Below, one piece after another: positions 1 through 64,000 of a DNA stretch of 64,000 nt. Source of the DNA: Prorocentrum cordatum (Eukaryota > Sar > Dinophyceae > Prorocentrales > Prorocentraceae); NCBI GenBank assembly GCA_963575745.1, contig CAUYUJ010006557.1, positions 511,501 through 575,500 on the forward strand. The letters run 5' to 3'. The notes below the pieces were generated by a model that was given only the letters and a program-made list of their open reading frames with translations, was not told the DNA's origin and searched no databases. The position numbers and the translations under genes are program-made. Position 1 is the first letter of the stretch. The number at the start of each line of letters is the position of its first letter.

Positions 1-1640
1 TCCAAGCCCATTCTACCATCTGCAGAACGTGATCTGCAGAACGTGATGTACCCAAGTAAATGAGCGACTCCCCACTGACGACGGGCTTGCCCAACTTTGT
101 CGTGGCGGAAGACGAATTATGTATGCCATGCGCGCTGCTCGGCCCCTTGCGCCCTGTATGCTTTACGTCCGTATGATTGCAAACATATTGCGACCGACTG
201 GGACGAGGCTGGTGGGCCAGTAGTGTTGTTACAAACCACTGGGTTGCCCCTTTTGTAAACCATTTTCACTTCTGACTCATGCCAAACCTCGGGTACTTGG
301 CAATTGCCGCATACCAGATCGCAGAAGCAAGTGTTCAATGCTAGAGTTGGAGATGCGTCGTCGGTCGCCGCCCGCCGAAACACAGAAATAATGTAGTCTG
401 GGTCTCCTGCTGTGCCTCGCTTGAGTTCGCCAGCAAATTTCCCCACGTCCTCTTCTGTGATGTCACAAGAATTGATGGGGATGACGTTTGCGTGGAGCGC
501 GTCCGCCGGCATAACCGTCGTCGGCCGCACCGCCAATTGCACATTTTCCAAGTGGTCTGCCAATGCATTTGCTCGACGGTCGTTGTTTACCACATCCCCA
601 CTCACACTGTCCATCCTGCTTTGCAAGGGGGCACAAGCCTTTCCAAAACTTGATAATCTGGCCACAATCGCCAGTGTCGGCAAGCCTTTTCCATCCAAGC
701 GGCCCGGTACTTCGGCACAACTGTTTTGATATGTTGGCAAGGCGCTCATCGATGTCGCCCCGGCGTCCGGCTGCAAAGCGCGTGTCTACGACTTTTAAGG
801 TGGGAGGTAGTATCCAAAATTTTCTGGCACGGGCTGGACTCGTCGGTAACGCGATCGTCGATGCATGGTGAAATCCGTCAACCAGCTGACAACAAGCCAG
901 ATTCGCATCCCCTTGGTCAGGCGCAGAGTCTGCGCATTCCTCCAAAGACCCAGCCAACGGAGAAGTGAAGCGATGCTTTGTAGTATTCTCCATCGGGCTG
1001 CACACATCAAATCTAGGACTCCGCATGGCCAGCGGCATTCTGTCAACAGTGATCCGGACCTGGACGTTCAACAAGAAGTGGTGCGAAGACAATGGGGCGT
1101 CTGGGCATGCACTAGCGCTTGATGCATTGTCCAACAACTTCTGATCGCAAGCCAATAAGTCGATTCAAGAATGAGTGCGCCAATCGATACCTTGTCCAGC
1201 TGGGCAGCAGACGTTCTAGCACGTGGCCAACTGGCGCTGCGGCAATTAGAAGAAGGTGTTCACAAAACACATGTGTAGCTGAACGGATGCTTCCCCAACA
1301 CACACACACACATATATGTTCGCACCGGGCTTGCATGTGTGGCCTGGGTGAACAAATACATGGGGTCCGATTAAGTGTCCTTCGTCATCGAACTTGCCGT
1401 ACAGCTTAGAATCAACATCTCCCATAAGCAACTTAGGCCCATATGCAGAACATGACGCAAAGAAGCCTCGGAGGTCATTGAAGAAGCCTTGCCGCTCTTG
1501 GTAGTCATATCCACTATGAGGCGCATGAGACGAGAATCTTACGGTCTTGCCGCCTGAGACGCAGATCTTCAGAGAAGCCATGCGCTCGAACACTGGCAAC
1601 ATCCACCGATTGATTGTCTCAAGCTGGGGTCAGCGATAAA
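1..1640 (-). pseudogene. LINE retrotransposon remnant (endonuclease to start of reverse transcriptase), cut by left edge
   Basis: Reading the minus strand from about 1640 down, the pieces follow the order of an APE-endonuclease LINE. HAPHSGYDYQERQGFF lies near 1530-1480, GPKLLMGDVDSKLYGKF near 1425-1375 (the place of the GDFN metal-binding motif), SHHFLLNVQVRIT near 1086-1048 (the SDHH-like end of the endonuclease) and WHESEVKMVYKRGNP near 287-243, which resembles the entry to the reverse transcriptase domain (x-W-x-A-x-V-x-x-x-Y-K-K-G-D-P). The pieces sit in different frames and carry stops, so this copy is dead. The GDFN position reads GDVD, losing the catalytic Asn. A (CA)n-like tract near 1300-1320 interrupts it. 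The catalytic core of the reverse transcriptase would lie left of the window. The family assignment rests on motif order and is fairly secure; the clade is not determined. Confidence 0.7.
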
Positions 1641-1827
1641 CCCAATCCCTGACCTGACCTGACGCACCAGCTGCTGGGGTTGCACGTGTGCCCAGCGTGA
1701 CACCGATGAAGACTCGGCAGGCAGCTGCCCTTCACTCGCTCTGAGCTTGCCAGTTAGAACTCCCCGAGTCTCAAGCTTGTTGGCTAGGGCTCCTTAAGCC
1801 TCCACTGCGAGGCAGGCATTTATAGCC

Positions 1828-1945
1828 TGTGGATCTTCCAAGACCGCGGCAGTCGCTGGATATGGATAAACTCTGGCCCCCCAGGATCCGAATGCATCCA
1901 TATCCACCGTCTGCCGAGGTCCCCGAAGATCGATCCCACAGCCGG
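1828..1945. repeat. Imperfect palindrome (foldback element)
   Basis: Arms of about 40 bases, near 1830-1868 and 1891-1935, are inverted copies: both read GATCTTC, then a GACC...CGGCAG core, then GGATATGGAT, with a few mismatches. The loop is about 28 bases. Weaker complementarity continues outward (GCCTGTGG against the complement of CCACAGCC). No coding capacity is seen. It resembles a MITE or foldback insertion; no second copy was noticed in the window. Confidence 0.55.
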
Positions 1946-2304
1946 TGGGCATGTACAAACCCCGTCTCGGACTCACTCCACCATTGCTTCCCTGAACTGC
2001 ACATGAGTCCCAGGGGCGACTCGGCGGCGAGCCCGGGGTGGGAAGTGAGCAGAAGGCCCCCTTAGAAGGCTCGGAAGTCCCCGGGCCTTCCAATCATTTT
2101 TCCAAGCCTTCCCCGAAGACGCAACTAACCTCTCAGAAGGCGCAAGAGCTTCTGGGAAATTACGCCGCCTTCTGAAACGGCCCTCTCCTTCTCACTTCGC
2201 CTCCGCGCTTGCCGCGGATCCAGGGCACCCCTCATCCAAGAATCGGGGGGAGCAGACTAGCCTCCCTCGGGCCCGGACGTGCGGACCGCCCCCCCAGCCC
2301 CTCG

Positions 2305-2455
2305 GGTGCCTCCTCCTCCTCCTCCTCCTCCTCCTCCTCCTCCTCCTCCTCCTCCAGATGCCCTCGTCCTCTTCCTCCTCGTTCTCCTCCTGATCCTCCT
2401 GCTCCTCCTCCTGCTCCTCCTCCTGCTCCTCCTCCTCCTCCTGCTCCTCCGCATG
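2305..2455. repeat. (TCC)n microsatellite, two blocks
   Basis: A near-pure TCC tract at about 2308-2355 is followed by an impure CCT/CTG block to about 2450. Open frames across it (poly-Ser, Pro, Leu, Glu or Gly) are repeat artefacts. The flanks 2100-2300 and 2460-2640 hold nothing I can recognise. Confidence 0.9.
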
Positions 2456-2779
2456 CGCGCCTGCGCGCGCGAGGGAATGATGACCCCACCATCGCGCCGA
2501 TCACAACCGACGGCGGAGCCGCAAATCACGCAAGGTGGGGCGTGGATCTGAGCGTGAGAAGGGGAGGAGCTGCTGCACTCTTGCCTCCAGCCAAGCTGCA
2601 TGCGATGACTTGGGATACAAGGGGGCATTGGACAAACAACCCTTAGATAAGGAACCCGGGGTCTGGAAGCCAGTGGCACTCCAATCGTGGATCGGCCATG
2701 GATATCACCGCCGCCCTCATCAGATAAGGACCTCCAGGGTGCGCAGTCTCCTGGGTACAATTCCTTAACGAACGTCCCC

Positions 2780-2945
2780 ACCGTAGCGCAAGATCGCGCG
2801 GAGGCGTCTCCTGAAACTTCTTGGCCTGCTGCGTCACGAACGCAGACGGGTTGCGCACGTCCGGCTTCAGGCCCGACAAGATCTCAAACGCACCGGTGTC
2901 GGGGAGCTTGGTCTCGGGTTCAGTGGCCAATCTCCAACTACTCTC
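2780..2945 (-). CDS. Exon-like fragment with an EILSGL-x-PDVRNPSA module
   Basis: The minus strand encodes FEILSGLKPDVRNPSAFVTQ followed by QAKKFQET, in a frame with GC-rich third positions (GAG, AAG, CTC, GAC, CTG, CCG, GTG, CGC). Nearly the same module recurs on the minus strand at about 27.6-27.5 kb (EILSGLGPDVRNPSAWVTRK), so two sites in the window carry related coding sequence. I associate such NPSA-type modules with short helical repeats in dinoflagellate proteins, but give no function. Flanking sequence in the same open frame (down to 2643 and up to 3074) looks non-coding, so this is probably one exon or a fragment. Splice sites are not resolved. Confidence 0.45.
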
Positions 2946-3179
2946 CAATATAACCCTGAAGACCAACCTTGACCAAGACAGGGAAACATGCACCGATACA
3001 CTGCGAAACCGGAATATCTGACACAAGCACATGGCACCATCATCTATATGGCGACTTCTCGTTTGGTATGTCACTTTCTATAGGTTCCCAACTTTCCACG
3101 GCACCGAGGAAAACCCCAGCAACAGATCCAGCAATGTCGCCTTCAAGCGTGGCGCACTTACACCCTGGTCACCTTAAGT

Positions 3180-4290
3180 CCGGACATCTCGGAGTCAGGG
3201 ATTCATGGGATGTCTCAGGCGAAACGTGCCTGAGCACATCGCGGATCAACTCTTGGAACCCAGAATTGTGAGAACGTTTCAAGCGAAACGGGCCAGAGCA
3301 CATCGATTCAAGACATCTCGCGGTCGCCCGCGGTTCGGAGGATGTCTCAGGCGAAGCGGGCCTGAGTACCTCGCGAAGCACAGCTTGGAACACAAAGATG
3401 TCTCAGGCGAAACGGGCCCGAGTGCCTCGCGAGCCGCATCTTGGTACCCAGAGGTGTGAGTTTCGAGGATGTTCCAGTCAAATTACTCAATGAGGATGTC
3501 TGCGGAGAAACGGCACTGAACATCTCAAGTCAGGGCATCTCGGAACCCGGGCTTCCGAGGATGTCTCAAGCGAAACGGGCCTGAGTTCCTTGCGAACCGC
3601 ATCATCGACCCAGAGTTGCGAGGACGATTCAAGCCGAACGGTCAGAGCCAGGGATCCCGAGGATGTCTCAGGCGAGACGTGCCTGAGTGCCTCGCGAACC
3701 ACATCTTGGAACCTAGAGTGGTGAGAACGTCTCAAGCGAAACGGGCCAAAGCAACTCAATTCAGGCATCTCGAAGCCTGGGGTTACGAGGATGTCTCAAG
3801 AGAACAACGTAATGATGGGTCTCAAATAAAACGGGACCGACCATCTCAAGTCAGGGCTTCTCGGAACCCAGGACTCCGAGGATGTCTCAAGCGAAACGGG
3901 CCTAAACCCTCGTGAACCGTATCTTCAACCCAAAGTTGCGAGGACGTGTCAGGCCAAACAGTCAAAGCGAGGGAGTCTGAGGATGTCTCAGGCGAAACGT
4001 GCCCAGGAGCCTCGCGAACCTCGTGAACCACATCTCGGAACCCGGAGGGGTGAGCACGCCTCCAGCGACAGGGCCAGAGCACCTCAATCCAGGGCATCTC
4101 GAAGCCTGGGGTTACGAGGATGCCTCAGCCGAAGCGGGCCAGAGCACCTCGCGAACTCGCGAACCACGTCTTGGAATCCAGAGCTGTGAAGACGTCTCCA
4201 GCGAAACGAGCCAGAGGAAGTCAGGGCCCCTCGGAGCCCGAGGCTCCGAGGATGGCTCCGCGGGCCGTGGGGCGCACCCAGCTAGCTCTG
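3180..4290. repeat. Tandem/interspersed hairpin array, block 1 (GCGAAACGGGC core)
   Basis: About 17 degenerate units recur at roughly 60-80-base spacing. Each carries a core like GAGGATGTCTCAGGCGAAAC followed by GGGCCTGAG. The best units fold into CTCAGGC, loop GAAACGG, GCCTGAG (for example 3214-3234 and 3346-3366). Between cores lie phrases such as CTCGCGAACCACATCTTGG. Reading frames through the array are shadows of the repeat; no gene is seen. Confidence 0.8.
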
Positions 4291-4350
4291 TTTGAGGGCA
4301 ACCCCTCCCCCGCACATGCTCGGTTTTCTCCGGGGCCGTAGGCGACCCGA

Positions 4351-4406
4351 GGAGGAGGAGGAGGAGGAGGAGGAGGAGGAGGAGGAGGAGGAGGAGGAGG
4401 AGGAGG
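4351..4406. repeat. (GGA)n microsatellite
   Basis: A near-perfect GGA tract of about 55 bases. The poly-Glu and poly-Ser frames through it are artefacts. Confidence 0.95.
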
Positions 4407-4409
4407 ACG

Positions 4410-4930
4410 GGTCGCCTAAGCCCTTCGGAGAAACCCTCCACCCGCACCTCCGTGGCACCGCCGTTTGGGTTGCTGGAGTCGCCCCGAGCTGTCCCGGGCG
4501 ACCCGGGCACCCAGGCTCAGGTGCACTGCCCCCCCCGGCCAGCCAAGGCCCAAGGCAAGCCCTGAATGGGGCCAAAACGGCCCCAGAAGCCAACCAAAGT
4601 GTCCAGCGAGGCCCACACGGCTCCGAGATTCACCTCCACCCCGCAAGACAAACGGACCGTTCGAGACATCCCCACAATCTGGGCGCGAACGGGCCCGTGA
4701 CACACCCTTTGTCGGCAGAGCACCAGCCCGCATCACCAGGCACGATCGAGCCGCGTCCAGCCCTGGCGACGAGAAGTGCAACGAGAGTACTGAAAACAAG
4801 AGTACTTGTCTGACACCAATACGAGCATTACCCTTCCTCACCCTCGTCTTCAGTCATCCTGCTACTCCTCCTCCTCCTTCTCCTCATCCTTCTCCTCCCA
4901 CTCCTTCTTCGCTTCGCATTCCTCAACGGT
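4410..4930. other. Intergenic stretch with no recognisable gene
   Basis: GC-rich sequence between the two blocks of the GCGAAACGGGC array. Open frames exist on both strands but show neither convincing codon bias nor any motif. A short pyrimidine-rich (CTC)-like run lies near 4865-4905. Confidence 0.5.
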
Positions 4931-4934
4931 TACT

Positions 4935-5310
4935 CGGAATTTCGGAGCCGTCTCATGCGAAACAGGCTGGACCCCCTCGTACGCGGCATCGCTTTGCCAA
5001 TAATTGAGGGGACGTCTCAGGCCAAACTGACCGGATTACATCGCGGGCGGCATCTTCAAGCCTAGCGTGGCGACGATGCCTCAAGCGAAATGGACGAGGC
5101 AACCTCAGGTCACCCTATCCCCGAAAACAAAACATCTGAGGATGTTTCAAGCAATAGCTATGGGCCGGACCACCTCTCGCGTAGCATCTGGGAACCCAAA
5201 ATTGCGAGGATATTTCAGGCGAAACGGGCCGGACCATGTCAAATGTGGTCGTCTCAGAACGCAATATTGCGACGATGTGTCATGCGAAACGGGCCGAACC
5301 ACCTCAGCAT
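4935..5310. repeat. Hairpin array, block 2 (GCGAAACGGGC core)
   Basis: About six further, more diverged units of the 3.2-4.3 kb family, for example GTCTCATGCGAAACAGGC near 4950, GTCTCAGGCCAAACTGACC near 5012, ATTTCAGGCGAAACGGGCC near 5210 and GTGTCATGCGAAACGGGCC near 5277. The closing stems are weaker than in block 1. Confidence 0.7.
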
Positions 5311-5950
5311 GTTGCCAATGTTTCGACGCGCGCGCCCCTCGGGCGGCATTCGTTATTACCGCAACAATGCCCGCCAGTACCGGCCGGGCGACCCACACTC
5401 CAAGACAAAACCTTCTGACGGGAAACAAACGAGAAGCTCCCACCCATGTCCCAAGTCCTGCGGTCGGTGCAGACGCCGACACCGCGCTTCTCGCTGCTAA
5501 GACAGATCTGCAGCCTTCGAAGTCTGGTCGCCGCTGGCGCCTGTCAATCCTTCCTCCTCCGCTCGTTGTCCTGCCCCTCATGCTGCTTCTGCTCTTCCTG
5601 CAGAACCTGTTCGTCGACCTTAGAAGGCCACTTCGGTGATGGCTGCCCCAACTCCTAAGGCAAACATCATTGCCGGAGCCCGTGATCCACGAGAGCCTGA
5701 TCTCGCACAGAACAACGTGATGATCGAATTACAGTGTGGGGTGAGCTCCGTGGAAGAGAACTCTGCCCTAGTCCGGCGAGGGGCCGGAGGACATCCTGGG
5801 CCTACGGAGGAGCAGACAGAGGCTCAAGGAGGAGCGAGGAGGACAGAGAAGAGGAAGGGAGGCCGAGACGGGCGGCCACCCATCCACGAGGCTGCCCGCC
5901 TCCTGCATATATCCGCCGATCCGGCGTGCGAGTTAAAAAAAGCGTGCGCT
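5310..5950. other. Intergenic stretch with no recognisable gene
   Basis: Several overlapping open frames occur on both strands, none with a domain, biased codon use or a continued exon. Nothing further is supported. Confidence 0.4.
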
Positions 5951-5961
5951 TGAGCTTCGGA

Positions 5962-6175
5962 GCTCTGCAGGGGGCGGGGGGTTGTCAGCGTTTTCGCCCC
6001 CGCCTCCGCTCTGCAGGGAGGGGAGGGTCAGCGCTTTCGCCCCTCCCCTCCGCTCTGCCAGAGAAAGGGGGGGGGTCAGCGCTTTCGCGCCCGCCTCCGC
6101 CTACGCTCTGCAGGGGGGGAGGGGGAGGGGTCGGCGCTTTCGCACCCCCGTCCGCTCTGAAGGGGGGGGAGGGGG
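5962..6175. repeat. Four-unit tandem hairpin array with constant loop TCAGCGCTTTCGC
   Basis: Units of about 50-60 bases each contain TCAGCGCTTTCGC (or one-base variants) and end in CGCTCTGCAG. The loop lies at about 5985-5997, 6028-6040, 6076-6088 and 6131-6143. In unit 2 an 11-bp perfect stem closes the loop (6017-6027 with 6041-6051, GGAGGGGAGGG with its complement). In unit 1 an 8-bp stem of different sequence (5973-5980 with 5997-6004, GGCGGGGG) does so. Units 3 and 4 pair only partly. Confidence 0.75.
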
Positions 6176-6182
6176 GAAGGGT

Positions 6183-6246
6183 CGTCCGTTGTCGCCGTCG
6201 TCGCCGCCGCCGCCGCCGTCGCCGCCGCCGCCGCCGCCGTCGTCGC

Positions 6247-6328
<82 letters not shown>

Positions 6329-6330
6329 CA
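6183..6330. repeat. (CGC)n / (GTC)n compound microsatellite
   Basis: CGC-rich triplets (about 6190-6262) pass into a pure GTC run (about 6262-6328). The poly-Arg, poly-Asp and poly-Ser frames across it are artefacts of the triplet. Confidence 0.95.
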
Positions 6331-6539
6331 TGTCCACCGGCATCTGGAGCGCCCCAGACCGGCGGCACTGGCCGGAGGCCACTACAATAAAAGCGGGCGC
6401 GCAACTTGCGAGTCCTCCCCCCCCCCCTCTCCATAGGATTCCTAAGGAATCCTATGTAGAGGAGGGACATCGGTGAATCAAGACTGGGGGAGGGGAACAC
6501 GGGTCTGACAGGCATGGAAAGGATTCGCACTACGCACCG

Positions 6540-6762
6540 TCGACCCCCCCAGGTAGCCCCGGCTGGCCTCAGCAGGCCCCCCGAGTGGTCCGGCCTCAAC
6601 AGGCCCCCCGAGTAGCTCAGGGCGGTCTCAACACCCGGGCGCCGCCCCCGGCGGCGCCCCTGGGGCGCTCCGCGCCCAAGCGTAGGGGTGCTGAGACCGC
6701 CGCGGACTACTCGGGGGGCGTGTTGATGCCAGCCGGGGCTACCTGGGGGGCCGTCTGCGCGC
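6540..6762. repeat. Long imperfect palindrome, about 200 bp
   Basis: The left half (AGGTAGCCCCGGCTGGC, CCCCCCGAGTAG, GGCGGTCTCAACACCC) reappears inverted on the right (GGGTGCTGAGACCGCC, CTACTCGGGGGG, GCCAGCCGGGGCTACCT). The left arm contains an extra internal duplication of GGCCTCAACAGGCCCCCCGA. At the centre GGGCGCCGCC pairs with GGCGGCGCCC around a 3-base loop, followed by a second small hairpin (GGGCGC-TCC-GCGCCC). Confidence 0.7.
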
Positions 6763-6950
6763 AACCCGAAGCCCCACCAAACAGGCAGTGCCAGTGGGAG
6801 AGGGGCCTCGAGGGCCGGGCCCGTGCCCAATGAAGGGATCACCGACAACGGCGCTGGACGCTCTAGGCGCCGCCCGCTCCTCCACTGGTCCCATGTGCCC
6901 CTTGCCATGACCAGATTGCTTGAACGGGGGCGGCTCCCCGCAGCATCTGA

Positions 6951-7074
6951 GACGAAGCCAAGACAGGGGCAAAATCGAACAGGGATAAACCGGGGATTAG
7001 TGATATCCGGCGGCTCTGGAGGACGTGACGGGCGCCGCGACCTGCTCAAAACGTTCCAGTACGCTCTGAGAGCT
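6951..7074 (+). repeat. Dispersed element R1, copy 1 (MITE-like)
   Basis: Shares GACGAAGCCAAGACAGGGGC at its start and GATATCCGGCGGCTCTGGAG in its middle with copies at 39221-39388, 40579-40735 and 55111-55269. The better copies have related inverted ends of the form GACGAGGCTAGGACGAGGA. It is non-coding. Confidence 0.6.
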
Positions 7075-7235
7075 AGCCCCACCCGAGCATCAGTTGCCCG
7101 AGGGACGAAACGCTAGCCAAGCAGACGGCGGAAGACGGAGTCGCTGCGGGAGGAGGGCGAGGAGGAGGCGACGGAGGACGAACAGGGGGGGCAAATGAGA
7201 AGGGGCAACATCAGGGGGGAGGGGACGGGCTCCAG

Positions 7236-7378
7236 GGGGAAACATCGATCTGGAATTGGCGATACATCGACGATAGATCTGCGATAGGTCCTCGATAGCG
7301 CATTCGCACGTTCCTGGGCGGGGAAGGCTTTCTGGCACCAATCGGCAATCAATGGGCGATTGGAGGTCGATGCCTGAA
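7236..7378 (+). repeat. Dispersed element R2, copy 1
   Basis: Matches 39743-39893 along about 145 bases, including GCACGTTCCTGGG, a GGCGAT-rich start and GGGCGATTGGAGGTCGATGC at the end. In both places it lies a few hundred bases downstream of an R1 copy, so R1 and R2 may be parts of one larger repeat. Confidence 0.6.
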
Positions 7379-7423
7379 GGGATGGCAGGGAAATGTGGCC
7401 CGACACGGTCGAAAACCACAAAA

Positions 7424-7951
7424 TCAAGGCACCAGCCACCCGGCCCGCCGCGCCGGCTCGTCAAGTAGGGCCGCGGCCAGGAAGTCACAGCTCTTCTCGT
7501 CCAGCACCCCGCCCTGCTGTAGCCTCTGGAGGACCTCGGCCTTGGAGGTCCACGGGATCCTCACCTCCTCCCCGTTGAAGTGGATCGTGAGCTCGCCCTG
7601 AGGCGGCGCCGCTCTGCAGCCCTGAGGAGGAGGAGGAGGAGGAGGAGGAGAACGAAAAGGAAAGCCATTCGGCCGAGGAGGGGCTGGGACCGTCGCGGCT
7701 TCGCTCGTCGTCGGTCGCCCCTTCGGTCGTGGCTCGCGCGCCGCGGAGCCATTAAAGAGAAGACAAAGAGGCACCGCAGCCGCGGCGGTCACCCCGACCG
7801 CCACGCCCAGGACCAAGGAAGAGGCCGGGCACCGCCGCGCCAGGACCCAAAGAGGACAAGACAGGCTGCTCATCAGGCTGGCGGCCGCAGCCAGCACGCT
7901 GGAGCAGCACCACAGCTCGCAGCAGCCCCAGCGCCACCAGCAGCACGCCAT
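7424..7951 (-). CDS. Hypothetical protein, single exon or last exon
   Basis: From the ATG at 7951 the minus strand encodes about 175 residues. A Cys/Trp-rich hydrophobic N-terminus (MACCWWRWGCC, then Ala/Leu-rich and GVAVGVTAAAAVPLCLL), possibly membrane-associated, is followed by a basic Pro-rich linker with a poly-Pro run coming from a GGA/CCT microsatellite. A globular-looking C-terminus (ELTIHFNGEEVRIPWTSK, then AEVLQRLQQGGVLDEKSCDF) precedes the stop. Third positions of the C-terminal codons are strongly GC-rich, as in real coding sequence here. The frame stays open up to 8071, but there it crosses a structured hairpin repeat, so the internal start is preferred. I do not recognise the family. 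It lies head to head with the coiled-coil gene starting near 8160. Confidence 0.45.
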   Translation of the reverse strand: MACCWWRWGCCELWCCSSVLAAAASLMSSLSCPLWVLARRCPASSLVLGVAVGVTAAAAVPLCLLFNGSAAREPRPKGRPTTSEAATVPAPPRPNGFPFRSPPPPPPPPQGCRAAPPQGELTIHFNGEEVRIPWTSKAEVLQRLQQGGVLDEKSCDFLAAALLDEPARRAGWLVP

Positions 7952-7974
7952 GACGCAGAACTGGAAGCAGCAGC

Positions 7975-8138
7975 GCGGCGCCTCGAGGGAAAGGTGGTCA
8001 GGAGCAGGGGCCACACACCTCGAGGCGTCGCAGCGCGGCGCTGGGAAAAGGTGGATAGGAGCAGGGTCCACAGCTCAGGCGCCAGCGCAGGGCCCAGGGG
8101 AAAGGTGGTCAGGAGCAGGGACCACAAACCCTGGGCCC
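7975..8138 (+). repeat. Structured hairpin cluster 1: three AGGAGCAGG hairpins
   Basis: Three hairpins share the loop AGGAGCAGG. Inner stems are GTGGTC/GGCCAC (7994-8014), GTGGAT/GTCCAC (8051-8071) and GTGGTC/GACCAC (8105-8125). Each is enclosed by an outer stem of unrelated sequence: 14 bp with one G-U (7975-7988 with 8018-8031); 5+4+4 bp with single bulges (8033-8045 with 8074-8088); and 10 bp (8090-8099 with 8129-8138). Inner and outer stems are separated by GAAAG or AAAAG on the 5' side and two or three bases on the 3' side. Spacing is 57 and 54 bases. The cluster lies between two divergent reading frames. Confidence 0.85.
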
Positions 8139-8159
8139 GCAGTGGGTGAGCAACCATAG

Positions 8160-10759
8160 CCTTGGCGGAGATCTGCATACAAGAGCAAGAGCTCCTGGAG
8201 CCGCTCCGAGTCGAGAAAGAAGGCCGCCGTTCACATCCAGGAATTCACCCTCAGCAAGAGGCAGCAGGCCATCGCCGACGCAGTGCTCGAGCTTCCTTTC
8301 TCCAGATCTCGCGACCACGAGTCCTTCGGCCTCCCGCCAGGGGACCCTGACATGAGGAAGCTGTGGACGAGGAACCTCCAACAGAGGCTTGGCCGAGTTG
8401 CTGATCAGATCACCGGCGCCCAGTCTGCCAAGGTTGACGCCAGCAAGTTGCTTACCGAGGCCTCGGTCGTCAAATGTATGCTCGCGATGGCCACTGATCC
8501 ACGCGTACGGCTACAACAATATCGGTCTCAGATAGAGGTGCTGGCAAATGAGCAGAAAGACATCCACGAGAAGAAGGAAGCCCTCCAGACAAAGGCGGAC
8601 GCCAACACCCAGCGCATCTCCGACCTGCGGCGCCTCATCACAGACGTCAAGATGGAGATTGCCGCCGAAGCCGACACCGATTGCGAGGCCGACTCCGAGG
8701 ACGACATGAAGAAACACAAAAACAAAAGGGCCAGCACCCCATTCCGCCGTCGCGCCAGTCGAGAGCCTCCTTCCTCGTGCTCGAGCAGGCCGGCCTCCCC
8801 ATCAAGCACCATCGCAGAGCAGCTCAGGAGAAAAAACGAGGAAGCACGCCGAGAAGGAAGGAGCCAAGCCAGCATCGCCAACGCCGAGCTCCGCAAAAAG
8901 TCAGAAGAATAATTATGAGGAGGTGGAGGCCATGCGGCAGTGCTTTGCCGAGCTGAAGATGCAAAATAGAGACAGGTTCGTGCATCACGAGAAGGAGCTA
9001 TCCAAGACGACCATGAATGCCACCGAACAAGCTATATCAAGGAACACCGAGGCACTCCGCCGACAAGAAGCTCAGCAAGAGCGTGCATTCCAGCATCGAG
9101 AAGAGCTTGTCCATCAGTTCTACGCCGAGAAGATGCAGCAGGAAGCGCAGAGGACCGAGAACCACGAGCGCGCGTTGCGACACGACCTCGATCGTCAGAA
9201 GCTCACCCACGAGCAGAAGCGCCAGAACGGCCCCCAGGCTTGCACCGCACCAACCTCTGAGGAAGCAGCCCGCCAGCAAACGATGAGCGAACAACTTCGT
9301 CGCGAGTGCGAACGACTGCAGCGTGAGGGCCAGAGGATCGAGCAGATGAACCAGGACCTCCGTCTCGAGGAGCAGGCCGTGCAAGTCATGGCGGCCCAGG
9401 AGATGCAAAGAAAAAAACGACATTGCTGAGCAGATCGCGGAAGCCCAAGCAGACCTACAGCGAGAGGAGATCCACCAAGAGCATGTGATCCAGCAGCAGA
9501 CCGCCACTGCCGCCAACAAGCTCTTGGAGGAACACTCCGCGGTCCAGAGGGAGCGAGAGGTGGTCTATCAGCAGGCGGAGCTCCAGCTCGAGGCGCAGCG
9601 CCACATCCAGAACAAGTGCGACCAGCTCGAAGCCAAAGAAGCGGAGCACCAACGGGCTACCCAGCAGCACCAGCTCTTCTTCAACGAGGCCCAGGCTCTC
9701 CAGCAGCAGATGCACCACAAGAGCAAGTACGACCAGCATCAACGTGAGCAGTTCCTGGAGAGATACGGCCAATACGAGGCAGAGATACACCAGCAGCAGC
9801 AGCTCGCCATCTCTGAGCTACAAGCCGCACTGGCACAAAGACAATCACAAGAAGAGCATCATCGTGAACAGCGGGCCCGACAACAGGAAGAGCATCGAGT
9901 ACACAAAGCGCTCCTCGAGAAGACCCTTCGGGAGCAGCTCGACAGCATCGCACCCAGGATCGATACTGACATGCTCGACGGCGTCGCCAGTGCGCTAACC
10001 ACGGAAAACGAGAAGCAGAAGATGCAAACCCGAGCCGACGACAAGGCCTACCAACGGGACAACATACGCTCCGCCCTCCACGCCATCGCTCCGTCGCACG
10101 AGTTCGACTACGACGTGACCCGTGAACCGCGCTACGCCGAACTAATCCAGATGGCGACCCCGAGCACTGCAGTACATCGCGGCGCTCCCTCATCTTCAGG
10201 ATCTTCGAATGGCTCAACGCCGCCCTTCTACTGCAGCCTCTGCAAGTCGCGCGGCAACTACACCAGCGCCAAGACGGAGATCATCAGGTGCAGGCACGGT
10301 GGGAGCGAGAACATCGAAGATCGCTCCGTGGACCTCGGCTACAACTGCACGCACCCAGCTACTCAAAAGCCCCACCAAGCCACCGACCCGCACAACAACC
10401 CGCAGACACAAGCACCAACACACCGCCCACCACCACTCCCACCACCAGCGACGACGCCGCAACCACTCGGCTCCCTCATCGACCCCGTATCCCCCTCGGG
10501 AGTTGCTCCGACGCCAGTTGCGGGAGACGGAACGACCCCGAAGACTCCGAAGACGCACGAAGTACGAGACCTATGTTGCTTCACATCAGCAATTTGGCCC
10601 CTGCTGACTTTTTTCAAAATAATATATTGGGATGAAACGCTGCCGCTGGATATATCGAGCACAGTTGATCACAACACAAACGCTCCTGCGATCCCCGCCA
10701 AAATGGCAAGAAATGGTAAGCTCAGATCCGCATGGCTACATTGCAACCGAACCGCTTGA
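8160..10759 (+). pseudogene. Coiled-coil protein gene, reading frame interrupted twice
   Basis: One protein-like reading continues through three frames. The first runs from 8160 (after a stop at 8157-8159) to about 8899, including KKAAVHIQEFTLSKRQQAIA and SQIEVLANEQKDIHEKKEAL. The second runs to about 9412 and the third to a stop at 10759. Each break is a one-base excess at an A run (A5 at 8895-8899, A7 at 9411-9417). The middle and third parts are almost entirely Gln/Glu/Arg-rich heptad sequence, a long coiled coil. Near 10225-10350 a Cys cluster (YCSLC, then CRHGG and YNCTHP) could bind zinc, followed by a Pro/Thr-rich tail. Codon use is GC3-rich. No ATG is seen at the 5' end of the first frame, so an upstream exon or shift is possible. 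It could be a host structural protein or an ORF1-type protein of a retroelement; I do not recognise it. The last 100 or so codons after about 10570 look non-coding. Confidence 0.55.
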
Positions 10760-10881
10760 CCACCATCTCGACCGAACTGGCGGAATTCGACCACGCGTCC
10801 GACAAAATACGTTCGACGAGGGATGCGCTGCACAATGCCCCGGCCACGGGCAGCGCTACGAGGGAAAGCGGGCCCTTCGAT

Positions 10882-11074
10882 GTGTCACTTTCAGCGCCCG
10901 TGAAAGTGACACCTCCCAGGGCCCACTTAAAGAGCACCAGAAAGGCTCCAAGAAGGCCCCGAGAAGGCCCCAGGGCGGCACCAAGAGGGCTCCCAGAGGG
11001 ACCCAAGAGAGGCCCCAAGAAGGGCCCAAGAGGGCCCTCCGCGGTGTCACTTTCAACGCCCGTGAAAATGACAC
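10882..11074. repeat. Pair of direct-repeat hairpins (GTGTCACTTTCA stem)
   Basis: 10882-10912 is a 12-bp perfect hairpin, GTGTCACTTTCA and its complement around GCGCCCG. 11044-11074 repeats it with loop ACGCCCG and one stem mismatch. Both are followed by CCTCCCAGGGCCCACTTA. The 130 bases between are low-complexity CCCAAGAGGCCC-type sequence. Confidence 0.75.
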
Positions 11075-11149
11075 CTCCCAGGGCCCACTTAGGGCCTCAG
11101 AAAAGCTCTAAGAAGGCCCCGAAAGGGCCATAGAGAGCCGCCCTGGGTT

Positions 11150-11560
11150 CAACTCCGCGTGGCGGAGTTGGAAGCGATAACTTCAATACCCTACTGGAGG
11201 CCTCTTAGGGGCCCTAAGACGGCACTGAAGAACCCCATCGGGGCTTTTTCAAAGGCAGAGGAGGGCGCAAAAAGGGGCCTCAGTGAGCCCCTGGTCTAAC
11301 TCCACCTGGCGGAATTGGAAGCGATATCGCCCGGCGCCTTCATGGAGCCGCTCGGAGCTTCCAAGACGGCTCCAGAAGGCCCCAGGAGGGCCCCAAGAGG
11401 ATCGAACGACGATTCCTGGAAGTGCACCAGTGAGACCCTTGTTGACCTCCGCCTGGCGGAGTTGGAAGCGACAATTTCCAGTGCCCTCTTGGGGCCTCTG
11501 GGGGGCCCCTCAGAAAGCTTTGGGGAGCACAGTGAAGGCCTTCGCAGGGCCGCGTGAGAG
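11150..11560. repeat. Tandem repeat of about 147 bp with a small hairpin at each start
   Basis: CAACTCCGCGTGGCGGAGTT begins near 11152 and is followed by GGAAGCGATA. Diverged copies begin near 11298 and 11447 (spacing 146 and 149). The first forms a 9-bp stem with a 3-base loop, the third a shorter one. The remainder of each unit is CCAAGACGGC-type low-complexity sequence. Confidence 0.6.
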
Positions 11561-11704
11561 CCGTACCAGGGCCGCATGTGTGCGCGGATGGGGGCGACGA
11601 GTGCTGACGCTGACGAATATGAGAATGATGAGGGCGATCAAGGCTGGCCCGAAACAAATCCTGGCGCCATTGCAGGCCGCCGATTATCGGCCACGCCGCC
11701 AGGA

Positions 11705-11905
11705 CGACGCCAAGCAACAAAACGACACCAACCAACAAACCGACACCAACCAACAAACCAACAAATCGACACCGGCCAACAAAAGGACACCAAGCAACAA
11801 AACGACACCAAGCAACAAAACGACACCAACCAACGAAACGACACCAACCAACAAAACGGCACGAATCAACAAAACGGCACTGACCAACCAAACGACAAAT
11901 CACTT
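11705..11905. repeat. 18-bp minisatellite (CAACAAAACGACACCAAC)n
   Basis: Roughly ten degenerate copies of an 18-base unit that stays open in several frames (Asn-Gln-Gln-Asn-Asp-Thr in one). Because the unit length is a multiple of three, an open frame is expected without selection; no gene is inferred. Confidence 0.8.
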
Positions 11906-12162
11906 CACGACACCAATGAACAACGCGAAATCCACCGACCGCCAACCAAGCATAAAATCAACCGACACAACGAAACCAACCCATAGAGCCAGACCAACCA
12001 CTGGATTCGTGAGTCGGGGTAGTCATGGAAGTGAGCCGCTGCAGCCCGCGGAAGCCATTAACAGTGACCAGAGCACCGCAATGCAGCAACGTCCCCGGGC
12101 GGCGGCGGGAGTCTTGGATCTCCCGCGGGACTGGAGCGTAGCGAGTTCGTCCTGGGTCCGGT

Positions 12163-12218
12163 TTAGTGAAGTGAAGAATTTCGGGGTGCTTGCATGGCAA
12201 AAACCTTCACTTCACTAA
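12163..12218. repeat. 14-bp perfect inverted repeat
   Basis: TTAGTGAAGTGAAG at 12163-12176 is exactly complementary to 12205-12218, with a 28-base loop. A second short palindrome (CTGGGGC...GCCCCAG) follows at 12221-12241. Function unknown. Confidence 0.7.
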
Positions 12219-12369
12219 TCTGGGGCCCCTGGAGCCCCAGGGCGTTTCAGGTCCCCTCGCTGTCTGGGTAGTCCAGGGGGCGCAGTGGCGGCTTACCAGA
12301 GGCCCTGTTCCCTAGCCTCACTTGCTTTCACCCGTGGTGCTCGACGGCCGTCTCGGAGCTGTCTTGTGG

Positions 12370-12665
12370 CGGTCTGGGGCAATCCCGAAGCCTCTTGGAG
12401 CCATCCCAAGGCCCCAAGGCGCCACCAATGGGGGCCCCAAGAGAGCTCCCAGAGGGCCCCGAAAGGCCTACAACAGATTGCACGTTCGCGCGAATTCTTT
12501 GTACCACTTTGGGGGGTCCCTCTTGGGGCCCTCGGGGAACGTTCTTGGGGCCCTCCGAGGGCCCACTGGGGCCCCGGGAAGGCCCCAAGAACGCTCCCAG
12601 AGGGCCCCAAGAATGCTCCAAGAGGGCCCCAAGAGGACCCCCACAAGTGACAAAAACTATTTGCA
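12370..12665. repeat. Low-complexity CCCAAGAGGC-type tract
   Basis: Degenerate decamer-like repetition of CCAAGAGGGC / GGCCCCAAGA, as at 10920-11050, 42370-43010 and 45120-45900. Open frames on both strands are by-products. Confidence 0.6.
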
Positions 12666-12689
12666 TGAGGGTGCAACTTACTCAGCGCC

Positions 12690-13165
12690 TCTTGGGGCGC
12701 TCTTGGGCCGTGCTGGGCGCCACTCGTGGACGACATGGGCTGGGGGACGGCATGTGGACCCTGTCGCTTGGGCCATCGGGGGTGCTCCCCAATGGGGCCA
12801 CGAAGCTTCTGAGCGTATGACGGAATGGGCTGGGCGGCGGCCTGTGGGCCCTGCCTGTGGGGCCGTCGGTGTAGCTCCCCGTGGGGCCACGAAGCGTGTG
12901 AAACGTATGCCGAAATATGCTGGGCGGCGGCCTGGGAAACCTGCCGCTGGGACCTTTTTTTGGTGGAGCTGCCTATAGGGGCACGAAATGTTTGAGGGTG
13001 TCATCAATGTGGCCTGGGCGACGGCATGTGGACCTTGCCGCCGGGACCTCCGATGAGCTCCTCATGGGGACACGAAGCGTCTGAGGGGCGTGCCGACATG
13101 GGCTGGGCGGCGCACTAAGGACCCTGCCGATGGGGCCTTCGGTGGAGCACCTCACAAGGCCACGA
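12690..13165 (-). repeat. Hairpin minisatellite E, copy in minus orientation
   Basis: About five units of 78-90 bases. Read on the minus strand they contain CTTCGTGGCCCCATGGGGAG and CTCCACCGAAGGCCCC, the same core as the long array at 35.6-37.2 kb. The core folds as CTTCGTGG against CCACCGAAG with an inner CCCC/GGGG pairing. Confidence 0.75.
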
Positions 13166-13212
13166 GACTTGCGGGGGATGTGGCGAAGCAGAGACGCGGG
13201 GGAACAAGGGGG

Positions 13213-13322
13213 GTGTTTTGATGATGTTGATGAGGATGGTGGTGGTATTGATGATGGAGACGACGAGAATGCTGATGATGCTGATGATGATGGTGATGGC
13301 GACGATGACGATGGACGATGAC
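13213..13322. repeat. (GAT)n-type microsatellite
   Basis: Impure GAT/GAC/GGT triplets. On the minus strand it lies between a conserved leader (13440-13388) and minisatellite E, the same order as leader, TCC tract and minisatellite E at 35.2-37.2 kb. Confidence 0.85.
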
Positions 13323-13387
13323 GACGGGGACACGCGGAGAGCAGGGGCAGATACGCGAAGAGGGAGGACGAGGGAGGGGGCCGGAAG

Positions 13388-13440
13388 GAATGACGCGGGG
13401 CGGTGTCTCTTCAAAACGAAGAACCAACACTGCAATATGG
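13388..13440 (-). repeat. Leader segment of the minisatellite E family
   Basis: The minus strand reads CGTTTTGAAGAGAC preceded by TGTTGG and CCAT. The plus strand at 35245-35300 has the same words at the same spacing (AACCATCC...GTGTTGG...CTCGTTTTGAAGAGAC). The copy supports a compound repeat of leader, triplet tract and minisatellite. Confidence 0.6.
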
Positions 13441-13559
13441 TAGGAAATTTCTGGACGACCCCCCCCCGTGGCGCGGTCAATGTCCGCGACAGCATCGCTG
13501 GCACTACGAACGAAATGATCGAACTCTTCCTGCGACGTTACCCGCGGGGTGGATCAGCC

Positions 13560-14586
13560 AGGGATGGGGGTCGAAACCGCCCCAGCGCAAAACAAATGTA
13601 CAATCCTGAGAAACCCCAGCCCACATCAACCGATCCGCAACAAGCACGCAAGCCTCTCGGAATGACCTCGGACTTCATGGAACGTCGAATGGAAAACATG
13701 AAAAACCGCCCTGTGGGCTCCGAGACCCAAAATTACTGATGTGAAGGATTTCGGCTCGTCGACGAAGGATTCGTGGCCGAGACATCCACACCACCCCCCA
13801 CACGACACGCAGAGGACCAGAGCTTCGACGACCCCAACGACCACGACCTCCGCGACTCAACCAGAGCATCGCCGACCCCCCCCCCCCCGACGAGCAACCG
13901 ACACCTATTGCCTCCTGGGGAGCAGGCCCCTTCCTGCCCCCCCCCCCCCCCCGACACCCATGGCCGCCCCCCTACAGAGGGCACAGTCCTTGCCGCTCCC
14001 CAAAGAGCCCATTTCCCCACGACATTTCCGACCGTCCCACGCACAGACAACTTTTTTGGGGAACCCTGACTCCCCCCCACGCTCCCCAATTACGCTCGAA
14101 GTCGGCTCCCCCTTCGCACCCACCCAACCATATTCCCCGAAACCACTTCCAGCACGATTCCACATCGCCACTCCCGACCGCGCCAGATCGGCACCACCGC
14201 CGGCACTCCGAAGGGCAAGCACTCACAGCAGGCCCGCGCGCAAAGTACGGATCCTGGATGACGGCGACGGACGCGACAACCCAATGGACCGCGGGCGCTT
14301 CAACCCCGAGGGTCAGGGGGGCAGCTCGGGCTCAAGCTCAGACACGACAAAAAAACTGAACAGGACTTCCCCCGCTGGGGGGCAACTGCCTCAGCGGGGG
14401 AGCCCCGCCACAACCTCGCCAGAAGACCGAGCACCTAGCCCGCTCAGAGTGGCTACACGTAACAACCAGCTCGACGGAGCAACCACTGAGCCCCAGCAGA
14501 CGCGCTGCGCGACCCGCGCGGTGCCAGACACTCAGCGACAGGCCCAGACGCCTTTAGACACAAAAAAGCAAAACCAATTAAAATAT
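13560..14586 (+). pseudogene. First ORF of the LINE: Pro/Thr/Ser-rich protein, no recognised domain
   Basis: Frame 1 of this part (to a TGA at 13738-13740) contains NPEKPQPTSTDPQQARKPLG and GMTSDFMERRMENMKNRPVG. The same frame continues beyond the TGA as VAETSTPPPTRHAEDQSFDD to about 14050. After a one-base shift somewhere in the C or T runs (13878, 13937-13952, 14049-14055) coding-like sequence goes on (RKVRILDDGDGRDNPMDRG) to a stop at 14587-14589. The composition is rich in Pro, Ser, Thr, Arg and Gln. That fits a disordered nucleic-acid-binding ORF1-type protein, but no zinc knuckle, RRM or coiled coil is visible. The start is not identified. A one-base deletion in the A run at 14580-14583 would join it directly to the RNase H reading frame. 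Confidence 0.5.
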
Positions 14587-16423
14587 TAGCTTCAACGCTA
14601 TCAGCGAGTGGATAATCTACTCGACCGCGGCGCCTTGGGACCAGCACTACGACCATGGCAGCGCGCAGGCACTAGCAACCACGACTGCGCCAACCGTCGG
14701 ACCGAGGACCATCCCCTCGGCCGACAACCGCAGTGCACCAACCACCCTACCTAGGCGGCCAGCGAGGCCAGACGGGGCAAGCCCCCATCGACCCGACCGA
14801 CCCGCTCCCCAGAGACGAGCCCAGCAGAGGGCGAACCAGGCGACCAGCCACTTTGGCCCAAAGGCGCCGTATCACTTTTCTCCTGAAGCGCCGAACGAAG
14901 AGCCCCACCAGGAGGCCAGCCGACGTCAGCAGCAGCAAGAAATGCAGCTGCCGCAGCAGCAAGGACTGCAACAACCTGAGGAGCAACACCAAGACTTACT
15001 CCACAGGCGCCCTTCGGCTGGACCTCGGAAACTCCCCGAAGCCGGCTTCTCTGCATCGCCATGCTCTCCCCCTAGAGAGTCTCACAGGACCTCCAACGGC
15101 CCACCAGAGGATAAGCCAGCCAACGCCACGGGACCAAAAGCGGCGCCACTGCAGATGCCCTGGATGCGCAGCCAAGCGGCGCAGACGCCCAGAGGAGCCG
15201 ACGCAGCACCGCCCGTCCCTGCGGCAGCCAACTGCGTGGATCCACGAGAGATCCACGACGTCGAAGCCACATACCTCGACGCCAAGCATACCGACAGGGG
15301 ACGCGCCATGCAACCCTTCCGCTCTCGAACCTCTGCTACTCCCCCCCTCTCAACATCGACGCGCCTGTCCGACGCCCAAGCGCAGCCGCGCACCGAGGGC
15401 CAGCGTCGACATCGAGCAAGAGGGAAGGCCATTAAACCCTTCAGGGCTACCAACGTCAAGCCCCCAGTACCACCCAACCAGCCAGCGACAACACTCGACA
15501 GGCCACCCCCGCTGCTAGAGCAGCGCAGAGTACAATTCGACGAGCGACCAACCATCCGACAAACGATACAGCAATCCCCATCTCCCCACATCACCCTTGT
15601 CCTATGCGACGAGAGACTCAACGAGACAGCCGACTACATGCTCCGTCGCCGCCCACAACGACCACTCCAGGAAGGAGCAAAGATCCATCTCTTCACGGAC
15701 GGTTCCAAAAACCCAAAGAAGCCGAGAGACGATGCCTGGTCCGTTGTGATCGTAGGTGACGACAACCGCGGTTTCAGCTTCCAGGGGGCCATCATGGGGA
15801 AGCACAAGAGCGGCACCGACATCGCCCTCAAGGACAACGTCGAGCACGAGATCACCTCCACGACTGTCGAGATCACAGCCATTATATGGGCCTTCGCCTG
15901 GGTGGTACACTACAACCCCCATCACATCACCACGATATCCACGGACTCGCTCGGCGCCCTGCAGCTCGCGACGAGGCTCGCCTTCACCGACCGCGACCCC
16001 AAGCTCGTCAGGACACTCTGCATCCTCTACGACATGGTCAGCAACAATATCGACCTGCAGCACGTCCACGCCCACGACTACAACCCGTGGAACGAGGTTG
16101 CCGACGCCGCCGCCAACCACGGACGCCTGCAAGAGGTTACACCTCCTCAGCCAGAGTGGGCAAGCGTCATGGATGGCGCATCCCAGCGGGACTGGGAGTT
16201 CCTGATCGACGCGGATCCCAACACTAGGGAGGCATACCCCGCATTCGGCCACGGCAACCTCACAGCTAACAGGGTCGAGACGTCCGCCGAGGCCCGACAC
16301 TTTCACAACCCCAACGAGTCCAGCGACAAGAAGATCATAGTAGAAATAAACATCGCGACCTTCAACATCCAGTCGGGGAGAGAGCCAAACGGAAGGATCG
16401 AAGCGTCGAAAAGAGAATATTAA
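14582..16423 (+). CDS. LINE ORF: Gln/Pro-rich region, RNase H domain and first strand of the endonuclease
   Basis: Open in one frame from 14582 to the TAA at 16421-16423. The first 350 residues are low-complexity (poly-Gln near 14930-14970, then Pro/Arg-rich). About 15680-16135 encodes a complete RNase H: IHLFTDGSK (first Asp), TTVEITAI (Glu), ISTDSLGAL (second Asp) and HAHDYNPWNEVADAAANHG (His and last Asp), so all catalytic positions are present. It hydrolyses the RNA strand of RNA-DNA hybrids in family members. The ORF ends just after IATFNIQSGREPNGRIEA, the opening strand of an APE-type endonuclease whose remainder lies in the next frame. Stops at 16421, 16424 and 16430 separate them, so the break falls inside one domain and is damage, not a natural ORF end. 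GC-rich third positions support coding. Confidence 0.75.
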   Translation, partial: NISFNAISEWIIYSTAAPWDQHYDHGSAQALATTTAPTVGPRTIPSADNRSAPTTLPRRPARPDGASPHRPDRPAPQRRAQQRANQATSHFGPKAPYHFSPEAPNEEPHQEASRRQQQQEMQLPQQQGLQQPEEQHQDLLHRRPSAGPRKLPEAGFSASPCSPPRESHRTSNGPPEDKPANATGPKAAPLQMPWMRSQAAQTPRGADAAPPVPAAANCVDPREIHDVEATYLDAKHTDRGRAMQPFRSRTSATPPLSTSTRLSDAQAQPRTEGQRRHRARGKAIKPFRATNVKPPVPPNQPATTLDRPPPLLEQRRVQFDERPTIRQTIQQSPSPHITLVLCDERLNETADYMLRRRPQRPLQEGAKIHLFTDGSKNPKKPRDDAWSVVIVGDDNRGFSFQGAIMGKHKSGTDIALKDNVEHEITSTTVEITAIIWAFAWVVHYNPHHITTISTDSLGALQLATRLAFTDRDPKLVRTLCILYDMVSNNIDLQHVHAHDYNPWNEVADAAANHGRLQEVTPPQPEWASVMDGASQRDWEFLIDADPNTREAYPAFGHGNLTANRVETSAEARHFHNPNESSDKKIIVEINIATFNIQSGREPNGRIEASKREY

Positions 16424-16438
16424 TAAGCTTAGTCCACG

Positions 16439-19400
16439 ATGGCCTGCCTGTGCGACGAGGACCTCCGTATCATTGGCATTCAGGAGGCAAGGGCGCCTTG
16501 GGGTGTCCGCGACGCAGGACACGATGACGACGCCAGATGCGCCAACGCCAACTGCTACCACACCATCTCCAGCAGCCACAAAGGGTTCAATTACGGCTGC
16601 GAGCTGCATGTTCTACTCAGCAAGCCCTACGGCAAGAGCTGTAAAAAAGGAGGTCTTCTTCGAACCCGACCAATTCACAATAATTGTCAAGGACCCCAGG
16701 CCCCTTATCGCCCTCGTTGCCGCCCCTGGCTTCAACCGCGTGCTTGCCGTCGCCCACGCCCCGCGCTCGAAGGCCCTCGCGACCGAGAAGGATAGCTACT
16801 GGAAGAAGCTCGCGGAGACCACCGAAAAGCACCAAGTGAACATCATCTTCTTCGACGCAAATGCCAAGACAGGCAACATCACCAACACGGCCATCGGCGA
16901 CAAGGGCTTCAAGCAAAACGAGGACCCAAACGGACACCGTCTACATGAGCTTCTCCTGAACAACCACCTAGCGGCCGCCAACACCTTCGCCAGCCATGGA
17001 CCAGAGCACCACACCTGGCACTCGGGCAAGGACCCTCATCGCATCGACTACGTCATCATCCCCAAGGGCTACATCGACTCTATCGAAGAGTGCGCCGTGC
17101 TCTGCGGCATAGACAGCGACCAAGACCCAGAGACCAAGGACGACCACTACCCAGTCAAGCTGCAGCTGGCCTACCATATCGTCTCGTCCGTCACCAAAGG
17201 AGTCCCTGAGTTAGACGAGAGCAAGCTAGCCGACGAAGGGTGCCGCAAACAGTCCAGCCAAAAACTCGACGGGGTCAAACACCCGCCCTGGGACACCAAC
17301 CTCAACGAGCACCTCGCCATAGTCACCGAGAAGGTCACGGAAGCTGCGCACGAGTGCTTCCGCTCAAACGGCCGCGCTCCACGCGAGCCCTACATCGCCA
17401 GGCGGTCCTTCGCACTCCTGCGAGTTCGCCGCTCGATACTCAAGACGACGCGGATCGCCGAGAAAAACGGGATTGTCAACCACTTCGGTGACAAGAGGCT
17501 ACGCCACACGGCCAAGATCATAGCGAAGGAAGCTCTCCTGCCCGACCCCGCCGACGTTAGTGCCCTGGCCGATCTCAGCGACTACGCGAAACTGGTGGTG
17601 GCCTCTATCATATTCAGCACTTCCAGCCTAGCGACCTCTGTCGTGGAACCCGACGAAGCCAACGCCGTGCACAGCGCCCAGCACTGCTTTGACGCTCTTC
17701 TTCAATTCCTCGGGAAGTCTAAGTCGACCCTACAGAAGTGGATCACGACAGACCGCGACGACTTCCTCGAGAGGACCGCCGATGAGATGGGCACAGCGAT
17801 CGACGACCACGCCCCCCGTTTAGAGGCCCTGTACGCGAAGCGACTACCAGCCTTCGGAGGACGAAAGTCCAAGAAGCCGCCGACGCCCATCATCCGCACC
17901 AACGACGACGGGGAGCCCCTCACGACGAAGAGCGAGATCGCCGACCACGCCCTGGCCTTCTACGGCAAAGTTGAGCAGGCTAAAGCCACGGATGCAGACG
18001 GGGTAGCAGCCGACTACAATAAAAGGACCGGCCACGAAGGGCCAGGACCTAAGATCCAGAACATACTACCCAAGCACCAGCTGACCAGCCAGCTCGCCGC
18101 CGCCAAGCGAGGCCGCCGAGGCGGCCCCGACCAGCTCACCGACGACATGTCCAGAGCCAGCCCTGAAGGGATGGCTCGCCTGCTCCACCCTGTCCTAGTC
18201 AAGACCCACTTCGAGAGCACCGAGCCGATCACCGCCAAGGGTGGGGACTCCACGTATTTCCACAAGGGGCAGGGGGCCATGGAGCTCCAGGAATCCTACC
18301 GCGGCATCCTGCTCAACAACACCATCGGCAAGATGCACAGCAGCTTCCTCCGCTCCCGCGTGAAAGGCCTGCTGCCTGAACTCCTAGAAGCAACCCAGTG
18401 TGGCGCTCGACCAAAGATGGCCACGGATTTCATCACTCACACCAGCCTCGCCTTCGTCAGCGACTGCCAAAGGAGATCAAGATCATGCAGCATCACCTTC
18501 CTGGACCTCAGGGAGGCCTTCCACTCCGTCATCAGGGAATTATGCATGCAATTGCCGACCACCGCCGACGAGCTTAACGAGCTCATCGAACGGATCGGCA
18601 TTCCCGACTTCATCAGACCAGCGCTAAAGGAACGACTTCAGCAGCCCGCCTACAAAAACCAACACATCGACGACGGGCACCTCTGCCACATGATCGCTGA
18701 TCACCACACCTCCAACTGGATGACAGCCAAGAGCGCAAGGCACTACCAGCTGCCTCGGACCAGCACCCGACCTGGAGTGCCATGCCCGGACGTCGCCTTC
18801 AACATACACTTCCCCATCATGCTGAGGGCAATCGACCAGGCAGCCCGAGAGGAAGAGGCCCACGGCCAGCAGATAGGCGGACACGAGATAGAGGCCTGCA
18901 GCAAGCCTCTCTTTTCACCTACCCCTCACGAAAGAAGCGCGCTCAGGAACATGTCCTTCGTCGACGACCTCACAGACTACACGACCGCTCTGGCAGCTGC
19001 CAGGCTCTGCGCAGCAGCGTTCCAGCATGGCCTGAAGCCACGCCCAGAAAAAACCAAGGCCATCCTCATGCACTACGGCGCAGGGGACAAGAAGGAGAAA
19101 CAGCGGGTCGCCAAGGAGGGCATCACATACCTCGAATTGGACGGACTTTCTATCAAGGTGCAGCTAGTAACGCAACAGAAAAACCTCGGTACCATCATCT
19201 CGGCGGGCGGGGTCATGGGACCAGAAATCTGCCTAAGGGTAAACCGCGCGCTCGGGGCAGCCCGGCCTCTCGAGAAGCAGATCCTCCGCCGCAAGAAGCT
19301 CTCGAAGAAAGCCAAGGTGAAGTACGTCCACTCGTTTTCGACATCCTCGCTGACATACAACCGCCACGTCTGGGGCGACCTGGCCCTGAAAGACCTGAAG

Positions 19401-20291
19401 CACATATCCGCCACGTACATAGGCCCATGCCGCGTGGCAGTCGCGCTACCCAAGACCAACTCACCCGACCAGCACATCTCCGAAGCCGAGGCAATCGCCA
19501 AGACAGGAGTACCCGACCTCATCACTCACCAGTCGATAGCGCGGCTACGATACTTGCCAAGACTCCTGAATCATGCCCCAGCGGTCCTACTCCAGCTACT
19601 CGACGGCCAGCGCCAACGACAGGGCACATGGGGCCGCCAGCTTAAGAAAGACTTCGACTTCCTACGAACGCACCTGCCAAAAGAGAGGTGGCCCAGCCAA
19701 ACCCAACACGACCGCGACATCACCAACTGGGCCCGACAGAAGCCGAAGCTATTCACCAACGCAGTCAAGGCAGCTTCGAAGGCCTACATTCTCCACATTC
19801 GCGACCAAGCTCAGGGCGCTAAGCTCCAGAAGGACATCCAGATGACCTCAGCAGCTCACCCAACTGAAGGCCTGGACCTCTGCGACGACAACAACAACCA
19901 GAAGTACGTCTGTCACGGCTGTGGCCGAGTCGCCTCCAGACAAGGCATGTTAATCCATATGGGCAGGGATCATCCAGACCACGAAGACCCGCGCTTCTGG
20001 GCGACAGGCACCGCGTGCCGATGCTGCCAGACCGAGCACCACTCTCTGCCGAGGCTCATAAAGCACTTATCGGTGGCCCACCGCTGCCGCAAATCCTGGC
20101 ATGCCTGGCGCATCCAGACAGACGATGGAGCCTCTGACGGAGCAGCAAATAACAGAGAACCTCGCCGCCATCGCCGAGGCCACAAACGCCAACAAGAAGC
20201 AAGGACGGCACCCAACCTTCAGCGACAAGCCAGCCCACCCGTGCGATGTTACGCCGCTGCCGCTCCTCGAGACGTCGCCCGTCGCACCTAA
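16439..20291 (+). CDS. LINE ORF: APE-type endonuclease, reverse transcriptase, C-terminal zinc-finger region
   Basis: The endonuclease resumes at 16439 (MACLCDEDLRIIGIQEAR, with the catalytic Glu) and changes frame at the A6 run 16643-16648. It continues through VAHAPRS, IIFFDANAKTG, HTWHSGKDPHRIDYVIIP and DDHYPVKLQL (to about 17180). The reverse transcriptase follows after a helical linker. ITFLDLREAFHSV (18498-18530) carries the first catalytic Asp, TRPGVPCPDVAFN the G-x-P motif (about 18768), FVDD (18957-18968) the two catalytic Asp, GLKPRPEKTKAIL the next motif and KNLGTIIS the L-G motif. Near 19905-20095, YVCHGCGRV...H...H and ACRCCQTEHH...H...H form two Cys/His finger-like clusters. The role inferred from the family is target nicking and target-primed reverse transcription. 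From 16650 to 20291 the frame is uninterrupted, which suggests a rather young insertion. Confidence 0.85.
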
Positions 20292-21080
20292 AGTATTCGC
20301 CAGACTTGAGCCATCTCCAACCAGTCCACCCGCGAGCTCGCCTGCAGAACCCGCCGAGCGCCAAGAGATCGTCGTCGTCACCGACCGCCCTCGACAGGCC
20401 GCCGACCTCCAGCAGATCATGGCCAGCAACGGGATCACGAGCACCAGCGGCCTGGACTACGCCCAGATCGCAACCCGCAGCGATGGCCAGACCCCAGAAC
20501 TAACGCCAGAACTTCGGCGAGTACAACGCAGGACCCTCCATGGCGAGATAGCGGCCATCTACGTAGAGTTCCCACGACGAACCTGGTACTTACACGATGC
20601 AAGCGACGTTCTAGGCAGCAGAGCAAGCAAGCGGCGCACCCCAGAGGCACCCTGGGGGGCGCCTCAAGTCTCCGAGACCATCGCCGACGATATTTTCGCC
20701 GCCAACAACGTCACGCGAGAGGTCTTGCGCATGCTCTTCATGGCGACCACGACCGACATACCATGTGTCGCAGCCATCTCGGCGGAGCCGATCATCAGAC
20801 AGACTCCCGAATATCGGTACATCGCCAACCTGTTGACTATCCACGAGACCCCGACAAATCACTACGACCTCGGCGCCATGCAGATCCTCGACAACGGCGC
20901 CCGCGACGACCTCCGCAACTGTATGACTACGGCAAACGAAGGGGAGATTGACTTCGCCATCGCCGACCTGCTCGACGGCAACATCGCGGCTAGACGGGGC
21001 CTCAGAACCGCAACCGTTGCGCCCACCAGCCAGAACACGAACACCAGCGACGCCTACTACGTAGAACGAGAAGACGAAGC
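20101..21080 (+). CDS. LINE 3' ORF of unknown function
   Basis: From the ATG at 20101 (or 20128) a plus-strand frame shifted +1 to the polymerase ORF stays open to 21723; coding-like composition ends near 21080. It reads MEPLTEQQITENLAAIAEAT, later QRRTLHGEIAAIYVEFPRRT and ANEGEIDFAIADLLDGN, with GC-rich third positions. It overlaps the polymerase ORF by about 190 bases. In the overlap this frame looks more protein-like, so either a +1 shift near 20110-20150 fuses it to the polymerase or it is a separate overlapping ORF. No domain is recognised; the middle is mixed alpha/beta-like with little low complexity. Position after the zinc-finger region suggests a LINE-encoded C-terminal domain. Beyond about 21080 the open frame runs into 3' repeats. 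Confidence 0.55.
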
Positions 21081-21145
21081 GCCGCCTCATGCCGAAGACG
21101 AACGCCACGATGGGCATCATCGACGACAAGCTCAAGGGCGTCAGG

Positions 21146-21266
21146 GCGCAAGTCATGAGGAAGCCCCGAGTGCGCGGGAACACCTCAGGCAGCGTCGCCA
21201 AGATGCGCAAGAGGCGTTAGGACGCAAGTCCTGGGGAAGCCCCGAATGCGTGGGAACACCCCAGGC
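21146..21266 (+). repeat. Two diverged copies of a 47-bp sequence in the LINE 3' region
   Basis: GCGCAAGTCATGAGGAAGCC (21146) and GACGCAAGTCCTGGGGAAGC (21220) start two copies that continue as CCCGAGTGCGCGGGAACACC and the like, 74 bases apart. They mark the change from coding to 3' untranslated sequence. Function unknown. Confidence 0.6.
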
Positions 21267-21960
21267 ACAAGTCGCCGCGTTTTGTAGTATTGCTGAAGGC
21301 AGCGGCCGCACGAGCACGAGTTCAGCGGAGACCTGTGAGCCGCATTACACACTCCCTCCACTCTTGCCAAACACCACCGACCAGCTACAATCCACGACCC
21401 AAAGGACGTCATACCACACCACCTCACAAGTCAACGCTGCCCTGGTGAGGCAAGGATCAAACTTCGAGACGGGCTCGACGGGTGGGGGGCAGGACGAGTA
21501 CTACCCGCGCCTGCCAGGGGGGATGGTGAGGGGCAGGGGGGTAGGACGGCCACTACCCGCGCCCCCGCGGTCCGCCCTAGCTCGCCACCCCCACCATCCC
21601 CATGGCGAAGGTGGTGCTTACCCGATCGCCCAAGCGGCGAAGCAGAGGGCAGCCGAGACATTCCTCACCGACGACAGCAGCAAGCACCAGGCCTGGGGTT
21701 CGCCCCCACCGAGGGCACCGTGACCCCTAGCCATAGCGGGACGAGGTGGGGCCGCCACGAACCCCACTTGAAGTCGGTGCATGGAGGCCTTTCAAATGCG
21801 CCCATAACCCATACCACAACCCCAGCAACAATCCGACTCCCCCACGTCCGACCCATAGACCTTCAAGACGACCATCCTCAACCCTTGGGACTCACCACCG
21901 ACCGGCCACCCACCCCGCAACCACCATCCATCCAACAACCATCGCCACCTCGATACAACC

Positions 21961-22394
21961 TGCCCGCTGAAAGGAGGACAGGAGAAGGGTCCTCAGCAGC
22001 GCGGCACGACGCAAACATGACAGAGCCCGCTGAAAGGAGGACAGGAGCAGGGTCCTCAACAGCGAGGCTCGACGAGCATGCCCTGGAGACGTCGAAAAGG
22101 AGGACAGGAGCAGGGTCCTCAGAACAGACCGCTAGCAGGCACGCCCGCAGAAAGGAGGACAGGAGCAGGGTCCTCAGCTGTGAGGCAGAACAAAGACAAA
22201 CAACCCTTGAACCTCCAACCCACCAACAACAACCATCACCTCGGCTTGACCAGCCCGCTGAAAGGAGGACAGGAGCAGGGTCTTCAATTTCAGCTGAAAG
22301 GAAGACAGGAGCAGGGTCTTCAACAGCTCTGAAGATAATGAACGCATGGAGGCCGCCCATAAGGAGGACAGGAGCCGGGTCCTCAGAAGCGGCG
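21961..22394 (+). repeat. Structured hairpin cluster 2: seven AGGAGCAGG hairpins
   Basis: Inner hairpins lie at 21974-21994, 22037-22057, 22100-22120, 22155-22175, 22265-22285, 22301-22321 and 22364-22384. The loop is AGGAGCAGG in five; the first has AGGAGAAGG and the last AGGAGCCGG. Stems are mostly GAGGAC/GTCCTC, but 22265 has GAGGAC/GTCTTC (G-U) and 22301 has GAAGAC/GTCTTC, a compensated change. Most are preceded by CGCTGAAAG. The outer stem is 5 bp, one bulged base on the 3' side, then 3-5 bp: 21961-21969 with 21997-22006, 22023-22032 with 22060-22070, and 22143-22150 with 22178-22186. The last copy uses GCCGC/GCGGC instead. Spacing is 36-110 bases, often 63. Five of the seven lie in one open frame as RRTGAGSS, with a one-residue variant elsewhere, but copy 4 is in another frame. 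Confidence 0.85.
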
Positions 22395-22439
22395 TTCAGC
22401 ACGCACGACATCATAGAGGAGTTCTCGCCAAGAGAAGGA

Positions 22440-22692
22440 GGCGGCGCACCGTGCGCCGCGGCGAGGCCGTCCCCAGCCCACGGGCCGAAGGGGGGCACGG
22501 CCCGCCCCCCGTGTAACATACGGGGGCCGCCAGCTCAGCCGAGCTGCCACGCGGCAAGAGAAGGTCGGGCGCCCCTCAGCTCGCGAGCAAAGGAGGCGCG
22601 CCCGTCGCAAAGAAGTTCGGGAAGGACGAGTTCGGGGCCCACCTGAGGCCGTCGGACTGACGGGCTACGCCGCGCCCCCCGTCGGCGCGGCA
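22440..22692 (+). repeat. GC-rich palindrome cluster in the LINE 3' region
   Basis: Consecutive short hairpins: GCGGCGCAC/GTGCGCCGC near 22442-22460, CCCCCGT/ACGGGGG (22506-22512 with 22520-22526), CAGCTC/GAGCTG (22531-22546) and GCCGCGC/GCGCGGC (22669-22691). No gene is seen. They follow directly on the AGGAGCAGG cluster. Confidence 0.6.
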
Positions 22693-22724
22693 CAGAGCCC
22701 TCACTGAAAGGGTTCGCTGAAAGG

Positions 22725-22995
22725 ACGAGGAGGAGGAGGACGAGAAGGAGGAGGAGGAGGAGGGGAGGAGGAGGAGGAGGAGGAGGAGGAGGAGGGGGAG
22801 GAGGAGAGGAGGAGGAGGAGGAGGAGGGGAGGGGGAGGAGGGGGAGGAGGAGGAGGAGGAGGGAGGAGGAGGATGAGGATGAGGAGGAGGAGGAGGAGAG
22901 GGAGGAGGACCAAGAGGGGAGGAGGAGGAGGAGGAGGGGGACGAAGAGGAGGAGGAGGAGGAGGAGGAGGAGGAGGAGGAGGAGGAGGAGGAGGA
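22725..22995. repeat. (GGA)n microsatellite, 270 bp
   Basis: Almost pure GGA with occasional GAGGG and GAT variants. It may be the simple-repeat tail of the LINE or an independent expansion. The poly-Ser, poly-Leu and poly-Gly frames are artefacts. Confidence 0.95.
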
Positions 22996-22999
22996 GCAG

Positions 23000-23368
23000 C
23001 TGGGGCCCCTCAAACCAGACCACGGTGTCCCTTCACGCCGCTCTGTAGAAGCGCCCAGGGCCACGACTCCTGGATTTCCCGGGGCAGCTGGCGTGACCCC
23101 TGATGCGTTACGTTTGACTTTTCTGGAGGCCTCGGCAGCGTGGTTGGGAATTGGAGGCGGCCAGGGGGCTCTGAACTGGATAAGCCCTGAACAAATCTGA
23201 CAAAAAAGAAGGTGGTGGCACATTCACATAAAATCGGTCCCCAAATCGCTCCTGGGGTCGTCACTAAAAAATGTTTAGAGCCGCGTCCAGCTGTTACGTT
23301 ATAAAATAGAAGCGGCCCTGAACTAAACACAAAAAAACACGGCTGCCCATGTAGGACACGAATTGACA

Positions 23369-23399
<31 letters not shown>

Positions 23400-24750
23400 G
23401 GTCTATAACTGAGCAACGCCTAGATCCCAGAGCGTGGGGGGGTGCTGGGGAGGGGCACGCCACTTCTTGACAAAAACCTTGCATCGATCTGAGCCCACCG
23501 CGATCGCCGCGGCGACCTCCAAAACCGACCCGAAGGTTTGGTCCGGGATCGGGTATCACGCAACGATTTCTGCTGGCAGGGGTCCAGATGCTGGGCCACC
23601 TCAGCCTCCATTGAGTGGAATGCATAGTTAGAGCATCCGACAACACCGCCTGTCGGATAGGGTACCCATCTGCACACGCGAATTCACATGCCGATACACG
23701 CCAGGGGCGACGCATCAGCCACACGCGCGCAGGTTTTGGTGGTTCAAAGATGAGGTCCTGAGGGATGGGGGCCGCAGGATAGGAAGGGATCCAAGGGTGC
23801 ATTTACATTGTTTGAGGCACCTCGTCCTTTGGACCCCATCCCCCAAGACCCCGTCTTTGAACCACCGGAAAAGGCGCTGCAGAATGACGGGGTGGGGAAC
23901 CGAGCAACTAGGAGCGCAACCCCGAGCGGTGCCGAACCTGCAGGAGCGACATGGGGACGCGGAACGGGGAGGGGCAATGCAGCAACAGCATGGTGGGGGG
24001 GTGCAGGGGAGACGACGAGAGGGAGGATGGGATCCCAGCTTTGAACCTCCGAAGGTTAGCCCCGCGCACGCCCACCAGGCGGCTCCGAGTCCAAAGCATG
24101 CGACGTCCTGATCTTTCCAGGACGGTGTCCCTGGAAGTCCCGACACCTTCCCCTGGACGGGTTTCTCGTGCTGAGTCGTTTTCTGACGGTCCCGAGGCCC
24201 GGCAAGGGCCCCCGGGGCAGAAAACAGCCAAAAACCAACCGTCCTGCTCTTTTTACGACGCGATCATGTCTGGGCCTGGGAGAGTCCAACCCCCAACCTG
24301 GCCAGTAAGGCATTCTCGGGGCCCCTCCTGGAGAGCCTCTCTCGGGTGCGTCTTTCGGTGCCCGTCCTGGACGGCCCTGCGGGCCGACCTAGGCGCTCCC
24401 CAAATCTCTCGAGCCCGTGTTCTCTGGTGCGCAAGCAGCACACCGTCTGGCGTAGTCGGCTTCTCGACGAGCTTCTCAGAGGTCACAACTCATCGCTCCG
24501 AGACGGCTCCCGACGGCCCCAGGAGACGGCCCCGCGAGGGGGAACTCGAGCTGTAACATTCCGAGCCTGCCCAAAATGGCCTCCGCAAGCGCCGGTAAGC
24601 CCCTCGGAGGCCCACATGACCCCCCCCACGAGGCCCCAAGAGCCATCCAAGAGGCCCCTCAAGAGACTCGCAAGAGGCATCCAAGAGACCTCTGAGAAGT
24701 CTCCCCAGAGACCGACCAAGGCACGGTAGCGAGTTTGCCCGAAGGCCACT
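23000..24750. other. Gene-poor stretch
   Basis: Overlapping open frames on both strands show no domain and no codon bias. The only clear structures are a (CT)n tract at about 23370-23399 and CCAAGAGGCCCC-type low complexity at 24600-24720. Confidence 0.5.
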
Positions 24751-24754
24751 TGAG

Positions 24755-24870
24755 ATGCGCAAGTGTACTGTATGTGTAGATATACATGTATACACACGTG
24801 TGCGCTTACGCATATATCCACACACCTATCGATCTATATAGATCTATATATATACAGATCGTACAGAAAC
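24755..24870. repeat. Alternating purine-pyrimidine, AT-rich tract
   Basis: Runs of TATATACATGTATACACACG and CTATATAGATCTATATATATA type. Such sequence melts easily and can take non-B conformations; no gene is present. Confidence 0.6.
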
Positions 24871-25244
24871 ACAGTCTTATTCAGACTAGAGCCACGCGCG
24901 CGTTTCGAGCGCGCTTGGGTTCTAGCAAGGGCCGACTCGCTTTCGGAGAAGGGTTGCGACCGTCGTGGGCCGGTTATAGGATGTCGCAGAGCATCCTTGG
25001 ACTGGCTGGCTTTCGGGCTGTTCCGGCGCTGTCTTGGGGGGGGGCAGATATCTCTGGCCCCAATGGCGCCGTCCATGATTGCCAGATCGTTGTCGCGACA
25101 CGCCAATCTTGGCTTGCTGGTTCGTCGGCGAGATCGCTGAACAGCCTTGGTGCATTGACTCCTGTGACTGGATATCTGATGGAATGTCGGGGCTGAAGTT
25201 TGCTTGTCTTTGGATGTCGTCACACTTTCTTCGCCTGTCTGGCC

Positions 25245-25700
25245 GAGCACGTGCGGGAGGGGCGACGAATGACGGAGGACGGGACAACAACTGCCTTGAA
25301 ATAACCATGCATGCGCTACCACGCCAGCTGGCGGAGCACGTGCAGAAGAAACGAATAATGTCAAAGAGCGCAAAGCAAACTGCCTTGATACATTGAAGGG
25401 GCCCAGGGACACACAAATAAATACACACAAATAAAAATATTCCCCATATTTTCCCATACTGTCTGGGTTTCTGTCTTCCCGCCCACTTCCCATATTTTCC
25501 CAGATGTTCTGGGGAATCGACGATTAATAGTGTCTGTGTGTTGTTCCCCTCCTGATACATACTGCACGCGCTGTCACGCCAGGTTTTCGGAGCACTTGCA
25601 GGAATAGAGGAACGACGGAGGAAGGAGGAAACGCAGCCTTGACATTGAGTTCATGCGCTGTCACGCCTGCTGGCGGAGCACGTGCAACAAAAATCCTCCT
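25245..25700 (+). repeat. Interrupted tandem repeat (GCTGGCGGAGCACGTGC), about 90 bp unit
   Basis: GAGCACGTGC or a close variant recurs near 25247, 25338, 25590 and 25676. The last three copies are preceded by CATGCGCT/CACGCGCT and CACGCC words, and units contain GCCTTGA about 55-65 bases after the core. Non-coding. Confidence 0.55.
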
Positions 25701-25719
25701 GGTCGCACCAGCAGGGCCT

Positions 25720-26810
25720 CAAGTTCGATTACTTCGCATCCATTAATGAAGAGCTTTCGAGCAACCTCCAGCCTTCGACCCTGTTGGACGGACGCATGCT
25801 GGAGATGCCGTTGTGGAACCCTATTGGGGGCTTGCATGGTCATCTTGGAAGTCTCTTGGGGCCGTTTTGGGGCCTGTCTGGGGCGTTCTCGGGCTGTCTT
25901 CGGGCCGTATTAGGTCTTGGGCGGCCGGAAGCCATGAAAAGCGAAAACAAAAAAAATCCTTCAACACACATCTAGAACATGATTGTGTTTGACCTCATCA
26001 AGGCCTCTTTGGGGCCCGCCGGATGCTTTCCTAGGATGTCATGGGGACCTCGCGAGCCTTGCCGAGGCAGGCCATCCTGAGCACTCTTGGTGCACTTTTG
26101 GGCCGTCTTCGGCTAAGTTTGGTTCCTCTTAGGCGGTCTTGGGGGTATCTTAGGCTATACTTGAATCCTCTTGGGCCGACTGGAGGCCTCTTGGAGGCCG
26201 CGGGGAGGGGGTACCAAAAAACGGCCCCCCGGGCGAGGATCGAGGTCCGAGGCGGTTTTGTCTTCGGGCGCTCTCGTCGTCGCCGCGGCTGGACGCATCT
26301 CGAAGCGACGCTATTTTGTCCGAGGAGGTGCAGGACGGGAACGGGGAGGGAGATGAGGAGGCAGGAGCATCAATAGCAGTTGCAGCAACCACTGGGCCGC
26401 CTGGGAGCTGTCTTTTCGGCGTCTCGGAAATCTCTGTTGGCCGCCTTGAGCTCGCAGCGCCGTCCGCACTGAGGATCCTTGGTTTGGAACTCGTTACGTA
26501 ACGCAACATACGAAACGGACGAGCATTTATGCATTTAGCGTCTCCAACCCTTCTTGCGTGTCCTCATGAGGCCTTTTGAGGCCACTTCACGCCCTATCGG
26601 GCCGTCCTGGGACCCATTTGAAGCGCCTTGGAGGACTTTGGATGTCTTGGGTTCTTGTTGTGGGGCCTCTGGGGGCTATCTTGGCAATCTTTAGGGTCGT
26701 CTTGGCATGTCGTGGCGTATTTGGGAGCGGGCCCGGGCAATCCCGGGAGCCCGGGGACCCCCCAATCCCCCCATGGGGGGTTACGGGCACCGGCCCGCCC
26801 CTCCCAGCCT
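25720..26810. other. Gene-poor stretch
   Basis: Many TCTTGGGGCC / GGCCGTCTTGGG words (the complement of the CCAAGAGGCC low-complexity type) occur near 25840-26210 and 26600-26700. No coding sequence is recognised. Confidence 0.45.
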
Positions 26811-26814
26811 ACTC

Positions 26815-26816
<2 letters not shown>

Positions 26817-26863
<47 letters not shown>

Positions 26864-26930
26864 CATATACACATATATGTGTGTATACATACATGTATAG
26901 ATATGTGTACATATATATATATATATATGC
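26817..26930. repeat. (AT)n microsatellite with flanking TACATA repeats
   Basis: A pure AT run at 26817-26858, then ATACATACATATACAC-type alternating sequence and a second short AT run at 26911-26928. The poly-Tyr/Ile frames are artefacts. Confidence 0.95.
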
Positions 26931-27050
26931 ACGTATGATGAACGGTTGCGTGTGCATCTGAGTGCATATGTATACTGCTACAGTAGATGTACACTGTTTA
27001 AGCGGCAATCACAGACATGAACCACCACCTCGGCATAACTGCACCGCTGC

Positions 27051-27429
27051 GATGCGCGATGTGGTCACTCAACTCACATTGTTGTTTGGTGCACAGTACG
27101 AGTTCGTTCTCACCGAGACTGGTCTAACTGATGATCGAACACCCTTGAACGCTGTCAAGCGAATGTGTGAGACGAGTCAAGCGGCGCATCGCAACATTGG
27201 CGTACGGGAAGCCCGCTTGCATGCAGCAGACGTCAACTTTAACCTGGCGTCTCACGCGCAGACACCTCCGACCTCCGACGTCCACGACACTCAAACGGCT
27301 CAAGCACGAGAAGACAACTCAAAAATGTGTGCCGAGGAGGCACATCTTCCGAGAATTGACTACGCTAGATGCTTCGATGCGGCGCACGCTATCTCGCTGA
27401 CGTGGCCTGCACGACGCCCTGGTTCATGA
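27051..27429 (+). CDS. Open frame of doubtful status
   Basis: From the ATG at 27051 the frame encodes about 125 residues (MRDVVTQLTLLFGAQYEFVL at its start) with fairly balanced composition and less GC-rich third positions than the other candidates. It ends at 27429 and overlaps the minus-strand Gly/Met exon by 41 bases. No domain is recognised. It may be chance. Confidence 0.2.
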
Positions 27430-27619
27430 AGCCCTTGCCGCCCATACCCATGCCGCTCATGCCCATGCCGCAGCCTCCCATGCCCATCTGCATCATGCCG
27501 CCGCCCTGCATCATGGAGTTCCCCATCATTCCGCCGCCGCCCGTCATGATCTCCTTTATCTTTCTTGTCACCCACGCGGAGGGGTTCCTGACGTCGGGGC
27601 CCAGCCCACTCAGGATCTC
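27389..27619 (-). CDS. Exon with EILSGL-x-PDVRNPSA module and Gly/Met-rich C-terminus
   Basis: On the minus strand an exon seems to start at 27619, directly after CCGCAG (an acceptable splice acceptor), with EILSGLGPDVRNPSAWVTRK, KIKEIM and then a Gly/Met-rich tail (MTGGGGMMGNSMMQGGGMMQ, then MGMGGCGMGMSGMGMGGKGF). It ends NQGVVQATSAR and a stop at 27389. The first part is nearly the same as the fragment at 2.9-2.8 kb. The tail resembles the Gly/Met-rich stretch at 56.5-56.3 kb. This indicates a gene family with a short helical module and a flexible tail. Upstream exons were not found, as the sequence beyond 27625 turns into A- and GA-rich repeats. The helical module suggests a protein- or RNA-binding role, but that is a guess. 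Confidence 0.55.
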   Translation of the reverse strand, partial: EILSGLGPDVRNPSAWVTRKIKEIMTGGGGMMGNSMMQGGGMMQMGMGGCGMGMSGMGMGGKGFMNQGVVQATSAR

Positions 27620-27639
27620 CTGCGGATGTCTGGGTGTTT

Positions 27640-27715
27640 TTTTTTTGTTCTCTCTCTCTCTCTCTCTATTTCTCTCCCTCTCTCCCTCCGTCTCTCTCCC
27701 TCTCCCGGCTCCTGC
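27640..27715. repeat. (CT)n-rich microsatellite
   Basis: TTCTCTCTCTCTCTCTCT followed by impure CTC/CCT. No gene. Confidence 0.85.
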
Positions 27716-27959
27716 AAATTCGCTGGCAAAGGGAGACCATCAATACGCATTTCCGCGACAACAACCTTCGTCTCGACCGCATTTCCTTTCCCTGCAGAAC
27801 CTCTGGACTCCGGAGATCTCTGCTGACCTCCTCCTCCTCCTCCGCCTTCTCCTCCCGTTCTTCTCTGCTCTTCGGGGTCGAGGAGGGGGAGATGGTGGTT
27901 CTGGGCACTGGGAGCTCCGAAATTGCACGGCCCTCCCTTGATGCCACCGTGGCACTGCC

Positions 27960-28720
27960 GAGCCCGAGGGTGGCGAGGGTCCACACCCAACGGCCAGAAA
28001 CCAGGCCAGTGAAAAATGATCGCGTGGGCAGTCGTCCGTCTCATCACTGTACACATTGCCATCGCCGTCGTCGTGAGATTTGCCATGATGATGGTGAGGC
28101 GTCCTCGTCGTCGTGAAGTCGTCAGCGTTTTGGCCAACAAGCGCGCGATCAAAGTAGGCCTCCCGATCGAGCCAGGCCAGGCCAGGCCATAGCTATGAGG
28201 CCCTGAGGCCCGCCCCTGGCGACCCAGCAGCAATATCCCAGCGATATGCCTCCCCATACCTCAGGCGAGTTGTTCCTGCGATTCGCCAAATTCTCTACCC
28301 CTTCCCCAAGGGAAATGGTTCGTCTCGGATCCGCTTCTATCGCCCTGGGCTCTGGGAACGCCGCCCGGAGATGAAATCGGAGAGAAACGCTGAGATTGAA
28401 GCAAACAATTCGCCGAAGGCATGGGGAGCGCCCAGGACATCACACTTTCGGCGAGAGCGTCGACGCGTTGTCGAACGTGGTGCGCATGGGAGCGCAATCA
28501 CCCACGACACTCTTGTGCGCATTGCTGGGAGCTCTCCGCTCCCCTCCATCCCCGCTTCTTGTCCCCTGCCCTCCCCGGCCTGCCCAGGCAGGGACGCAGG
28601 ATCGAGGATCCACTGCCCAAGCTATTGAGCCTCGGCAAGCCGTCCTCATTCCTTCTCTCCACAACTTCTTGACCTACGGGGGGGCACACAGGCCCCCTTG
28701 GTCAAGAAGAAGTGGCGGGT
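27960..28720. other. Gene-poor stretch
   Basis: No recognisable coding sequence. An 8-bp inverted pair, TCGCCGAA / TTCGGCGA, brackets about 28410-28452. Confidence 0.4.
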
Positions 28721-28724
28721 GGAG

Positions 28725-28950
28725 GGAGGAGGAGGAGCAGGAGGAGGAGGAGGAGGAAAAGGAGGAGGAAGAGGAGGCGAAGGAGAAGGAAAAGGAGGAA
28801 GAGGAGGAGAACGAGTAGGAGGAGGAGGAAGAGGAGGAGGGGGAAGGGTTAGTGGGGGAGGAGGAGGAGGAGGAGGAGGAGGAGGAGAAGGAGTAGGAGG
28901 AGGAGGAGGAGGAGGACGAGGAGGAGGAGGAAGAGGAGGGGGACGACAAG
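28725..28950. repeat. (GGA)n microsatellite with GAA/GGG variants
   Basis: About 225 bases of GGA-type triplets, moderately impure. Open frames across it are artefacts. Confidence 0.95.
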
Positions 28951-29099
28951 CTCGGTGCGCGCGCGTCATTCCTGGCGTCCTATCCCTCCCTCCTATCCCC
29001 TACCATTGCGCAGATCTCCTCCCTATTCGGACAATCGGATGTCTTAGCATGGCGCAGCACTACATGGCATAGCATGGTGTTGAAGACTACCGCGTGGCA

Positions 29100-30010
29100 T
29101 GACATACCATGCCGTGGCATGGCGCTGGAAATAATGACGCCACAGCTGTAGCGGGAGCACGCTTCGGAACGACCGGAAGCGCGGAAATGAGGCCAGCGCT
29201 GAAGCGAGAGCACAATTCGGGACGAGCGGTAGCCCGAAAATGAGGCCAGCGCTTCAGCGAGAGCAGCATTTCGAACAAACATCAAGCGCGGAAAGGAGGA
29301 CGCGTAGCCTGACATAGCATGGCGTGGTGACGCCCCAATGTGGGGGGGGGGGGGCGCTTCTGCGATGCAAAACATGAACGAATCGACACCGAATGTGCAT
29401 TTTTCGGGGGGGCATTTTCCAGATTTGCGGTCCATTTGGAAGGGTCGGAAACCATGCCGCGGCATGGCGCTGGAGATGATGACGCCACCGCTGCAGCGGG
29501 AGCACGATTCGGAACGAACGGAAGCGCGGAAATGAGGCCAGCGTTACAGCGGGAACACGCTTCGGAACGAGCGGTAGCCCGAAAATGAGGCCAGCGCTCC
29601 AGCGAGAGCAGCATTCTGAACACAAAACAACCAAATCAAAAACGCGGAAGCGCGGAAATGAGGACGCCTATCCTGACATAGCATGGCGTGGTGACGCCCC
29701 AAAGTGGAGGGGGCGCTTCTGCGGTGCAAAGAATGAACGAATCGGCACCGAATGTGTAATCACTTCCGATGGTTTTTCGGGGGGGCATTTTTTTGATTTG
29801 GGGGCCTATTTGGAGGGGTCCAAAACCATGCCGTGGCATGGCGCTGGAAATAATGACGCATGGCGCTGGAAATAATGACGCCACCGCTGTAGCGGGAGCA
29901 CGCTTCGGAACGAACGGAAGCGCGGAAATGAGGCCAACGTTACAGCGGGAGCACGCTTCGGAACGAGCGGTAGCCCGAAAATGAAGCCAACGCCAGCGAG
30001 AGCAGCATTT
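29100..30010 (+). repeat. Satellite-like tandem repeat, unit about 345-375 bp, with internal sub-repeats
   Basis: GCATGGCGCTGGAAATAATG starts units near 29117, 29462 and 29837; the last is duplicated again 22 bases later. Each unit contains two or three copies of a 60-base sub-repeat (GCGGGAGCACGCTTCGGAAC, then GAAGCGCGGAAATGAGGCC) and a G-rich run. The third unit is truncated. Non-coding. Confidence 0.75.
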
Positions 30011-30324
30011 CGGAAAAAAAAACCGTTTCCAGGAAATCCAGTGTAACAAAAATACGTGGAGAGGGGCCGGCCATTCCCCGGACGCCACCAGGGGAGAGAG
30101 GAAAGGAATATTCACATTGCTTGACTGTGGAAAGGGAGCGGGGGGAGGAAGACGATACGAGAGAATTCTTTCATTTCTCTCGAACCGACTTCTGCACCAA
30201 GGGGGTTCCCACAGACGGAACCCCAAAAACAGGTACACAGAAAAAACAGCCATGCGCAGTGTGCTGGCAGGGGGTCGAATGAGCGCCCCCCATCCAACCC
30301 CTTTCGGTTCCCTCCCCCGCCCAT

Positions 30325-30455
30325 ATCATTCCCCTCCTCCTCCTCCGTCTCTTTCTCCAACTCCTCCTCCTCCTCCTCCTCCTTTTCCTCTTCCTCCTCT
30401 TCCTCCTCCTTTTCCTCTTCCTCCTCCTCCTTCTCCTCCTCCTTCTCCCCGTTCA
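30325..30455. repeat. (TCC)n / (CTT) microsatellite
   Basis: Impure CTC/TCC/TTC triplets on the plus strand. Frames through it are artefacts. Confidence 0.9.
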
Positions 30456-30689
30456 ATTCGCCACCAGTATTTGTCCTCCCTCACTATTTCGTTCTGAACG
30501 GCGACGCCTCGTGCAGCGCCAGCGACGCTCACGATGTGGAGTCGAGATCAGACCGCGTGCGGCTGCGTTGCTGCGCGACGTGGCCACGTTCGACTCGGCT
30601 AGGCGCGAGCGCGTCTGAGCTGGCGTGAACGCACGTAAGCTTGACAGCAAGATGTGCACTGCGGCGCGGCTTGTCCGAAACGACAGGGG

Positions 30690-30962
30690 TGACTTACATT
30701 TGTTTTTCGCGGGGGACGGTTCTCTCAACTACACTCGCTGACCCAAGCGGCTCGGATCCGAAGGCGTCGCCTCGCCTCCGGCCCAATGCGCGCCCTGAAG
30801 ATGCACGATGAATATCGATACGGCCGACGCCCAAATCCCCGCTAAGTCATTCAAGTGCACGCACCCCCATACGACTTACCCTTGTTTCTGTTTCGCGGGG
30901 AATGGCTCACTCTACTACACTCGTTGGTCGAAGCGACCGGGATCCGAAAAGGACCCTCCTCA
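30690..30962 (+). repeat. Direct repeat of about 80 bp, copies 180 bp apart
   Basis: GACTTAC...TTGTTT...TTTCGCGGGG...CT(C)AACTACACTCG...GGATCCGAA is present at about 30690-30770 and again at 30870-30960. The second copy directly follows element R5 (30812-30880). Confidence 0.6.
30812..30880 (+). repeat. Dispersed element R5, copy 1
   Basis: ATCGATACGGCCGACGCCCA followed by AATCCCCGCTAAGTCATT corresponds to 34683-34750. Both copies start with an ATG in the same frame and encode DAQIPAKSF / DAQTPAKSF, so a conserved small exon is possible, but both readings soon end or diverge. Confidence 0.5.
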
Positions 30963-31039
30963 GGATGCCTCATATCCTGAATTTCCGACATCGCCACCTA
31001 CAAACTGAGAACACGAAGACGATGTTTTCGGCAAAAAAA

Positions 31040-31205
31040 ACACCTACCGAATGTTCAACCGGGAAGGCGTGCGGGTCACGCTCTCCAGGCCCCACGCAAG
31101 GGCGCGTGCTTTTAGCGCCATGATGCCCTCGACCTGGCCATGCTTCCAGCCCACGGCCACAGGCCAAGGCGCCTCCTCAGTCATGAAGTTGGCGACCTAG
31201 TAAAA
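31040..31205 (-). pseudogene. Coding fragment, possibly from an RNase-H-like domain of a retroelement
   Basis: The minus strand encodes about 50 open residues with GC3-rich codons: NFMTEEAPWPVAVGWKHGQV, then EGIMALKARALAWGLESVTR, ending before a stop near 31055. The pattern of a Trp/Lys segment, then an E-x-x-x-L-x-A-R-A-L helix, reminds me of RNase-H-like domains in polymerase genes of DIRS-type or related elements. That is recollection of a style, not a match. It is cut off at both ends. Confidence 0.35.
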
Positions 31206-31354
31206 TGGCGGGGTCGGGCTGCAGATCATCGCGGCCCAAGCAAAACGGCCAGGGTGTCGGCTATCTCCACGCCGCCGAGCCGCTCGCCGGCGGCGCCGCC
31301 GAGGGCAGATGCCCGAGCGGCCGCGTGGTCGGCGCTCAGGTAACGGTCCCGCTC

Positions 31355-32290
31355 TCAGAAGCGGCCAGCGGGGGCGGCGTCCTCAGGGTCAAACCAACGC
31401 AAGCACATGCTATCGCCCCACTCGGAGGCGCCCGTCGCCACCGCGCCACCGCGAGCGGGCTCCAATTCCGCGCCCAGTTTGACGCCAGCATGGTCGTGAG
31501 ATTCGCGCAGACGCGCAGCTCGTCGGCGACCGGCGCCCAGATCGGCTAGCGCCGGTCGAAGTGCTTCCTGATGCACGATCAGACTGCCGCGAGCGCCGCC
31601 AGGGTCTCCCGTCGGGCCAAGGCGCCGAAGGGAGCATGTCCGATCACGGCCCCTACCCGTCGGCCCAAGACGCGGCGACGCCCCGCGAGGGCGACGGGCG
31701 CCCCCCTGGACTCGACAGCGGCGCGCGGCAGTCAGCCACGCGCGCCGACGCCCAGCGTCGAGCGCAACCCGAAGCGCCTCCGCCCCGCCTGCCGCCGCGG
31801 GGGCAGGCGCTGCTGCCACAGGGCAGCCCGCGCTGCGTCGGGGGCAACGCGGCAGGATTCGGCGCCGCGGCTGCGCGCCGCATCGCGCAGCTGCCAAACT
31901 TGCCCCACTAAGACGGGCGCCCCCCCGGGGCGCCTGCCGTCGCGCACGTCGCTCGAACGCGCCCGTCAAAAAAGCCCCCGCGCCCGAGTTGGAGGCGGAA
32001 GCTTCGCACGAGGAGAGGCTTCTCGCCACGGAGACTGCGCGCGCGTCGCCGGGCTTGAATGCCGCGGCCCTGCGGGCGGAGCCGAACGCGCCGACGTCGC
32101 CCGCGCGGGCGCAGCGCCTCGCGCTGGAGGCGCGCTCGCCGCGCAAGATGAGGACTGAGGGCTGCCCCCGATCACGCAGGCGCACGGCGCGATGCAAAAC
32201 CATGCTGGCCACCTCCTCGTCGGCGCCCGGCGTCGAAGCCAAGCTCCCGGAAAAAAACCGTAGGCGAGGGGCGCGTCATCGGAGTGATGC
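31355..32290 (-). pseudogene. GC-rich stretch with long minus-strand frames, coding status unclear
   Basis: A frame from 32242 to 31355 (starting MASTPGADEEVASMVLHRAV) and a second frame over 32290-31966 are both open because the GC content is very high. The Arg/Ala/Gly-rich composition and lack of any motif argue against an intact gene. It continues the degenerate region to its right, so it may be its decayed downstream part. Confidence 0.3.
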
Positions 32291-32634
32291 AATCATCATG
32301 TCCGACATTGCCGTCCAGGGTCTTCGCGACACCCGCGTCGCCGGCGCGTGCCGAGGGCAAGCCAAAGCACCCTGAACGCCGCGAGGGAACGCCCATTTGA
32401 TGAAAAACGCACCGCGCATCAGCTGCCGAGCAAGAAGCGCGCTCCACCAGCTGTCGCGCGCGATCACGCCCCCGATAGCGATCAGCACGTCGACCGCCAG
32501 CGGCAGGCGCGAGCTCTCGCCTGGGAGCGGCGAGCGGGAAGTGCCCCATAAGCTCGGGGCTACCAGGCGCCCGAACATCCCCCGACTTCAGCGGGCCATG
32601 GCGCGGGGGGCCTGACCGTTGTCCGCCGCCCTGC

Positions 32635-33895
32635 TCACTCAATCTTCGGGGTGGCGTGGCCGCCCTTAGCGCGCCGCCCAGCGCGACCAGTCCCACCGCC
32701 CCCCTGGAAGCCACCGCCGCGGCCGCCGTCGGCGCCCGCCTGGGCGCCTTCGCCGTCTGAACGACCTGCGGCCCGCAACTGGCGCGCCCGAGTCGTCTCG
32801 ATCTCGTTGTGGTCCTTCAGCTGGTTGATGCCCCACTCGCGCGGCGGGCGCGATGGCGTCGCCGCAGTGCGCCGCGCCCTCGTAGACGGATGCCGCGCGC
32901 CAAGACGGAGCGCCACCGCCAGCGGAGAAGGCGTCGATCGCCCCGAGCATCCGACGTACCATCTTCTCGACGCCCGCCGATGCTCCGAGGTTGAGCTGGT
33001 CGACATCGCCGAACAGCTCGAAACTCCCAGCGATCGTCGTCATCTCGTGGCGCACCCAGCCCGTCTCGATGACGTTGTTGGCGCGCGCGAGCCCCTGCCG
33101 CCGCCGCCGAAGATCGCCGCCGCATCGCTCGGCGCGCCCCGCGAGACGGAGGGTTCCTAGAGGCCCCGGGTCGGCATCAAACGACGGCCGCAGGGTTTCA
33201 GCGCCGAGAGGGGGCGCGGGGCTCGCGTCGGTCCTTGAGGCCACGGGCGAACTAGACGTAGTCCGAGCTGTCGACGGCCTGCGCGCGATGCACCACACCG
33301 TCCGCGGCCGTCGCGGCGATGCCCCCCTCGCGAAATGGCGACCTCTATGCCCAGCGTCTCGAAGCCCTCCGCGTTCTCGGTGAATGGCCACGCCAAGCCG
33401 CCCTGCGGCGACTGCCGCTCGGCCAGGGTTGCGAGCCAAGGGGTTGCCGACGCTGCCGCGCGGAGCGCGCCATCGCCAAGGGGGGGCTCCGAGCGTGGCG
33501 AGGGCGGGCGAAGGCGTGTCCGCAACTACCGCAAAGAAGGGCGCGCGTTCCGCCCACGGCGGGGGGGCCAGGAGCACCGCGGCTCGCCAGCGGCGCCAGC
33601 TCGCCCCCCGCGCTCACGAGGCGGGTGAGAGCTGGCGGTTCCTGGCCCGCGGCCCGCAGCCGAGAGACGGCGGCCTGGCCTCGTTGCGGATCCCGTCGGC
33701 CGTCGGGTAGGCGTCGCCTGCGATGCGAAACGGTGGAATCGACCTCGAAGATGCGGTGGGGTATTTCCCACTACACGACAAAGTTTTCGCCCTCGACGGC
33801 CTCCATGGCCACGTTCTCCTCGTAGTGATCCGCATCAGGCGTGAGAGCCCACCTACCAAAAGAAGATATCACCAGCACGGTTGGGGAGCCTAGGC
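32635..33895 (-). pseudogene. Decayed protein gene with an ELFGDVDQLNL segment
   Basis: Reading the minus strand downward, protein-like pieces occur in changing frames. First is ISSFGRWALTPDADHYEENV, then AMEAVEGENFVV, a TAG, and WEIPHRIFEVDSTV (about 33880-33735). Next is NNVIETGWVRHEM followed by FELFGDVDQLNLGASAGVEK and KMVRRMLGAIDAFSAGGGAP (about 33085-32950). After a shift come REWGINQLKDHNEIETTRAR (about 32840-32780) and a Gly-rich basic tail ending at a stop (32635). GC3-rich codons and the consistent order indicate a real gene that has decayed by shifts and stops. Similar ELFGDVDQLNL proteins with RGG-like tails seem familiar from dinoflagellate predicted proteomes, but I cannot name a function. 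The Gly/Arg-rich end suggests nucleic-acid binding. Confidence 0.5.
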
Positions 33896-34361
33896 CCCAC
33901 CCACACGCTCATGCCAAAAGTCCCCCCCACGATACTTGACGTGCAGAAGGTGCCCACGCGACAAACAATTCGAAATTTCCTGCACCAGAAACCGCCTTTT
34001 TGTGGTCCCCTGGGCGGGCTCGACGGAGAACGCCGAGGGACATCCGGATTACCCGACCGGCAAGGGAGCCAGCACCTCACGAGCAGCACTAGAGACACCT
34101 GCACGCCAAAGACGACCGTCACTGTCCAGACGACGATGTAGAACTCTTACTGCAACGACCTTGCAGACGTGTTGCCGCGGATGTTTGGCGTGGGACCCTG
34201 CCAATGCAAAGCCCCAAAACGGCGAGCGAAAAAACGAGGTTACGTCGCGCGGATTGTTTGTAGCCTTCATCCCTGGCCAAACAAAATCCGCACGAAATCC
34301 ACCTCAATTCTCCAGGAGTCCGGGCCCATCCTATCATTTTCCGAACGACATCCGCTCGACG

Positions 34362-34661
34362 ATGTCGGCGCCACGTGAAATCGTTGCGCTGCCACCTGCT
34401 GTCGGCCTCGAAGCCACCAGCTGGGGGCCCGTGCGCCGCACGATGCCAGGAGCCCCACGCTCGGCAGTCCCTCGGGGCAGGTCACCTGGACCGGCGTCAG
34501 AGCAGGAGGCGCCGCAGGAAGGAATGGCGGGCTCGTCGTCGCGCGTCGAACCCCGCCCCCTCGACCAGTATGGCGGCGGGCCTGGCTGGTCCTTCAAGAT
34601 CCAGCGTGGCCAGAAAAACCCCGAGCAAGGACTGCACCGAAAAACTCTAGAGCCAAGGTGA
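34362..34661 (+). CDS. Possible short protein, unknown
   Basis: From the ATG at 34362 the plus strand encodes about 100 residues, starting MSAPREIVALPPAVGLEATS and ending before a TGA at 34659-34661. It is Pro/Gly/Arg-rich with moderately GC3-rich codons and no recognised domain. The frame is open further upstream, but that part looks non-coding. It lies 20 bases before element R5 copy 2. It may be an exon or chance. Confidence 0.25.
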   Translation: MSAPREIVALPPAVGLEATSWGPVRRTMPGAPRSAVPRGRSPGPASEQEAPQEGMAGSSSRVEPRPLDQYGGGPGWSFKIQRGQKNPEQGLHRKTLEPR

Positions 34662-34682
34662 CTGCTGGGTGACAGGATGAGG

Positions 34683-34750
34683 GTCGATGGGACCGACGCT
34701 CAAACACCCGCTAAATCATTTTATGTGATCGCACCCCCCACAACGCATGA
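34683..34750 (+). repeat. Dispersed element R5, copy 2
   Basis: GTCGATGGGACCGACGCTCA followed by AACACCCGCTAAATCATT corresponds to 30812-30880 (see that entry). Confidence 0.5.
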
Positions 34751-35244
34751 GTCCTGGGCCCGCTGTTCCGGGATCTGCATAAGCAAGTCCGCGCTCGAAC
34801 TGTCCAGCACACCTCGCAGGAGGGGGGGTGGAAGAGGAGACACGGCGAGTGCCAGGGGCGTGCCAGGAATGGGGTAAATCAGAGGAGGGGGCGCGAGCAA
34901 AGGAGAGATAAGTGCCCTCCAACTGTGGTGTGATCGGGCGGTAGAGCATACGACATCACGCTGGCTGCCGCTCAGCGGAGCGCGCTCAAGCTGGCTGACA
35001 AGCAACCAACACGCGACCGCTGCACAAGGCAATCAGGCTTCGGCGTGCGCTACGTAATCGCCCATGGACCACTTGTTACCCACCAGCCCTGAGCGGTCTT
35101 CGGCGGGTCTCTGGAGGTCTTCGGCGGTCATCTGACGGTCTTTGGCTTTCTTCGGCGGTTTCCAGCGCGTGAACTGAATGTTTGCGATCGATCGATCGAG
35201 TACGTAACGTGCGTCTTCGTGTCCGAGGCACGCTCGGACGACTT

Positions 35245-35300
35245 TTTCCCAACCATCCTATGGTGTTGGGCCCTCGTTTTGAAGAGACGGTCCCCGTGTT
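35245..35300 (+). repeat. Leader segment of the minisatellite E family
   Basis: AACCATCCTATGGTGTTGGG and CTCGTTTTGAAGAGACGG correspond to the minus strand of 13440-13388 (see that entry). Confidence 0.6.
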
Positions 35301-35573
35301 GCTCCTCCTCCTCCTCCTCCTCCTCCTCCTCCTCCCCCTCCTCCTCCTCCTCATCTTCCTCCTCCTCCTCTCCCTCCTCCTCCTCCTCTTCCTCCTCTTC
35401 CTCCTCCTCGTCTTCTTCTCCTCCTCCTCCTCGTCTTCCTCTTCCTCCTCCTCCTCCTCCTCCTTCTCCTTCTCCTCCTCCTCCTCCTCCTTCTCCTCCT
35501 CATCCTCCTCCTCTTCCTCGTCGTCGTCGTCCTCCTCCTCCTGCTCCTCCTCCTCTTCCTCCCTTCTCCCGTC
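35300..35573. repeat. (TCC)n microsatellite, 270 bp
   Basis: TCC/CTT/CGT triplets, pure at first and then impure. Long poly-Leu, poly-Ser, poly-Glu and poly-Arg frames are artefacts. Confidence 0.95.
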
Positions 35574-35599
35574 ACCCCCCTTCACTTTGGCACACCCAT

Positions 35600-37240
35600 C
35601 ACACGCTTCGTGGCCCCATAGGAAGCTCCACCGAAGGCCCCAGTGGGACCGCCCGCATGCGCCAGCCACCACCCAGTACAGCGTTTCGTTGCCCCACGGG
35701 GAGCTTCACTGAAGATCTCAGTGGGACCGCCCGCATGCGCCAGTCACCACCCACTACGGCGCGTCGTGGCCCCATAGGGGGCTCAACCGAAGGCTCCAGT
35801 GGCGCCGCCCCTTGCGTCAGCCACCAACCAGTACAGTGTTTCGTGGCCCCACAGGGAGCTCCATCGAATCTCCCAGAGAGACCGCCCGCATGCGTCAACC
35901 ACCACACAGTACAGCACGGTTCATGACCCCATAGGGAGCTCCACCGACGGCCCAAGTGGCACCACCCGCATGCGCCTGCCACCACCCACTTCGGCGCGTC
36001 GTGGCCCCATAGGGGACTCAACCGAAGGTCCCAGTGGCACCACCCGCATGCGCCTGCCACCACCCACTTCGGCGCGTCGTGGCCCCATAGGGGACTCAAC
36101 CGAAGGTCCCAGTGGGACCGCCCGCATGCGTCAGCCACCACAGCGTTTCGTTGCCCCATAGGAAGCTCCACAGACGGCCCAAGTGGCACCGCCCGCATGC
36201 GTCAGCCACCACCCAGTACAGCGCTTCGTGGTCCCATATGGAGCGCCACCGAAGGTCCCAGTGGGCGTCAACCACCACCACGTACAGCGCGTCGTGGCTC
36301 CGTAAGGAGATCCGCCAGAGGCCCCAGTGGCACCGCGCGGATGCGTCAGCCACCACCCAGTACAGCGCGTCGTGGTCTCATAGGAAGCTTCACCGAAGGT
36401 CCTAGCGGGACCGCTCGCATGCGTCTGCCACCACTCACTACGGCGCTTCGTGGCCCCATAGGGGGCTCATCTGAAGGCCCCAGTGGCACCGCCCGCATGC
36501 GTCAGCCACCACCCAGTACAGCGCTTCGTGGCCCCATAAGAAGCCCCACCAAAGGTCCCAGTGGAAGCGCCCGCGTGCGTCAGCCACCACGCAATACTGC
36601 GTTTCGTGGCCCCTCAGGGAGCTGCACTGAAAGACCCCAGTGGCACCGCCCGCATGCGTCGTCCACAACTCAGTTCTGCATTCCGCGGCCCCACTGATTG
36701 GGAGCTCCACCGAAGGACCCAGTGGCACCGCCCGCATGCGTCAGCCACCACCCAGTACAGCGCTTCGTGGCCGCATCGGGAGGTCCAGTGGTCCGCCCGC
36801 ATGCGACCCCCCAACCAGTACAGCGCTTCGTGGTCCCATAAGGAGCTCCATCGAAGGCCCCAGTGGCACCGCCCGCATGCGTCCCCTCTCTCAGTGCAGC
36901 GCTGCGTGACCCCATAGGGAACTCCACCGAATGTCCCAGTGAGACCGCCTGCATGCGTCAGCCACCACCCAGCACAGCGTTCCGTGGTCCCGCAAGGAGC
37001 TCCACAGACAGACCCCAGTGGCACCACCCGCATGCGTCCCCCCAAACAGTACAACGTTTCGTGGCCGCATCGGGAGCTCCAGCGAGGGGCACCGCCCGCA
37101 TGCGTCCGCCACACCCAGTACAGCGTTTCGTGGCCCATAAGGAACCCCATCGAAGGCCCCAGCGGCACCGCCAGCATGCGTCTCCCCACCCATTACAGCA
37201 CGTCCCTCACGCGTTTCGTGGCCCCGTAGGGGGCTCCATC
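35600..37240 (+). repeat. Hairpin minisatellite E, 78-bp unit, about 21 copies
   Basis: The typical unit runs CGCATGCGTCAGCCACCACC, CAGTACAGCGCTTCGTGGCC, CCATAGGGAGCTCCACCGAA, GGCCCCAGTGGCACCGCC, 78 bases in all, with many substitutions and small indels. CTTCGTGG pairs with CCACCGAAG and CCC with GGG inside, so each unit can form a hairpin. Since 78 is 26 codons, all frames can remain open for several units (a 26-residue repeat on either strand). Indels break the frame repeatedly, so I do not call a gene. The flanking leader and TCC tract recur at 13.4-12.7 kb in opposite orientation. Confidence 0.9.
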
Positions 37241-37244
37241 GAAA

Positions 37245-38580
37245 GCGGCACCCACAACGCGTTACTCACAACTGCATATAGTTGGGTCCTTCGCCAAAAT
37301 AATCTTCCACCGCAACACACAATGCCATATACGCGAAGCGGTGCCAGGCAGTCCGCATGCAGGGATGAGGAGCACGGAAGGCAAACCATGCAGAGGTTGG
37401 ACAGAATGCGGCGGCAACGGTGCTCGGACGAAACACGCCGGGATAAGGACGAGGAATAATGGTAAACTCAATCATGTGGCTCGAGGGCTAGGACAGGCTG
37501 ACCAACGCGGTGCCAGAGATCGACCGATGGTTTCTCCATAGCTACGCCTGGAACTATATTTGAACCACCTCCTCCAACGAGCTTGCACAATTGGTCAACC
37601 AGGACAAGCTACCATATCGAGTGCCACCCATAGCTTACTACTGTTTGAAACTGAACCATGGGCCCTCACTTCCACTGTGAATGAAGGCTGCAAATGTTGT
37701 GTCCAAGTGCTGCTTACGTTCAATCCTACAACACCTGACGCGTAATGCGATCTAACACGGTGTGCACACACAATGCATGACGTGCGCTTCGCAGTTTGAA
37801 GTTGACCTGCACATTTCGTTAGAGAATTCTACGGCGTAAAAGAATCGGGACGCAAGACAAGGAGGGCAGGAGGCACACCGATGAACAGGAAACTGGGATG
37901 ACCTGACACTGAATGAGCTCGAAGGGATGTCATATACATGACTTCAGCGCAACGCGAAGCACTTTGCCGATAGAACAGTGGTGCGAAACCGGGCAGCTGC
38001 ACGAATAATTGTTCGACGCGGGGGGTCCCCATCTGCGCATCCCGTTTTATGACACGTGCCTCTGTGAGCACGAGAGCGTGAGATCCGCAATGTGCAAACC
38101 CGAATGCACATGTGCGAATCCGAGTGCGAGTGAGATCCTCTCTGCTTCTTTGCCGCTGTATGCTAACCCCTGGCGAATCCCCCAAGGGGCGCCCAAGTGC
38201 CAAGTGCTATATCTGCAACACTGCAGTGATCACGAGGCTCTGAATTAAAAAAACTCTGGGACGCCAGGACATCAGCGAGTATCGCGCAACCCGTCTGCTT
38301 CAGATTGGCAGCAGACACGTGCAGAAGAAAGCCCACGCCTTGCTTCATCAGGTTGCCGACCATCTGCACGCATGGCATCACAGACCAACGGAATGTCACA
38401 TACAGCAGCATAGACGTCGAACACATGATGTGGGGAAGAGGGGGCGACGAGGTCTCGATGCGCCATTCTCGTGACGGCCGTGGCCACTACATACGCATGC
38501 CCAACACAGCAAACCATCAAACTCACCGATCAATACCTGCGGCGACACAATACAATAACGCTACTGCCGAGGATTATTGA
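37245..38580. other. Gene-poor stretch
   Basis: AT content is higher than in the neighbourhood. No coding sequence, repeat or RNA gene is recognised. Confidence 0.5.
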
Positions 38581-38584
38581 CCGC

Positions 38585-38725
38585 CAGTCGGAAGAAGAGG
38601 GTAGAAACATGAAATAGGAAGGCGGGAGGAAGTAGATTGGGTTCGGGCCAGTTCGAAGAATGATCGGAAACAGCAACAGCCTACTGAGTCTTGAACTAGG
38701 AGGGCGACTGAAGTAGATTGGGAGC
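38585..38725 (+). repeat. Dispersed element R3, copy 1
   Basis: AGTCGGAAGAAGAGGGTAGA, AACATGAAATAGGAA and GAAGTAGATTGGG correspond in order to 57178-57335. AGATTGGG occurs twice in each copy. Non-coding. Confidence 0.6.
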
Positions 38726-38874
38726 TGGGAGTCCAGAACTACAGTCGGACCTGGGACATAAGAACATCCTTCAAGAACATGAGACCCTCCGTCGGCCAAA
38801 ACACACAGAACATCCAAGGGTACCCTTCACAGGATGCACAAGAGCATCCATCGAGGGAGAAAAGGCAACAAAAA

Positions 38875-39031
38875 CATACACATTTGACGGTCCGCGCGGA
38901 TTTCCTGGATCTGACCTGGACCCCCATCCCTGGCGCGCGCAGCGCGCAAGAGGCGGCGCTGGAGGCGCCGCCAGGGTGTCCCAGCCCAAATCCAAGAACT
39001 ACGCGCGGACCGCCAACAGTTCATGTGTATG
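38875..39031. repeat. MITE-like element M1, copy 1, with inverted ends
   Basis: The left end (CATACACATTTGACGGTCCG, CGCGGATTTCCTGGAT) is repeated inverted at the right end (CATACACATGAACTGTTGGC, GGTCCGCGCGTAGTTCTTGG on the minus strand). The centre holds a GC palindrome (CTGGCG...CGCCAG). Two more copies with the same GGTCCGCG...TTGGATC ends lie at 59.25 and 59.92 kb. No coding capacity. Confidence 0.65.
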
Positions 39032-39220
39032 CCGCTTTGTGTCCTTCGAATCCACCAAGCACGAAGAACATGAGGATACCCTCCCCGAACCGACCTCGAT
39101 ATTATAAAGACCGGCGTGTGTCGTCGGGGAGAGGGCAAGCGGGCCGCACCCAGACGTGACGGCGCCAAGAGGCCTCCAAGATGCCCCAAGCGGCCCGAAA
39201 ACGGTCCCAAGTGGCGTGTA

Positions 39221-39388
39221 CTAAGACGGAACCAGAACGATGACAAACTTGGGTGAAAATGAATCGAGAATCTCTGAGATCGGGCAGCTCTGGGGGATGT
39301 CTCGGGCGCCGCGGCCCTCCCAGAGCCTTCTGGAACGCTGTGAAAGCGTTGTGGAACGCTCTGGAACGGACTTGCCCTCGTCCTGGCC
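39221..39388 (+). repeat. Dispersed element R1, copy 2 (MITE-like)
   Basis: CGAGAATCTCTGAGATCGGG, CAGCTCTGGGGGATGTCTCG and the 3' end CTCGTCCTGGCCCCGCC match the other R1 copies. The middle contains three GGAACGCT words. Confidence 0.7.
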
Positions 39389-39742
39389 CCGCCCAGTGTC
39401 GCCGCCCGCCGGCCAACGAAATCTGGTGGCGAAGCGGTCCGCCGGCGAAGCGGCCTCGTGCTGCACATCCCTCGCCTGCCTGCAGCCGCTCCACCCCCCC
39501 CCTCCCCCTGAAAGGAAACGATACTGTGGGACGACAGGACGGGGCGTCTGGACGGGTTTTCGGACAGGTTTTCGGCGCGTCGCCAGACGGGTTTGCTCAC
39601 GCTTGCGTCGTTCCTGGAGGTTGTCTTGCCTCGGGGTTCGCTTCAGCAGCTGAGCCTCGCCGGAAGCGTTTCGGGGGTGCCCGGATCGTCGCGAACGGCT
39701 GCCGGAGGCCCGAGTTACAGCCCGACAACCACCAGAGGGGGG

Positions 39743-39893
39743 AACCATGAGGAGCTGGAAGCGGCGATGCATCGCAGACAAATCGGCGATGGGCCCCCGA
39801 TAGCGAAACCGCACGTTCCTGGGTGGGGTGGAGCTGGCAGACCCCCTATCGGCGATCAACGGGCGATTGGGGGTCGATGCGTCCCGCCCTGAC
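39743..39893 (+). repeat. Dispersed element R2, copy 2
   Basis: Corresponds to 7236-7378: GCACGTTCCTGGGTGGGG, then TCGGCGATCAACGGGCGATT and GGGGGTCGATGC. Confidence 0.6.
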
Positions 39894-40033
39894 CTATCCC
39901 CCCCGACATTGCCCCTGACCGTCCCATGTTATGCGACGCGCGTCGAAAGCGTTCGTCAAAGCCAGAGAATCTTAACAGCCAAACCACGGCTGGCCACGTC
40001 GACCACGTTGGGCGTCAAACTGGCGAGCGAGAC

Positions 40034-40255
40034 CTAGATGCCTCCCAGATGGGGTCGGAGTAGATGGGGTCGGAGGATCGCGCGGCATCGCCGATGCATC
40101 GGCGATGCATCGACGATGCACCGGCGATGCATCGTCGACGTCGGAAACGGATTGGCGACGCCGACGTGAAGCAAATCGGGCTGCACATGGACCCGCGTCG
40201 GCCATGCATCGGCAATCCGACCCCATCGACTCCGACCCCATCTAGGAGGCCTAGA
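40034..40255. repeat. Foldback element with 40-bp inverted ends and CGATGCAT repeats inside
   Basis: The left arm 40034-40073 and right arm 40216-40254 are inverted copies built from two direct ATGGGGTCGGAGT words. The interior has five GCGATGCATCG-type palindromic octamers (40090-40135 and 40203). No coding capacity. Confidence 0.7.
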
Positions 40256-40271
40256 TAACCGAGGACATCAA

Positions 40272-40375
40272 ACCTGGGAAAGATCCTGCAGGATCCCGCA
40301 CGCTAGTCCGGGAAAATCCTGCGCTCTGGCTGACCCTCGTTTGCACTGATCCTGTCTCAAAGCGCCCGACCTTCC
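40272..40375 (+). repeat. Dispersed element R4, copy 1
   Basis: GATCCTGCAGGATCCCGCAC, GCTAGTCCGGG, CTCTGGCTGACC and TCTCAAAGC occur in the same order at 57045-57170. Confidence 0.6.
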
Positions 40376-40578
40376 CATGTAGAATCGGCGGCCGGATATG
40401 CATGGCAGTCGCACGTGGGCTATTCGCTGCCGCCAAACGACGGAGCAAGGACGACGGCCTCGAGGACGAGACGGTATCCGCTGACGAAGCGGGCGCAGCG
40501 GCGCCGCCCCATGGCCGAGGTATGGTGACCAGGCCCGCTGAAGGCATCCACTCGACGGATAAATTGACGGCCGCATTT

Positions 40579-40735
40579 AAGACGAAGCCAGGACGAGGAT
40601 GACATCGGGTGAAGATAAGTCGAGAATCTGTGAGATCTGGCGGCTCCGGAGGATGTCTCAGTCGCCGCGGCCTTCAAAGAGCGCTCTGGGGAGCTATGTA
40701 ACGGATTTTTCCTCGTCCTAGCCTCGTCCGAATAC
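40579..40735 (+). repeat. Dispersed element R1, copy 3, with clearest inverted ends
   Basis: It starts AAGACGAAGCCAGGACGAGG and ends CCTCGTCCTAGCCTCGTCC, an inverted pair of about 18 bases with two mismatches. The interior matches the other R1 copies (CGAGAATCTGTGAGATCTGG, CGGCTCCGGAGGATGTCTCA). Confidence 0.7.
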
Positions 40736-41189
40736 TGCGAGGCGAATAACGAAGGCCCGTCCGTCAAACCCAACAAATGCAGCCCCAGCGACTACCCTGG
40801 ATGCCGGAGCGCAGACAACGCACTACACGCTGGTTGCATTGCGCACGACGAGTGTCCCCTGGAGAAAAATGACAAGCTCTGAGTGTGTCCTTCGGGGGCA
40901 CACTCTGCTTTCTGTTTAGGCCCAAGCCTCCTGATTCAAGTCTGGCCCTCGGCACCAACTCCGATTTAGGTCTGACTGGAACTCTGATATCACTCTGGCT
41001 CTAAGGCCCAAATCTGGTTTAGGTATGATTGGGAACTGTCAAGTAAGTATGGTTCTGGTTTGGTTTGGACCCGCCGGAACCAACGTCGCGGCGTCGGCCC
41101 AAAACACTGCCAGGTCGGCCCCGCGCACGCGCGCGTCTTCAAGAACAACAGGCATAATGCGTAAGCCAAGCGGCAGGTCGTGAGAACGA

Positions 41190-41995
41190 AGGCGGGGACA
41201 AAGGAGCAAGGGTAGGAACGATCGCGAGAACGAAGGCGGAGGCGAGAGAAGGAACTGGGACGGGAAAAGGGGGCGGGGGCGATGGGCGAGAACAAGGGCG
41301 AGAACGAAAGCGAGAACGAGGGCGGTAACGAGGGCGAAAAACGAGGGCGAGAACGATGGCGGGGACGAAAGCGGGAACGAGGGCGAGAACGAGGGAGATA
41401 AAGAGGGCGGGAACGAGGGCGAAAACGAGGGCGAGAACGATGGCGAGAACAAGGGCGGGAGCGAAGGCGCGAACGGGGGCGGGAGCAAGGGCGGGAACAA
41501 GGGCGATAATGAGGGCGGGAGCGACGGCGGGAATGACGGCGGGAGCGACGACGGGAGCGAGGGCGAGAACGAGGGCGGGAACGAGGGCGGGAACGAGGGC
41601 GAGAACGAGGGCGGGAGCGACGGCGGGAACGAGGGCGGGAGCGACGGCGGGAGCGAAGGCGAAAACGAGGGCGGGAACGAAGGTTGCAATGAGGGCGGGA
41701 GCGACGGCGGGAATGACGGCGGGAGCGACAACGGGAACGAAGGCGAAAATAAGGGCGGGAACGAGGGCGGGAACGAGGGCGGGAGCGACGGCGGGAACGA
41801 GGGCGGGAGCGACGGCGGGAGCGAAGGCGAAAACGAGGGCGGGAACGCAGGTTGGAACGAGGGCGGGAACGAAGGCGGGAACGAAGGCGGGAACGATGGG
41901 AGAGAACGAGGGCGAGAACGCTGGCGAAAACGAGGGCGGTAACGAGGGCGGGAGCGAGGGCGGGAACGAGGGCGGGAACGAGGGCGGGGATGAGG
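41190..41995 (+). repeat. 12-bp minisatellite (GAGGGCGGGAAC)n, 800 bp
   Basis: About 65 units of a degenerate 12-mer on the plus strand. The unit is four codons long, so frames on both strands remain open for hundreds of residues (Arg-Ala-Gly-Thr or Pro-Ser-Phe types); these are artefacts. The flanks carry TCTGATTTAGG-like (left, 40930-41040) and GTTTGAGGTCTG-like (right, 42080-42195) short repeats. Confidence 0.95.
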
Positions 41996-42079
41996 GCTGG
42001 GGGCCGCAGCTTGGCGCCTCAAAGATTCCTCCGGGCGCCTCGGGGATTCCCCTGGCGCCTCCGGGGAACCTCCGGGAAA

Positions 42080-42195
42080 CCTCCCGGTTTGAAGTCTGTT
42101 TGACGTATGTTTGAGATATGTTTAAGGTCTGTTTGAAGTATGTTTGAGGTCTGTTTGGGGCCAAAATCTGACTAAGGTCTGTTTAAAATTCGCCG
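42080..42195 (+). repeat. 15-bp repeat (GTATGTTTGAGGTCT)n
   Basis: About seven degenerate copies of GAAGTCTGTTTGACGTATGT-type sequence. Similar words recur at 43205-43260. Confidence 0.7.
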
Positions 42196-42369
42196 ACCCA
42201 ACGGGCCAGGGCGTGCTAAGATCTCCGGTAACTGGTTAACAGTATTAACAGTATTTCTAGTTCGCGCGCGCGGGGCGGCCCCTGGAGGTCCCCCGGCGAA
42301 AAGTACCCCGACCAACGCCCGGTCGCCGCCCGACCAAGTCTACTCAGAGATGGTTTTCCTTCTGGGTGC

Positions 42370-43010
42370 GGCCTCTCAGGCTCCCCAGAGCGCGCTCAGA
42401 GTGCCCCAAGAGGCCCCCAAGACTGCCCAAGAGGCCCCCGAGACGCCCAAAGAGCGCTCGAAGACGCCGAAGATGACCCCAAGACGGCCCAAAAGGCCCC
42501 CAAGACAGCCCAAGAGGCCTCCAAGACGCCCCAAGAGCCTTCCAAGAGGCCTCCGAAGAGAGCCCCAAGAGGCCAAAATCGTTGATTTTCATTGTTTTTT
42601 CTATGTTTTTTGTGTTCTGGCTTTTTCGGCTTCCGGACGCTCCAAGACGGCCCAAGAGGCCCCCAAGACCGCTCCAAGACGGCCCACGAAGCTCCCAAGA
42701 CGGCGCCGAAACGACCCAAGAGAGCCCTCAAGACGGCCCAAGTGCCGCCCAAGACGGACCAAGAGGCCCCAAGACGGGCCCAAGAGGGACTCAGGAGGGA
42801 TACCGAGAACTCAAAAATGGAGCCCTCCGTCCCAGAAGGCGCCCAGGAGGTCCCAAAGAGGCCCCAAGAGGCCTCCAAGAGGCCCCAAGATGTCGCCAAG
42901 AGGCCCCAGGAGACTCCCAGGAGGCCCAAAAGAAGCCCCAGAAGGCTTCAAACATGTCTCCCAGGCGCCCCCGAACGGCCTCTCAACAGACCCCAAGAGG
43001 CCCCCCAAAG
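42370..43010. repeat. CCCAAGAGGC low-complexity domain
   Basis: More than 50 degenerate decamers of CCAAGAGGCC / CCAAGACGGC. Frames of up to 220 codons on both strands are by-products. The same type of sequence recurs at 45120-45900. Confidence 0.75.
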
Positions 43011-43314
43011 AAGCATCTTGACGACGACTCTATTTCGCCCCATCGAGAGACGACCCCCAGGGAACTGCTTCACCATCAAAACTCCCCACGCAACGCGTCC
43101 GAACGACACCCGCCCCCAAGAGCGCAACATGGGCAACGAACACACAGACAAAAACCAGCGATGCCATATCACGGGCCGGCGGAATGAGCGAAGCGATTCA
43201 ATTAGTTCTAGGTCCGTTTGAAGTATACTGAAGGTCTGGCCGAAACTCTGCTTCAAATCTGATTCCCCCAGGCGGCCCTTGGGTTTCCCGGGCGGCCTCC
43301 AGGCGGCCCCGGAA

Positions 43315-43800
43315 CGAACGCGAAAACGAAGGCGAGAATGCGGGCGGGAACGACGGCGGGAACGACGGCGACAACGAGGGCAGGACCGGGGGCGGGAGCG
43401 AAGGCGGGAACGTGGGCGAGAACGAGGGCGAGAACGAGGGCGAGAACGAGGGCGGGAACGAGGGCGCGAGCGAGGGCGAGAACGAGGGCGAAAACGAAAG
43501 CGGGAACGAGGGCAGGAACGAGGGCGAGAACGAGGGCGGGAGCGAAGGCGGGAACGGGGGCGGGAACGACAGCGGGAGCGAAGGCGAAAACGAGGGCGGG
43601 AACGAAGGTTGGAACGAGGGCGGGAACGAGGGCAGGAACGACGGCGAGAGCAAGGACGGGATCGAAGGCGAAGGCGAAAAAGATGGCTGAAAAGAAAATG
43701 GCCTCGGGCGGGGGCAAGGGCGGGCGCGGGGGCGAAGGCGGAGACGAGGCCGGGCGCGGGGCCTGGAGCGAGGGGGGAAGCGAGGACGAGAACGAGGGCG
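43315..43800 (+). repeat. 12-bp minisatellite (GAGGGCGGGAAC)n, second array
   Basis: The same unit and strand as 41190-41995. The flanking word types are exchanged: GTTTGAAGTATACTGAAGG lies on the left and CTCTGATTCAG words on the right. Up to 44130 it is followed by purine-rich GGGAGGAGG sequence. Confidence 0.95.
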
Positions 43801-44184
43801 GGACACTGAGGCCGAGGAGCGAAAACGAACGCTCGATACGGAGGAGGGGCGAGGGCAGAGGAGGGACAGCACGTGGAGGGCGACGGCGACCGAAGAAGGA
43901 GGAAACGGGACTAGTGAGGCCAAGGGGGGAAGAAGAGGAGAAGGGAAGGTGGAGGATAAGGGCGGGGATAACGGGAGGAGGGAGGAGACAAACTGAGGAG
44001 GAGGGGAGGGGGGGGGAAGAGGGACGCGAACGGGGGAGGAGGGAAAGGGAGGGAGAGGGAAGCGGAGGAAGGAGGGAGGGGATAGACGAGGCAGGAACGA
44101 GAACGAGAGGAGGAGGGGAAATGGGCAAGGAAAGAGGACAAGCGCACTTGCGCAGCGCGCCCCGCGCCATCCGCCGAGGACTGC

Positions 44185-44360
44185 CAAAACTCCGATGGTA
44201 CTCTGATTCAGCTCTGCTTTGGCTCTGGCCTAAAACTCTGATTCATCTCTCTGGTTTCGCTGAAACTCTGATGTAATTCTGGTCTGTAGCTTTGATTAAA
44301 CTCTGATTTAGCTTTGGTTGGGGACAGAACCGATCAGAGTTAAATCAGAATTCAGACAAG
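44185..44360 (+). repeat. Short repeat (AACTCTGATTTAGCT)n
   Basis: Nine or more degenerate ACTCTGATT words at 12-25-base spacing. The last words occur inverted (AGAGTTAAATCAGAATTCAGA). The same word type lies left of the first 12-bp minisatellite (40930-41010). Confidence 0.6.
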
Positions 44361-44654
44361 AATCCCACCAGCCCTTTAGGGCGTGAGTGGTTTAGATCCT
44401 CCTCTCTGTTCTCAACCCCCTTCTTCCCCTTCGGGGATGGGCCGGGTTTATCACTGTTCCCTATTAATAAACACCCCCTCCCCCAGGCGACTGGGGGCCA
44501 ACCAGGGTCCATGCCACCCCCCCCCCACCCACCTTCCCTTGTAAACAACAATACAAAACACACTCTGCCTCCAAATTCGAAACATGCGCAGCAAACCCGA
44601 TGCGGCCCCCCCCCCACCACCATCCCTGTCAAAAAAGAATACAGAGTACACTTG

Positions 44655-44711
44655 GCGGCGACGACGGCGGCTGCGGCGGCTGCGGCGGCGGTGGGGGCGG
44701 CTGCGGCGGCT

Positions 44712-44742
<31 letters not shown>

Positions 44743-44840
44743 GGGCGGCGGCGGCGGCGGCGGTGGCGGCAGCGGCTGCGGCTGCGGCGGTGGTTTGGCA
44801 GCGGGGGGCGGCGGCGGCGGCGGCGGCGGCGGCGGATTGG
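44655..44840. repeat. (CGG)n microsatellite
   Basis: GGC/CGG triplets with GGT and TGC variants. Poly-Ala, poly-Arg, poly-Gly and poly-Pro frames are artefacts. Confidence 0.95.
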
Positions 44841-45119
44841 CCCCCAGTAGCTGCCCATCCAAAGACGACTGCTGAATATGCAGACTCGGGTGCTACGTAT
44901 GTGTTGGGAGGGCGGGTGGGGGTGAGCGAGACGGCTTGCGGGCGGGGAGGGGGTCTTGACCCCTCCCCCTACCCCCTCCCCCTGGGCCTGGAGAGGGGGG
45001 GCCGCGGGTCGCCGGGGCGTCCTTTGTCGGTCCCTGGGAGGCTCATTTTTTGACACCCCTCACAAGGATCGTGGCCACAGGGGGGGGGGGAAGGGTGTGG
45101 GGGGGGGGCAAATAAGTGC

Positions 45120-45900
45120 TTTCGTCTTCTTTGACCGATCTCCTCCAAGATGGCCCCAAGAGCGCCCAAGAGCGCTCCCAAGACGGCTCCAAGACGGCCC
45201 AAGAGGGCCCCAAGACGGCCAAAGCGGCGGCCAGTACGGCCCAAGAGGGCCCCATGACGGCCAAGAGCGCCCAAGTGGCGCCCAAGAGCAGCCCAAGAGA
45301 GCCCCAAGAGGCTCCAAGACCGCCATAACACGGCTCCAAGTGGCCGCGGAGCCTCCCGAGGACGCCCCCGAGAAGGTAAGACGGCCCAAGATTTCCCCAA
45401 GACGCTCCCAGAGAGCCCCGAGAGGCGCCCTACGAGGGCCCCAAGAAACCCAAACCATTGATGTTCCGTGGGCGTTTCAAACATTTTAGCGTTCCCGCCC
45501 TTTCGGCTCCCCGACGCTCCAAGGCAGCCCCAAAGGCCCGCAAAGCCGCCCCAAGACGGCCCAAGAGGCTCCCAAGACGGCTCCAGGACGGCCCAAGAGT
45601 GCCCCAAGACGGCCCAAGAGGCGGCCAATACGGCCCAAGAGGGCTCCAAGACGGCCCCAAGAGCGCCCAACAGGCGCCCAAGAGCGGCCCAAGAGGGCTC
45701 CAAGAGGCGATATTTCGGGCCCCGACGGGGGTACACCAATAAATGCTCTCTCCTTCTTTGCCCGATGGCCTGCAAGATGGTCCCAAGAGACCTCCCAAAC
45801 TCCCACAAAGAGCCCCGAGAGGGTTTCAAGACTCCCAAAGGAGCCCCAAGAGAGCCCCAGGGCCACGATTCCCTGAGATCCCAAGAGAGCCCCAAGATCG
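45120..45900. repeat. CCCAAGAGGC low-complexity domain, second
   Basis: As 42370-43010. It contains two related blocks (about 45150-45430 and 45530-45710), each beginning after CTTTCGTCTTCTTTGACCGA / CTCTCCTTCTTTGCCCGATG-like words. Confidence 0.7.
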
Positions 45901-48120
45901 CACGGCAACGCCGGGAGGAGGAGGACGAAGAGAAGGAGCAACGAGGACGAGGAGAAGGAGAGGAGGATGGAAGAAAGAAGCCAAAGAGAGGGAGAAGGAA
46001 GAGAAAACACCCTACGGTCAGCGCACCTTCTTCGATCGGCTGTTTTTGGATGGGCTGGTGGGGACTCGCGGAGCGTACACAATTAACTCATAGCTTCAAA
46101 ACAAGCAGAGATGAAACACAAGTTCCGGGCCAGAAATGAATCAGAGTCGACTTAGAGTATTATTCGAGTTTTTTTTTGAGTTTAGCTTTTGAGGCTATCT
46201 TGCCTACAAACACACACACACTCGAGACAAGCTGACATCATTACGATGATGAAGCGCACGCAGAAGATCAGCAACCTGGAAATTAACAGAACAGCCGTCC
46301 ATCGGCATCAAAGGGTGACTGCCAAGAGTGTAGTGTTAGCGCCCTCCTTCCTTGCACTCTCCCTCCACCCCTCCGCCCAACGAGGGACGAGCGAAACTGC
46401 AGCAATTGCCAAACACCCCTGATGTTACCCCGGCGGCCTCCTGCGTGCTACCTCTGCACATGCCGCCGCCCATGCCTGACGGCGGCAGGAAGCACGTGCT
46501 GGTTGCACAAATCCAGAGCATACTGAAATTCAAATCCCCGTCCTTCCTTCCCATCCTCTGCCAGCTTACCTGCCTCCTGCTCGTGCTTCTGTTGCTCCCC
46601 ATCCTCCTCCTCCTTTTCCTCCTGCTCCTGATCGTCCCCCTCGTGCTCCTAATCGTAAGTATGGTCCTGCCGCTCCTTTCTAGTCCTCCTGCTTCTCGTT
46701 TCTATGCTCGGATGTTCGGGACCGCTGCTCTCCAGCGGCAAGAGGTCACAACCATGAGTAGTCTTACTCTGCCTCCCCCCGTCGCAACTGGACTGGCTCC
46801 ACGTGCCCCGTCGTGGCGCTTTTGTTGCGTTCGCAACGCACGACATGCTGGAAATGCGCACGGTGCCAGTGTACGGCCTCAGACGGCAAGGCCACCGTGT
46901 GGTGTAGCCACGCACACTCCTGTGCACTGAAGCGTACAGCCACACATACTCTTCAGACGACCCGATGGGGCAACATCCATGTGCATTCGAATCTTCGTCG
47001 GCTGGGACTTGTGGCTACGCCTCTCTTGCGGGACACTGTCGGCAACGAACCTTCAGTTGCTCAAGAGACGAGCTGACAGCACCCCCCACTGTCCAAGCAC
47101 ATATCTGGCGAATCGGGGCCACCTGATGGCCCAACATTCCCACCAACGCTGAGCTGGGAAGAGACACGATGCAGCATACTGCCCGAAGTACTAGTCATGA
47201 TCATTATTTTCCTTCATCCATCCCCACCCCCACCAACTTCCTTTACCCTCGTTCTCCCGTCTTTCCTCCTCTCCTTCATGCCACTCTCGTCCCAAAATAT
47301 CACTCTTTCTCTCCCTCTCTATCCGCTCCTCCTGCCACACCTGCTTCCCCTCATCATCCTCTTACCACTCCTGTTCCGCGTGTCCCTCCCCTCCAGTTCC
47401 TCCTCCTCCCTCTTCCATCTTCGTTTTCCCTTCTTGCGGGATGCAAAGCTGCTGGCCAACATCGCGAACCGCACGCTGACCACGCGTGCTCAAACCTGCT
47501 CCGCAAATGTTCTTGCCGCGTTTCCCCCTTTTGGAAATTAACTTTCCGAATGTGGGGCCGCCGTCAGGAGAACGACCCAGTACAAACTGCGAGTTTTCTA
47601 CACGGGTGGGGGGGGTCGAGGGCCATTCCCCAGTCTTCACTCCCGACTGAACATTCGATCCCCAATCAAAAAGTCCATTGGTCCGCCGCCTTGTGGATAC
47701 CTTAGGAAGACCCATCGTAAAGCAACTTCCACGCGCACCCTCGCATGGGGCTGTAATCGTAACGTGAACAAGCAATTCAAAACATTGTGGCGGGACAGTA
47801 AAAAGAGTTTCGCCGGGCAGGGCGCCTCCACAATAAGGGGGAACGGGGGCTCGACCCACGGTGGGGCGACAATTCGGGTTGGCCCCCAGGCCGTCTGGAG
47901 TACCAGGGCGGGGCCGAGGGCTGACAATTCGGAGCGGGGGATTGGTGATCCAGACTGGTAATAAGGCCCCCTCCCCCGTGACGATCCGTGGCCCTCCCAA
48001 GGTGTCCCCAGGCACTCCCCAGCCGCCCGGGTGCGCTCTTGACAGGAGACCAGGGCACTCGATCGACAGAGGGCGGCTCGCGATTCGGCTTGCACTTCGT
48101 CGTCGCCATCGTCATCACAG
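45900..48120. other. Gene-poor stretch
   Basis: Pyrimidine-rich patches at 46560-46650 and 47250-47420, otherwise nothing recognised. A long minus-strand frame over 48015-47362 has no motif and unremarkable composition. Confidence 0.45.
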
Positions 48121-48129
48121 TCGTCGTCG

Positions 48130-48153
48130 TAGTAGCCGTACTCGCAGTAGTAA

Positions 48154-48212
<59 letters not shown>

Positions 48213-48259
48213 ATAGTAATAGTAATAGTAGTAGTAGTAGTAGTGGTAGTAGCAGCAGC

Positions 48260-48299
<40 letters not shown>

Positions 48300-48330
48300 A
48301 TGGTCGTAGTAATAAAAATAGTAGTAATGG

Positions 48331-48365
<35 letters not shown>

Positions 48366-48602
48366 ACACAAGTAATAGACAAACAGGTGTTACATATAGT
48401 CGCCGTCGCCATAGAAGTGATAATAATAATAATAATCGTAGTCGTAGGAGTAGTAGTAGTAGTAGTAGTATATGTAGTAGTAGTAGTAGTAGTAGTAATA
48501 ATGGTAGTAGGAGTAGCAGTAGTGGTAGATGTGGTAGTGGTAGTAGTTATTGTACAGATAGTAGTAGAAATAGTAGTAGTAGTAGTAGTAGTCGTAGTTA
48601 TG

Positions 48603-48633
<31 letters not shown>

Positions 48634-48686
48634 GAATGGTAGTAGTAGTAGTAGTAGTAGTAGTGGTAATAGTAGTAATGGTAGTC

Positions 48687-48717
<31 letters not shown>

Positions 48718-49398
48718 TAGTAGTAGTGGTAGTGGTAGTGGTAGTAGTAATAGTAGTAGTCGTCATACTAGTAGTAGTAGTAGTAGTAGTAGTAATACAA
48801 GTAATAGAAAAAACAGGTGTTACAAATAGTCGTCGTCGCCATAGAAGTGATAAGAATAATAGTCGTAGTAGGAGTAGTGGTAGTAGTACTATTAGTAGTA
48901 GTAGTCGTGATAGTAGTAGTAGTAATAATGGTAGTAGTAGTAGTAGTAGTAAAAGTAGTTGTAGTAGTAGTAATGGTAGAAGTAGTAGTAGTAGGAGTAG
49001 TAGTCGTAGTGGTAGTAGTAGTAGTAGTAGAAGTAGTAGTAGTAATGGTAGTAGTAGTAGAAGTAATAGGAGCAATGGTAGTGGTAGTAGTAGTAATAGT
49101 AGTAGTAACAGTAATAATAGTAATAGTAGTAGTAGAAGTAGTAGTAGTGGTAGTAGTAGTAGTAATACAAGTAATAGACAAACAGGTGTTACAAATAGTC
49201 GTCGTCGCCATAGAGAATGATGTCAGTAGTAGGAGTACTAGTGGCACTATTATTAGTAGTAATAGTAATACCAGTGGTAGTAGTGGTAGTAGCATTAATA
49301 CTAGCAGAAGTAATAGCAGTAGTAGTAATCGTCGTCGTAGTAGTAGTAGTAGTAGTAGTACGTGGTAGTAGTGTTATTTTTTAGTAGTAGTAGTAATG

Positions 49399-49447
<49 letters not shown>

Positions 49448-50071
49448 TAGTAGTAATAGTAGTGGTAGTAGTAGTAGTAATCCTAGTAATGGTAGCAGCA
49501 GTCGCAGTAGTAGCAGCAGTAGTAGTAGTAGTAGTAGTACGATAAGAAGTAGAAAAAACAGGTGTTACAAATAGTCGTCGTCGCCATAGAAGTGATAATA
49601 ATACTAGTAGTAGGAGTGGCAGTAGTACTATTCGTAGTGGTAGTAGTGGTCATCGTAGTCGCAGTAGTAGTAGTAATAGTAGTAGTAGTAGTGGTAGTAG
49701 TGGTAGTAGCAGTAGTAGTAGTCGCCGTAGTAATGGCAGAAGTAGTAGTAGTAGTAGGCGTAGTAGTAGTCGCAGTACTAGCAGTAGTAATGGTAGTAGA
49801 AGTAGTAATCGTAGAAATGGTAGTAGTAGTAGTAGCAGCAGCAGCAGTAGGAGTAGTAGTAGTGAATTAGTAGTAGTAATACTAATAGTAGAAGTAGTAG
49901 TAGTAGAAGTAGTAGTAGTAATACAAACAATAGAAAAACAGGTGTTACAAATAGTCGTCGTCGCCATGGACGTGATACTAATAAACATAAAAATTGTAGT
50001 CGGAGTGGTAGTAGTACTATTCGTAGTAGTAATACGAGTAATAGTAGCAGTAGTAGTAGTAGTAGTAGTAT

Positions 50072-50121
<50 letters not shown>

Positions 50122-50144
50122 ATAGTAGTAGTAGTAGTAGTAGC

Positions 50145-50177
<33 letters not shown>

Positions 50178-51741
50178 TATGGTAGTAGTAGTAGTAGTCG
50201 TAGTGGTAGTAGTAGTAGTAGTAGTAGGGGTAGTAGTAGTAGTAATGGTCGTAGTGGTAGTAACAGTAGTAATTGTAGCAGTAGGAGTAGCAGTAGTAGT
50301 AGTAGTAATAGTAGTAGTAGTAGTAATAGTAAAACAAGTAATATAAAAAAAACCAGGTGTTACAAATAGTCGTCGTCGCCATAGAAGTGATAATCATAGT
50401 AATAGTGGTAGTAGTAGGAGTAGTCGTAGTACGATTAGCAGTAGTAGTAATAGTAGTGGTAGTAGTGGCAGTAGTATTGGGAGTAGTCGTAGTAGAAGCC
50501 GTGGTAATCTTAGGGCTAGTAGTCGTAGAAGCAGAAGTCGTGATAACGGTGATCGTAGCAGTAGTGGTAGTAGAACTACTCGTAGTAGTATTTGCATTCG
50601 TAGTCGTAGTCGTAGTAGTAGTAGTAGTAGTAGTAGTAGTGATAGCATCGTCAGCAAAGTAGAAGCAATACTACTAGAATGGGTAAGACATAGTCGTCGC
50701 AGGAGTCGTAGTAGCAGGAGTCAAAGCAGTAGCAGCTGATGTAGTAGAAGTTGTTGTCGTAGTAAACGTGGTACTAGTAGTAGCAGTCGTGATAACCGTA
50801 ATCGTAATAGTCCTTGTAAGTGTAAAAGCAATCGCCGTAACAATGGTGGGAATAATATACATATTCGGAACAGTAGCGAAACAAGTAGTAGGAGGCATAA
50901 TCGTAGCCGTGGTGATCGCAATAGTAAACGTCGCAGTGGACATAATAATACTAGGCGCAGAAATCACAATTGCATTCGTAGTAGTATTAATCGTGGTGAT
51001 CGTAGTAGAACGTAGTACTAGAGATCATGGGTGGTACTGGTCGTAGTACTCGCAATGGTGGTACTAATTGTAGTAGATGTAATCATGGTCGTAATCATAT
51101 AAAAATCGAAATAATAATCGTCGTAGTAGTAGTAGCAGTAGTAATAGTAGGGCTAGCAAGAGTAGTAGCGATCGTAGCAGTAGTAGTAGTACGAGTAGCA
51201 CTAACAATAACAGTAGTAGATGCCGTACATGAAAATAGCTGTAGTAGTACTGGTAGTCGTAGAAATAGTACTCGCAAAAGTCATGGTAAGAATAGTACGC
51301 CGTAGTCGCCAGAAGTAGAAGCAAGAGTAATAGTCGTACGCGTAGCAGTAATCAGAATAGTAGTAGTGGTAATCGTGGTAGTAGGAAAATCAATAGATGT
51401 AAGTAGTAGCCATAATGGTCGTAACCGTAGTAATGGTAATGTGAATAGAAAAAATGCGAGTCGTAGTAGTACAAGTAAGTGGCGGTAGTACTAGGAGCAG
51501 TAGTAGTAGTAGTGATAGTAGTAACCACACATGAGTAGGAGTAGGAGCACGGGTAGTAGTAGTAGTCGTCGTAGTAGTCGAAGTAGTAGCAGTAGTAATA
51601 ATAGTAGTAGGGGGAGTAGGCGTCGTAGTAGTAGCAGCAATAGCAGTTGTAGTCGTCGTGGACGTAATAGTAGTAGTAGTAGTAGTAGTAGTAGTAGCAC
51701 TAGTAGCAGTCGTAGCAGTCGTAGTAGTAGTAGTAGTAGTG

Positions 51742-51786
<45 letters not shown>

Positions 51787-51895
51787 ATAGTAGTAGTAGT
51801 AGTAGTCGTAGTAGTAGTAGTAGCAGTAGTAGTTGTAGTAGTAGTGCTATAATCTGTGGTAATTGAGATTGAAGTAGTAATCGTCGTCGTCGTCG
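48130..51895. repeat. (TAG)n domain of 3.8 kb with a higher-order repeat
   Basis: A degenerate TAG/TAA/CGT triplet tract fills the whole interval. Inside it a non-triplet word recurs: ACAGGTGTTACAAATAGTCG followed by TCGTCGCCATAGAAGTGAT. Its CAGGTGTTACA starts at 48384, 48814, 49183, 49559, 49939 and 50354, a period of 369-430 bases. From 50650 to 51500 the triplets are more diverged. Frames of up to 430 codons (poly-Ser, Val, Thr, Leu, Tyr) are artefacts. Confidence 0.95.
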
Positions 51896-51984
51896 TAGTC
51901 GCAATCAGAGCCCCACAGGAAGGGGGGAGGGAAGGGCGGCATTTCTAAACCGTTTGCGGACATTGTCGACGTGATTACGGATCG

Positions 51985-52530
51985 TGTGTTACTCGTGGTG
52001 TATGACCATACGTGTGCATGTGCACGCTTATACGTGTGTTCTAAAAGTACATGCTTGCATATGGATGCATATGTTCATATTTGTGTGTATTTATAGTATG
52101 CGAGGGTATATACACACATGGCTGTGTGCGGCTGCGAACTTACACGTGTGTGCATGCGCATGCGCGTATGATTGCATACGTCTCTGAATGTATGCGTGAA
52201 TGTATGTGCACGTGCACGCATGCCTGGATGTACGGCGTACTCTTCTGCTCCTGCACGGCTTGCTCCGACCCGTCCCGACTCCAGGGATAACACGGTTCGA
52301 GCTCGAACGCACGTTTCAACACTAGCTGGGCACATCGCCGCCCGCGTCAGAGGAAGTGACAACATGTGGCTCGTCCAAGACGTCGGCAGAAGAACACGTG
52401 TCTGGGTCTACGTATACACGCATGCACATGCATTCGCGTGTACGTGCAAGCCTACACATGTACAATACATACATATGTGAATATTGGCAGGTTCACGTGT
52501 ACGAATGTGTCGATATGTATGCCTGTCAAC
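51985..52530. repeat. Alternating purine-pyrimidine tracts
   Basis: ACGTGTGCATGTGCACG, GTGTGCATGCGCATGCGCG and GTATACACGCATGCACATGC types at 52000-52230 and 52395-52500. They are rich in CA/TG and CG steps and hence prone to form Z-DNA; no gene. Confidence 0.65.
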
Positions 52531-52539
52531 CCCCCGCCC

Positions 52540-53990
52540 GCCGCTTGGCAGGGGTGAGAATGCATGCGAAATGATTGGCTGTCCTCCTTCCCTGTCCCCC
52601 CTGCTCGCAGATCGCGGCGGTTGGGGAGACTTCCGGAGCTCCTCAAGGCCATCAAGAGGCTCTCCATTTTACTGTCCAGGCTCTGAGCATCCTCAAGTCG
52701 GTTCCAGGTGATCCCCAGACCACCCAAGATGAGTTTGAGATTGACCCCCCCCCCAAACGCAAATTCGTTCAACATCAAGTTGTGTATGGGCGCTCCCGAG
52801 TGTTAGGCTCCAGACTGCTCCACGATGGGCTTACCCGAGGGCTCCGAGAGTCTACGAAGCCCCCATTAGGCCATCAAGCGCCCGCGAGGACCGCAAGTTA
52901 GCCCCGATTCCGCAAACAAATGGCCCCAGATACCCGCCGCTGGTCTTCAAAGCTGACCACAACTGCCTTCAAAACTGTTCAAGCTCGCTCCAACAACGCC
53001 TGTGTACATCCCAAAGAGCCCGGAGGCTCGTCAATGCATCCCCGCAATCTCCCAGAGGTCGGCACAAGCCCCACAATTCCCCCCCCCCAGACTTGCACAT
53101 GCATTGCACGTCTGCGTAGGGAGGGGGGGGCCTCAATGAACAAAATGGCCTCGGGAGCCCCTCGTTGCAGGCCCTCCTTGCACAGAAGAAGACAAGACCG
53201 CTTAAACAAACTGTCTCTCTCTTGGGCAAGGGGCATGGGCCTTCGAAATGCCGCGACCAGCATCAACCACCATAGCATCATTAGTAGCAGACGTGATGGT
53301 AAACACTGGCGTATAATCAAGCTCGCAGCGGCGATTGCAATGCCACTAAGACATAATAATAACGAAATGAGACGAACCAGAAGAAGAATGGGAATATGAG
53401 GGGATTAGCCTGTGGACTCTCGCCACCCTGCCCCCAACGCGTGAGGAAAAGAGGCCGTTAACCGTGCCTCCTGTCTCCATTGCCACTTCGGCCGCTTCAA
53501 TCGGCGAATCCGCTCTAAAACTTTGAAACGGCGACGAATCGCAAAGTCGACGTGTTCGCCTTTCGGCCCCAGGACACTCAGAAATGCCTCGCAAACTCAG
53601 GTTGCGTGAAAGACTCGGCATGCCTCCGACAAGGCCCCTAGATGCACCCAAAGAGCCTCGACCTGCCGCCCATGCGCCCCAAGAAGCCCCACCAAAAACC
53701 ACCACAAGGCCGCAAGACCCGCGAACAACCAACACACATGTCCGTGACTTGTTGTCAAGGTTCTACTTGTCCTGCAACGAACCAGCCTGAATTGTCGGAG
53801 ATGTGTCTTGCTCCCAACGGCGCGGTCCCCGATTCACTTCCCTGCGATAGTGTCCTACCCGACAGGGTCACAACCATCAAGGATTAATCCCGATGGTACC
53901 AGATTGTATGATATACGATTGCAGCGAACGGGGGGCGCACCAACACCAACAGCAGAGTAGTAACAGCTAGATGGCATCACACTGTATTCG
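52540..53990. other. Gene-poor stretch
   Basis: No recognisable coding sequence, repeat or RNA gene. 53990-54450 is AT-rich with ATGTACATATATAAAT-type alternation. Confidence 0.45.
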
Positions 53991-54734
53991 GCGTCAAGTT
54001 AGTGCACAGCCACATCTGGCGATACAATGTACATATATAAATATAGATGTATGTGTTTACCTAGCTCGCCCATTACGTACACACATGCGTTTTGCGTAGA
54101 TATGCGAATAATACATCGTGCCATACGATCTTGACGACCATTGAAGCTTGTAAGGATGACGTGATGTGCTACGCAATACGCGAATGGGTTCAACATGGTT
54201 GCCATATCGCATGTCGGTGATACCGAATGAGATATTAAACATTACTAGATACACACTATGTGCATTGTGCATAGTCCGCTCGATGGCAACACATATTGAA
54301 GCTGCCTGGGTTAGAACACCAATTACCTCGCACACCACAATATTCACATAGCCGTGTTACACGACTGGCATGTTGGGGAACCACGTACAAGTAACATGTA
54401 TATGCATATCTGCGCGCGTAATCATATATGCATCTACGCGCGGCCACCACAAGCACGCCTGATCAACCGCATCGTGACGGAATGCGGCATGTAACTGAAG
54501 AGGTAGTCACCAAGTGGTTTCCAACACGCCTCTGAGCGTCGGGGGTTTGCAGAATCAGCCCTTCCGAACACAAAGTATCCACCTTTGGGAGAGGATCAAT
54601 GACTCCTCGGTCTCGGATTCGAACTCGGCTCCGCGCGCGTGGCGCCACGAAGGTAAAGCGGAGGGGGCGCCGAAGCGCCAGCATGAAATACATTGACGAA
54701 CAGAAACGCGCGCAGGTGAACATCATGAATGGGA

Positions 54735-54800
54735 AGCAGGAGGAGGAGGAGGAGGACGAGGAGGAGGAGGAGAAGAAAGAGGAGGAGAAGGGAAGGAGGG
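54735..54800. repeat. (GGA)n microsatellite, short
   Basis: GGAGGAGGAGGAGGAC followed by impure GAA/GGA. Confidence 0.85.
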
Positions 54801-54956
54801 ACGGGCGGCAACACGCCGTTCTTAACGTAAAAGCGCCCTCTTCCCACTCGACCAGCCGGCCCAAAAAAATGAAGACCTCCCCAAACCACATGTCAAAAAG
54901 AAAATACACCGCGCACGCGGCAACGAACATCTAGACTCTGAGCGGGCAGCCAGCGA

Positions 54957-55090
54957 GGTGACCTGAATGGGGGATGAAGAGAAGGGCCCTAAAGGGACCT
55001 TTTAGGGCCCCGTTTGGAGCCAGCAGGGGCCCAAGAGGGGCCCTGAAGGGCCCCGTAGGGCCTTTCTCTTCACCCTCCATTTAGATCACC
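54957..55090. repeat. Foldback element with 35-bp inverted ends
   Basis: 54957-54991 and 55056-55090 are inverted copies with six differences. Both ends read GGTGA-C/T-CT and later TGAAGAGAA...GGCCCTA. The 64-base centre forms a further GGGCCCC/GGGGCCC pairing. It ends 20 bases before R1 copy 4. Non-coding. Confidence 0.75.
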
Positions 55091-55110
55091 CCCCATTGCC
55101 ACCCGCCTGA

Positions 55111-55269
55111 GAGGATACACCGAGAATCTCTGAGATCCGGCGGCTCTGGAGAATGTATCGGTTGCCGCAGCCTTCTCAGAGCGTTCCGAAATGCTCTAGC
55201 GTTCCGAAGCGCTCTGAGAGCGTTCCGGAAAGATCTGGAGCGGATCTATCCTCGTCTTGGCCCCGTTCA
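55111..55269 (+). repeat. Dispersed element R1, copy 4
   Basis: CGAGAATCTCTGAGATCCGG, CGGCTCTGGAGAATGTATCG and the 3' end CTATCCTCGTCTTGGCCCCG match the other copies. Confidence 0.7.
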
Positions 55270-55404
55270 GTAGGTCGGGGTGGGGCATAGCTGTCTGGCG
55301 CGCGCTGGCCCAATCCCCTATCAAACATGAATGCAGGCTGACTGCTGGGGCGCAGGCCGTACGTCATACTGACCACCCCGCCGCAAGCAGTTAGCCTCCA
55401 GCTT

Positions 55405-55692
55405 TTGTGGAAGATGTTTGGGGGGGCGATAACTGTTTGTTGTGTGCTGCTGTCACGTGCACTGGCGCACCCGGCACACCCCGCGCAGGTCGTGAACCTG
55501 GCGCGGCTGGAGCATGCAGCACAGTCGGCGCATGTTGGGAATGCGGTCCATCTGGCGCACCTCGCGCGTGCCTGGGCCCCTGGGGCTACTGGTGCACCCG
55601 GCGCGCGTGGCGCAAGTGGCACGCGGGGCGCGCCTGACACGCGCACAGCGCCTCGCGAGCATCGCAAACATGACGTTTGCAATGGTTCGTAG
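55405..55692 (+). CDS. Doubtful short frame
   Basis: About 95 residues starting MWKMFGGAITVCCVLLSRAL, which looks like a signal peptide, followed by an Ala/His/Gly-rich body derived from imperfect TGGCGCACC repetition. The repeat origin makes a real gene unlikely; it is recorded because the N-terminus is secretory-like. Confidence 0.15.
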   Translation: MWKMFGGAITVCCVLLSRALAHPAHPAQVVNLARLEHAAQSAHVGNAVHLAHLARAWAPGATGAPGARGASGTRGAPDTRTAPREHRKHDVCNGS

Positions 55693-56280
55693 TCAGAGAC
55701 GACTAGGGGGCTACAATGCAAGTAACCCCGTGGGTGGCATACTACGGCAACAAAACTCCCAGGGTTGCCCCGAAACCGTCCTGAGAGGTGTTCGCGTGTT
55801 TTACAAAACGACGGGGGACATGAAAATGATACGGCGGCCTTATCCCCCCGCCTGCTTGTACCACTGCATGCTCCCACTATTCCACGGCATTATATTATAG
55901 ATGGGCTATGCTATACACAAGACGCACATGATGTAAGTTTGAATGCCCAGCAATAAAAAACGCACATCATCAATTGCCCACAAAGCTCAGTCACCGGCGT
56001 AGGGTCGTCAACCAAAAAAGGAGCACCAACAAAAACATCAATGCAGGCGGCGATTGTCAGAACGGCCAGAGGCAAGCACCCACAACGATGACGCTTGTCC
56101 AGGTGCAAAGGAACATATAGTCATTCAGCCAATAACTCCACGGATGCGATTGCAGCTACAGGTGAAACGGCCACTGCTCACCGATTTGAGAGCATCCACC
56201 AATGCGACAAGTGAAAACCACAGCGGCAACATCAAGAGCGACAGCGGCAGCATCAAACGCCAACACTATCGTCGTCGCCA

Positions 56281-56520
56281 TCAAGCTTTTCCCTCCGCCC
56301 ATCCCTCCTCGCTTCGCCTCTCCCCCCCTGGCCCCGCAACGCCTCCCATGCCCATGCCCATGCCGCAGCCGCCCATGCCCATGCCCATGCCGCAGCCGCC
56401 CATGCCGCAGCCGCCCATGCCACAGCCGCCCATGCCACAGCCACCCATGCCACAGCCACCCATGCCCATGCCGCAGCCGCCCATGCCTCGGCAGCCGGGG
56501 GGGGGGGACATCGTGTCCTC
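56281..56520 (-). CDS. Gly/Met/Cys-rich exon-like stretch
   Basis: The minus strand encodes MSPPPGCRGMGGCGMGMGGC and further GMGGCGM repeats, down to a frame end at 56281. The unit at DNA level is 12-18 bases (CCCATGCCGCAGCCGC on the plus strand). The composition is like the Gly/Met tail at 27.5-27.4 kb, so it may be the C-terminal exon of a related gene, but no EILSGL module is visible here. The upstream part of the frame runs through poly-Gln from a (CAG)n tract (56636-56670 region). Confidence 0.35.
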   Translation of the reverse strand, partial: EDTMSPPPGCRGMGGCGMGMGGCGMGGCGMGGCGMGGCGMGGCGMGMGMGGCGMGMGMGGVAGPGGERRSEEGWAEGKA

Positions 56521-56635
56521 GCAGGCGTCCAGACTCTGAGAGAAAAGCCCACATCGTCGCACCTCCCGTTCGGGGTGCTGTTGCCCCTGCCGCAACCGCT
56601 GCTGATCCTGCTGCTCGCTGCTCGCCACCGTCGGG

Positions 56636-56640
56636 GTCGC

Positions 56641-56671
<31 letters not shown>

Positions 56672-56825
56672 TCCTCCTCTTCCTCCTCCTCTTCCTCCTC
56701 CTCCTCCTCCTCCTCCCGCTGCTGTGTTGCACGCGGCTGCTGTGATGTACATAAGCGGTGTGGTGTACACAGGGGCTGTGGTGCACGCAGGCACTGTGGT
56801 GTACACAGGGGCTGTGGTGCAGATC
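56636..56825. repeat. (CTG)n, (CTC)n and a 24-bp minisatellite in series
   Basis: CTGCTG to about 56670, CTCCTC/TTC to about 56720, then four copies of a GGGGCTGTGGTGTACACA-like 24-mer at 56750-56825. Confidence 0.8.
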
Positions 56826-57044
56826 GCCACCTATATGCTGCTGCTGCCCGTCCTCGGTCATGCCTAGGCATTTCCAAATGCCGCTGGCGCGACACGTGAC
56901 GTCATCGCCCCCCCCCAGATGACGGCCGTCATCGGCCATGAAAACTAAAAACAGGCTCCAGAGTAGTCCAATCTCTAATGATGGCCCCGCTCAGGGATGC
57001 ACTGGCCCGGACCACTGCAAACCCGTGTCAGCGCCAGGCTTTGC

Positions 57045-57170
57045 AGAATCCTGCAGGATCCCGCGCGCTAGCCCGGGTCAATGCGCTCCTGGCTTTGCAG
57101 GATCCTGCACGATCTGGCTCTCTGGCTGACCTCCCCTTGCATTACTTGACCCTGGTCTCAAGCTCCCGCC
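57045..57170 (+). repeat. Dispersed element R4, copy 2
   Basis: Corresponds to 40272-40375; it contains AATCCTGCAGGATCCCGCGC, GCTAGCCCGGG and CTCTGGCTGACC. It is directly followed by R3 copy 2. Confidence 0.6.
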
Positions 57171-57177
57171 TACCCGT

Positions 57178-57335
57178 CGGTCGGAAGAAGTGGGTAGAAG
57201 CATGATGTAGGAAAGCATTGGAAATAGATTGGGTCTCCGCCCGACTCCTGAAGAGGAGGGGCGAGGGAAAACCCTTCAACCCTTGAAGCAGGAAGACGCC
57301 TAGGGCGTAGAGTAGATTGGGATCTGGATTTTCGA
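57178..57335 (+). repeat. Dispersed element R3, copy 2
   Basis: Corresponds to 38585-38725; it contains GGTCGGAAGAAGTGGGTAGA, AGCATGATGTAGGAA and two AGATTGGG words. Confidence 0.6.
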
Positions 57336-57597
57336 AAACACCTGCTTTCAGCGACTGGCGCGTAATAATCGGATCGGGGGCGCGCAAGCATGGATTCGCG
57401 ATCCATGGATTTGGCGCGCGGTCGCCGAATCGATGGATCGGGGGAGGTGCCCTCCCCGAAATGCGGCCGGTGCCGCCTCGCTCGGAAGCGGAAATCCGCG
57501 ATTTCCCACGGAAACGGGACCCGTCGCTAATCCACGCCCCCTTGATCCATGGTTGCGATCGCCTGAAATGATGGCCCCGCCCCCCCCCCAGGCGCGA

Positions 57598-57682
57598 CTA
57601 CGATGACGACTACGACTGCGACGATGACGACTAGGATGACTCCGACGACGACGACAACGACGACAACGACGACCAAGACGAC
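57598..57682. repeat. (GAC)n microsatellite, impure
   Basis: GACGACTACGACTGCGACGA-type triplets. The open frames across it are artefacts. Confidence 0.85.
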
Positions 57683-57957
57683 TAATCCTCCGCCCCCCAG
57701 GCCGCCCGCCCGCGGCGGCGGCACGTCCTGGGCCCAGCATGCCGCCTGCAAGGCCAGGGCGGGGACACCAGAGGGCGAGGCGCTGCTGCCCAATCCTGCC
57801 CTCCGCTCGTCCTCCTTCCCTTTCTCCGCTCCTCCCCCTCGCCCCTTCCGCCTCCTGCCGATCATCCTGCGCATCATCGCCACCATCCTCTGCCTCTTCC
57901 CTCTTCCTCTCCATCCACCGGCTGAACTTCCTCCTCCTCGTCCTCCCACGCCTCTCT

Positions 57958-58278
57958 TTATTTTGGCAGCAGCGTCCGTGACACAGGATGAAAGTGCAGA
58001 TCCACACCAGTGCTGCGGCACCACTGGGTGACTGAATGGAAATAGTCCTCGTCCTTCTTCGCACTATCGCCTGCATCCTGCCTGCGGCATCTCCCGCCGC
58101 CCTCCACTGCCGCAAGAACCTCAACACTCTGCTGCCTGGCGGCGGACAAAAAAAGATCCTCATATTCGACGCCCCCCTCCTTCTGCGCGTCGTGGCCCTC
58201 CGCTACGGCCTCTCCCTGGGCGTCCTCCATCTGTTTTCCGAATTCGGCATCAATTTCAATGTGCACGACCTCGTACAC
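57958..58278 (-). CDS. Acidic open frame, possible exon, unknown
   Basis: The minus strand encodes 106 residues starting MYEVVHIEIDAEFGKQMEDA, then HDAQKEGGVEYEDLFLSAAR and AKKDEDYFHSVTQWCRSTG, ending at a TAA (57958-57960). The composition is balanced with many acidic residues and no repeat origin, which is unusual in this neighbourhood, but the codon bias is weak. No domain is recognised and no neighbouring exon was found. Confidence 0.3.
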   Translation of the reverse strand: MYEVVHIEIDAEFGKQMEDAQGEAVAEGHDAQKEGGVEYEDLFLSAARQQSVEVLAAVEGGGRCRRQDAGDSAKKDEDYFHSVTQWCRSTGVDLHFHPVSRTLLPK

Positions 58279-58290
58279 TCCTCCTCAACC

Positions 58291-58697
58291 TCACCCTCTG
58301 GGGACGCCTGCGTCTGACAGCCTGAACTGCCTTGGCTCATTCACTGCGACTGCCAAGCGGTCGTGGACGGGGCCCTGCGTGGTGAGGAAGGGTGCTGCAG
58401 ACCCGCGAAGGCTCGCAATGATCTCCGGCACGCAGAATGCTGCCGTGTTCAAAACCTCTGGAGGCTGGGGGTCGGGCGGGGTGCGCATCCGGAGGCTTCA
58501 GGCTCACGACACTCGTGCGCGAAGGCGCAAGTTCGGTGAACGGAGACGAGATTGACGCCATGATGCGATTGTCTCAAGATGCGTTCCAGAACATCTGGTG
58601 TCTCTAGCTGTCCTCGTTTCTGGAGCCCGTGCGGAGCAGTGAAACAGTCTTGAAAGAGGGAGGTCTTCTCAACATTGCTGGAACGTCTCACTCTCAC
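58291..58697 (-). pseudogene. Two overlapping minus-strand frames, possible decayed exon
   Basis: 58697-58449 reads MRVRRSSNVEKTSLFQDCFT, then LERILRQSHHGVNLVSVHRT. After a shift, 58488-58291 reads PPEVLNTAAFCVPEIIASLR, then FLTTQGPVHDRLAVAVNEPR. Both parts look protein-like, but no motif is recognised and the join is hypothetical. Confidence 0.25.
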
Positions 58698-59245
58698 ACG
58701 ACTTCTTGCCCATTTGACAATCGTCTGTTCCTGAGCAACAAATTAGCCGACCAAACCGCCAGCCAAGTCGCGAAACCAAATGACAACCCGCACTGGCAGC
58801 AACAATCGAGATGTCCCGCCAGGATCGCATTCTGATAACACGGCTGCTGGAGCATCATTAGGCGTTTCGGCTCTGTGTAAATGGACAGGCCGCCTGCTTT
58901 ATTTTTCACACCGCAAACGCCCAACACCTTCCACAACTCTGGTGTTGCATTGAATCCGCGTCCCCTCAAGGGGGCTTCGACGGCACCCAACGTGAAGCTC
59001 AGAAGCGCGACGACACGCAACGAACATGCAACGAACATCGGCCCGCTAATGTGAGCGAACAGGCCGCCTGCTGAAGAAACCCTATACTTGGGCCCGCCCG
59101 CGCTCGTGCAAGGGGCGACGGACGTGATGCAAAGGGTCGAGCTGGCCCCCGCTGACCCCACTGGTCGTGCGACCTCTCGGCCGCACGATCGCCCACGCGG
59201 TATGGCTCCTCGCCGACAATTGCAGAATCGGCGCCAACCTGACCC

Positions 59246-59370
59246 TCGGGAGGTCCGCGAGGATTTCTTGGATCGGCGCCGGGCCCTCTCCTTAGCGCGA
59301 AGCGCGCCAAGGGCGGCGCGCAAGAGGGCCCTGGCGCAGATCCAGGAATCCCCCCCCGGAGCTCCGAAAA
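59246..59370. repeat. MITE-like element M1, copy 2
   Basis: GAGGTCCGCGAGGATTTCTT, GGATCGGCGCCGGGCCC and the inverted right end GGGCCCTGGCGCAGATCCAG, GAATCC. A GC palindrome lies in the centre (GCGCGAAGCGCGCC). Compare 38875-39031. Confidence 0.6.
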
Positions 59371-59919
59371 TGTGTGTTGACAAATTCTGTACTCGAGTGC
59401 ACGAGCTGGGGGCATTTTTATGTTTTGTTCATGCGTTTTCTTGACTCGCGTAAGACGACGAATAAGAAAATAATGTGGGGGGAACGAATCTTGGGGTTCC
59501 GCTTCGCTTCGACTCCGTTTGGCCCGTCGCCTGTCCAAACGCGCGCCTGAGGAGGGCGGGGGGGAACGATGAAACAAGTTGTTTCCTGGCCGGGTTTCTG
59601 TTTTTCTAATCATCATCCCGGGCACCGCCGCGTGAACACGACCCGGGTAATACCTCAACAATCACACATCATCATGCATGATTTTTTCGTTCATGCGCTG
59701 CTTGTTTTGTTCATACTTTTTGTGGCCTGGGGGCTCCAGCTGCGGTGCACAGGCGAGGGGCGCCCCCCACCCGACAAGGTACTTCTCAGCGGGCGCAGCG
59801 AATCCCGTATTGAATAGTTGCCTGGGGATGGAGAGCCCTAGGAGGCGAGGTACGGGAAAATGGCTCCTCCCGCGAGCCCCAAAGTAACAAGTGCCTTGTT
59901 TAGAGAAACAAGAGATTGC

Positions 59920-60070
59920 ACAGACATAAACTGTTGGAGGTCCGCGAAGGGGTCCTTGGATCTGCGCTGAACCCCCCTCCCGGGTGGGCGGAGAGCGCCA
60001 CGGGCGGCACCGCAGGCGCCACCGAAGGGGGTCCAGCGCCGATCCGAGAGAGCCGCACGGAGCTTTAAGC
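59920..60070. repeat. MITE-like element M1, copy 3
   Basis: CATAAACTGTTGGAGGTCCG and CTTGGATCTGCGCTGAACCC on the left, with GGGGGTCCAGCGCCGATCC inverted on the right. It shares the ACTGTTGG-GGTCCGCG end with copy 1. Confidence 0.6.
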
Positions 60071-60573
60071 TTCATGTTGCTCCCATCGTACTTGAGGACC
60101 ACATCCCAGAAATACTTTCCAGCACCCAGAACAGTGTCGATAGAGTGTCGAACGAGTGTTGCCTCCCAGGGCCCGACACGTGAAAACCCTCAAATTTCCG
60201 TAATTTCTTGGTGCTCGATTTTTCCTCGTGACCAAGGCTGAAGTACGCTGGAGCATCAGAAACGGAGCTCGGACAATTTACGTGTTCTGTTCTCCGATCG
60301 GAGTAGCGTTGACAGAGTGCCTTGCCCCTGCACGGCCGGCGGGACGGCACAAGCGTCGTGAACGCAAAGTGCCTTGCCCTGCACGGCAGCCGCTCCTCGT
60401 CGCCGCACGGTGTGGGCAGCCCCACCGGAGGCACCCGAAGGAGCCCGAGCCCGGCGCCACGCGCGGAGGGCCGGAAGAGCGCCCCCACGCCAGGACGGCG
60501 CGCCAAGGTCTAGGGCCCCACGCGTGCTGGACTAGGAGGCCACATGCGAACCTTACCACTACCCCCCATGATT

Positions 60574-60645
60574 TCTGAGGGGGAGGGTGGGGTTCACTTC
60601 GTTTGGGAGCTCACGAACGAAGTGAACCCCACCCTCCCCCTCAGA
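60574..60645. repeat. Perfect 30-bp inverted repeat with 12-base loop
   Basis: 60574-60603 is exactly complementary to 60616-60645. The stem contains GGGGGAGGGTGGGGTTCACT and the loop TGGGAGCTCACG. It is the most perfect long hairpin in the window. No gene adjoins it. Confidence 0.85.
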
Positions 60646-60649
60646 CCTT

Positions 60650-62190
60650 TCGTAAACCTCCCCTTCGTGAAAACGGCCTGGGACCGAAACCGACGGACAT
60701 GGACCCGCAAAAATGACGGCCGCGACGCCCTCTCGCGAACCGGATGCGGCCGATTCCTTGATCGACGTGTCAGGTTAGGTCTATCCACCCCCGAGGTCCG
60801 AGACACCTCTATCAGGGGATAGGTCGACCCCTACCCCAGGCTTTGGGGGGTTTTCGACTGGACCACAAACCTGGGCCCCAACCTTGGGATACACGAGGAG
60901 GGGGGGCGTCCATCCTCGATGGGGGTGCGTCCGAGTGCATCCCAGGGTTTCCTGCTTTTCCTAAAAACGGACAGCCAATTTGTTCGTCGAAAAGTCGGGG
61001 GTTGAGAGAGAACAGTCGCCTGAGAAAATCGACTACACGCAAGAGTGGCCCTGGGCAAGAGTGACCTCTGGTGTGCGGCTCTCGGGGGGGCGCGGGCGCG
61101 GGCGCGCCAACAGAAGCCGCTGCTTTCGCACAACATTCGACCATCCGGGGACTCCAATGGGCCCGCTCTAAAAGGTCACCCTGGCAAAGGGTCACTCTTA
61201 CGTGTAGTCGAGTACAATTGGAGCTCGTGCTTTTTGATAATTCTCGCGATGGCGGCCGTTTCCAGCCCCCACCCCCACCCCCAGGATAACGTCACGATCC
61301 GTGCAGACCTCCGAGTTGGCGGCTTTGGTTATGTTCCTGGGCATTCCCAGACGGCGCCGGCGAAAAACGTCAGGTTACCGCCCCCCCCCCCTCCCCCCGC
61401 CCACCCCCAAAAACACCAGTTATCGCCTGGGAATAAAGAGCGCTCTCTAGGCACATACGGTGGGAAATCTTGCGATAAGAAACGGAGTTCAAATCCTTTG
61501 TCGACCCCAAGTTTCGCGATGCTCCCGGGAAACATCTTATTTGGTGTGCCTGCAGTACCCCCTCCTGGTCTCCCATCTCTGGGCCACCTACAGTCATCGT
61601 GCTACCATCAGGAGCGCAGAATAAGGGACGGAGGGTCTTTTCTAGCCACGGCGGGCCTAGGCCACAGACAGCATCCACGACAGAAATCTAAAGGGAATCG
61701 CCCGAACACTCGAGGCTGTCCCGAGCCCAAAGCGCCTCCCGCACCGCGACGCGCAGTCGTTCGTCGCGCCCTCGCGCGGCCACCCTGGAGATGGGCAGCG
61801 TGCTGACCTCAGCCGCAGAGCGTGCAGCGCGACATGTTCGAGGGGATCCCGGGGAGCCGTCCACAAGCAGCCGGGCCCCGTCAGCCGAGTTTCGCCCGAG
61901 GCTCTTCGCGATGACCGCTGGTCTGACACCATGCGGCCCCTCCTTCTCCCCCCTCCCTCCTCCACCTCTTCAGCCGCCGTCCCGGATCGAGGCTTTGGGT
62001 GCAGCGCCCAGGTACCCTGTACCTCAGCCCTGCGAACCTCTCCTCGGGACTGCTGCCACACGTGCCTGCCCGCCGCGCCATCGTGCAGCAGGGCAGCCGT
62101 GATTCAGTCGTCTGCCACGGAGACAGGCAGACGAAGGCGGGTGGACCCCGCGTGGCACAGACGACAGCGCCAGGCTCGCAGCAGAGCTAG
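60650..62190. other. Gene-poor stretch upstream of the right-edge gene
   Basis: Several open frames on both strands without motif or codon bias. G- and C-homopolymers are frequent (for example 61381-61390). The frame of the following gene is open from 61931, but its first 85 codons look non-coding. Confidence 0.4.
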
Positions 62191-64000
62191 AGTGCTAGTT
62201 CAAGTTGCCGCAGCAGCAGAATTGTTACGACAACACCATTCGAGTCCAATTAGTGCTAGACAGGGATCACGACAATTTCAGGACAAAGGGGGAGGCACAA
62301 AGTCGGTACCATGGCAGCGCAAGCAACAGAGTTTCAAGAAATTGTGGGAATGTCCAGCACGCGCATGTGCCAACCCCTGGGATTCGTACACATGTAAAAG
62401 GTGTTTCCCATCCATGTCTCAGCAGTCGAGTGAGCGACCATGGCGCACGAGATCAGCATCGCGTGCCCCGAGAAGACGAGCCGCCTCAACTCAGCCGACA
62501 CATGGTGATGCAGCAAAATCCACGGCAGGAGATCAGCCAGAGCCCCATGACGATCTCATACCTTTGTTACCAGCCACGCCTGAGATTGCCACCAGTCACA
62601 AAAGATGGAGAGATCCGCCAGAGGATCCTAAATTGCTGGGAGAATATCGCAGAGCTATAACATCCACCATGGAATCGTTGGAGAGACAGATTCGATGTGC
62701 AGATGCTCTCACATTAGATGCCCAGCAAATTTCGGCTCTGCAAGAAGAATATGCAGTTGTGTTGTATCAGTTCATGCACAGCCGTTCGCCACAGGCACGA
62801 GTGACTAAACAAAGGTGATTCGTCAATCGATGCCGCAGACGCCTGACAGATGCCACTGCGAAGCTGAATCTTTTGTATGAACAGATCGACGCAGCAGAAG
62901 TTCAATGTCAGCATTTGCAAGAAGAAGTTACACAGGCAGAGCAGTTGCTTGAGCACTTCGAGGAGCTCGAGGATTCGCTACCAGTCATGTCAGCACGAGC
63001 AGCTAATGACCAAGACAACGATGATGACATTCGCATGGCCGAGGAAGATGGTCCCGCAGGACATTTTCGACCAGGACATAGAGCTCCGACACCTCAGTCG
63101 CCAGGAAAGGCATCAGTTGCCTCAACTGCAGCGACCATTCCCTCGCGCACAGGCCAGCACGCATGGCCCATGGTGTCAGGGAAAGGAGCCAGCCAAGCAG
63201 ATGTAGCAGCCACCCCTCCGAGGGCCGCTGCGCAGCCTCATCAGCAGGTAGCACCACCTGGAGAGGCGCAGTCTGCGGCAGCGAATGACATCGCTATGCC
63301 CACACTGCTCGCAGCACTGCAACAGAGCAATGCGCAGCTGCTCGCCAACATGAGGAACTTCCAGACCGCCGTGAACACGCTGCAGACGGATATCAGCACG
63401 CTCAGGACGGAGAAAGAGGAGGACATGAACAAGGTGCGCCAGGCCGCAGTGGAGGCAGCCCAGGAGGTCATGGCAGCGCAGTCGAACGGCCCCAAGAAGT
63501 ACCAGCAGCCCGCCGACCCAGTGGCCCAGCAGGCAGGTCGTGCCCGCATGGCAGCGCTGCTGCGAGGCCGTGGCACAGCGAGATCAGCATCCCCGCGTCG
63601 ACATGAAGATAGTGGACAAGCAGGTGCCAAGACCATGCGCACAAGCACGGCGGGAGAAGGATCGATGGGAGCAGGAGCAGCCGACATCGCCCAGAGGCCG
63701 CTCAGGCGGAGGACGCAGCCAGGCAGCCTACGGGGGCTGAAGCCGCGCCTGCAGGCAAGGATGACAGCGACAGCGAGCTGTTGGCCGCTGTCGCTGCCAC
63801 GCCAGCCACCGCACCAGTTTTTTCGCTAGGGGTCGTGTCAGAAGCGTCTCGACCCATCTTGAATTCAAATATTCCAATCCAAGATCCTGATTTTCCAGCT
63901 AGCCCATTCCCCAGTGAAGAGGACAAGCCAACGGAAAATCGCTCGGAGCACCTCGGATACCAGATTCACAACTACCCAGTGGAATCAACGCCAGGTGCCC
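62190..64000 (+). CDS. Partial gene: Cys-finger and coiled-coil protein, possibly a retroelement first ORF
   Basis: The plus-strand frame open from 61931 becomes protein-like near 62190. At 62345-62404 it encodes W-x-C-x4-C-x-N-x6-C-x2-C (WECPARACANPW...CKRC), close to a RanBP2-type zinc finger. Then follow a basic Ser/Arg-rich stretch, helices (EYRRAITSTMESLERQIRCA), a TGA at 62816-62818, and in the same frame a coiled coil (LLYEQIDAAEVQCQHLQEEV). An acidic stretch, a Pro/Ala-rich linker and a second coiled coil (NFQTAVNTLQTDISTLRTEK) come next. Near 63600-63710 the reading shifts, perhaps twice, and continues as GAEAAPAGKDDSDSELLAAV to the window edge. Third positions are less GC-rich than in the 13-22 kb element. 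Zinc finger plus coiled coil upstream of a large missing part would suit the first ORF of another LINE, but a host gene is equally possible. The start is not determined. Confidence 0.5.

Follow-up and report, generated by a model that had tools for sequence, protein, structure and literature searches.

The window analysed here, a stretch of 64,000 nucleotides from the genome of Prorocentrum cordatum (4.13 Gb), contains a degenerate LINE-type (non-LTR) retrotransposon of approximately 15 kb (7651-22721) that is bracketed by ten hairpins. The features of the element are as follows.

7624-7650, no strand: (GAG)n microsatellite at the element's 5' end, where similarity to relatives begins
7950-10756, plus strand: ORF1, coiled-coil-like by eye; frames shifted in the window copy, with a TAG at 8157
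7975-8031, plus strand: 5' hairpin H1, inner stem 7994-8014, outer stem of 13-14 bp
8033-8088, plus strand: 5' hairpin H2, inner stem 8051-8071, outer stem interrupted by two 1-nt bulges
8090-8138, plus strand: 5' hairpin H3, inner stem 8105-8125, outer stem of 10 bp
15683-16123, plus strand: RNase H domain on the N-terminal side of the endonuclease (26.3 bits with Pfam RNase_H, cut-off 25.8, E 9.3e-6)
16331-17186, plus strand: AP-like endonuclease (EEP) domain, motifs by eye, conserved with family 2 (the second LINE family described below); frame broken here
18030-19322, plus strand: reverse transcriptase (RT) region, conserved with family 2, with FVDD motif and an RVT_1 match under the cut-off (E 4.4e-4)
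21150-22721, plus strand: 3' untranslated region (UTR), without codon bias or marked third-position excess
21961-22006, plus strand: 3' hairpin P1, inner stem 21974-21994
22023-22070, plus strand: 3' hairpin P2, inner stem 22037-22057
22095-22122, plus strand: 3' hairpin P3, inner stem 22100-22120, with an outer stem that has decayed in the window
22143-22186, plus strand: 3' hairpin P4, inner stem 22155-22175
22257-22294, plus strand: 3' hairpin P5, inner stem 22265-22285; a 27-bp deletion has apparently removed its own 3' outer arm
22292-22328, plus strand: 3' hairpin P6, inner stem 22301-22321 (GAAGAC/GTCTTC)
22347-22398, plus strand: 3' hairpin P7, inner stem 22364-22384
22697-22721, plus strand: 3' end of the element, a tandem GTTCGCTGAAAGG-type tail
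22722-22996, no strand: (AGG)n microsatellite after the 3' end of the element

The element has the sequence characteristics of a LINE of the APE type, with RT and endonuclease in one ORF and no LTRs; among the self-comparison matches listed there was no LTR-like repeat between the two element ends. This assignment is based partly on motifs recognised by eye, since the Pfam scores for RT and EEP fall under the gathering cut-offs: the EEP region of the window copy gave no Pfam match and the Exo_endo_phos_2 match in family 2 was weak (E 0.037). Residues of both domains are conserved between the window element and family 2, one member of which (L034) has a frame open for 2051 codons. Searches of PDB sequences found no RT, a search of NCBIfam gave no match, and structure prediction without an alignment was uninformative (mean pLDDT 34.3 for EEP and 34.6 for RT). 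Copies that are anchored at the 3' end and truncated at the 5' end exist (L033, L036, L043, L046 and L048), with differing 5' break points and the 3' part kept. Alignment at the 5' end starts at 7624 with L049 and L052 and at 7626-7628 with L050 and L051, a GGA-type run being present in all five of the 5' ends displayed; a clear GGA/AGG run continues past the end of the element in 14 of 19 copies. As most ends lie inside these microsatellites, target-site duplications cannot be delimited. The initial annotation of this DNA had missed that both hairpin clusters are parts of one LINE.

The ten hairpins that it reported were all found at their coordinates on the plus strand, each consisting of a 6-bp inner stem and a 9-nt loop that reads exactly AGGAGCAGG in eight and differs by one base in the other two, as claimed. 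No hairpin beyond these was detected on either strand of the window when at most one loop mismatch was allowed and at least 5 bp were required. With a covariance model the ten scored 43.4-50.5 bits and the next match in the window 9.5. In an unbiased scan of the window for loops of 5-14 nt that recur in hairpins, AGGAGCAGG (with its complement) was the sole loop longer than 7 nt to occur in at least three hairpins at distant places, the remaining repeated loops being shorter or lying within simple repeats or one local satellite. In each hairpin module an outer helix that varies is followed by a small, nearly invariant internal loop of purines (AAG on one side, A opposite), the 6-bp inner helix and the fixed purine loop. 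The three 5' hairpins are GC-rich and stand back-to-back just after the ATG at 7950 (fold z = -6.86); P5 and P6 are absent from the 481-nt minimum free energy fold.

The inner-stem variants were as described, with standard pairs in 60 of 60 cells and both sides altered in three of the six pairs. Three inner G-U pairs (7994, 8051 and 22265) had been taken for intermediates of compensation; they are private mutations of the window copy, and the fetched relatives read GACCAC, GTGGAC and GTCCTC, respectively, at these sites. Of the five copies to which a 5-bp helix, a bulge and further pairs had been attributed, the one at 8051 has a helix of 4 bp ahead of its bulge when folded. The outer stem at 22100 is indeed weak and represents a decayed copy, the family consensus pairing GTCG with CGAC, and the outer stem at 22265 seems to have arisen incidentally from the 27-bp deletion, the spacing here being 36 instead of 63.

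A genome-wide search with the 25-nt core (up to three mismatches) returned 754 matches, against one for a reversed control. Twenty loci were fetched around exact core matches, from 33 clusters listed besides the window, a choice that biases the sample toward well-kept cores. In 17 of the 20 the 3' array follows coding sequence of the element in the sense orientation (family-1 EN/RT in eight, the ORF3 part alone in three and family-2 EN/RT in six); the remaining three are two apparently 5'-truncated tails (L033 and L046) and a leader belonging to a third family (L038). At every one of these loci the hairpins are attributable to LINE sequence, and no host gene with a hairpin was seen among them, all having been found by the LINE's own core. 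H1-H3 are located near the ORF1 start in all nine family-1 elements checked, and the array in the 3' UTR numbers four to eight hairpins, seven of them in the window. Decay is apparent in many copies, with 6/6 inner pairs kept in 106 of 128 hairpins and the exact loop in 98.

The suggestion that this is a selected RNA structure is supported by tests of compensation and of core conservation on the genome copies. Over 10 chosen pairs of copies, divergence was 0.02-0.07 in the cores, 0.07-0.26 in the outer arms and 0.09-0.47 in the spacers, and in two pairs the outer arms are scarcely better kept than the spacers (0.106 against 0.091 between L031 and the window; 0.250 against 0.278 between L042 and L048). 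Recent tandem duplication with random stems, the finding that was to have refuted the suggestion, does not describe these copies: spacing is kept across lineages and the cores far exceed the spacers in conservation. The predicted excess of compensating changes was borne out in 26 distinct lineage-level rows for cells but not for the number of outer pairs changed. Outer-pair cells changed on both sides numbered 8 against 3.4 in shuffles (1 of 500 reaching 8), or 8 against 1.9 (0 of 500) when the differently built P3 and P7 were left out, whereas the outer pairs changed on both sides were three, no clear excess (154 of 500; 41 of 500 without P3 and P7). Thirteen hand-picked rows gave 10 such cells against 1.9 in shuffles (0 of 500). 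Cognate outer arms also paired better than swapped arms in the window (0 of 50,000 permutations as good), in its 3' array (16 of 5,040), in 34 lineage rows (0 of 50,000) and in family 1 alone (2 of 5,040). For L037 by itself 4 of 24 permutations did as well. The mean was -13.0 for cognate arms, -11.8 when arms came from the equivalent position of another lineage and -8.9 for other positions in the same lineage; much of the cognate-arm excess is between positions. Comparison of the copies shows that the hairpins belong to the element at both ends and that their structure is conserved at the nucleotide level. RNA rather than single-stranded DNA is the form that we infer, as a retroelement has a sense RNA. 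Wobble counts were 6 G-U, 0 A-C and 4 other in the window and 11, 12 and 12 in the 128 hairpins, the latter without an excess of G-U over A-C, and the strand asymmetry of wobbles was dropped as evidence since the window pattern is absent from the larger set.

It has been documented that template switching in DNA replication generates hairpins (PMC8794818, in the accessible part of the article), and such events could create or repair perfect hairpins without selection, with which the variable outer stems would fit. This reading, already disfavoured, does not however explain the loop, the contrast in divergence between cores (2-7%) and spacers (9-47%), the nearly frozen third codon positions of the 5' cores or the persistence of spacing and position-specific arms across lineages, and we regard it as very improbable. 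Quadruplexes have a role in LINE 3' UTRs, and a two-tetrad motif, GG-N-GG-N3-GG-N4-GG, can be read in the 5' half of most copies, so that the 3' arm might be incidental to a functional G-quadruplex. In P6, however, where GAAGAC/GTCTTC is the family-1 consensus, the second GG is disrupted and the 3' arm follows, and the 3' arm, which lies outside the motif, is about equally conserved; the chances of a quadruplex being the conserved entity appear minimal.

On the pattern of divergence, the 3' array can be shown to be non-coding. The 3' UTR diverges about alike at the three codon positions, against a twofold to threefold third-position excess in the RT control, and a marked excess was absent from twelve comparisons upstream of the array and from five across its flanks. 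At the 5' end, ORF1 probably begins within the hairpin zone, its first codons overlapping the hairpins. The ATG at 7950 lies upstream of H1, and the corresponding ATG frame is open through the hairpins into ORF1 in three of nine family-1 elements (L056, L057 and L058); third codon positions in this zone vary in 1 of 27 core columns against 13 of 42 in the flanks (p 0.006). Against this, 7950-8156 has a negative codon score, and the ATG that precedes the hairpins of the family-2 element is in a different frame from the long ORF1. The label '5' UTR' was dropped for this zone, as it looks coding. This coding appearance would suit a protein repeat in which the conserved unit is a peptide (ERRTGAGSS / ERWSGAGTT), as would the phase modulo 3 shared by nine of the ten window loops and the open frames of 300-700 codons that span the 3' array in several copies (given the composition of 21721-22640, 300 open codons have a probability of about 6e-4 in any one frame). 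Such a repeat is nevertheless exceedingly unlikely in the face of the third-position result for the 3' region, the spacings of 55 and 110 that break the frame, the spread of variable core columns (5, 4 and 2 by codon position) and the frozen third positions of the 5' cores. Three stable hairpins directly past the ATG, in a coding-looking zone, may also point to translational control, in which hairpins at the ORF1 start, bound by a protein of the element, would repress translation or shift the start site and the 3' copies would act as a sponge or circularise the RNA. This alone leaves the four to eight copies of the 3' UTR unexplained, and the five apparently 5'-truncated copies named above keep the 3' array by itself; we consider translational control improbable.

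The same hairpins are present, as alignment of the elements shows, in a second and distantly related LINE family. Family 2 carries hairpins at both ends, and its EN/RT protein is 27% identical to that of family 1, the range among LINE families sharing the motif being about 27-30%. In the single family-2 element checked at the 5' end (piece L054), H1 and H2 were found and H3 was absent, the H1-H2 segment having 95% identity to the window over 123 nt. The 3' UTR of L034 aligns in one piece with 8 family-1 copies (1.13-1.28 kb, 81-86% nucleotide identity) and with others in shorter pieces at lower identity. The array is not terminal, lying 340-750 nt from the element end in the window, and the last hairpin of family 2 is about 628 nt from its end; since the last approximately 480 nt differ in family 2, the array is not the terminal priming site. 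Host RNA-binding proteins commonly target purine loops, and a conserved host binder would easily explain one motif in families with such dissimilar enzymes, the hairpins then hijacking host export, trans-splicing, localisation, stability or translation. The presence of hairpins at both ends, and the fact that LINE sequence accounts for them in 20 of 20 loci, make a host factor unlikely. No spliced-leader motif was found in the window.

The explanation that we favour is that the hairpins are probably cis-acting recognition elements for the LINE's own RNP and reverse-transcription machinery. A putative element-encoded RNA-binding protein (ORF1p, or the endonuclease/RT of ORF2p) would contact the loop and the internal loop. 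The 3' array would then tag the RNA for target-primed reverse transcription, and the hairpins located where ORF1 starts would aid loading of the protein onto the same RNA (RNP assembly), perhaps also serving as a switch from translation to packaging; multiple hairpins would confer avidity. Tentatively, the motif might be a transferable address tag: the machinery of one family could then mobilise the RNAs of other LINE families in trans, or distant LINEs could have exchanged entire 5'-start and 3'-UTR cassettes so as to retain access to one common RNP machinery. Explanations of how LINE proteins select their own RNA usually invoke a single stem-loop or a poly-A tail. In the present elements a fixed-loop motif that is short, countable and mutable lies near both ends and is common to LINE families with very different enzymes, so that RNA choice, avidity and cross-mobilisation become directly testable. 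The motif is also a clean marker for locating such elements in huge genomes.

In agreement with the earlier remark that no named family is known to have this loop, no Rfam gathering score was reached in the window (0 matches), the weak matches over both hairpin clusters being far under gathering scores. Pattern scans of viral and prokaryote collections gave chance matches, a 20-locus rescan yielding stems of at most 4 bp; scans of viral contigs guided by protein sequence found no relatives, and tblastn of the RT protein against phages and plasmids gave no match. A literature search by core sequence and variant spellings was also without a match, and none of the titles and abstract openings listed for dinoflagellate or LINE hairpins describes the motif, which may nevertheless have been published.

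We know of no likeness in loop or structure between these hairpins and SIDER2 of trypanosomatids. SIDER2 is similar in being a retroposon with a tandem structured RNA signature and differs in that its 79-nt copies are linked to endonucleolytic cleavage and mRNA decay, according to the accessible part of that report (PMC5509151). The SymbioLINE-Dnmt elements (de Mendoza 2018) are likewise dinoflagellate LINEs with endonuclease and RT, whose 5' and 3' UTRs are conserved and which lack a poly-A tail; they differ in encoding a DNMT in ORF1, and the word 'hairpin' is absent from the main text of that paper (PMC5890265). In R2 a structured non-LTR element RNA also confers self-specificity, but there the protein recognises a small core within a single 3' UTR fold and reads a linker, and the available sections of that study (PMC10499050) describe no hairpin repeated at the two ends. 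A parallel in design exists with stringent LINEs, which require a 3' UTR stem-loop, general recognition of the stem and specific recognition of the loop being reported for ZfL2 (PMC5135761), and the 3' array supplies such a conserved 3' UTR stem-loop. As in UnaL2, ZfL2 and SART1, a stem-loop is found in the 3' UTR of a LINE RNA and a 3' tail is common to different elements. In UnaL2-like LINEs, however, the stem-loop is at the very end, whereas here a spaced array of four to eight stands well inside it, with two or three more near the ORF1 start; the loop is AGGAGCAGG, recognition by RT is putative, and the sharing is between LINE and LINE instead of LINE and SINE.

The initial annotation described ten plus-strand hairpins with a near-invariant 9-nt loop and a covarying 6-bp inner stem. 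All ten were found, within a copy of a LINE (family 1), and no further hairpins of the same type are present in the window. The principal features are:

7624-7650 and 22722-22996: GGA/AGG microsatellites flanking the window element
7651-22721: window copy of the family-1 LINE
7994-8125, plus strand: hairpins H1-H3 (inner stems at 7994, 8051 and 8105), near the ORF1 start
14942-20288: RNase H, endonuclease and reverse transcriptase (RT) in that order, RNase H being N-terminal; likewise at 3848-10000 of L034, a copy of a second LINE family (family 2)
21974-22384, plus strand: hairpins P1-P7, the 3' array

The loop, AGGAGCAGG, is exact in eight hairpins and carries one change in two. The covariation of the inner stem was borne out, with 60/60 pair cells standard and three of the six pairs altered on both sides. 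Swapping 3' flanks among the window hairpins resulted in loss of the outer stems, the true pairing being matched by 0/50,000 permutations, by 16/5,040 within the 3' array alone and by 1/6 among H1-H3 alone, where three hairpins are too few to test. With alternative 3' flanks drawn from the zone of each hairpin, the share pairing at least as well was ≤0.001 for 7994 and 8105, 0.007 for 22037, 0.024 for 8051, 0.07-0.10 for 21974, 22364 and 22155, and 0.24-0.50 for 22265, 22301 and 22100. Folding of 221 nt around H1-H3 gives the three hairpins next to each other (z -6.86), and when 481 nt of the 3' array are folded the MFE structure contains five of the seven hairpins, with 22265 and 22301 absent.

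A search of the whole assembly (4.13 Gb, 21,875 contigs) with the 25-nt core, AAAGGAGGACAGGAGCAGGGTCCTC, gave 754 matches at ≤3 mismatches against one for the reversed control. Twenty loci were taken round exact core matches, from 33 clusters besides the window among the matches listed. In 17/20 the array is sense-oriented and follows element coding sequence, its upstream neighbour being the family-1 endonuclease/RT region (EN/RT) at eight loci, the ORF3 part alone at three and family-2 EN/RT at six. Of the other three, L033 and L046 resemble tails left by 5' truncation, and L038 resembles a leader from a third LINE family, with an ORF1 29% identical and a lone sense-strand hairpin at 7683 that has a 7-bp outer stem, CCAGCGG/CCGCTGG. 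Arrays hold 4-8 hairpins at 18/20 loci, two in L046 and one in L038, and complete arrays are spaced 63, 63, 55, 110, 63, 63 or close to this. Three hairpins lie near the ORF1 start in all nine family-1 elements checked (eight further and the window), and two near the 5' end of the one family-2 element examined. The hairpins are parts of the elements, situated in a 5' zone and a 3' array.

RNase H ahead of endonuclease and RT is an unusual domain order. In the window, Pfam detects RNase H (9.3e-6) and, weakly, RT (4.4e-4); the endonuclease assignment is based on motifs kept in a family-2 relative, and family 2 has a C2H2 zinc finger C-terminal to the RT. A codon model built from the frames of RT and RNase H, scored on the plus strand only, gave coding signal between the hairpin clusters at ~8.1-10.5 kb and 15.4-21.1 kb and none in the 3' cluster. 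The reading frames of the window copy are broken, and satellite-like DNA lies inside it at 10.8-13.7 kb; the distance from H1 to RNase H is 7.6 kb, against ~4.5 kb in relatives L049-L052. A dispersed satellite of CCCCAAGA type is common to 10860-13170, 24623, 26084 and 42378-45708, and some of it falls within the LINE copy. Elsewhere the window holds long diverged tandem arrays at 35590-37250 and 48120-51900, the latter AT-rich (39% GC over 48-52 kb against roughly 60% for the window), and several long imperfect palindromes, with 67-94% identity to their reverse complements, at 6545-6750, 12478-12676, 40040-40250, 54957-55090 and 60574-60645.

Similarity to relatives begins at the GGA run at 7624, and the element ends 3' with CTGAAAGGGTTCGCTGAAAGG, followed by ACGAGGAGG. 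The 3' end was identified in 19/21 copies (the 20 loci and the window). A GGA/AGG run after the end is clear in 14 of the 19, loose in three (L031, L036, L047) and absent in two (L029, L040). This suggests that the LINE ends favour GGA microsatellites, through microsatellite-targeted insertion; because most ends lie in these microsatellites, target-site duplications are unreadable. The terminal CGCTGAAAGG of the element (22704-22726) recurs in several hairpins as the 5' arm with its linker (CGCTGAAAGG-AGG). Possibly the array is derived from, or mimics, the 3' junction of the element.

The structure of the hairpins is conserved at the nucleotide level. In ten chosen copy pairs divergence was 0.02-0.07 in cores, 0.07-0.26 in outer arms and 0.09-0.47 in the spacers between hairpins (core versus rest, p 0.011 to 1.7e-17), with outer arms no better kept than spacers in the pair L031-window. 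The contrast between cores and spacers, together with spacings that recur across loci, disfavours the alternative of recent duplicates with random stems. Among 34 lineage-level hairpins cognate outer arms outdid all 50,000 permutations; inside single lineages the true pairing was matched by 2/5,040 in family 1 and by 1/120, 3/120, 144/40,320, 2/120 and 4/24 in the others. Mean arm pairing was -13.0 for cognate arms, -11.8 for the same position in another lineage and -8.9 for other positions, and the closeness of the first two values places most of this signal between positions. Compensated stem changes, also claimed initially, found support in the number of outer-pair cells changed on both sides, 26 against 7.6 in shuffles for 55 distinct copies (0/500), 8 against 3.4 for 26 distinct lineage rows (1/500) and 8 against 1.9 for the latter without P3 and P7 (0/500), but the number of outer pairs with both-side change was in no clear excess (177, 154 and 41 of 500 shuffles). 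Both helices in 13 hand-picked rows gave 10 such cells against 1.9 (0/500); kinship among rows can inflate all of these counts. Examples are P1 (CGCTG/CAGCG in family 1, CACTG/CAGTG in family 2), P4 (CGCAG/CTGCG), P6 (GAAGAC/GTCTTC) and P1 of L033 (GAGGTC/GACCTA). Contrary to expectation, non-Watson-Crick cells in 128 hairpins (one, L043 8238, a chance match) comprise 11 G-U, 12 A-C and 12 other, and the 6:0 ratio of G-U to A-C in the window was therefore rejected as evidence for RNA.

In the 3' UTR divergence is about equal at the three codon positions, against a twofold to threefold third-position excess in the RT control. Open frames do run through the 3' array (358 codons in L034, 460 in L042, 536 in L043, 688 in L048), for which T-poor composition accounts only partly. 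The flanks of the 5' hairpins look coding from their codon-position divergence, 0.10/0.08/0.17 (against nine leaders) compared with 0.10/0.08/0.25 in the ORF1 control (against seven; L054 and L055 left out). The frame of the candidate start, ATG 7950 in the window, is open across the 5' hairpins into ORF1 in 3/9 family-1 elements (L056, L057, L058); the remainder are interrupted by stops or shifts, and the ATG of family 2 lies in another frame than its long ORF1. The 5' cores hold third positions, 1/27 columns being variable against 13/42 in the flanks (p 0.006, nine rows).

The two families have in common a 3' UTR stretch, from L034 6598, that is unbroken over 1.13-1.28 kb at 81-86% in eight family-1 copies, L044 among them at 85%. 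The piece is 91% identical over 0.96 kb in L033, and shorter or broken, at roughly 75-80%, in L032, L037, L040 and L048. The H1-H2 segment of family 2 matches the window at 95% over 123 nt and its 5' end matches family 1 at 71% over 171 nt, whereas EN/RT protein identity to the window is 27% (tblastn) or 30% (global alignment). Because alike UTR pieces sit on very different proteins, these comparisons suggest that end cassettes may have been exchanged between families, rather than descent with uniform divergence. Family 2 looks recently active, since the other five long copies (L029, L035, L039, L041, L047) are 98-99% identical to L034 and a frame of >2,000 codons, reaching the edge of the fetched piece, is open in four of the six (L029, L034, L041, L047).

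We propose that a protein of the element would recognise two features of each hairpin, its fixed loop and its AAG/A internal loop, and that the array would mark the RNA for assembly into an RNP and for target-primed reverse transcription. The window array is not at the "very 3' end" that marks stringent LINEs, but it may act like the 3' stem-loop of those elements (PMC5135761), with putative binding by the RT.
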